The notes beneath the pieces were generated by a model. That model was not told the DNA's origin, did no database searches, and saw only the letters and a list, made by a program, of their open reading frames with translations. The translations under genes and the position numbers were made by a program. A stretch of 28,502 nucleotides of DNA from a virus, in IMG/VR virus record IMGVR_UViG_3300000234_000020, positions 1 through 28,502 of that record. The stretch is one strand, 5' to 3'. Of the stretch, positions 1 to 28,502 are shown piece after piece (the stretch's first letter is position 1; each line of letters opens with the position of its first letter).

Positions 1-1
1 T

Positions 2-88
2 ATGATAAACACCCCCTGCCCCACCTGCCACGCCCCGACTATGCCCGCCCCACCCTGGCGCGGGTTTCTGGTTCGCGCTCTCGCGTAG
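2..88 (+). CDS. Possible 28-residue peptide at the window edge
   Basis: An ATG at position 2 opens a 28-codon frame ending in TAG at 86-88. It encodes a CPTC pair (residues 5-8) followed by a proline-rich stretch. It could be a small zinc-binding peptide, the tail end of a longer gene, or chance. The ribosome-binding region lies outside the window, so the start cannot be judged. Confidence 0.2.
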   Translation: MINTPCPTCHAPTMPAPPWRGFLVRALA

Positions 89-99
89 CCAGATAACTA

Positions 100-129
100 A
101 TAATACACTGTTACGGGGTGATAGTGCAA
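100..129 (-). promoter_or_regulatory. Possible leftward promoter
   Basis: On the minus strand TTGCAC (129-124) and TATTAT (105-100) are separated by 18 nt, a fair sigma-70 match. It would drive genes lying left of the window. A partial copy of the TAACTAAC motif found in other promoters of this window lies at 94-101. The -35 box is imperfect and no gene of the transcript is visible. Confidence 0.3.
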
Positions 130-135
130 GTGACA

Positions 136-945
136 TTACGCCCACACCTTTACCGGCTCTTTCGCGCCCATCGGCCACGAAACAACCAACGTTCTACCGG
201 CTGCGTCCGTCACATCATCCCAGGCCAAAACGCGAGAGACAACAAAGCGGCCTAAACTCTCTACGCCTTCTGCCAAAATATAGCCGGTACGCAACGGGGC
301 GCGGTACAGGTCACTCGGCTGGTGTCGTTTGTTGTTGCCCGTAAGTGACGCCTCTAAAGCCTGCCCAGCATCATACCGGCTCTTTTTGCGCTGATCACCC
401 AGCACCGCCCAGGCTTCCTGGAGGCGCAAAAAGCGAACGTGCGCATCAGGCTCCCGGCAAACGTCTGGATGCGTCTGCTTGACCATTCGCTGGTATGCAG
501 ATTTTAGCGCCTGTTCATCGTCGCCTTGTTTGGCTCCCAGAATAGCGTACAGTGTAGCGGTGCTGCTTGCCCGCTGAAAGTCATCTTCAAACCAGGCGCG
601 TAAGGTTGCCTCAGGCAGGATGACGCCCCATGCACCAGACGCGAGTAAGCCCATCGCGCTTATGTCACCAGGGGCACGCTCTTTACACTGACCGATGTAA
701 TGGATCTCGAGCAGGCGCGTCTCAACTACCGGCTTACTGGCAACGATTTCGGGAAACGTCATCCCTAAAGCGTTTTCAGCATTGCGCTTTTGGTCGGCTG
801 CGATAATCCAGGCTTTGCGGTCATTGTTCCAGCTTCGGCCGGTAGAAGGGATTGACGCTTTGAGAGCGGCCACCGCGCCGGGGTCATACGGGAATTTGAC
901 GCAGTAAGCGCCGTTTTCGATCGTTACGCTAAAATCTTTCGCCAT
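136..945 (-). CDS. J-domain protein with HARP-like N-terminal region
   Basis: A protein of 269 residues. Residues about 131-193 form a clear J-domain, with the invariant HPD at 159-161 and the helix-4 pattern ending in KSRYDAG. J-domains stimulate Hsp70 (DnaK) ATPase, so this phage protein probably recruits host DnaK. Residues about 4-50 (FPYDP at 18-22, W39, KAW at 44-46) resemble the HARP-type DNA-binding module of SMARCAL1-like annealing helicases; that is my reading of the pattern, not a search result. No glycine/phenylalanine linker or zinc-finger region of true DnaJ is present. The start is supported by AGGAGA upstream of the ATG. It is the last visible gene of the leftward recombination operon. 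One inference is a chaperone adaptor that remodels replication or recombination complexes on DNA. Confidence 0.75.
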   Translation of the reverse strand: MAKDFSVTIENGAYCVKFPYDPGAVAALKASIPSTGRSWNNDRKAWIIAADQKRNAENALGMTFPEIVASKPVVETRLLEIHYIGQCKERAPGDISAMGLLASGAWGVILPEATLRAWFEDDFQRASSTATLYAILGAKQGDDEQALKSAYQRMVKQTHPDVCREPDAHVRFLRLQEAWAVLGDQRKKSRYDAGQALEASLTGNNKRHQPSDLYRAPLRTGYILAEGVESLGRFVVSRVLAWDDVTDAAGRTLVVSWPMGAKEPVKVWA

Positions 946-959
946 GTGCCTTGTCTCCT

Positions 960-998
960 AAAGAGCGCCGGTAAGTAACGTCACTACCGGCGCTCTTT
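960..998 (-). terminator. Perfect 14-bp hairpin made of two opposed 13-mer motif copies
   Basis: Positions 960-973 and 985-998 are exact inverted repeats enclosing an 11-nt loop. Each arm is one copy of the iterated motif AAGAGCGCCGGTA. On the leftward transcript the hairpin lies between the 115-residue gene and the J-domain gene and is followed by only three U, then the AGGAGA ribosome site. It is therefore more an attenuator or RNA-processing hairpin than a strong terminator. Confidence 0.5.
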
Positions 999-1004
999 CA
1001 TGTC

Positions 1005-1352
1005 CTACTTTACGCCGCTTTGACTGTACAGCCAGGCTTTGGTCAGGCTGATTTCAGCCTCGATGCACTTGCGGTCGATCTCGATTTGTTCCAGACTGTA
1101 ACGCGCTTTGGCTTCGTATTCCTGCAAAAATGGCAAAGCGGGCGACAGTTCAATGGCGGCATTTTCGCCAGCCTTGCGGGTTTCTGCGTTTTTGATGTCG
1201 ATCGTGCCAACCGCATAACCTTCGGTAATTACGCGCACTTTTTCACTGTCAACCGCTGCGGATGCTTGCAGCATTTCGTGCATCAAAGTACGCTCAGCGC
1301 GTAGGGCATTACCGTACGCATCAACCAATTCAGTGAGAAATTTATGATCCAT
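1005..1352 (-). CDS. Small helical protein of unknown function
   Basis: A 115-residue acidic, predominantly helical protein with no recognisable domain. Alternating hydrophobic residues in the first 30 and last 40 residues (including YSLEQIEIDRKCIEAEISL) suggest two long amphipathic helices, possibly a coiled coil. It starts one nucleotide after the stop of the RecT-like gene, so it is in the same leftward operon and probably translationally coupled to it. Phage genes in this position often encode accessory recombination or nuclease-modulating proteins, but nothing in the sequence proves that here. Confidence 0.6.
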   Translation of the reverse strand: MDHKFLTELVDAYGNALRAERTLMHEMLQASAAVDSEKVRVITEGYAVGTIDIKNAETRKAGENAAIELSPALPFLQEYEAKARYSLEQIEIDRKCIEAEISLTKAWLYSQSGVK

Positions 1353-1353
1353 C

Positions 1354-2118
1354 TTACTCGCTCGCTTTCTTTTCTAATTCGATCGCCTGCTGGATAGTCG
1401 CTTCGATTTCAGCGCACTTTTGCATGGTATCGGGTAAAATGCTATCACATGCGGCCAGTACAGCATCCGCGCCATACTCGCTGATAAGGCGCTCAATCTC
1501 AGCGGCAGGGTTCGGGGTGCTTGTCATGCTCACAGCATCGATGATATCGCCCTGATCGTTGATCGCTAAACCGTATTGCTCGGGCATTTTCAGAAAGTGC
1601 GTTAAGCCGCACGTCACATCAGACGCGGCCACGTCACAGGCAAAGCCGATGGCGCGGTACATGCACATGTTTTCTGGGTATTTCTCCCAACCGCTATCCG
1701 GTTTTAGGAGCCCGGCGCGCTTCGCATCTTCCAATGTCCAACGGGCGGTAAACTCCAGCCCGTTTTGACGGCGGATGTAGCACTCGTATCCCATGAACAC
1801 GCCTTTACCATCAACCAGGCGTTTGAGTTTCGTCTCAGCGATTACCGGCGAATTTTGCACCAATGCCCACGCGCCACGCGGGGCCAAGCTGGTTTTACCC
1901 TGCACGTTCTGGATAAGTTCAATACTTGCGGGGATGGTAAGTCCCAGATGGACGCCCCAAAGGATGATATTCGTCATCTTCGGCGCGCTCATGTTGTTGG
2001 CAGGGCCGATCACGGACGCGATGGATTGCATCATTGCCCACTGGCCCTCGGACGGTAACGGCTGGATCGCCGTTTGTTGTACCTGTGTTGCGAGTTGGTA
2101 ATTTTTTTGCTGTTCCAT
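1354..2118 (-). CDS. RecT-like single-strand annealing protein
   Basis: A protein of 254 residues. The stretch around residues 110-172 has the pattern seen in phage RecT-type annealing proteins: an aromatic-rich strand (GYECYIRRQNG), a WT-x-EDAK-x-AG helix, then SGW-x-KYP-x-NM followed by R-A-x-G and a C-terminal GL. Family members coat single-stranded DNA and anneal complementary strands during recombination-dependent phage replication. Its neighbours fit: an ERCC4 nuclease lies upstream in the same operon. The ATG overlaps the preceding stop as TAATG (2120-2116), indicating coupled translation. The residues after about 185 are variable and acidic. The assignment rests on motif pattern and context; an Erf- or Rad52-type annealing protein is the main alternative. 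Confidence 0.65.
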   Translation of the reverse strand: MEQQKNYQLATQVQQTAIQPLPSEGQWAMMQSIASVIGPANNMSAPKMTNIILWGVHLGLTIPASIELIQNVQGKTSLAPRGAWALVQNSPVIAETKLKRLVDGKGVFMGYECYIRRQNGLEFTARWTLEDAKRAGLLKPDSGWEKYPENMCMYRAIGFACDVAASDVTCGLTHFLKMPEQYGLAINDQGDIIDAVSMTSTPNPAAEIERLISEYGADAVLAACDSILPDTMQKCAEIEATIQQAIELEKKASE

Positions 2119-2333
2119 TAGCTTGTATATCCTTTCAGTTTTGAATAGTCGGTCCAGGCTTCATTCCAGCTTTTGTAATGCGCCTGTGTTTCTTCGCAGT
2201 ACTCAATAAACTCAGCGCGGACCGTATCAATCACGGTGTACAGCGTAGAGCCGCACAAGTACGAGAGCGTGCCAGATGATAGGGCGCGGGCCTGAATAAC
2301 CAAGCCTTCGCGCCCGTCGTCTCTGTCGCTCAT
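2118..2333 (-). CDS. Small hypothetical protein upstream of recT-like gene
   Basis: I chose the internal ATG at 2333, giving 71 residues (MSDRDDGREG at the N-terminus). A GGTGAG ribosome site sits about six bases upstream, and the longer reading would run through the 56-residue gene before it. The C-terminal half is rich in aromatic and acidic residues (YCEETQAHYKSWNEAWTDY). No domain is recognised. Its stop overlaps the start of the RecT-like gene by one base. The tight packing suggests an accessory factor of the recombination module. Confidence 0.55.
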   Translation of the reverse strand: MSDRDDGREGLVIQARALSSGTLSYLCGSTLYTVIDTVRAEFIEYCEETQAHYKSWNEAWTDYSKLKGYTS

Positions 2334-2350
2334 TCGAAACTCACCGTAAC

Positions 2351-2521
2351 TTAATAGCCGTTGTCCATCAATTCGCGGATGGTTCGGCGGACTGCTTTGG
2401 TGGTCGGGCAGCAGCGCATTTTCCAATCACCATTGACGCGCCAGCAAACCTCGCGCATGTGGCCGTAGTAAGCGCCTGAAAGCCGATAAGCCTTGTGAAT
2501 TTTTACGGTTACGTTTGTCAT
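2351..2521 (-). CDS. 56-residue basic protein, first gene after an internal promoter
   Basis: An ATG at 2521 preceded by AAGGAGA at good spacing opens a 56-codon frame ending in TAA at 2353-2351. The product is small and basic (several K and R, two tryptophans, a CC pair at residues 37-38) and ends in a likely helix TKAVRRTIRELMDNGY. No family is recognised. It lies 17 bases before the 71-residue gene and directly downstream of the promoter at 2543-2571, so it is the first gene of that transcript. A small nucleic-acid-binding protein is possible from its charge only. Confidence 0.6.
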   Translation of the reverse strand: MTNVTVKIHKAYRLSGAYYGHMREVCWRVNGDWKMRCCPTTKAVRRTIRELMDNGY

Positions 2522-2542
2522 GTCTGCGTTCTCCTTGACCTA

Positions 2543-2571
2543 ATATTATCATATGTAACTAACTAAGTCAA
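2543..2571 (-). promoter_or_regulatory. Leftward sigma-70 promoter carrying a GTAACTAACTAA site
   Basis: On the minus strand TTGACT (2571-2566) and TAATAT (2548-2543) are separated by 17 nt. The spacer contains GTAACTAACTAA on the plus strand (2555-2566), the same 12-mer as in the promoter at 5292-5320. The promoter overlaps the 3' end of the ERCC4 nuclease gene and gives the recT-like genes a second, presumably co-regulated start. Confidence 0.65.
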
Positions 2572-3305
2572 GCACAAATTACGGCCAGTTTTTGATCGTC
2601 TTGTAAGCCCAGAACGCGGCGTATCATACGCTTACGCCCCTCAGCAATACCGGCGATTTTCGGCGCATCCGGGCCGATATCAGTCAGGATGTCAAAAGCC
2701 CATGCCGGGGTTGTGCAAACTTCCAAGATCGCCGCCGAAAGTTCAGGGCCGATACCATCAAACGCGCATAATACCCGCTCTTCTGGGGTCAGCGGCATAA
2801 TCTCATGGGTAGGGTTGATAATCATTTTTGTATGGTCACGTTGTGCCAGGCGTTCCAAGCACGGGGCATAATCCAGATCGCCAGCACAAAAGATCACCGG
2901 TACGCCGCTCTCTTGGATGCTGAGTAGCGCACCCTGCACCGCGTGCCAGTTCCAACCCTCGCCATGCTTCGAGCCGGGGATGATACATTTGCCCGTCTGG
3001 GGGTTGCGTAGGATTTCGCCGGTAATCACAAGGAAAGGTAACTCCCCCTTGTCCCGGCGCTCTTGCATCATCCGCGCGGCCTGATCGAAAATATGATCGT
3101 TGGGGATACTACTCAGAAAGTCGCTGGGAGTTTTGCGCTCCACGTTGAGAAACATCCCATTGGCGCAGTAAACTTTTGCGTCGCCGGTATCGAGCTGTTG
3201 TACCAGAATCGGTACATCGGTCAGTTGCGCCGGGGGTGTGTGTTGCCAGTTCTTGAGCCAGGTATCCTCCCGGCTGTCGATTGATAGGGCGAGGATGGAT
3301 GTCAT
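2568..3305 (-). CDS. ERCC4 (XPF/MUS81)-family nuclease
   Basis: A protein of 245 residues from the preferred ATG at 3305, which overlaps the previous stop as ATGA and has AGGA eight bases upstream. The catalytic core is clear: GD at 41-42 and the ERK-x3-D signature (ERKTPSD, residues 56-62) that coordinates metal in ERCC4 nucleases. The C-terminal third (VLCAFDGIGPELSAAILE, roughly 180-200) is a helix-hairpin-helix DNA-binding motif. These enzymes cut branched or flapped DNA, so a role in resolving recombination or replication intermediates together with the RecT-like protein is the natural inference. It is short enough to lack any helicase domain, as in phage and archaeal minimal versions. 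Confidence 0.85.
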   Translation of the reverse strand: MTSILALSIDSREDTWLKNWQHTPPAQLTDVPILVQQLDTGDAKVYCANGMFLNVERKTPSDFLSSIPNDHIFDQAARMMQERRDKGELPFLVITGEILRNPQTGKCIIPGSKHGEGWNWHAVQGALLSIQESGVPVIFCAGDLDYAPCLERLAQRDHTKMIINPTHEIMPLTPEERVLCAFDGIGPELSAAILEVCTTPAWAFDILTDIGPDAPKIAGIAEGRKRMIRRVLGLQDDQKLAVICA

Positions 3306-3553
3306 TTGATATGTCCTCGGCATCCTGTTTTGGGATCGAAATTATCACACCCTGCGCCGATAATAATTTCGCGTCCTGCTGCAAATTCTTGCACAAGACC
3401 GTCGTATGCTTGTTCTGATGTTAACGGGGTTCCATCATCGTTGACAAAAGCAGTATCGCCGTAAACTTTGCAAAAATTGTCTTTCCCCATTTCGACAAAA
3501 GAGCGTATTGATACTGAAATATGATAACTCGTTGCTTGCTGTTTTTCGTCCAT
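3302..3553 (-). CDS. Small hypothetical protein coupled to the nuclease gene
   Basis: An 83-residue protein beginning MDEKQQATSYHIS, with AGGAG upstream. It has an N-terminal strand-rich half (ISVSIRSFVEM) and a C-terminal cysteine/histidine group (CDNFDPKTGCRGH) that could bind a metal ion. Its stop overlaps the ATG of the ERCC4 nuclease by four bases, so the two are likely made together. No family is recognised; a nuclease accessory subunit is only a guess from coupling. Confidence 0.55.
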   Translation of the reverse strand: MDEKQQATSYHISVSIRSFVEMGKDNFCKVYGDTAFVNDDGTPLTSEQAYDGLVQEFAAGREIIIGAGCDNFDPKTGCRGHIK

Positions 3554-3577
3554 TGCGCCTTTACTCCTGATAAAATA

Positions 3578-3599
3578 GCCCGCCCCTTTCGAGGTGGGC
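3578..3599 (-). terminator. Possible intra-operon hairpin/attenuator
   Basis: On the minus strand GCCCACC pairs imperfectly with GGGCGGGC around a short loop and is followed by TATTTTA. It lies between the 253-residue gene and the 83-residue gene, with no new promoter visible after it. A partial terminator that lowers expression of distal genes is more likely than a full stop. Confidence 0.4.
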
Positions 3600-3619
3600 C
3601 CGGTAAGTGTTGCACGCTC

Positions 3620-4381
3620 TTACTGGCAGGCTTCAATAATCATCGCTTCAATCTCGGGGCTCTCGTGCGTAAACCGCCCTTTGAAGAAGTTATTGGTGCT
3701 GATCTGCGTTGCCACATGATCGGTGACGGCGGCCAGGTCTTTACCCTTGATTTCCACGGCGCGGGTAATGATGCTTTTCGCCAGGGCCATCAGCGTTTCA
3801 GTTTTCACGCCGCTTGTTATCGGTGCCGCAACGGGGGCCGGGGCCGGGTCAAGCGCCGGGAAGGCGGCATCACTCAGGGTTGACACAGGATCGCCCGCTT
3901 TGGTCGCAACATAATCGTCCAAGCATTCATCCTGCGAAGCGAAAACTTTGACGAAAAGGAAGTCTGTCAGTTCGCCGCGTTCGCCGGTTTTCACGCCGTC
4001 CTTTTTCTTGTCGTAAAACTTGCCATTCGGCTTCTTGGCGATTTTGACGAATTTGCTGTGAATATCACGCGCCGAAATGCCCAGCGCCTTGATGGACGGC
4101 AGCACAACCGCCGCCCAATCTTTGTTATTCCAGCCGGTAACGTTGCCCTTGAACTCGGTATTGAATTTCGCGTTCATTTCGTCCAGAGGAACAATGACAA
4201 TTTCAATGCGGATGAACTTGTCTTTTTCGCTGTAAATGTTTTCGTCGAACCGCTCAGCCGCGCTCGAGCCTTTGGGCCAAACCGCCTCGAACATTTCAAC
4301 GAAAGCTTGTCCCCACGTCTCATAAGTGGGCTTTGTCTCAACGGCATTGTCTGCCTGATCGAATAAATCTTGATTGTTCAT
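3620..4381 (-). CDS. Hypothetical early protein, possible ssDNA-binding role
   Basis: A protein of 253 residues. The N-terminal part (about 45-150) is strand-rich and contains charged loops (KKPNGKFYDKKKDGVK) followed by TDFLFVKVFAS. A proline/alanine-rich linker follows (PALDPAPAPVAAP, about 173-185), then a helical C-terminal domain. The domain-linker-domain layout and its place next to annealing and nuclease genes would suit a single-strand DNA-binding protein, but no OB-fold signature is certain. The ATG at 4381 is seven bases after the upstream stop. Confidence 0.6.
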   Translation of the reverse strand: MNNQDLFDQADNAVETKPTYETWGQAFVEMFEAVWPKGSSAAERFDENIYSEKDKFIRIEIVIVPLDEMNAKFNTEFKGNVTGWNNKDWAAVVLPSIKALGISARDIHSKFVKIAKKPNGKFYDKKKDGVKTGERGELTDFLFVKVFASQDECLDDYVATKAGDPVSTLSDAAFPALDPAPAPVAAPITSGVKTETLMALAKSIITRAVEIKGKDLAAVTDHVATQISTNNFFKGRFTHESPEIEAMIIEACQ

Positions 4382-4387
4382 GGTTGC

Positions 4388-4837
4388 CTATTCTCCTGTG
4401 TTGTGATTGATTGAAGTTGAAGCCAGAGCGGCTTTCAACTGTTGGATAAAATAGCGGCGATTACTTCTCGCCTGACGGTGGATTTTTGCGCTTTGTGCAT
4501 ACCACATGATCGAATTGCGCACGTTTTCAAGAGCGCCGGTACAAGTGATGCACCCGCATCTCTTCGCACTGTCGCGCGCCTGTTTGGTGGTCATGCTGGT
4601 AACGGCGCGCCCATCGGCATCGCAGAGCTTGAGCATCATGTCATCAATCTCAGCGCGCCACGCGGGGCCGGGGAGGTTGACGATCTCTTGATACCAAGTC
4701 TCATAATCGGGCATGGTCGCCTTGATAACTTTCAACTTGACATCATACGGGCCGGGGACTTGCGCGTCAAGAATTTCACCAGCAGTAAACCGATTGTGGC
4801 GCGAATTACCGTTAAGAACGCCGGTAGGTGGAGCCAT
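4388..4837 (-). CDS. Hypothetical protein with a cysteine cluster
   Basis: A 149-residue protein. Residues around 90-100 carry a compact C-x-C-x2-C group (RCGCITCTG) that could hold a metal, followed by a basic helical region (KIHRQARSNRRYFIQQL). The N-terminal half contains an IKATMPDYETWYQEIVNLPGP segment without a known family. It starts four bases after the preceding stop in the same leftward operon. Basic charge plus a metal knuckle would suit nucleic-acid binding, which is inference. Confidence 0.5.
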   Translation of the reverse strand: MAPPTGVLNGNSRHNRFTAGEILDAQVPGPYDVKLKVIKATMPDYETWYQEIVNLPGPAWRAEIDDMMLKLCDADGRAVTSMTTKQARDSAKRCGCITCTGALENVRNSIMWYAQSAKIHRQARSNRRYFIQQLKAALASTSINHNTGE

Positions 4838-4840
4838 TAT

Positions 4841-5062
4841 TCAGCGTCCTTCGGTTCGGCTTTTTTGGTCTGATTTGTGATTGAACTGCTCACGCGCGGC
4901 CAAAACTAAATGGCCAATCAGTTCGCTATCCGGAGCCATGTGGATATGGCTTTCGCGCGGGATTTCAAAACTCATCTCGGCATTGCCATCGGTCGGATTT
5001 TTCCAATCGCGTTCAGTTTCGGAGACGGTCACAGAAATGGTAATCTTCAATCGCTCATCCAT
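4841..5062 (-). CDS. Small hypothetical early protein
   Basis: Start placed at the ATG at 5062, giving 73 residues, because it overlaps the stop of the preceding gene as TAATG (5064-5060); the longer reading would run 30 codons into that gene. The product begins MDERLKITISVTVSETERDW, a strand-rich segment, and ends in a helix and a charged tail (HKSDQKSRTEGR). No family is recognised. Confidence 0.55.
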   Translation of the reverse strand: MDERLKITISVTVSETERDWKNPTDGNAEMSFEIPRESHIHMAPDSELIGHLVLAAREQFNHKSDQKSRTEGR

Positions 5063-5259
5063 TACCGGCTCACTTTCTCGCTCACGGTCGTAACTTGCCC
5101 GTAGAGCAACATAATCGCCCGGTGCAAAATTTCTGCATCGCTTTCGCCTTGCCAAGCGCCCATCTCTTTCACGCGGGCAACGTCGCCCATGCTGATCGAG
5201 TAGGTTTTCGTTTGTTTGATCTTATCGGGGTCAAAGGGTACTGTTTGCTGTTCGTCCAT
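5062..5259 (-). CDS. Likely ribbon-helix-helix (CopG-like) regulator
   Basis: First gene of the main leftward operon. I prefer the ATG at 5259 (65 residues) over 5289, because AAAAGGAGA lies eight bases before it. Residues about 17-52 (TYSISMGDVARVKEMGAW, then SDAEILHRAIMLLYG) match the strand-helix-turn-helix layout of ribbon-helix-helix proteins, which dimerise and bind short direct repeats through the paired strand. The operator-like GTAACTAACTAA repeats in its own promoter make it the best in-window candidate for the regulator of that motif. This is inference: the strand residues are not diagnostic and the protein is short. Confidence 0.55.
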   Translation of the reverse strand: MDEQQTVPFDPDKIKQTKTYSISMGDVARVKEMGAWQGESDAEILHRAIMLLYGQVTTVSEKVSR

Positions 5260-5291
5260 GCGTTTGATCTCCTTTTTTGTTAGTTTCATAC

Positions 5292-5320
5292 ATCATACTT
5301 GTAACTAACTAACTTGTCAA
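5292..5320 (-). promoter_or_regulatory. Strong leftward early promoter with operator-like repeat
   Basis: On the minus strand consensus TTGACA (5320-5315) and TATGAT (5297-5292) are exactly 17 nt apart. The spacer contains the plus-strand sequence GTAACTAACTAA (5301-5312). It feeds the operon that starts with the RHH-like gene and runs to the ERCC4 gene and probably beyond. Occupancy of the repeat between the two boxes would block RNA polymerase. Confidence 0.8.
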
Positions 5321-5330
5321 GTGCCAATTT

Positions 5331-5363
5331 ATATGTAAACAAAAAGCCGTTTTGCTTACATAT
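5331..5363. repeat. Inverted repeat upstream of the leftward promoter
   Basis: ATATGTAA (5331-5338) pairs with TTACATAT (5356-5363), and CAAAA (5340-5344) with TTTTG (5350-5354). The stem is 13 bp with one mismatch and a 5-nt loop. It stands 11 bases upstream of the -35 box. It may be a regulator-binding palindrome or the body of a short RNA that ends at the terminator just beyond. Confidence 0.55.
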
Positions 5364-5377
5364 CGGGTGCAATATAC

Positions 5378-5408
5378 AAACAGCCCCACATATAGTAGGG
5401 CTGTTTTT
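5378..5408 (+). terminator. Rho-independent terminator
   Basis: AAACAGCCC (5378-5386) and GGGCTGTTT (5398-5406) form a perfect 9-bp stem around an 11-nt loop and run into a T tract to 5408. The mirror side also gives a T-rich tail, so it may act in both directions. It insulates the leftward promoter from the rightward operon. Confidence 0.75.
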
Positions 5409-5486
5409 ACGATATGCCGGACTTTTACCGGCTCATATTTGGGCATGGAATTACAGAGGCCTGTCAGAGCATCATTCTGCTATCGT

Positions 5487-5540
5487 AGCCCCGCCGCGTT
5501 TACCGTGCGCTCGGTTCCGTATAACCTTGGCGGGTGGGCT
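5487..5540. ncRNA. Possible three-way-junction RNA structure
   Basis: AGCCC (5487-5491) pairs with GGGCT (5536-5540) and CGCC (5492-5495) with GGCG (5529-5532). Inside lie two hairpins, GCG/CGC (5496-5510) and GGTT/AACC (5513-5526). The layout can fold on either strand. The surrounding 5409-5600 has no convincing gene. It matches no riboswitch or ribozyme core that I recognise, and compensatory variation cannot be seen from one sequence. Confidence 0.35.
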
Positions 5541-5607
5541 GTTTACTGTTCGGGACGCAACCCCAAGACACTTTAGGACGCGCTTTTATTTTACCAGAAA
5601 ATGCTAC

Positions 5608-5635
5608 TTGACATAATATAACTAACTACTATAAT
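5608..5635 (+). promoter_or_regulatory. Strong rightward promoter with operator-like repeat
   Basis: TTGACA (5608-5613) and TATAAT (5630-5635) are both consensus, 16 nt apart. The spacer carries TAACTAACTA (5619-5628). It drives the rightward operon starting with the pentapeptide-repeat gene, whose AGGAGA site and ATG follow directly. Confidence 0.8.
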
Positions 5636-5656
5636 AGAGAGCAGGAGAACAATCTA

Positions 5657-6394
5657 ATGCAAATCAAAAAACGTTTTGACAATAGTATCATTTTTGAAAA
5701 TGACGCGGATACAATGCGTCAGACCGTATTGGACGCAAAGAGCGCCGGTATTGGCCTGAGCGGAGCCGACCTGAGCGGAGCCGACCTGAGCGGAGCCAAC
5801 CTGAGCGGAGCCAAACTGAGCGGAGCCAAACTGAGCGGAGCCAAACTGAGCGGAGCCGACCTGAGCGGAGCCAAACTGAGCGGAGCCTACCTGTACGAAG
5901 CCGACCTGAGCGGGGCCAACCTGAGCGGAGCCTACCTGTACGAAGCCGACCTGAGCGGGGCCAACCTGAGCGGAGCCAACCTGTACGAAGCCGACCTGAG
6001 CGGGGCCAACCTGAGCGGAGCCAAACTGAGCGGAGCCAACCTGAGCGGAGCCAAACTGAGCGGAGCCTACCTGTACGAAGCCGACCTGAGCGGAGCCAAC
6101 CTGAGCGGAGCCTACCTGAGCGGAGCCAAACTGAGCGGAGCCTACCTGTACGAAGCCGACCTGAGCGGGGCCAACCTGAGCGGAGCTACCGGCGTTTTTT
6201 CCTTTGGGCCAATTGGCAAAATGGGCCGCATCGGTTACGCAGTCGATAGTGCCGATGGTGTTGTGTTTGCTCTCGGCTGTTTTTGGGGCAATGAAAAAGA
6301 AGCTATTACCGCCATCCGTGCCAAATATGGCGCGAAAAGCACGTACGAGGCGCAGGTCGAACTTGCCGCTAAAATCATCGTGGAGCGCCGATAA
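5657..6394 (+). CDS. Pentapeptide-repeat protein
   Basis: A protein of 245 residues. After 33 leading residues come 29 uninterrupted pentapeptides (residues 34-178) of the type L-S/Y-G/E-A-N/D/K/Y, with leucine at the core position, predicted to form a right-handed quadrilateral beta-helix. A C-terminal domain follows (about 180-245), including a GCFWG motif and a charged helical tail; similar tails are found on other phage pentapeptide proteins. Some family members (Qnr, MfpA) mimic DNA and bind gyrase, but here the exposed positions are fairly neutral, so that role is not assured. The start is supported by AGGAGA eight bases upstream. It is the first gene of the rightward operon and its stop overlaps the vWA gene start as TAATG. 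Confidence 0.9.
5756..6190 (+). repeat. 29 tandem 15-bp repeats coding the pentapeptides
   Basis: The unit CTGAGCGGAGCCAAC recurs 29 times with changes almost only in the last codon, a few GGG for GGA, and a sub-type CTGTACGAAGCCGAC. Higher-order blocks (a TAC-ending unit, the TACGAA unit, then AAC units) repeat as well. Such nucleotide identity points to recent expansion by slippage or unequal recombination rather than old divergence. Confidence 0.95.
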
Positions 6395-6954
6395 TGGATG
6401 CGCTCTCTAAAACCTTCATTCCCGGCTCCCTGGCATCCCAGGCGGTCAATACCGGCCACAGTATCGCAGAAACATTCGTCGGGGCCGATGTCATTGTGCT
6501 GGTTGATACCAGTTCCAGCATGCGCGACCGTGACAGGACAGACAAGTCACGCTATGAGCGCGCCTGTGATGAGCTTGCAAAAGTGCAAGCCAGCCTACCG
6601 GGTAAGATCGCCGTGCTGAGTTTTGGCGATATGGTTCTGTTCTGCCCGTCAGGCATACCCACCCAGCCATGCGGTATGACAAACTTTACCGGCGCTCTTT
6701 CTTTTGCCAAAGTCGCCGACATCGAAGGGATGAAATTTATCATCATCTCGGACGGTGAGCCCAATGATGAAAAAAGCGCCTTGCAGGTTGCCCGAACTTA
6801 CCAGAACAAGATTGATACCATTTTCATCGGCGGCGAAGGTGACGGCAGCGCGCGCTTTTTGGCGCAACTGGCAACGGCATCCGGCGGGCAGAGTATCAAG
6901 GATTTTTCAGCCAAGCAGTTAGAAATATCAGTGAAGGGATTACTCAATGCCTAA
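6394..6954 (+). CDS. Free-standing von Willebrand factor A (vWA) domain protein
   Basis: A protein of 186 residues covering a single vWA domain. The metal-binding MIDAS site is complete: D-x-S-x-S at 38-42 (DTSSS), a threonine at 96 or 99, and D120 in SDGEPND. vWA domains mediate metal-dependent protein-protein binding. Free-standing versions in phages have no agreed role. It is coupled to the pentapeptide-repeat gene by a TAATG overlap, which suggests that the two act together or are at least made in a fixed ratio. No transmembrane segment or signal peptide is present, so it is cytoplasmic. Confidence 0.85.
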   Translation: MDALSKTFIPGSLASQAVNTGHSIAETFVGADVIVLVDTSSSMRDRDRTDKSRYERACDELAKVQASLPGKIAVLSFGDMVLFCPSGIPTQPCGMTNFTGALSFAKVADIEGMKFIIISDGEPNDEKSALQVARTYQNKIDTIFIGGEGDGSARFLAQLATASGGQSIKDFSAKQLEISVKGLLNA

Positions 6955-7054
6955 CAGACCGATTTACCAGCAAAAACAGGATGACCAATCAGCCGCCATC
7001 GAGGAGATTTTAGCGGATTGCTATCCGGTCATCCAGCAACGCGCCGATGTATGA
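6947..7054 (+). CDS. 35-residue hypothetical peptide
   Basis: ATG at 6947 overlaps the end of the vWA gene by eight bases and has AAGGGAT upstream. The frame ends at TGA 7052-7054. The product, MPNRPIYQQKQDD followed by an acidic helix AAIEEILADCYPVI, is unrecognised. The same frame continues sensibly beyond the stop (see the pseudogene entry), so this may be the head of a broken or recoded gene rather than an independent peptide. Confidence 0.45.
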   Translation: MPNRPIYQQKQDDQSAAIEEILADCYPVIQQRADV

Positions 7055-7288
7055 CAGGCAGATGGTACGGCGCGTCAGGTGGATTTGATAGTTATTCGGG
7101 AGAGTATGATTATGAACCAGGTGGATTATCTCCAGCTTATCATCACACTATTTATGTTGCAAAATGATACGAAAAAACAATAGGCGTTTTTTCGGAGATA
7201 CGGAATAGAGACTTTATTACACCCGCTTGATGTAGAAATTCCAACCGAAAATGAATTTAATAAAAAACAGATAGCCGGAGATTGGTAA
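7055..7288 (+). pseudogene. Continuation of the 6947 frame through two stops; remnant or tiny genes
   Basis: In the same frame as the 6947 gene, 7055-7180 reads natural-looking sequence (QADGTARQVDLIVIRESM, then MNQVDYLQLIITLFMLQ) up to TAG at 7181-7183. From there 7184-7285 reads RRYGIETLLHPLDVEIPTEN and more, ending in TAA directly before the helicase ATG. Alternatives are a separate 23-residue hydrophobic peptide from ATG 7112 (GGGAG upstream), a 38-residue glycine/tyrosine-rich frame from ATG 7051 (ATGA-coupled) ending at 7167, and a fragment that lacks an obvious start. Decay of one 113-codon gene by two nonsense changes explains the common frame, but small separate genes cannot be excluded. 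Confidence 0.4.
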
Positions 7289-8776
7289 ATGCTAACCCAA
7301 CCCAAAACACTGGCCGATGAGTTGATAACAGACGGCCTATCTCAGCAAGACGCCGACGCGCTGCAACTTGCCTACGGGCAACAGCCTGATTTTGTGGCCG
7401 GTATGGCTGCTGTGGTGATGCTGCTTGCCCTCGACGAGATACCCGACCAGCGCCCGCCACAGGGTGAACCATGGTCAAGCATCTGGGATAATTGCTCGAA
7501 AGATCTGACGCGCAAAGGCGAGGCGTTTAGCGATTTCATCAAAACTCAGCCCCCCGATTTGGCCGCCGTCCTCGCGCAAGTTGTTGAGATGAAAGTCAGA
7601 AACAAACAAGCGTGGTGGTCATCCACCCTTACCGGCCAAAATGCGAACAAGAGCCCAGAGTTTTACATGAGCATCTTGGAGCATTTCGGTTATCGGTTTT
7701 CGCTCAATAAATGCACAGATACAATCGAGTGCAACGGCCATCCGATCAATGATTACATCGCTGCCGAGATACGCGCAAAGGTCAGGAGCGCCGGTATAAA
7801 GGATACTAAAGCGGTCGAAGATGCGTACACGGCGGCGGCATACAGGAAACGCTATCACCCTGTCCAGAACTACCTCGAGCGCCTAAAATGGGACGGTCAC
7901 GATCACATCACCACCCTTACCGGCTTTTTTGAAGATGACAAGCGCATATTCCCGGAGTTCTTGCGCCGTTGGTTGATTGGAGCGGTTGCCAAAGCCTACC
8001 GGCCTGTAAGGACGCGGGTATTGGTGCTTGACAGCGCTCAAGACATCGGTAAGAGTAAATTTGTCGAATGGCTTGCCCTACCGATGGAGGACTATTTCCA
8101 ACAGGGAAGCATCGCCCCGGATAACAAGGATCACCGCATTTTGCTTTTATCAAAATGGATCTGGGAAGTTCCCGAATGGGGAACGGTTGCCAGGCGTGCC
8201 GACCGTGAAGCGCTGAAAGCATTTCTCACCCAAACTTATATCAACGAGCGCGGAGCCTACCGCAAGTTCCAAACCTCCGGGCCTGCTCTGACTTCGTTCA
8301 TTGCGACCGTGAATAACGAAATGGGACTGTATAACGACCCTACCGGCTCTACCCGCTTTATGACCTGCTACATCACCAAGATCGATTGGAAGGGCTACAG
8401 GCGTACGATTGATGTTAATCAGATTTGGGCGCAAGCTTATGATTTATACGTCAACGGGGAGAGTTGGGAACTCGACGACGCAGAGACGAAACGGGCAGAC
8501 GAGATCAACAAAGAGTATCAGGTTATGGATTTAGTTGAAGAGACGATTGGGCAGCTTTTTGAGATCGAGCCAGATAACCACCTGCTGTGGTGTTCAAGCC
8601 TGAACATCATCAACCATCTGAAACAGAAGGGAGATCTCAAAGCCGGTATTGAGATTGACGTGCGCAAACTTGCATCAGCCCTTACCCGCATGGGCCTGCA
8701 AAAGCCGATACAGCGGAGCATCGCCGGGGTAAATGTCAGGGGTTACTACGGGATAAGCATAAAATATAACCCATGA
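7289..8776 (+). CDS. VirE-family phage replication ATPase/helicase
   Basis: A protein of 495 residues, GGAGAT upstream. The order is typical of VirE-type primase-helicase ATPases: a helical N-terminal part, YHPVQNYLERLKWDG at about 190-203, the P-loop (LVLDSAQDIGKSKF, GKS at 254-256), then W-I-W-E-V-P-E-W (about 289-296), R-A-D-R-E-ALKAFLT, and T-x-N followed by DPTGSTRF, matching the sensor/arginine region of the family. They act with a primase to unwind the phage origin. The first P-loop glycine is replaced by serine/alanine and an aspartate (D252) precedes IGKS, which is unusual. It is probably the partner of the PrimPol gene at 10868. The stop overlaps the next ATG (ATGA). Confidence 0.85.
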   Translation: MLTQPKTLADELITDGLSQQDADALQLAYGQQPDFVAGMAAVVMLLALDEIPDQRPPQGEPWSSIWDNCSKDLTRKGEAFSDFIKTQPPDLAAVLAQVVEMKVRNKQAWWSSTLTGQNANKSPEFYMSILEHFGYRFSLNKCTDTIECNGHPINDYIAAEIRAKVRSAGIKDTKAVEDAYTAAAYRKRYHPVQNYLERLKWDGHDHITTLTGFFEDDKRIFPEFLRRWLIGAVAKAYRPVRTRVLVLDSAQDIGKSKFVEWLALPMEDYFQQGSIAPDNKDHRILLLSKWIWEVPEWGTVARRADREALKAFLTQTYINERGAYRKFQTSGPALTSFIATVNNEMGLYNDPTGSTRFMTCYITKIDWKGYRRTIDVNQIWAQAYDLYVNGESWELDDAETKRADEINKEYQVMDLVEETIGQLFEIEPDNHLLWCSSLNIINHLKQKGDLKAGIEIDVRKLASALTRMGLQKPIQRSIAGVNVRGYYGISIKYNP

Positions 8777-9387
8777 AAATCTTGATTGCTTGTGAGTTTA
8801 CCGGAAGAAATAGAGATGCTTTCGCGGCTTTAGGTCATGAGGCGTGGTCTTGTGATTTATTGCCGAGCGAAACAAAGGGTAATCACTATCAAGGCGATGT
8901 GCGCGATATGCTCTCTGAAAAATGGGACATGATGATTGCACACCCCCCCTGTACTTTTCTTAGCTATGCAGCTAATCATGTTTGGAATGCACCTGGTCGG
9001 GCCGAGTTACGCGAAGATGCAATGAAGTTTTTTATGCTATTTGCTAACTCAAATATCCAAAAAATCTGTATTGAAAAACCGTTAGGCTATCCCGGCAAAG
9101 TATATCGAAAGCCTGACCAAATTATCCATCCCTATTATTTTGGGGATAGAGAACTAAAAAGGACTTGCTTATGGTTGAAGAATTTGCCTAAACTTTGGTG
9201 GTGGAAAGAAGATGATTTATTTGGCAAACGCACAATGACAGAATACCCGGAGCCAACATATATTGATAAAACTGAACGCGCAAAGAAAAGATATTTTTCA
9301 GATGCAAAGCATGGTGGACACGAAAGAAGCCGCTCGTTTGGTGGAATTGCTCAGGCAATGGCCGAACAGTGGGGCGGTAGCTGTTAG
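8773..9387 (+). CDS. Small cytosine-methyltransferase-like phage protein
   Basis: A protein of 204 residues. It begins with a Rossmann-like strand (MKILIACEFTGRNRDAF, cofactor-loop position) and has HPPC at 57-60 (the catalytic PC loop of C5-cytosine methyltransferases) and IEKP at 100-103 (ENV-like motif VI). It lacks the usual target-recognition domain and is about 100 residues shorter than complete enzymes, as in a widespread phage family annotated as DNA cytosine methyltransferase. Activity is therefore plausible but unproven. It is visibly richer in A and T than its neighbours and carries just one iterated GCCGGTA-type core, at its 5' end (8799, in the variant form TACCGGA), both suggesting recent acquisition. 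It overlaps the helicase stop by four bases. Confidence 0.75.
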   Translation: MKILIACEFTGRNRDAFAALGHEAWSCDLLPSETKGNHYQGDVRDMLSEKWDMMIAHPPCTFLSYAANHVWNAPGRAELREDAMKFFMLFANSNIQKICIEKPLGYPGKVYRKPDQIIHPYYFGDRELKRTCLWLKNLPKLWWWKEDDLFGKRTMTEYPEPTYIDKTERAKKRYFSDAKHGGHERSRSFGGIAQAMAEQWGGSC

Positions 9388-9436
9388 CCTCTGTTACTCT
9401 CTGTTACTCGTTTACCGGCTGTTTTGTTTACTCTAG

Positions 9437-9454
9437 CAGATATAACAGATAATA
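9437..9454 (+). repeat. 18-bp repeat with an inverted copy at 26004-26021
   Basis: CAGATATAACAGATAATA here is the exact reverse complement of 26004-26021. The same two noncoding regions also share CTGTTAGYCTCTGTTA (9381-9396 and 26123-26138) and CTGGGAGAG (9514-9522 and 26019-26027). See the findings. Confidence 0.7.
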
Positions 9455-9481
9455 GTGATTAAGAATTACAGTATTTATAAT
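9453..9481 (+). promoter_or_regulatory. Possible rightward promoter in the 9388-9568 gap
   Basis: TATAAT at 9476-9481 is consensus, but the best -35 (TAGTGA, 9453-9458, 17-nt spacer) matches only half. It would serve the small genes starting at 9569. The gap is AT-rich and contains tandem CTGTTACTCT units and the palindrome AGACTTGTTAGTCT (9502-9515). Confidence 0.35.
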
Positions 9482-9568
9482 ACTTTAGCAAACTCCATGT
9501 TAGACTTGTTAGTCTGGGAGAGCATAGTTTATCAGGCGCAAGAGCGCCGGTATAAGAGGGGATTTACA

Positions 9569-9751
9569 ATGGCAAATCAGAATAACTCACCCTGGAGTAT
9601 CAAGCATAACTACCTTGACCCGGTTGACGGCGTTATTCGCGCAATCAAACGCGAGTATGCCCAGGCCGACGAAACGCGCAAGGCTGAATTGAGATTGCGC
9701 AATCCTGACATTGATTTTGGCGATGGCAAAAAAGAAACGGAGACGAAATGA
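9569..9751 (+). CDS. 60-residue hypothetical protein
   Basis: Start at ATG 9569, with GAGGGG seven bases upstream; the longer frame from 9455 begins in AT-rich noncoding repeats. The protein is charged and has a helix around residues 18-42 (DGVIRAIKREYAQADETRKAE), ending in a lysine/glutamate-rich tail. No family is recognised. Its stop overlaps the ATG of the small membrane protein gene (ATGA). A 13-mer motif copy lies at 9540-9552, directly before its ribosome site. Confidence 0.55.
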   Translation: MANQNNSPWSIKHNYLDPVDGVIRAIKREYAQADETRKAELRLRNPDIDFGDGKKETETK

Positions 9752-9867
9752 CCACAGAACCGAAAGAGCGCGGGCTTGACGTTGGGCAAGGCATCCTTAC
9801 CGGCTTGATTATCATGCTGCCGGTATGGGTTGTTGTTGGCGCAATATTGGCTATTGCGTTCAAGTAA
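9748..9867 (+). CDS. 39-residue single-pass membrane peptide
   Basis: ATG 9748 overlaps the preceding stop by four bases, ensuring coupling. After a charged head (MTTEPKERGLDVGQG) comes one hydrophobic segment of about 22 residues (ILTGLIIMLPVWVVVGAILA) ending in FK. It should insert in the inner membrane. Small phage membrane peptides can be holin-like, superinfection-exclusion or sensor proteins. No lysis partner is nearby, so no function is assigned. Confidence 0.55.
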   Translation: MTTEPKERGLDVGQGILTGLIIMLPVWVVVGAILAIAFK

Positions 9868-9883
9868 CTAACTATAGTATAAT
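9854..9883 (+). promoter_or_regulatory. Rightward promoter with GTAACTAACTA in the spacer
   Basis: TATAAT at 9878-9883 is perfect and followed by AGGAGA and the ATG at 9906. A weak -35 TTGCGT (9854-9859) lies 18 nt upstream. GTAACTAACTA occupies 9864-9874, as in the other early promoters. It overlaps the end of the membrane-peptide gene. Confidence 0.5.
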
Positions 9884-9905
9884 CACGGATAGGAGAAACA
9901 AGGCA

Positions 9906-10133
9906 ATGTATCTATCCGATCAAGAAATAGCAGCAACGAAAAAGAAGCCGGTAGTGGTTTGTGCGCTCTCGCCTATCTGCCCACGATCCCCACGTTTGGG
10001 GCGGTTGGATGCGGGACGTTATCACCATTCGCGCACCCGAGGGCAAGAAGTTCGTTATGGCTCCCGACACACACTACCGGCGCTTTTGCAAATGTGGCGC
10101 AGAGCAAAAAGGACGCGGGGATGCGGCGGGTAG
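9906..10133 (+). CDS. Small hypothetical protein, frame doubtful after residue about 20
   Basis: ATG 9906 has AGGAGA at good spacing, so translation very likely starts here (MYLSDQEIAATKKKPVVV). The frame stays open for 75 codons, but its later part is arginine-rich and low in natural features, whereas the overlapping frame (see the next entry) looks more protein-like from about 9961. Either the two are overlapping genes or an indel near 9940-9960 has separated one gene of about 80 codons into two frames. Confidence 0.4.
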   Translation: MYLSDQEIAATKKKPVVVCALSPICPRSPRLGRLDAGRYHHSRTRGQEVRYGSRHTLPALLQMWRRAKRTRGCGG

Positions 10134-10152
10134 AAAGGTGGAGCCGGTATGA
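10009..10152 (+). CDS. Small Cys-containing protein coupled to the methyltransferase gene
   Basis: From ATG 10009 this frame gives 47 residues (MRDVITIRAPEGKKFVMAP, then HYRRFCKCGAEQKGRG). The frame is open upstream to about 9955, with a GTG at 9961 encoding SAHDPHVWGGW before the ATG, so the real start is uncertain. FCKCG could be half of a metal site. The stop overlaps the methyltransferase ATG (ATGA), arguing that this frame is translated. Confidence 0.45.
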   Translation: MRDVITIRAPEGKKFVMAPDTHYRRFCKCGAEQKGRGDAAGRKVEPV

Positions 10153-10860
10153 GAAGCGACTATACTTTGTATCATGGCGATTGTCTGGATATTTTGCCGA
10201 CGCTGGCAGCGCAGAGCATCCACGCAATCATTACAGACTTACCATACGGCACGACACAATGCAAATGGGATACGATTATCCCATTCCCTGACTTGTGGCG
10301 CGTGGTCAAGCACGTTCTGAAGCCGCACGGCGCATTTGTCACGACCGCCAGCCAACCGTTTACATCGTTGCTGATTTGCTCTAATCTGGATTGGTTCAGG
10401 TATTGCATGATTTACGAAAAAACCACTACCAACCGGTTTTCTTGACGCGCAAAACAGACCGATGAATGATTACGAGGATGTTTGTATATTTTCAGAAAAA
10501 CAAACTGTATATAATCCGCAAGGAGTTAAGCCGCAAACCAAGCCGCAAAACGAAGTATACGGAAAATTTAATTCCAGTTACATGACAACCGGCACAAATT
10601 ATCCGCGCAGAATTATTAGATTTAAGCGGGATAGCAACAAGGAACACCCAGCCCAAAAGCCATTATTTTTATACGAGTACCTTATCCGCACCTACACCAA
10701 CCCCGGCGAAACTGTGCTAGATTTGACGATGGGCAACGGCACAACCGGAGTAGCCGCAATCCAGACCGGGCGGCGCTTCATCGGGATTGAAAAAGACGCG
10801 GCTTATTTCGCTGTGGCAGGGCGCAGAATTGCCAACGCACAGCCGCCGCTATTCATCTGA
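10149..10860 (+). pseudogene. DNA N6-adenine/N4-cytosine methyltransferase, split by a frameshift
   Basis: The first part (10149-10445) holds the catalytic DLPYG at 30-34 (a DPPY-type motif IV) and TTQCKWD. The second part, in another frame, holds the AdoMet-binding region LDLTMGNGTTGVAAIQTGRRFIG near its end, plus HPAQKP. This is the beta-type motif order (catalytic first, cofactor second). Near 10427-10435 the reading must move by one base: the alternative frame continues as PTGFLDAQNRPMNDYEDV, exactly the family pattern after EKT. Removing one base restores a single protein of about 236 residues. The shift may be a real inactivation, a sequencing error or programmed slippage. Composition is AT-rich, and no GCCGGTA motif occurs from 10150 to 10930. 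Confidence 0.8.
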
Positions 10861-10867
10861 GGCCACT

Positions 10868-11737
10868 ATGACCATCTACTCACAGGCAAAACAGTTTGTT
10901 GACATGGGCGTGTCTGTCTTTCCCGTTCAATACCGGGGCAAAAAGCCACTTGTGCAACACTGGGAGCCGTACAAAGAGATTTTACCCACTGACGCCGATC
11001 TCCGCGCCTGGTTTCCGACCAATCTAAGAAACTATGCTATCTGTTTGGGCTGGCAACGGCTGGCCGTACTCGATTTCGATGATATGCAAACCTGGTACGA
11101 TTGGAACTGTTATCGGTTGGACTGCAAAAGTCACCCGCTGGATAATGCGTATGCGGTCAAGACAAGCCGGGGAGTGCATCTGTATTTCTTGCTGTTGGAG
11201 GACAGGAATAATCTCAAACTCCCAGGGATTGACTTCAAAACTCACGGATACGCAGTTGGACCCGGTTCGACACATCCTACCGGCCATGTGTATCAGGCAC
11301 TAAGCCCGCTCTACTTCCCAATCGTCGAGAGCCTGGCCGATGTTGTGCCGGCTGAAATGCTCGAGCAGGCCATCAGCGCGGATTACAAGCCGGTCACGCC
11401 GCTGAGTTGCGCAAGTGCGCCGGTAAGAGATTTATGGGAGTTAGTCGATAACCCCGCCCCCACTACCGGCGCTCTTTCACCGCTCGAAAGTATCAAGTCC
11501 ACATGGCGAATAGAGCAGTTTTTCCACGGCGCCAAACCTACCGGCAAGTTTTTGCGGGTGATTTGTCCGTTTCACGACGACAAAGAGCCGTCGGCATGGG
11601 TCAATCTTGAAAAGCAGCTATTCGGCTGCCACTCGTGCAACATGAAGCCGATGTCAGTTATCGGATTTTACGCCGCGATGTATACCGGCGGCGATATAAA
11701 GCAAGCCATGGAGCGAATGAGCGCGAAAAGAAAATAA
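10868..11737 (+). CDS. PrimPol-type phage primase with zinc knuckle
   Basis: Start at ATG 10868, with GAGG upstream; 289 residues. The N-terminal half is a bifunctional primase/polymerase (Prim-Pol) domain: FPVQYRGKKPL at 18-28, the catalytic acidic triplet LDFDD at 68-72 and SRGVHLYF at about 100-107, which matches the usual G-x-H histidine strand. The C-terminal part carries C-P-F-H followed by G-C-H-S-C (about 235-262), a CHC2-like zinc-binding motif. It should synthesise primers for phage DNA replication, with the VirE-type ATPase at 7289 as its helicase; in many phages the two are one polypeptide or neighbours, while here six or so small genes separate them. Confidence 0.85.
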   Translation: MTIYSQAKQFVDMGVSVFPVQYRGKKPLVQHWEPYKEILPTDADLRAWFPTNLRNYAICLGWQRLAVLDFDDMQTWYDWNCYRLDCKSHPLDNAYAVKTSRGVHLYFLLLEDRNNLKLPGIDFKTHGYAVGPGSTHPTGHVYQALSPLYFPIVESLADVVPAEMLEQAISADYKPVTPLSCASAPVRDLWELVDNPAPTTGALSPLESIKSTWRIEQFFHGAKPTGKFLRVICPFHDDKEPSAWVNLEKQLFGCHSCNMKPMSVIGFYAAMYTGGDIKQAMERMSAKRK

Positions 11738-11799
11738 GCAAACCAGAACCGGAGCCACAACGCGAGAACGATTTCAGATACATAGGTGATGTTTTTGGA

Positions 11800-11994
11800 A
11801 TGCGCACCTATCAAACCCCACACGCATACAAGACAGAGATAAAAACTCGGGGAATAGCGGCAAAGAATAAGCCAAACAGCCACAAACCTTTTTACCGGCG
11901 CATTGTCGTAAATACCCCAATGGCCTATATAATCAATGGCAAAGAGACCGTTATTCATCCCGCTTTGATGTATGATTTTGGACATATTTCATGA
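11800..11994 (+). CDS. Small hypothetical protein between primase and HNH genes
   Basis: From the only usable ATG (11800, AGGTGA ten bases upstream) it gives 64 residues, basic in the first half and ending in a strand-rich segment (RIVVNTPMAYIINGKETVI). The same frame is open upstream and reads protein-like residues (KISKPEPEPQRENDFRYIGD) from about 11730, so a non-ATG start shortly after the primase stop is possible. Its TGA overlaps the HNH gene start (ATGA). No family is recognised. Confidence 0.5.
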   Translation: MRTYQTPHAYKTEIKTRGIAAKNKPNSHKPFYRRIVVNTPMAYIINGKETVIHPALMYDFGHIS

Positions 11995-12260
11995 TCTTCC
12001 CCGACGCTGTAATTAAAATGTTGCAAAACGTCCTTGATCGCCGTGTTTGGTATCGGTCATATTATCTCCAGTCAAACCACTGGCGACACTTCAAAAAGCG
12101 GGCAAAAAAGCACTACGGTAACAAATGCGCCCGCTGTTTTCGCTACGGTATCAACGGCGTGGTGATCGATGTGCATCATTTATTTTACGGCAATCTTTGG
12201 CATGAGAAGTTAGAAGATGTGCAGCTACTTTGCCGGGATTGTCACAAGCGACAACACTAA
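11991..12260 (+). CDS. HNH-family nuclease-like protein
   Basis: An 89-residue protein. It has C-A-R-C at 46-49, the HNH core VDVHH-like IDVHHLFY (H62, H63), N68, and C-R-D-C-H at 81-85: two zinc knuckles around a histidine-metal catalytic site. The segment YYLQSNHWRHFKKRAKKHYGN before it is the typical lead-in. HNH proteins in phages nick or cut DNA, either for packaging (near terminase) or as homing or host-targeting enzymes. This copy lies at the end of the replication operon and not beside terminase, so the role is open. It is followed at once by the terminator at 12270. Confidence 0.8.
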   Translation: MIFPDAVIKMLQNVLDRRVWYRSYYLQSNHWRHFKKRAKKHYGNKCARCFRYGINGVVIDVHHLFYGNLWHEKLEDVQLLCRDCHKRQH

Positions 12261-12269
12261 AACAGAAAA

Positions 12270-12299
12270 CCCCCGGAGCATCGAATAGGCTACCGGGGG
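12270..12299. terminator. Bidirectional rho-independent terminator
   Basis: CCCCCGGAGC (12270-12279) pairs with GCT (12289-12291) and CCGGGGG (12293-12299), with one bulged A. The leftward RNA continues with TTTTCTGTTTT, a clear U-rich tail; the rightward tail is CTTTCCTT. It separates the rightward replication operon from the convergent leftward tail genes. Confidence 0.85.
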
Positions 12300-12850
12300 C
12301 TTTCCTTCAACAGGGAGGAGAAAGGAGAACAAGGCTCTTTCAGTATAGCAAAGAGCCGGTAAAAAGTCAATCTCATCTCATACACAATCAGGCCAGACGA
12401 TGCAACCTTTGTACCGCTGTTCGTCCATGCACCAGTACCAGCATTTGTATACAGGCTTAAGCTTGTACCGGCGCTCTGGATGCGGATACGCCCTGGTGTA
12501 GTTTGCGGTGTGCTGTTATCAGTAATTGGGCCAATGACAGATGACCACGCCATATCAGTAATTGTTGTGGCGGGGACAGGGGCGGGGATCGTGAAATAGG
12601 TCTGGCCACTTGTGCCGGTGTTTGGTTGTCTGAATGCTACCGATATTCCGCGCCCGTCTGATTTGTAACGGTAAATCGCGCCCGCCGGTACTGCGCTAAA
12701 AACGGTAGGCACGGCGGCATAATTGAACCACTCGGGCCAACCAAGCGGAAAAGCAATGCGGCTTATTGCCACGTCGGTTATTGCCGCGTTAGCAATCACG
12801 TAATCGGTATTGGTGATGATCGTGAGCAGGGTCGCCGCAACGGTTTGCAA
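12290..12850 (-). CDS. Putative distal tail/fibre protein, start uncertain
   Basis: A 186-residue strand-rich protein with aromatic and glycine-containing turns (EWFNYAAVP, GAIYRYKSDGRGISVAF), like phage receptor-binding or fibre-tip domains. No ATG exists in the first half. The listed start is TTG 12850; the frame is open to a CTG at 12880 just after a TAG, and the residues between (PGGAYKYGV) look coding. No good ribosome site is visible. The final 25 codons run across low-quality sequence and into the terminator stem, so the C-terminus may be altered. As last gene of the tail operon it is where host-range proteins usually lie. Confidence 0.5.
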   Translation of the reverse strand: MQTVAATLLTIITNTDYVIANAAITDVAISRIAFPLGWPEWFNYAAVPTVFSAVPAGAIYRYKSDGRGISVAFRQPNTGTSGQTYFTIPAPVPATTITDMAWSSVIGPITDNSTPQTTPGRIRIQSAGTSLSLYTNAGTGAWTNSGTKVASSGLIVYEMRLTFYRLFAILKEPCSPFSSLLKESPR

Positions 12851-12983
12851 GACCCCGTATTTATACGCCCCGCCCGGCAGCTAAACTATTCGGAGTAAGC
12901 CCGCAGGCGATAAGCAAGCGGGTTGGAAAAAATCAGGAAGGGAGAAGGTGAAATGATGAGCGATATTGTATTACTCCCATGCA

Positions 12984-14039
12984 TCACCTCTCGAAGAAAA
13001 AGCCAAGCAAGTCGATATTGCCTGAGCCGGCCGCACTCATGCGGTAGTAAATAGATTGATTACGAGTCGGCAAATTGGTCACAACTCTCAACCCTACGCC
13101 AACACTCGTAATCTCAACACTGACAGTACCCAGAAATATGCCCGCGCCGGCAGGTGTAGTGACGTAAAGCATTGCGCCAGACACCGTGACAGGCGATGCG
13201 TTTGCCAGTGATATAGCAGTCCACGTTGTTGCCGTACCGTCAATCAGCACCCGCCGCATATTAATGAATACTGAAGTTACCCAAGCAACATAATTTGTGA
13301 TCGGATTGTGGTCGAAATCGTACAGATTTCCGCTGTCATCCGTCCGCACACTGCCTATATACCGCCTGCTTGTGTTACCGTTTTTCGTCCGCGCCACCCC
13401 GAAATATGGACTGGCTGGCGCAGTCGTCACAATCTCAACGTCGGGTGCGCCACTGTTGAGATACAGATAAATGTGGTACCAACTGTTCCCCGACAGCGAT
13501 AATGACGATTTTGTTATTGCCGAAGCAACATTGATTAATGTGCCATCAGGCAAAACAGCGTATCCCGACTCGATAGTTAATGCAGTCCCACTAACCCGTA
13601 GCATTTTCAGACCGCTCAAGGCGTTCAATGGATACGTCGGAGACGTTCCTGCCACATGCCACGCCGCGCCGTCTGACACAAACATCGCGCTCCCCCCCGG
13701 CGCGATGTTGTCAAATCCGGCGGGCATGAGCAAGGAATGGGTATCGCTGGCATTGACGATAAAAAAGGGATGATTGTCTGCCCCAAACGCAGGAAATGTT
13801 ATAGCGCGATTTGCCCCGCTTGGAGTAAGCCGCTGTACTGGTAAATCGGTATTGAGTAATGCCCGTGTTGCACTAATTGTTTCTGTGTTGGTAAAGCCTG
13901 GGATAAGCGGTGAAAGCTGTATCATTTCGATAAAGCCGGTATCGGGGGTGCCGCCCATGTCGTTTACAGCGCGGATACGTTCTGTGCCATCAAAGGTGAC
14001 AATGTGATTGTTTTCTGCGGATAGTTTTAGGTCTGCCAT
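12984..14039 (-). CDS. Tail fibre / receptor-binding-type structural protein
   Basis: A protein of 351 residues, almost entirely beta-rich and low in cysteine, with many T, S, N and G. It has an N-terminal part (about 1-130) with the SDGAAWHVAG turn often seen in tail proteins, a middle (about 145-240) resembling the SYYHIYLYLNSG and RTKNGNTSRRYIGSVRTDDSGNLY type of fibre domain, and a C-terminal strand region ending in FFFER. It probably binds the host surface. Its ATG overlaps the stop of the 976-residue tail gene (TAATG). Few iterated motif copies occur in it. Confidence 0.6.
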   Translation of the reverse strand: MADLKLSAENNHIVTFDGTERIRAVNDMGGTPDTGFIEMIQLSPLIPGFTNTETISATRALLNTDLPVQRLTPSGANRAITFPAFGADNHPFFIVNASDTHSLLMPAGFDNIAPGGSAMFVSDGAAWHVAGTSPTYPLNALSGLKMLRVSGTALTIESGYAVLPDGTLINVASAITKSSLSLSGNSWYHIYLYLNSGAPDVEIVTTAPASPYFGVARTKNGNTSRRYIGSVRTDDSGNLYDFDHNPITNYVAWVTSVFINMRRVLIDGTATTWTAISLANASPVTVSGAMLYVTTPAGAGIFLGTVSVEITSVGVGLRVVTNLPTRNQSIYYRMSAAGSGNIDLLGFFFER

Positions 14040-16969
14040 TATGGGATGCTCCCTTGAATTGATACACTTGCATAAATCCAGTTTTTACCGGATGCTGAAA
14101 TAGTCCAGCCGGTAGAAACTGACGCGGCTCCCGGCTTTGTGCTGGTTAAGCCTGCCCAGTTGCTATCTGCCGAAGCGTTCATCCGTTGCGTCTGACCGGC
14201 GGTTGGTATACACGTTGTGTCGCTGCCTTTTTCGATTGCTAGGATGTCGAAAACAATATCGGTTGATACGCTATCGATTGTTAGCGCCGGTCCCGTTCCT
14301 GTCCCGGTTGTCTGGTCAAAATTTCGGAATGGGTAAATCTGATCCGCGCCAAAGAATGAGATTGCGTTGACTTCAAACCAATCGTTAGCCGGGATGGTTA
14401 CAACTACATTGGCAGTACCAACCGGAGGAGCCGGTAAGTACCATAACTCGAACTGCGGATAGTTATTGTTGTCGTAACGGTTTTTGTAATACCGTCTCAG
14501 GCTTTCGCCGCCATAGGTGACAGAAGTCGCATTGTTGAAAGCACGCTTTGAGATTGCGACAATAAGCATCCGGTCATTACCGGCGCTTATTGTGTGCGCA
14601 AAAGTGGAGGTAGTACCGTTGGCAGTTGTGGCAACAGATGAGGCGTCAACGGTCACGGTATTTCGCGCCCCGTCAAACGGATGAAAATAAATAGGCGTCC
14701 CAGATGGATTACCGGCATAACCGTAAATGTTATCTACCGGCTTCATATCCGAGTTATACAAGTCTGTCCAGTTCAGCCATTTTGTTTTAGTGTTCAGCGG
14801 CCAGAAAACAACGCCGGTAGTCTGAGTGGTGGTATCGTCCTTACCGGCTGCGTATAACTCGCTCACATTTGCCGCGCTTAAGATGCGATTATAGATGCGC
14901 GGGTTGACGACTTGCATATTTAGATAGACCGTAGGGGTCATTTGTGAAAAACCGACCTGCATACCAAGTCCGCCATCCATCGCCGAAAAGTATAAAGCGT
15001 CAGGGTCTATTATTGCATCTGGTATGGCAACTTCTGCACCGTCAATATACATTTTAGGCTTTGTTCGCTCATTTACGCTACCATCATGCGTAATAACAAC
15101 CTGATGCCAATCATTAGCCGACACGGGCGTAGCATGTTGCCATTCGCCAACATCTAAATCACCTCCCATTATTCCATCGGTATAAGAGCGTCTGTAAAAA
15201 ATCTTTTGCTCCTGAATGCCAATTGCCCAACTATATCGGGTTGCAACAATAGGATGCCATTCCAACCCGAAAAAATGAAAATATCCAGTAGATGGGGATG
15301 ATTTGTAATTCAACCATACGCTCATGCTGTATTGTTTCATCGGTATAAGCGCGGGGTCGTGATGATAGGTTACTGCCTTGAAATTTTCGCTAACTTCCAT
15401 GCCCAGCATTGATAAACCAAGCCGTAAGGATAGCATTGCCTTTGTTGTCCAACTAAACATGATAAGTCTGCCTTTCTCAATTTTCCACTCACGGCCACAA
15501 ATATAGTGATAGCCATCAATAGCCGCAAGAGTTGATTTTAGTCTAATCAAATCTCCAGTTCCGAGGTTGAGAAATGCGCCCATCATATTTGGGGATTGAT
15601 TAGCTATTGCGTATATACGATCTATGCGCGTTTCGGGTTCACGGTCAAACTCTACAATTGCGCTCGAGGCCAGTTCGGCCACCATCAAAGTTTTCTGATA
15701 TTTCTGGTGCAGAGTTTTTCCGTTGACGCCGTTATCCTGTATTGATTGTAATGCACTTTCAGTATGCTCAATAGGATTATAAGTATAAATCCCATAACCC
15801 CGGCAATTGAACTGATACAGCCAGGCCGAAGTACCAGAATTTGATACTACATGAGTAAAACCTTCAGTACCGTAGCTCGCAACAACGCTTATATTAGCCG
15901 TGTAGTTTGTTCCCGTCCCGTCTTGGTTGACAGCCGCCAAATAATCCGTAGTAGCAACAGGGTCGATCATGTTCTGCGCGTTGATTGGCGCACCGCCGTT
16001 GGGATCTGCGTAATACCCTTTTATCGTGATAGAGCCGCCGCCCGGTACTTGGATCGGCTGCGCGAGGCTAAATAAAATCTGTGGGCTTGTGTCAACGCTG
16101 CGCGGATAGGCGAAATTCCCCAGGCGATTTAGTAAATTATCACCGTGAGAAATGTCAGCAGAGATAAAGGTATTGTCACCATCAAATGTTCCAGTTTCCC
16201 AATTTTCACAGAGTTCATACCCGCCATCCTCGCGCAATTCATACCCGCCATCCTCGCGGAGTTCAATACCGGCATCTTCGATAAATTCATCAAAGGTTGT
16301 TTCAGCCCGCAAGCCGTTGCGCCGGTGATGATTTTCGAGTACTAACGTTCCGCCGTAAGTTGTGTCATGGCGCATGTAGACATAGCCCATCTCAGCGAGT
16401 GCGGATTTTGCTAATTCTGAATAGGCTTTAGTCTTACTGGTCACGGTATCAAAAACTGTTGGAAATGTAAAAACGCCGGTATCAAGGGATACGGCCTGCG
16501 GTGCTATCGGCGTGTATAAGAGCGTTTGAGTTATTACCTCGTCCGCTGTTTTGTCGGTCAAAATGCCAGGGTTTACAATCGGGTGTTTACTGGCAAAATC
16601 AAACCAATCCAAGCAGGTTACGCTTACCGTTGGCATTCCCTTTTGACGCGGATCAATCTCAATCCCGCCCGGCGTAGCGATGCGCCCAAATATCGGGTAG
16701 TTTTGCGTCTTGTAGGTAAACACAATCTTGACCGGGATACCAACATGCCAACCCGATAACGCGGAGGCATGGCCGGGGCTGTACTTGCCTGTAAAGTTTT
16801 TGAGCGTAAACGAAAACTCGCCAACATCGGCCACCCTGTCTACCGGCGAATTTGTTGCAAACCCATCACGCCCAGCAACAGAGCCGGTAATAACGTCGGC
16901 TGTTATGTCGGTCCAAACGCTATTGAGATACGCCCAAACCGCATAAACCAAGTCGGTTACATGTGTCAT
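14039..16969 (-). CDS. Large tail tip protein with LamG-like and C-terminal sandwich domains
   Basis: A protein of 976 residues. The N-terminus (about 1-130: VWTDITADVITG, then EFSFTLKNFTGKYSPG, and VSVTCLDWFDFAS) looks like the tail-tip/distal-tail or Tal-hub region of siphophages. Residues about 231-255 contain three tandem copies of an ELREDGGY-like unit. Residues about 545-725 form a LamG/concanavalin-type jelly roll (SMSVWLNY, NDWHQVVITHDGS, MYIDGAEV, and RIYNRILSAANVSELYAAG), a carbohydrate-binding fold common in phage adhesion. The C-terminal about 200 residues (TSVTYGGESL, WYLPAPPVG) are a further beta-sandwich. It probably combines tail-tip structure and host-glycan recognition. It is coupled to the tape-measure gene (TAATG). 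Confidence 0.75.
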   Translation of the reverse strand: MTHVTDLVYAVWAYLNSVWTDITADVITGSVAGRDGFATNSPVDRVADVGEFSFTLKNFTGKYSPGHASALSGWHVGIPVKIVFTYKTQNYPIFGRIATPGGIEIDPRQKGMPTVSVTCLDWFDFASKHPIVNPGILTDKTADEVITQTLLYTPIAPQAVSLDTGVFTFPTVFDTVTSKTKAYSELAKSALAEMGYVYMRHDTTYGGTLVLENHHRRNGLRAETTFDEFIEDAGIELREDGGYELREDGGYELCENWETGTFDGDNTFISADISHGDNLLNRLGNFAYPRSVDTSPQILFSLAQPIQVPGGGSITIKGYYADPNGGAPINAQNMIDPVATTDYLAAVNQDGTGTNYTANISVVASYGTEGFTHVVSNSGTSAWLYQFNCRGYGIYTYNPIEHTESALQSIQDNGVNGKTLHQKYQKTLMVAELASSAIVEFDREPETRIDRIYAIANQSPNMMGAFLNLGTGDLIRLKSTLAAIDGYHYICGREWKIEKGRLIMFSWTTKAMLSLRLGLSMLGMEVSENFKAVTYHHDPALIPMKQYSMSVWLNYKSSPSTGYFHFFGLEWHPIVATRYSWAIGIQEQKIFYRRSYTDGIMGGDLDVGEWQHATPVSANDWHQVVITHDGSVNERTKPKMYIDGAEVAIPDAIIDPDALYFSAMDGGLGMQVGFSQMTPTVYLNMQVVNPRIYNRILSAANVSELYAAGKDDTTTQTTGVVFWPLNTKTKWLNWTDLYNSDMKPVDNIYGYAGNPSGTPIYFHPFDGARNTVTVDASSVATTANGTTSTFAHTISAGNDRMLIVAISKRAFNNATSVTYGGESLRRYYKNRYDNNNYPQFELWYLPAPPVGTANVVVTIPANDWFEVNAISFFGADQIYPFRNFDQTTGTGTGPALTIDSVSTDIVFDILAIEKGSDTTCIPTAGQTQRMNASADSNWAGLTSTKPGAASVSTGWTISASGKNWIYASVSIQGSIP
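16200..16276 (-). repeat. Tandem 24-bp repeats coding ELREDGGY units
   Basis: Three in-frame units read on the minus strand as IELREDGGYELREDGGYELC; two are nearly identical at the nucleotide level and the flanking ones are diverged. They sit inside the tail-tip gene, between its N-terminal hub-like part and the following strand-rich region. Confidence 0.8.
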
Positions 16970-18618
16970 TATTGGCCTACCGATTGCAAACCAGTGAGGA
17001 AGGCGCGCGCGAGACGATTTTCGTCAACCATCTTCTTATTGATTAGCTCCTGCAAGAGTGCATCTGTGCGGCTTTCCCGGTTGGCCTGTGTGATCGTGAC
17101 AGTCTCGCCACCACTCGCAGTATTCCCGCCGGGCATCATAAAACTCTCGTTACCACCACCAAACGGGATTGTAAACGAACCGCCGCCCGCGTGGGGGGTT
17201 GATTGATTTGCGTACTGGTACGCATAGCCACCCGGTAAGGTTTGCGGATCAACGCCAGATGTCGAGAAAATGAAATTGATATTTCTCTGAGTTGGGATCG
17301 CGTTGATTGACTGCGTGATTTTGTCGGCTTCACTCCACGCGGCTTTGGCCTTTGCTACAACATCTTCAGACCACAAACCCCAGGCCACTTGCTGATCGGC
17401 AAACGCGGCAAACTCGTTCTCTGTCCAACCATCGCGGGCAAGGTTTTGAGCGAGTATGTCTGAGATAAACTGTAACGTTTGTTTCTCGCGCTCTTTGGCG
17501 AGATCGGCTTCAGCCTGCTTGATTTCATCTAACTTTTTTAGCGAACCCTGGATCTGTTCACTCTGTTCCCAATAACCTTGAGCGCGAAACTTGGCTAAAT
17601 CCTGCTCGGCCTGGATGCGCTGATCGTTCAAACTCTGTGACTTTTCGGTGTAGCTTTCTTCGGCTGACTGAATGCTATTTATCAACCCAATGCGCCCGGA
17701 GAGTACTTCCGATAATGCCTTTGCGGCTTCGGCGGCGGCTTTCTCTTTTTCTTCGAGCTGCGCCTGAGTATCGGCCAGGGTAACGGATGCAAACGTTGCA
17801 TCTTCCATTGCTTCTGTGTTCTGGGCGTACGCTTCCTTGATGTCATTTATGAGCATTACCAGACCTACCGGCGCAATTGCCCGGAGTAGGTCTTTCCACT
17901 CAAAACCGGCTTTGATATTGTTGTTTATGCTTGTAACCACAGCAGCGAAAATGGGTAACAATCCCATCGAAAGAGTAACCTTCAACCCTTCGATGCTATC
18001 ATTCCACTCGTCAATCGCCAGGCGCGCCTGTTCTGCACTATCAATCTGATCTTGTGACAGAATTAGACTTTGACTGACGGCGGCGGCTTGCGCTCGTAAT
18101 GCCACGCTGCCCTGGTCAAGTGCCTTTGCCCACTGCAAACCACCACGCCCCAAGTTCTCAATGATAAAAGCGTTTTTCTCTTCGGCTGAGTTGAGAGAGC
18201 GGTATTGATCGCTAAGTTTTGCAAGAGTGTCAATGTTGGGGGCCAAGCCGTTTTTTGTAAGAGCGCGAGTAGCTGCGAGGGCTTCTTCGGCGCTGATTTC
18301 GTAATCGTCAAGCACCTGTATAAATCGGCTTGTCTCTTCGGCGCTCTCTCCCCCGGCGCGTACCATATTATCAACGGTCATAGCGTATTCAATACCCGTC
18401 TCAATTACATCTTTGAGCGCAAGCCCCACGCCGACAAGCACACCAATAAGAGCGGCGTTTGTAGACAAAAAGCCCGTCATTTTCTCACGGGCATTTTCAA
18501 GACCTGGTGCAAGCGCCTTAGATTGCTTTGTAGTCTCGCCGAGGGATTTATTAACCTTCTCAATTACAGGCGTCCCGTCGTCTTTTACGCTAAAACGGAT
18601 TAGGATTTCATCTACCAT
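16969..18618 (-). CDS. Tape measure protein
   Basis: 549 residues from the preferred ATG at 18618, which has GAGGTG six bases upstream; a GTG at 18627 is the alternative. It has the expected layout: a helical N-terminus, hydrophobic segments near residues 55-75 (AALIGVLVGVGLALKDVI) and 220-235, a long charged coiled-coil region about 270-385 (LEEKEKAAAEAAKALSE to LAKEREKQTLQF) and a glycine-rich C-terminus before a helical end. Tape-measure length sets tail length at about 0.15 nm per residue, which predicts a short tail of about 80 nm. It follows the G and T chaperone frames and overlaps the T stop by seven bases, the standard siphovirus arrangement. Confidence 0.9.
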   Translation of the reverse strand: MVDEILIRFSVKDDGTPVIEKVNKSLGETTKQSKALAPGLENAREKMTGFLSTNAALIGVLVGVGLALKDVIETGIEYAMTVDNMVRAGGESAEETSRFIQVLDDYEISAEEALAATRALTKNGLAPNIDTLAKLSDQYRSLNSAEEKNAFIIENLGRGGLQWAKALDQGSVALRAQAAAVSQSLILSQDQIDSAEQARLAIDEWNDSIEGLKVTLSMGLLPIFAAVVTSINNNIKAGFEWKDLLRAIAPVGLVMLINDIKEAYAQNTEAMEDATFASVTLADTQAQLEEKEKAAAEAAKALSEVLSGRIGLINSIQSAEESYTEKSQSLNDQRIQAEQDLAKFRAQGYWEQSEQIQGSLKKLDEIKQAEADLAKEREKQTLQFISDILAQNLARDGWTENEFAAFADQQVAWGLWSEDVVAKAKAAWSEADKITQSINAIPTQRNINFIFSTSGVDPQTLPGGYAYQYANQSTPHAGGGSFTIPFGGGNESFMMPGGNTASGGETVTITQANRESRTDALLQELINKKMVDENRLARAFLTGLQSVGQ

Positions 18619-18887
18619 GCAAGACACCTCATTTCACGAATTTTGGCTACGATCTCAAACTGGCCGGGGTTGCGCTCTGCCCACTGTGCAAATCGGGTAG
18701 AGCCTGCCTGATATGATTTTACAGCACGATAGATATTCAGGCAAGCGCCCCACCTTCTGAGCTTTCGAACCGGGATTGTGCCAGGATATAAAGCGGATGC
18801 GCCCCAAATCTCAGCTTGAAACGCTTCTGCTAATTCTGGCGGCGGCGGATTTTCGTCACTATCTTCTGCATAATCCGCCGTCGCCAA
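18612..18887 (-). CDS. Tail assembly chaperone T part, made by -1 frameshift
   Basis: This frame has no normal start: the first residues are encoded by TTG GCG ACG and no ribosome site is seen. It is open upstream to the slippery site and therefore joins the G frame after a -1 shift, giving a GT fusion of about 235 residues (18612-19315). The T part is acidic and proline-rich at first (DSDENPPPP), then helical with WGASALYPG and VKSYQAGS. In siphophages G and GT bind the tape measure and recruit tail tube subunits and are absent from the virion. The relative position and size agree. Confidence 0.75.
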   Translation of the reverse strand: MATADYAEDSDENPPPPELAEAFQAEIWGASALYPGTIPVRKLRRWGACLNIYRAVKSYQAGSTRFAQWAERNPGQFEIVAKIREMRCLAW

Positions 18888-18889
18888 TA

Positions 18890-19315
18890 TTAGTTTTTTG
18901 GGATTTCGACCGCTTCCAAATAGATCACGCCGACCTTCTCAGCCAACCACGCCACGAGCCCCGGTTTCATTTTGTCAACGTCGCCCGCAACCATTACCGG
19001 CGCTTTTATCCAGCCCGCCGTGATTGCGGCCTTGACCATCATCCCGCGATTGCTTGACATGGTAAGCGTTTCGTTTGCTTCGAGCACTTCAACAGCGGCG
19101 GTGATGTTTTTCGCGGCTTCGGCAAAGATGACCAAGAGCGCCGGTAAGGATTGCGCCGTTACGTTAATCGTCTTTAGCTGCTCCATCGTTGCGCGTAAGT
19201 ATGGCTTGGCATCTTCCGACCGCAAGGCGCGGGCGGCGCGTTCCCACGCTTCCACGTGCTCTTGCAGCGGTTCGTCAATAATCTCAAACGCCTGTTTTCC
19301 CAGTGTGTAAATCAT
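18890..19315 (-). CDS. Tail assembly chaperone G
   Basis: A 141-residue protein between the tail tube gene and the tape measure, ending with the codons CCA AAA AAC TAA. Helical character, with EIIDEPLQEHVEAWERAARALRS-type segments at the start and a hydrophobic middle (LPALLVIFAEAAKNITAA). The position, size and slippery end identify it as the G product. It is predicted to be made in large excess over the frameshifted GT form and to chaperone the tape measure in the cytoplasm. Confidence 0.75.
   Translation of the reverse strand: MIYTLGKQAFEIIDEPLQEHVEAWERAARALRSEDAKPYLRATMEQLKTINVTAQSLPALLVIFAEAAKNITAAVEVLEANETLTMSSNRGMMVKAAITAGWIKAPVMVAGDVDKMKPGLVAWLAEKVGVIYLEAVEIPKN
18893..18899 (-). promoter_or_regulatory. 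A AAA AAC slippery heptamer for -1 frameshifting
   Basis: On the minus strand the last codons of G read CCA AAA AAC TAA. The heptamer A AAA AAC is in the correct phase (X XXY YYZ), directly before the stop. A -1 slip gives CTA ATA TTG GCG, which continues into the T frame without a stop. Confidence 0.75.
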
Positions 19316-19318
19316 AGG

Positions 19319-19714
19319 TTATACGGTGGTCGGGGTGACTGCGCCATTAACACGCAACGAGATGGTGATTGCGGTCATCTGGTTATGCGTGATCGGATCG
19401 CTCACGGATGTGACAAAGGCCTGAGCGTTGCGCTTCGGCTTGCCAGCGGTTGCGCCCTGCGGCCAAAACTCGGCGGTCGCTTCGGCGGTCGTTACTTCCA
19501 TCGCGGCGCGAATGGTGCCAGCAACATCATCCCAGGCATTGACTGTGATGGTCGAAGAACGCTCGCTCGGGTAAAATTCTTTATCAAGCTGGTTTGCACC
19601 GGTCGCTTCGAGTTCATCACGAGTACGCGGCCAGTCAACAGATACCAGCGTTCCGGCGGGGAAGGTGAAGCCGCCGAACTTGAAAGCCATGTTTTTTCCG
19701 TCAAACTTTGCCAT
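19319..19714 (-). CDS. Major tail (tube) protein
   Basis: A 131-residue protein just upstream of the G/T chaperone genes. Its beta-rich sequence (MAFKFGGFTFPAGTLVSVDWPR near the start, then TITVNAWDD and AQAFVTSVSDPITHNQ with a strand-rich end) fits the single-domain tail tube fold of siphophages; EGSR-like loops (YPSERSSTITV) match that fold. It polymerises around the tape measure into the tail tube. AGGAACC lies upstream of the ATG. Confidence 0.75.
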   Translation of the reverse strand: MAKFDGKNMAFKFGGFTFPAGTLVSVDWPRTRDELEATGANQLDKEFYPSERSSTITVNAWDDVAGTIRAAMEVTTAEATAEFWPQGATAGKPKRNAQAFVTSVSDPITHNQMTAITISLRVNGAVTPTTV

Positions 19715-19726
19715 TTTTCAGGTTCC

Positions 19727-20095
19727 TTATTGGGGCAGGGAAACAACGCCAAACTTAACGTCTGTGGTGGATGCTTCGAGGTAGACGTTGCCGTCGGTCT
19801 GTACCCAACCCTCACGTGAGAACGGGCCGAAAACGGCATACTCACCCGCGCCGATACTGTACGCGGTAATGTCGCCGGTACGGTTGTTTTTTGGATCTGC
19901 AACAGAGTTGATCGTCACGGTGCCAGCACCAGCGCCGGTATTGTGGGCAAATACCAAATCTTTGCCACTGGCAGAAAATTGGGCTTTATTCACCAAGACG
20001 GTGACAACCATCGCCACGTCCAACGAATTGGCTGTAGGTTGGATTGCCGGGAAATTGCCAGGAGCGGCGGTTTTTACAAGTGTCAAACGTGCCAT
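19727..20095 (-). CDS. Virion-associated small protein, possible tail/head decoration
   Basis: A 122-residue strand-rich protein. The middle (HNTGAGAGTVTINSVADP) and end (IGAGEYAVFGPFSREGWVQTDGNVYLEASTTDVKFGVV) show the pattern of a small beta-barrel module that is common beside phage tail tube genes, sometimes called a minor structural or decoration protein. It may duplicate a tube-like fold or coat the tail. No enzyme motif is present. Confidence 0.55.
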   Translation of the reverse strand: MARLTLVKTAAPGNFPAIQPTANSLDVAMVVTVLVNKAQFSASGKDLVFAHNTGAGAGTVTINSVADPKNNRTGDITAYSIGAGEYAVFGPFSREGWVQTDGNVYLEASTTDVKFGVVSLPQ

Positions 20096-20110
20096 CTGAT
20101 TACCTCTTTC

Positions 20111-20557
20111 TTAGGTATAAATGTCGGTACGAATTGTGATAATTTCGCGGCGAAATGTGCGCCCGCCTTCGTCAACGATCATATCAGGATCGGACATGCC
20201 AACGATTGTTAGCCTGCTCCAATCGGATGTCTCTTGGTTGCCGTTGAATAAGTCACATAACGTCTTTTCTGTGTCATCAATTTCATCTTCGCTATTTTCG
20301 GCCGTCCAACTATTACCGGTATCCTGGTAAAGCACGAACACATAAACGCGAAACTGAAAAGAGCTATCCGCCGTAACCTGGTCGGCGGCTTTCATCTCGC
20401 GCATACTGCCAACGGATGAGACAACGATGTTACGCGCCTTCGACAAGTTTTCGACCGTCTTGTAGGCAAACACGTCCCACGTTGCGCCGAAAGCGGTATC
20501 AATCAACGCGGCAACGGCTTTTCTGATCGTCTTGCGATTGGTTGCGCTACTTGGCAT
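20111..20557 (-). CDS. Tail terminator / tail completion protein
   Basis: A 148-residue protein. The helical N-terminus (TIRKAVAALIDTAFG) leads into alternating strands (IVVSSVGS, FQFRVYVFVLYQ), a charged helix (ENSEDEIDDTEKTLCDLF) and strands ending REIITIRTDIY. This is the usual pattern of ring-forming tail terminators, which cap the tube at the head side. The position between the neck and tube genes supports it. It overlaps the gp10-like gene by 11 bases. Confidence 0.65.
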   Translation of the reverse strand: MPSSATNRKTIRKAVAALIDTAFGATWDVFAYKTVENLSKARNIVVSSVGSMREMKAADQVTADSSFQFRVYVFVLYQDTGNSWTAENSEDEIDDTEKTLCDLFNGNQETSDWSRLTIVGMSDPDMIVDEGGRTFRREIITIRTDIYT

Positions 20558-20966
20558 ATAACACCGCGTTCCTGATTGTATCTTTTGCGCGCTCGACTAC
20601 TTGCTCGCCTATTTCGGATATAGTCCGGTCATAAAAGGCATGTTCACCACCGTGCGCGTTTTCGTAAATACCATAGATTACCGGCTTATTTTTCGTTTTC
20701 GTCCTGCGAGGCGAGACACTTTTAGGGTCGATACTCACTGTCCCTTGCAGTTCGTCTATGTCCATCCGATGAGACGATTTGAGCGCACCACCGCCGGTAT
20801 ACTTGCCCACGTGCGTAATCTGGGTCGCGTACCTGTGCAGACTGATAATCGCATCCTTGACGGCTTGACCGGCTGCACCTTCGGGCCTGACAGCGGCGAT
20901 ACGGCGATTATTCCGCTCCTGCGCTTTTTGGATACCCTGGATTGACAACTCTGGTTTATACGCCAT
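20547..20966 (-). CDS. HK97 gp10-like neck/tail-completion protein
   Basis: 139 residues from ATG 20966, which has GAGGAT upstream; the ORF extension to 21035 is not supported. The C-terminal motif IYENAHGGEHAFYDRTISEIGEQVV is the family signature (G-x-E...A-x-G...H-x-F-x-x-R/T). The N-terminal half is a basic helical region (IQKAQERNNRRIAAVRPEGA). Family members join the head connector to the tail terminator. It overlaps the head-closure gene by 11 bases. Confidence 0.75.
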   Translation of the reverse strand: MAYKPELSIQGIQKAQERNNRRIAAVRPEGAAGQAVKDAIISLHRYATQITHVGKYTGGGALKSSHRMDIDELQGTVSIDPKSVSPRRTKTKNKPVIYGIYENAHGGEHAFYDRTISEIGEQVVERAKDTIRNAVLYAK

Positions 20967-21282
20967 TGCGGAGATCCTCAACGATGATGCGCAAGCGGGT
21001 ATCAGCGGACGGGAGCCAATGCCATTTCTCGACATGGTAAATAGGATACTTCACCGCGCCGATTACCAGCTTATCGCCCTTGCGTATATCCGGCGCATCC
21101 TGCAGGCAGGTTTCCCAAGTCACATGCGGGGTATTGATTTCGAGCCGTTGTTTAGTCTCAGCATCTACCGGCGCAAGTGGGGTTATTTTCAGCCCCGAAA
21201 GATTTGCAACAAAGCCGGTAAGAGATGCGCGCTCGGTTGACGCCGTGACGGTGGTCATAGCCGCAAAGCTGTAATCAATCAT
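20956..21282 (-). CDS. Head closure / stopper protein
   Basis: A 108-residue protein with a beta-barrel-like pattern (KGDKLVIGAVKYPIYHVEKWHW) and a strand-rich end (RLRIIVEDLRNG). The KGDKL...Y-x-V-x-x-W layout is typical of head-tail joining stoppers such as those adjacent to gp10-like proteins. Its place between the adaptor and gp10 genes fits. It overlaps the adaptor gene by eight bases. Confidence 0.65.
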   Translation of the reverse strand: MIDYSFAAMTTVTASTERASLTGFVANLSGLKITPLAPVDAETKQRLEINTPHVTWETCLQDAPDIRKGDKLVIGAVKYPIYHVEKWHWLPSADTRLRIIVEDLRNGV

Positions 21283-22099
21283 GCGTCATCCTACGAACTA
21301 CTACGCCGCCAGTCGGGGAGCCGTCGCCACTACCGCCACCTAACATCTCGGTAATTGCAGCGCGTTTTTGGCTTAGGCTCTGTTGATACGGGCCTGTGCG
21401 TGTATCAACTTCAACCGCGTAATCGCTCTGCAACTGCTCGAGCATCTCGCGCCGGGTCGCATCAATCGCGGTTTGGACGGTCAACGGGTCAAGCCAACGC
21501 ACATCAGGATTGCCGGTATCAGGATCAATCGCCCCCGCATTGCGGAGAGCTGCGTCAATGGCGTAGGTATAGGAGCCTTCGGTCAACGCCCCGTTTGGGG
21601 TAGTGTTCAAGCCGCGCTCAGTTGCGATACGTCCAAGTTTTGTATTTACTGCTGTTGCAATTTGCGCACGGGTGACAGGGACAAACCAGAGCCAGGCGTC
21701 ATCAATCCGCAAATCGCCGGGGGCGCTCTCGTTTTCGATCTTAACGTTATAGGTTGTACCAGGGACAAGGCCAATTGTGTAAATCGTCTCAGTCCACGTT
21801 GCGGTAGTTGCAACGAGGTTATTTGTGACAACGGGCAAACCTGCGCCGTCCGTGATCGATACTGTCGCCTGCGCCCCAACAAGAGCGCCGGTAGGGGATT
21901 TTGCACTTATGTGTAAGCTATAGGCGCGGCTATGGATGACCGCGAAAGCCTGAGAGATTGCCCCACCTACCGGCAAATTCGCCATGCCGTAATGCTCATC
22001 TCCATCGGATACAAGATAAACCGCGCCGCCGGTCGAAGTCCAACCGTTTAGGTTATGTGCGAAGTCGTGATTGATAAACAGTGATCGACCGGCGGGCAT
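21275..22099 (-). CDS. Head-tail connector adaptor fused to a carbohydrate-binding-like domain
   Basis: A protein of 274 residues in two parts. Residues about 1-138 read as a beta-sandwich of the carbohydrate-binding type (LFINHDFAHNLNGWTSTGG, SLHISAKSPTGALVGAQATVSITDG, TYNVKIENESAPGDLRIDDAW). Residues about 140-274 are helical (TRAQIATAVNTKLGRIATERG, DPLTVQTAIDATRREMLEQL), matching connector adaptors that sit below the portal. The genomic position (capsid genes to its right, stopper to its left) supports the adaptor half. A glycan-binding fold on a neck protein is unusual and could project from the collar. The fusion call relies on pattern reading only. Confidence 0.6.
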   Translation of the reverse strand: MPAGRSLFINHDFAHNLNGWTSTGGAVYLVSDGDEHYGMANLPVGGAISQAFAVIHSRAYSLHISAKSPTGALVGAQATVSITDGAGLPVVTNNLVATTATWTETIYTIGLVPGTTYNVKIENESAPGDLRIDDAWLWFVPVTRAQIATAVNTKLGRIATERGLNTTPNGALTEGSYTYAIDAALRNAGAIDPDTGNPDVRWLDPLTVQTAIDATRREMLEQLQSDYAVEVDTRTGPYQQSLSQKRAAITEMLGGGSGDGSPTGGVVVRRMTHD

Positions 22100-22102
22100 G
22101 GG

Positions 22103-22396
22103 TTATTCCTCGCTCTTGATTTCAGCGTCCATCGGGAGCGCGTCATCAATCTCACGCGATGGGCTAAACGGTTTCGCCAGGGGGCGACCGGCGCGCTGAT
22201 TGCCGTCAGCTTTTTTGTACGCGGCTTTTTCATCAGCCGACGCGAGACGCCAGCCGGGGAGTTTGAGCCGCACGCGGGCCAGTTCTTCACTGACCACGTG
22301 CATCGCGCCTTTGGGGTTGACGATCAGATAAAACTTTTCAACCTCATCAGCGGCGAGAGCCGGGGCAACATAAGCAGATTTCTTATTCGGAGCCAT
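22103..22396 (-). CDS. Small structural-module protein of unknown function
   Basis: 97 residues from ATG 22396, with AAGGTG upstream. It has a short N-terminal strand (FYLIVNPKGAMHVVSEELARVRLK), a basic middle (ADGNQRAGRPLAKP) and an acidic end. The first half resembles small head-associated proteins that bind the capsid or the connector. No clear family. It lies between the decoration-like gene and the adaptor gene. Confidence 0.5.
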   Translation of the reverse strand: MAPNKKSAYVAPALAADEVEKFYLIVNPKGAMHVVSEELARVRLKLPGWRLASADEKAAYKKADGNQRAGRPLAKPFSPSREIDDALPMDAEIKSEE

Positions 22397-22413
22397 ATTC
22401 ACCTTTCTGTAAT

Positions 22414-22806
22414 TTATGAAGCGTGAGTAATGGCCGGGGAGGCGTACAGCTTGCCGTCTGGCATTACCAAGATAAGATAATTCGTCAGCGCGCCCGCTTC
22501 TGTCATGGCGATATCAATATCACCATCAGCCTCAGACGTAACGATACCGGCGAGGTTTGCAGTCCATTCAATCAGCAAGCCATCAGTACCGGCGGCAGTT
22601 CCACCGCTCGGGGCTGTGCCGATTGCATCTCCATTAGCATCTGCAGACAGATACCAAAGCAAGGTAACACGTTCGCTGATTTCATTGCCGTTTTCACGAT
22701 CAATCAACTGGATTGATACGGTTTTCACATTTGCGGCTTCGGCAGCCACCATAAAAACGGGTTTGATTTTGATGCTTTTGCTTTCGGCGTTATCGAAGAG
22801 AGCCAT
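22414..22806 (-). CDS. Possible capsid decoration/head fibre-type protein
   Basis: A 130-residue strand-rich protein directly downstream of the major capsid gene. Ig-like features include VKTVSIQLIDRENGNEIS, VTLLWYLSADANGD, LIEWTANLAGIVTSEADGDIDI and the ending YLILVMPDGKLYAS. Phage Ig-like or decoration proteins often occupy this site and coat the capsid. No enzymatic residues are seen. The exact family is unknown. Confidence 0.5.
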   Translation of the reverse strand: MALFDNAESKSIKIKPVFMVAAEAANVKTVSIQLIDRENGNEISERVTLLWYLSADANGDAIGTAPSGGTAAGTDGLLIEWTANLAGIVTSEADGDIDIAMTEAGALTNYLILVMPDGKLYASPAITHAS

Positions 22807-22860
22807 TTTTTATTTCTCCAATTGGGCGGGCATTGCTACCCGCCCAACTCTATGTCAATC

Positions 22861-23757
22861 TCAGATTTCGTCAGTCGAGACGGCGATACCGTGCGAGTCA
22901 CGCATTTCGGCGACACCGTACAGGGTATCGAGGGTGAACTTCGCGCCGAGGTAGTTGTGATCGTAGCTCATGGTAACGCGGACGGCGATACCGTCTTCGT
23001 TCAAAACGCGCTGTATAACGCCCATACCGGCGGGGGCAACGGGCAGCGGGCGGTTAGCCATCACAATCGCATTGCGCTGGAAAGCCATATTTTTACACTG
23101 ACCACCGGCCACGGCGATTTGCTGATCCATGAACACATCAAATCCCATAAAGCGCCCAACGAGACTATCGGCGGCCTTGCCACCCAACGCGGCAGCGTAC
23201 TCGGCGTTGATGACTTTCTCGATACCAAGAAATTCATAATCCGCATCTTCATGCAGCACGAAATTACGATTGGTCAGGGGGGCTTTGGCCGCGTTCAGCA
23301 GGCGGCGGGCTTCGCGGAAGGTTCCTTCGCTCAGACCGGCAACGGCGTTGATCGACTGCGAAAAGCCAGCGTACAGCGCGGCGATGTCATCGTCGATCTT
23401 TTCGGCCATTTTCGCCATCGCATCCGCGGCATACACCTGGAACCAATCCGGGCGGGCAAAGGCTTTGGCGATGTCCTCGATCACGAAACTGACTTCCTTG
23501 TGCTTGTTCAGCGTCAAGGTGTACGCGGCATCGTCCGGGGCATTCAGGGTGATGACGGTATCAGCGGTTTTGTCGTTGACAGTCAACGCTCCACCATAGG
23601 GAATTTTCACAACGTTACCAAATTCGGCAACTTCGTTCTCATAATCCCGGTTGACGAGACGGGCCAGAACGGTATTACTCTGGAGGTATTGCAGCGCTTC
23701 GGCTGCGATGATAGTAGGGGTACTATCGGCTACGAGTGCGGCAGTAATGTTTGCCAT
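22861..23757 (-). CDS. Major capsid protein (HK97 fold, P22 coat-like)
   Basis: A protein of 298 residues. It has the capsid pattern: an N-terminal helical arm, EVAEFGNVVKIPYGGALTVND (E-loop region), KEVSFVIEDIAKAF (spine helix), AEKIDDDIAALYAGFSQ, then a P-domain FREARRLLNAAKAPLTNRNFVL and a helix-strand stretch ending in MSYDHNYLGAKFTLDTLYGVAEMRD. The order scaffold, capsid, decoration supports the call. It is the most conserved of the head genes here. It and its right-hand neighbours lack the GCCGGTA motif almost completely: the last copy is at 23025, inside its 3' part. Confidence 0.9.
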   Translation of the reverse strand: MANITAALVADSTPTIIAAEALQYLQSNTVLARLVNRDYENEVAEFGNVVKIPYGGALTVNDKTADTVITLNAPDDAAYTLTLNKHKEVSFVIEDIAKAFARPDWFQVYAADAMAKMAEKIDDDIAALYAGFSQSINAVAGLSEGTFREARRLLNAAKAPLTNRNFVLHEDADYEFLGIEKVINAEYAAALGGKAADSLVGRFMGFDVFMDQQIAVAGGQCKNMAFQRNAIVMANRPLPVAPAGMGVIQRVLNEDGIAVRVTMSYDHNYLGAKFTLDTLYGVAEMRDSHGIAVSTDEI

Positions 23758-23839
23758 TTTAGCTAATCCTTTTTCAGGTTATGGATGGATTAGCAGGTTA
23801 TACGCTTTTTACGTGTTCGCCACGCCTGCAACAATTTTG

Positions 23840-24322
23840 TTACTGTTTCTTTCGGTACGCCTCACGGATCTTCGCGGGGTCTGTTTCTTTTGTAAAGTCG
23901 ATTTCAGGGGAGCCGCCGCTACCGTTCAGGGGTGCGAGGCCTTTGCCCTTGTCATCGGCTTTCGGCGCTGGTTTCAAAAGCGCCAGTAAGCCTTCGGCGT
24001 CCTGTAAAAGCTCTTCCTCGGTCTCACCCTGCAGCCTGGTGTACAGGTCAGGGATACCCTTTGAGGATGCAACTCTCAAACGCAGATTGATAGCGCGTTC
24101 TTGCTTGAGTTCGCCTTCGGTTTTCTCAAAGAGAGTTTTATAATCGCTCACCTCTTTAAGCTTTGCCGCGTCTGCGTCAGCTAACGCCTTCTCGGCTTTT
24201 GTTGCCCTGGTGGAGAGTTCCTTAAATCGCGGGTGTTTGAAAATCTCTTCCCACGATTTAGGCGGAGCGTCTTTTGCTTCCGGCTCTGTCGTTGGTTCTG
24301 TTACTGGATTTTCATCTGCCAT
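23840..24322 (-). CDS. Scaffolding protein
   Basis: A 160-residue, highly charged, mostly helical protein with a proline/threonine/glutamate-rich head (MADENPVTEPTTEPEAKD), a coiled-coil centre (ATKAEKALADADAAKLKEV to EGELKQERAINLRLRVA, about 45-90) and a basic tail (DPAKIREAYRKKQ) that could bind the capsid. This composition and its place just upstream of the major capsid gene identify a scaffolding protein of the GP20/DUF4355 type. It is expected to be removed or cleaved from the mature head. Confidence 0.75.
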   Translation of the reverse strand: MADENPVTEPTTEPEAKDAPPKSWEEIFKHPRFKELSTRATKAEKALADADAAKLKEVSDYKTLFEKTEGELKQERAINLRLRVASSKGIPDLYTRLQGETEEELLQDAEGLLALLKPAPKADDKGKGLAPLNGSGGSPEIDFTKETDPAKIREAYRKKQ

Positions 24323-24359
24323 GTCGGCCTTTCCCGGTTTTTACGCACCGCTGCGAAAA

Positions 24360-24716
24360 CTACATCGGGATGATGTAGAAAATAAATGTTCCTGATTTTA
24401 CATTGCCACCCTGAGCAATAACCGCCTTCGGGTAGCCCACGCTGATCGGTAAAACGATGTCAGTCAGAGCCGTGCCATCCGTACCCAGGGCCGCATACGC
24501 GCGCGGGTAAACGAGCTGGTCTGTATTGAAATCGGCCTTGACCAAAACCGGGATACTGACTTCGGCCTGCTCAAATGTCAGGGTAACATCAACGCCGTCA
24601 GCAAAGTCACCATCAGCCAATTGGACGGCATACAAAACGCCGTTTATGCGCTGTGTTGCCTGGGCGGTACCAACTCCCCCGGCGTCTGTCGTAACTGCTA
24701 CGCGGATCATGTCCAT
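24360..24716 (-). CDS. Small head-module protein, first gene of the capsid transcript
   Basis: 118-119 residues from ATG 24716 (ATG 24710 is also possible); GGAGGC lies about nine bases upstream. It is strand-rich (MIRVAVTTDAGGVGTAQAT, LYAVQLADGDFADGVDVTLTFEQAEVSIPVLVKADF), with an Ig/jelly-roll feel. The upstream extension to 24782 is mostly promoter DNA. Small beta proteins at this place can be decoration or head-tail adaptor proteins; the family is not recognised. Confidence 0.55.
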   Translation of the reverse strand: MDMIRVAVTTDAGGVGTAQATQRINGVLYAVQLADGDFADGVDVTLTFEQAEVSIPVLVKADFNTDQLVYPRAYAALGTDGTALTDIVLPISVGYPKAVIAQGGNVKSGTFIFYIIPM

Positions 24717-24742
24717 AAGATAATGCCTCCAAACTAATATCA

Positions 24743-24770
24743 AGTATACGACAATCCCCAAAAAAAACAA
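24743..24770 (-). promoter_or_regulatory. Leftward promoter of the capsid/tail operon
   Basis: On the minus strand TTGTTT (24770-24765) and TATACT (24748-24743) are 16 nt apart, about 30 bases before the first gene. A separate promoter is required here because the terminator at 26150-26174 should stop transcripts from the portal and MuF genes. The -35 match is imperfect. Confidence 0.4.
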
Positions 24771-24782
24771 TACCCGCCACAA

Positions 24783-25083
24783 GCCACACAGAAGGGCTGT
24801 GCTGAAAAGTTCGTGCGCAATCCTCCCGGCAAAAATAGCGTTTTTTAGTTATTTTTAGCCCTATATATGGGTATTGGTTAGTTAGTTACATAATATAAGC
24901 CATATATGGGGGTATAAAATGCGGCGATTTCAGAGTTATACCCTTATCAGATTACCCATTGCTAAAATGCGTGCGCTGTAGCCCTTCCTGTGGTCATGCA
25001 GGCATAATCTTTTTAGAGATAATCCGCGCAATCAAAACGCCGTTTTTGCATATTGTATCTTTGTATCAAAATCCTATAATCCA
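24783..25083. promoter_or_regulatory. Regulatory noncoding region with operator-like palindromes
   Basis: No gene is seen. Two related sites, CCTATATATGGG (24860-24871) and the perfect palindrome CCATATATGG (24900-24909), stand 40 bases apart. Between them lies a reversed copy of the GTAACTAACTAA motif (TTAGTTAGTTAC, 24878-24889). A TATAAAAT box follows at 24913-24920. This looks like the control region that separates leftward capsid genes from the rightward cassette. Confidence 0.45.
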
Positions 25084-25112
25084 TTGACAAACCTAGCGAT
25101 AGGATACATACT
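25084..25112 (+). promoter_or_regulatory. Rightward promoter of the three-gene cassette
   Basis: Consensus TTGACA (25084-25089) followed at 17 nt by CATACT (25107-25112); TACATA at 25105 is an alternative -10. AGGAGA (25121-25126) and the ATG at 25133 follow. It makes the cassette independent of surrounding leftward transcription. Confidence 0.55.
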
Positions 25113-25132
25113 AAATACATAGGAGATATGAG

Positions 25133-25372
25133 ATGACAAAAACTAACTGGACTACCAAAAGCGGCAAGACAATCGAAATCGAAATCACTCGCAGGGTTGG
25201 CACTCGGTTGATCGAAATCAGCAGCATGAGCATCGACGGCAAAGAAATCAGCACCGGCGCAAGCATCCGCCCCGAAGGAATACAGTTTTTTATCAACGGT
25301 CAGAAACTTGTCACCCCGATGCCCGCCACCGTCGCCGAAATGATCAAAATATGCGCAACGAAGACCAGATAA
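25133..25372 (+). CDS. Small protein, first gene of a reversed cassette
   Basis: A 79-residue protein with an excellent ribosome site (AGGAGA, six bases before ATG). It begins TNWTTKSGKTIEIEITRRVG, a strand-rich basic segment, and continues RLIEISSMSIDGKEISTG and IQFFINGQKLVTPMPATVAEMIK. It could be a small SH3-like or barrel protein. No known family. It reads against the flanking structural genes, and the next small gene starts inside its 3' end. Such reversed genes with their own promoter inside late modules are typical morons, often expressed from the prophage or early and affecting the host. Confidence 0.6.
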   Translation: MTKTNWTTKSGKTIEIEITRRVGTRLIEISSMSIDGKEISTGASIRPEGIQFFINGQKLVTPMPATVAEMIKICATKTR

Positions 25373-25455
25373 CCGAAGCACAAATCTGGGCCCAGGCCCA
25401 GGCCGAGAAATACGAAGCATCCGTCCGCAAAATCAACAACACCATGAGCAAGTAA
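25351..25455 (+). CDS. 34-residue helical peptide
   Basis: ATG 25351 lies in the end of the previous gene (22-base overlap) and the frame ends in TAA at 25453-25455. The product is an amphipathic helix rich in A, Q, E and K (RNEDQITEAQIWAQAQAEKY). The ribosome site is weak, so coupling with the gene before it would be needed. The third gene follows after 14 bases. Confidence 0.4.
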   Translation: MRNEDQITEAQIWAQAQAEKYEASVRKINNTMSK

Positions 25456-25469
25456 AAAAGGAGATCGAA

Positions 25470-25775
25470 ATGAAAAAGACCTTTGAACACCCCTACCACA
25501 ATGCCCGCGTAACGCTCGACGTAACCGACGGGCAACCCCTGACCGAAGCGCAGCAAACAAAACTCGAAAAGACGCTCTGCGGCATGAGTAATTGCCAATG
25601 CAATTTTTACCCGGTCATGTCGGACGATGGTCACTGGTCAATTTATAAAGACGGCGCAGTTATCGCAGACGCCACAGCCAAAGCCGCCACCGCTCTCGGC
25701 TCTATAAAATCGGAGCGCAAATCTAAGACCAGCGCCGAAAACGGACGCAAGGGTGGGCGGCCAAAGAATAAGTAA
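25470..25775 (+). CDS. Small protein with basic GRKGGRPKNK tail
   Basis: A 101-residue protein with AGGAGA seven bases before ATG. The N-terminal part (residues 1-60) is strand-rich with three cysteines (C37, C42, C44 in CGMSNCQCNF) and an SDDGHWSIYKDG hairpin. Its C-terminal tail (KTSAENGRKGGRPKNK) is an AT-hook-like/KGGRP end found on many plasmid and phage proteins and suggests DNA contact. No family is recognised. It is the last gene of the cassette. Confidence 0.6.
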   Translation: MKKTFEHPYHNARVTLDVTDGQPLTEAQQTKLEKTLCGMSNCQCNFYPVMSDDGHWSIYKDGAVIADATAKAATALGSIKSERKSKTSAENGRKGGRPKNK

Positions 25776-26149
25776 AATAATTAAACTCCCCGAATAGGGA
25801 GCTTCCTCCCCTTACCGGCGCTCTTGCAATCATAAATCACGTTTTTGTAATCATAGACAACAACTCTACCAGATGATGGGAGAGCAAAAAAGCGCCATTA
25901 AGAGAGCGTAAACGACTATTGAACTATACGCAACTCTCCCAGCTCTCCCACAAATAACACTATATTGCTTAAAGTCCTACAAAATAACGTAAATGTTAAT
26001 CAATATTATCTGTTATATCTGGGAGAGTATATAGTATTAAGAGAGTGCTGTTTTTATGTTATTTACTATTGAACTACACGAAATTTATCTATCCCAGATG
26101 ATTTATTTCATCTGGGAGACATCTGTTAGTCTCTGTTAGAGTAATAAAA
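25776..26149. repeat. Repeat-rich noncoding stretch (possible origin or regulatory array)
   Basis: About 370 bases without a credible gene. Repeated elements include GGGAGAG or its complement (25878, 25934, 25943, 26021), CTGGGAG (26019, 26112), two copies of ACTATTGAACTAYACG (25915-25930 and 26065-26080), a perfect 10-bp inverted repeat TCCCAGATGA/TCATCTGGGA with a 6-nt loop (26092-26117), and an inverted copy of the 9437 repeat at 26004-26021. Such clusters are typical of replication origins, regulator arrays or small RNAs; which is not decidable here. Confidence 0.6.
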
Positions 26150-26174
26150 AGAGCGCCGGTATAAAGGGCGCTCT
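26150..26174 (-). terminator. Rho-independent terminator downstream of portal/MuF genes
   Basis: AGAGCGCC (26150-26157) and GGCGCTCT (26167-26174) form a perfect 8-bp stem. Reading leftwards the stem is followed by TTTTATTAC, giving a proper U tract; rightwards it is followed by GCTTTATTATT. One arm is a copy of the iterated 13-mer (26149-26161). It should end the leftward transcript from the portal and MuF genes before the reversed cassette. Confidence 0.7.
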
Positions 26175-26184
26175 GCTTTATTAT

Positions 26185-26467
26185 TTACTGTTGAATTTTT
26201 TGTAAATGTCTTTTCTTTTGTGCTTCTGACATTTTAGCTCTAGTCTCTGGTGATCGTACTGCTCCTAGTGCGTTTTTATTACCTTTTCATAACTGCTGAC
26301 ATCTTTTCTTTTGCTTCCTGAGTATGCTTTCGTCCTTTATTAGCGTTTGATATTTTCTCACAATGCTCTTTGGTATGTTTACGTCCTACTAAAGTTGGTA
26401 TTGGTTTTCCCTTATGAATAGCCGACAATTTCCTAGAATTACCCCTATTCCAACTGAGGGATTGAAA
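26185..26467 (-). pseudogene. Decayed NUMOD3-type homing endonuclease fragment
   Basis: Read leftwards, 26467-26288 encodes SRKLSAIHKGKPIPTLVG, then GRKHTKEHCEKIS and GRKHTQEAKEKMSAVM, and after a frame change 26283-26188 encodes NKNALGAVRSPETRAKMSEA followed by QKKRHLQ. These are tandem NUMOD3-like modules (K-G-R-K-H-T/S...K-x-S) that form the DNA-binding tail of GIY-YIG and HNH homing endonucleases. The catalytic half is missing and an extra A in the run at 26284-26287 breaks the frame, so it is a dead remnant. It is much richer in A and T than neighbouring genes and lacks the iterated motif, indicating foreign origin. Confidence 0.8.
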
Positions 26468-26468
26468 C
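26437..26468 (+). CRISPR. Solitary CRISPR-repeat-like sequence
   Basis: The 3' end GAGGGATTGAAAC (26456-26468) is the classic terminus of many type I/III CRISPR repeats, and ACCCC with a CCCT/AGGG mini-stem precedes it. Only one copy exists and no spacer array or cas gene is present. It overlaps the first codons of the homing-endonuclease remnant. Chance is quite possible: the 11-mer GGGATTGAAAC alone has a likelihood of about one in seventy in a window this size. Confidence 0.25.
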
Positions 26469-26475
26469 TATTATA

Positions 26476-27408
26476 TCACCTACCACGCCGAGACGTTGCA
26501 TGACTTGGGTAAATTGGCACTCTCTTTTTTGTTTCAGCACGTGCGTTTAATTCAGCTTTGGCGGCGTTTTTCATTTCATCTGTGGTTATTCCAATCTTTT
26601 CAAACTCTTCGTTATACAAAACTACGCTACTTCTACAATACCAATGCGCTGGACTTGTATATATTTCGTCAGCAAATCTTGGGGTTCCTCTTAGGATAAA
26701 GTTTTCATCCATACCGACAATCTGCCCATGTGCTTGTAAACAACAGTCCGTAGTTCTTTCGTCCAGTGTACTCACCCATTGGCGAGAATAAGTAGTTTCT
26801 GTATCGGCCTTGTTCAGCGCCATAAGATAAGCCCCGACAAGTCCAACGCCATACGTCCAAACGCCGCGCTGCTCTTCCAAACCCGCCTTTGTACCGGCGC
26901 TTGCCCAGGCTGATTGCCTACCAGCGTTTGCGCTCTCAGAGATAAGCAGGGCCGAGACTTCATCTGGGGCGGCGTTGCTTATCCGCAATCGTGCTGCCGT
27001 CGTTTGTATCGCGCTTTCGAGCTGCGTGATCCATGCCGGGGTGGAGGTAAAATAAGCCTGCTCACCGTCTAAAGCATTACCGGCGGTTTGGCCGGCTAGA
27101 ACGTTTACATCAATTCCCCGCGCAAGCCCTACGCGCTGCGCCGTCTGGATTTGCTTACGGGCATAATTGAGTACGGTTATACGCTCAAGTTTTGCGGTAT
27201 CGCGCCCGGATGCCACTACAGCCCGCTTGAGATTATCCACCTCGCGCAACATGGCGGCCACACCGGGACGGGTGATACCATCACGGTCGATAATCTCTAG
27301 TATCCCGCGCCGTGCCTCACGCCTGGCAACTTCAACCGCCCGCAAATGGGCAGCTTCTACCGCTGTTAGTTTAGTAATAAACTTTTGCGCGTTTGCCACA
27401 TCAGGCAT
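26476..27408 (-). CDS. MuF-type minor head protein
   Basis: A protein of 310 residues. The N-terminal about 150 residues are helical and basic (VARREARRGILEIIDRDG). The C-terminal Mu gpF domain is clear: RQWVSTLDERTTDCCLQAHGQIVG, then TPRFADEIYTSPAHWYCRSS, with the conserved T-x-D-x-R-T and H-x-x-C/R pattern. Proteins of this family are injected or sit near the portal and are needed for head assembly. The ATG overlaps the portal stop by eight bases. The last residues (YPSHATSRRGR) abut the endonuclease remnant, so its C-terminus may have been changed by that insertion. Confidence 0.85.
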   Translation of the reverse strand: MPDVANAQKFITKLTAVEAAHLRAVEVARREARRGILEIIDRDGITRPGVAAMLREVDNLKRAVVASGRDTAKLERITVLNYARKQIQTAQRVGLARGIDVNVLAGQTAGNALDGEQAYFTSTPAWITQLESAIQTTAARLRISNAAPDEVSALLISESANAGRQSAWASAGTKAGLEEQRGVWTYGVGLVGAYLMALNKADTETTYSRQWVSTLDERTTDCCLQAHGQIVGMDENFILRGTPRFADEIYTSPAHWYCRSSVVLYNEEFEKIGITTDEMKNAAKAELNARAETKKRVPIYPSHATSRRGR

Positions 27409-28502
27409 TTAGAGCGCCTTCCAAATTGCTACCAGCCGCCCGCATATTGTTAAGCTCGATTTGCATCATCTCAAGCTCGATAAGCTGTTTAGGTGAGGCC
27501 GGGATAATTGCCCGGTCAGGGTCAAGGATAAGCTCAGTATCGGCCAGTGCGGCCAGTTCTGGGATGCCCATCTCAATACCGGCTGCACCTGCCAGCATCA
27601 TAGCCATTACCAGCGCCCGGTCATAGTTGGGGCGCGTCCGTTTGATCTTGATAACCAGGTCAATAAGTTGTAACTCGATAGTCTCAGCGGCAATCTGTGA
27701 TGACTTGCGGATGTCGTCAAATGACAGTTCGGGCAGGCTGCTTGTTACACCTGTTTTGATTTCACGAATGAACTCAAGAACGCCGGCAATATCAACCTTT
27801 GGCACAATCGCATTGACCGCCGCGTTTTCGGGAATAAACCACATGTAATCAGATCCCCGCTGAAGCTCGGACGGTTCCGCGCCACTGGTCACAAATTGCG
27901 GATCTGCGTTTTTGCGGATAACCTCAGACAGTCGGCTTGACATTTCGTTGAGTTCGTTCAGCATCGGGATTGACTTTTGGAATGTGCATTCTCCCAACGC
28001 CGTGCCGTCTGCAATGTGAACGCATTCGATAATCGGGATAACCCCTTGCTCATTTGTGTACTCAGGCTCGCGATCATCGTAGCCAAACGGCTCGCCATTT
28101 TTGAACGTACGGATAAACTGATCTGTGATGGCCTCGGCATACTCAAACTCATCACCGGCATTATCCTGGCGGATTTCGACATACAGCGCCATGTCTGGGG
28201 CCTGCTTGTATTGGGCGGATGATACCAACATAAAATTGATCGGGCGAATGGGCTGAATAATTACCTGCTTGTTATCTCGTACATCAGCCACGCGCAAACC
28301 GCTAACACCATACATGGCGCCGTAGTGGACAAACAAAACGCCGTTTGTGTCCCACGCCGACATATCAAAAAGCACATCGCGCGCCTTGCTCCACACCTCG
28401 AACTTTGGATCTTCTGGGGGAAATGACCAACCCGCCGGTATGACGCCCGCGTCCACATCAACCGCGCGCGAAAGGGGCAGAAATAGCGGCTTGATTTCTT
28501 TG
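27401..28502 (-). CDS. Portal protein, 5' end outside the window
   Basis: At least 367 codons are present; the frame continues beyond 28502 (the last codons in the window read IKPLFLPLSRAVDVDAGVIPAGW), so the start is missing. It has portal features: a clip/stem-like region (VLEFIREIKTGVTSSLPELSFDD), the helical crown-proximal part (AAETIELQLIDLVIKIKRTRPNYDRALVMAMMLAG) and a glutamate-rich end. It forms the dodecameric DNA gate and is the first gene of the head operon in view. Terminase is expected upstream, right of the window. Confidence 0.85.
   Translation of the reverse strand, partial: KEIKPLFLPLSRAVDVDAGVIPAGWSFPPEDPKFEVWSKARDVLFDMSAWDTNGVLFVHYGAMYGVSGLRVADVRDNKQVIIQPIRPINFMLVSSAQYKQAPDMALYVEIRQDNAGDEFEYAEAITDQFIRTFKNGEPFGYDDREPEYTNEQGVIPIIECVHIADGTALGECTFQKSIPMLNELNEMSSRLSEVIRKNADPQFVTSGAEPSELQRGSDYMWFIPENAAVNAIVPKVDIAGVLEFIREIKTGVTSSLPELSFDDIRKSSQIAAETIELQLIDLVIKIKRTRPNYDRALVMAMMLAGAAGIEMGIPELAALADTELILDPDRAIIPASPKQLIELEMMQIELNNMRAAGSNLEGALNA

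Follow-up and report, generated by a model that had tools for sequence, protein, structure and literature searches.

The 28,502-base virus record analyzed here (IMG/VR IMGVR_UViG_3300000234_000020), referred to below as the window, encodes an ordinary beta-class DNA amino-methyltransferase, a phage orphan of a common kind, whose reading frame carries a one-off break. Our best explanation of the whole, to which we assign a probability of roughly 0.9, is an ordinary phage methylase with one recent, singleton break that would have arisen either by an error in the consensus or by a fresh mutation. In the record, a net offset of one base between residues 91 and 95 breaks the frame once, and the break is very recent.

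Rather than one uninterrupted reading frame, the gene occupies two on the plus strand. The N-terminal ORF (10149–10445, 98 residues, the last of which are off the family frame) bears motif IV, while the C-terminal ORF (10462–10860, 132 residues) carries HPAQKP and motif I and lies one base out of register with the first. The start codon at 10149 overlaps the stop codon of the upstream ORF as ATGA and is preceded by a purine-rich, Shine–Dalgarno-like GGTGGAG; no Shine–Dalgarno sequence was seen 5′ of the ATG at 10462. Both ORFs match the same profiles over segments that follow on from each other, as consecutive parts of one methyltransferase. The first ORF matches phrog_12862 at positions 2–92 and phrog_67 at positions 123–222, and the second matches them at positions 93–130 and 230–349, respectively, when its profile query is extended in frame to start 36 bases 5′ of its ATG. 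The read-through product, 236 residues from 236 codons with no stop or additional frame break, scored 220.5 bits against phrog_67 compared with 84.4 bits for the N half and 126.7 bits for the C half. The C half passes the gathering score of PF01555 (76.6 bits versus 26.7), and the Pfam search of the N half alone gave no PF01555 match, only a sub-threshold match to AviRa. The first-pass annotation had described an adenine or N4-cytosine methyltransferase cut in two by a one-base shift. Both ORFs are present as it described them, their adjacent profile matches make them halves of one beta-class amino-methyltransferase, and the one-base offset within a single gene is supported by these matches together with the confidently predicted read-through protein.

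The read-through protein contains three sites that can be located by comparison with the family, all encoded on the plus strand. Motif IV (DLPYG, residues 30–34, positions 10236–10250) and motif I, the SAM site (DLTMGNGTTG, residues 191–200, positions 10720–10749), were placed by family columns, and between them lies HPAQKP (HPTQKP in the family; residues 166–171, positions 10645–10662), where Thr168 is present in 159 of 160 related loci. In the beta class of amino-methyltransferases, motif IV precedes motif I, and the same order is seen here, with the D-x-P-Y of DLPYG at residues 30–34 followed by the x-x-G-x-G of DLTMGNG at residues 191–197. An aspartate as the first residue of motif IV leans toward N6-adenine, which is probably the target base. 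Of the 68 positions conserved to 85% or more in the family, eight carry a different residue in this protein (D25H, R55H, L65T, W87M, W89Y, V113I, T168A, and S196N). At least eight such departures also occur in 18 of the 160 related loci, which were picked for their likeness to the window protein. The pattern is unusual yet within the range of the family; it may reflect mild decay. The earlier statement that the catalytic motifs are intact is mostly borne out, with motif IV reading DLPYG, but HPTQKP has become HPAQKP, the GSG of motif I has become GNG, and Trp89 is replaced by tyrosine.

Relatives of this protein are widespread among phages. A tblastn search with the read-through sequence matched 922 of 50,697 phage records at E ≤ 1e-5, and in 657 of these a single place covered at least 80% of the query. 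The PF01555/phrog_67 orphans of Vibrio phage vB_VnaS-L3, Xanthomonas phages PhiXhv-7 and PhiXhv-18, and Burkholderia phage Bcep781 (gp10) share 46 to 50% identity with nearly the whole read-through; they align as single pieces, whereas the window gene is broken once. Peptide searches and alignments aimed at closer relatives gave none above 54% identity, and a DNA search among phages returned short matches only, none of which covered 80% of the query. An AlphaFold2 model of the read-through, built with 58 aligned sequences, reached a pLDDT of 89.2 and a pTM of 0.87, and the fold search with it gave 174 PDB chains at E ≤ 0.001; all among the 50 matches listed were methyltransferases, which points to a methyltransferase fold for the predicted structure. 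The best folds included the N6-adenine methyltransferases CcrM (6pbd), M.BceJIV (8urk), M1.HpyAVI (5hfj), and M.RsrI (1eg2), with query TM scores of 0.62 to 0.77, although identity to these four in the structural alignments was only 22 to 28%; MboIIA was a further close structural match. In sequence comparisons, CcrM, M.BceJIV, and M1.HpyAVI match best over the motif I half, whereas M.RsrI matches residues 11–212. As a working model of function, we take M.Phi145I, M.Phi93I, and M.Phi93DAM of 936-type lactococcal phages, for which protection against restriction enzymes is described as experimentally shown (PMC4190342). By analogy, the orphan methylase of the window would methylate phage DNA and thereby shield the phage from host restriction.

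The frame shift lies between residues 91 and 95, at about 10417–10431 on the plus strand, an interval that includes a run of six A's (10417–10422). This placement follows from the family columns, because Lys91 is conserved (lysine in 158 of 160 related loci), while Thr95 (94/160) and Gly96 (104/160) fit the second frame only. Ala100 (134/160) also fits only the second frame, and Phe97 (101/160) is encoded in both. The site proposed in the first pass, 10427–10435, overlaps this interval, and the bounds move slightly upstream. At residues 92–93, a profile of the 160 related loci gives the first frame +1.4 bits and the second frame −1.4 bits, mildly favoring a shift just after the A run by about 2.7 bits over two codons. 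The run had been named the prime suspect. It is a possible site of the shift, although the sequence does not single it out: the codons that follow it fit the frame of the first ORF slightly better, and six or more A's are found at these codons in 21 of the 160 related loci, where the frame is unbroken. The predicted core strand that spans residues 83–95 contains the shift.

Upstream of any start codon, the second frame continues the family sequence with TGFLDAQNRP (10432–10461, plus strand), as the first-pass annotation had noted in the form PTGFLDAQNRP. Residues 92–104, read in the second frame 5′ of its ATG, score +20.9 bits against the profile of the 160 related loci, a value not reached once when the 39 bases concerned were shuffled 20,000 times (maximum 11.5 bits), and the off-frame tail of the first ORF (residues 92–98) scores −1.9 bits. 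Because an old break would not keep a sequence that is used by neither ORF product, the break is recent; the frame was continuous until very recently or is continuous still.

In order to see whether relatives share the break, frame integrity was assessed in 239 related loci, 224 of which are distinct by DNA over residues 160–215. The first sample, the 160 loci used above, took the best 80 of 389 viral relatives and the best 80 of 317 relatives from genomes. The second took the best 80 of 582 viral loci, with the ranking based only on the C half, and one locus is common to both samples. In the first sample, whose ranking by whole-protein score is biased toward whole genes, residues 60–215 are spanned by one aligned piece in one frame in all 160 loci, and three (L104, L105, and L131) have an in-frame stop at residues 32–34. 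In the second sample, 77 of 80 are whole. The exceptions are L284 (880–1866), where the variable region contains an in-frame insertion of about 95 residues with a charged, EYDDAKR-like repeat; L321, where the methylase runs off the end of the contig; and L323, with an in-frame stop at motif IV. When compared with the window, as the first pass had suggested, none of the 239 loci (224 distinct) is broken at residues 91–95, and all 239 are continuous across residues 88–98.

Published phages do show breaks at other places in the family. Among the 40 matches listed in one phage search, only Mcat20 and Mcat22 were in two pieces, and OLIVR4 was the only one among the 60 matches listed in the read-through tblastn of phages. 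In Moraxella phage Mcat22 (L247, 1222–1985), the frame breaks in the variable region and the gene is annotated as two hypothetical proteins, while in Agrobacterium phage OLIVR4 (L249), the methylase is annotated as two genes, gp38 and gp39. We considered gp38/gp39 as a conserved natural split that would set a precedent for the window and rejected it, since the split comes from an exact tandem duplication of 77 bases. In L104, L140, L153, L227, and others, tandem or neighboring copies of the methylase family, whole or partial, were seen within one locus.

As for the cause of the break, we lean slightly toward an indel error in the consensus and put this at about even odds. Sharma et al. expected that a singleton frame break validated by BLASTp reflects a sequencing error and not an indel mutation (PMC3711429). 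Only one other contig of the same virus was found (L006, IMGVR_UViG_3300000230_000044); it covers window positions 12570–28502 (15.9 kb) and ends 1.7 kb short of the methylase gene. The two are identical there except for a substitution at 23167 and an indel at 24759, which lies in a C run beside eight A's. Homopolymer differences between assemblies of the virus thus do occur, one in about 16 kb, whether as errors or as real differences. Exact patterns from both halves of the gene gave no match among viral contigs, a search from which records near the window were possibly left out. By a rough estimate, one indel of either cause would be unremarkable in a window of 28,502 bases.

A genuine fresh frameshift mutation, and hence a recent loss of the methylase in the virus population with no error involved, is a serious contender at somewhat less than even odds. 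It is favored because errors do not abound in the assembly: the 12,341 window bases matched by relatives' ORFs, a figure that counts matches on either strand, showed no further break of a sense-strand frame. The changes at eight of 68 conserved sites, T168A and S196N among them, point the same way, as do the broken genes of the published phages (the 77-base duplication of OLIVR4 and the variable-region break of Mcat22). Against it, no close relative or second contig extends over the gene, so nothing shows the break to be shared or fixed. If the break is genuine, the first ORF would yield an N-terminal stub of 98 residues ending inside the core strand, and the C-terminal piece, lacking residues 92–104, would at best be weakly reinitiated; neither should be active. 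The first-pass view that an error and a recent inactivation would look alike is supported.

It is very unlikely that programmed frameshifting or transcriptional slippage yields the full protein from the broken frame. The run of six A's and a TGA-C stop do lie in or just after the shift interval, and both halves are still family-like. However, a programmed frameshift should be conserved in homologues, and a shift at this place is found in 0 of 239 related loci. The highly efficient bacterial slippage described in a review (PMC5009743) takes place on runs of nine A's or T's, and the run here has six. In addition, the codon before the stop (TCT) would be expected to re-pair poorly in the shifted frame, and the profile places the shift upstream of that stop. 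We give a slightly smaller chance still to the fuller proposal that the break is real and fixed, that an active methylase is made by recoding at 10417–10445, and that the stop-bearing inserts of other family members (described below) are perhaps decoded by ribosomal hopping.

Phase variation, in which the tract would toggle the methylase on and off, was also offered in the first pass, and we regard it as equally improbable. Phase-variable methylases are known (PMC3711429), and a homopolymer is at hand. However, six A's are short and unexceptional in a window with 38 homopolymers of six or more bases, they fall below the 7-nt minimum repeat used by Sharma et al. (PMC3711429), and all 21 of the 160 related loci with such a run are unbroken there. 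Least probable of all is a working split enzyme of two reassembling polypeptides: although the first ORF carries motif IV and the second motif I, residues 92–104 are in neither product, the break falls inside a predicted core strand, the second ATG has no visible Shine–Dalgarno sequence before it, and the family-like stretch 5′ of that ATG would not be kept. Overall, we found no positive support for phase variation, programmed frameshifting, or a working split enzyme.

The finding serves mainly as a caution: until the reads have been checked, one frame break in the contig of an uncultured phage gives weak evidence for an arms-race loss. A real break would add another example of methylase loss by a phage. 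The survey of the family is perhaps more useful, as it uncovered a NUMOD3/HNH endonuclease at the catalytic motif of the methylase together with short, stop-bearing, in-frame inserts, one of them stop-hop-like, that can be tested directly.

An aligned piece covers residues 28–40 in 237 of the 239 loci, and a stop inside or beside motif IV is present in four of these (L104, L105, L323, and L131), three of them distinct, as L104 and L105 are identical over 3,720 bases and represent one virus. The inserts are 6 or 9 bases long, in frame, and start with the stop codon. Motif IV reads CCG TAG CCG TAT in L104 (DPP-stop-P-YGTT), CCG TAG CTG TAT in L323 (DPP-stop-L-YGTT), and GGC TGA ATA GGA ATA in L131 (DLPYG-stop-I-G-ITACKWD). 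These stops do not look random. In exactly these four loci, an ORF matching NUMOD3 and/or HNH endonuclease lies directly upstream and overlaps the methylase start by ATGA (671–2241 in L104 and its duplicate L105, 512–2004 in L323, and 827–2205 in L131). Several of the Pfam matches are below the gathering score, and L131 matches NUMOD3 only, at 15.1 bits against a threshold of 20.4. Homologues of the L323 and L131 endonucleases, which are 41% identical to each other, were not found in the other 235 loci by tblastn at E ≤ 1e-5; this search covered homologues of these endonucleases only, over short upstream stretches (median 1.5 kb, below 700 bases in 26 of 239 loci).

The block formed by the endonuclease and the methylase N terminus looks mobile, because L104 and L323 share 92% identity over its 897 bases, though the rest of the two methylases is much less alike. 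The endonuclease ORF of L104 itself opens with a second methylase N terminus that ends at the same DPP, and in Vibrio phage VnaP (L330, 1819–2763), a related endonuclease follows a methylase N terminus ending at DLP. The endonuclease can also adjoin an uninterrupted methylase: Pseudoalteromonas phage H101 has a relative 0.4 kb beyond a methylase whose frame and motif IV are both unbroken. Phage searches for the HNH family returned the same three phage records, representing two distinct phages. Further carriers of the family were not found among plasmids, in 15 genomes, or in 398 genomes of one phylum, a set with no known matching genome.

On a plain reading, the arrangement looks like a homing endonuclease directed at the DNA that encodes the conserved motif IV; the inserts would destroy its target and inactivate the methylase. 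A bolder reading is that short ribosomal hops restore motif IV. The review PMC5009743 describes a “stop-hop” of synthetic constructs, in which a stop flanked by matched codons lets nine bases be decoded as one amino acid, and a homing endonuclease paired with the bypassed insert of T4 gene 60. The flanking codons of L104 are perfectly matched (CCG and CCG), as in the stop-hop form, and those of L131 nearly so (GGC and GGA, where a single codon separates the stop from the landing site), but those of L323 are unmatched (CCG and CTG), which counts against hopping. Rfam identified no introns in the L104, L105, L323, and L131 loci, giving one tmRNA match at chance level, and a literature search joining homing endonuclease, methyltransferase, translational bypassing, and phage led only to the same review.

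Elsewhere in the window, a suspected second broken gene just upstream of the methylase (9908–10152) was followed up, and its frames had no match in the phages or libraries tried. Three apparent frame transitions near structural genes fall on the plus strand across from genes of the minus strand, and we took them for shadow frames. A helicase query found no kin, and a primase query gave one weak match. A second predicted DNA methyltransferase (8773–9387) is one unbroken ORF that matches phrog_757 and has no Pfam match. A pentapeptide-repeat protein (5657–6394), the DNA of which contains internal repeats that are closely similar, is followed by a von Willebrand A match that falls short of the gathering score (6394–6954). 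On the minus strand, 136–945 encodes a phage protein that has a J domain (DnaJ, PF00226) in its interior. Between two minus-strand ORFs lies a near-perfect palindrome (960–998), perhaps a terminator. Finally, an AT-rich element of about 65 bp is present in inverted copies at 9429–9491 (plus strand) and 26029–25965 (minus strand) that are 82% identical, with a weak third copy at 26143–26121; it is perhaps a shared promoter or operator.
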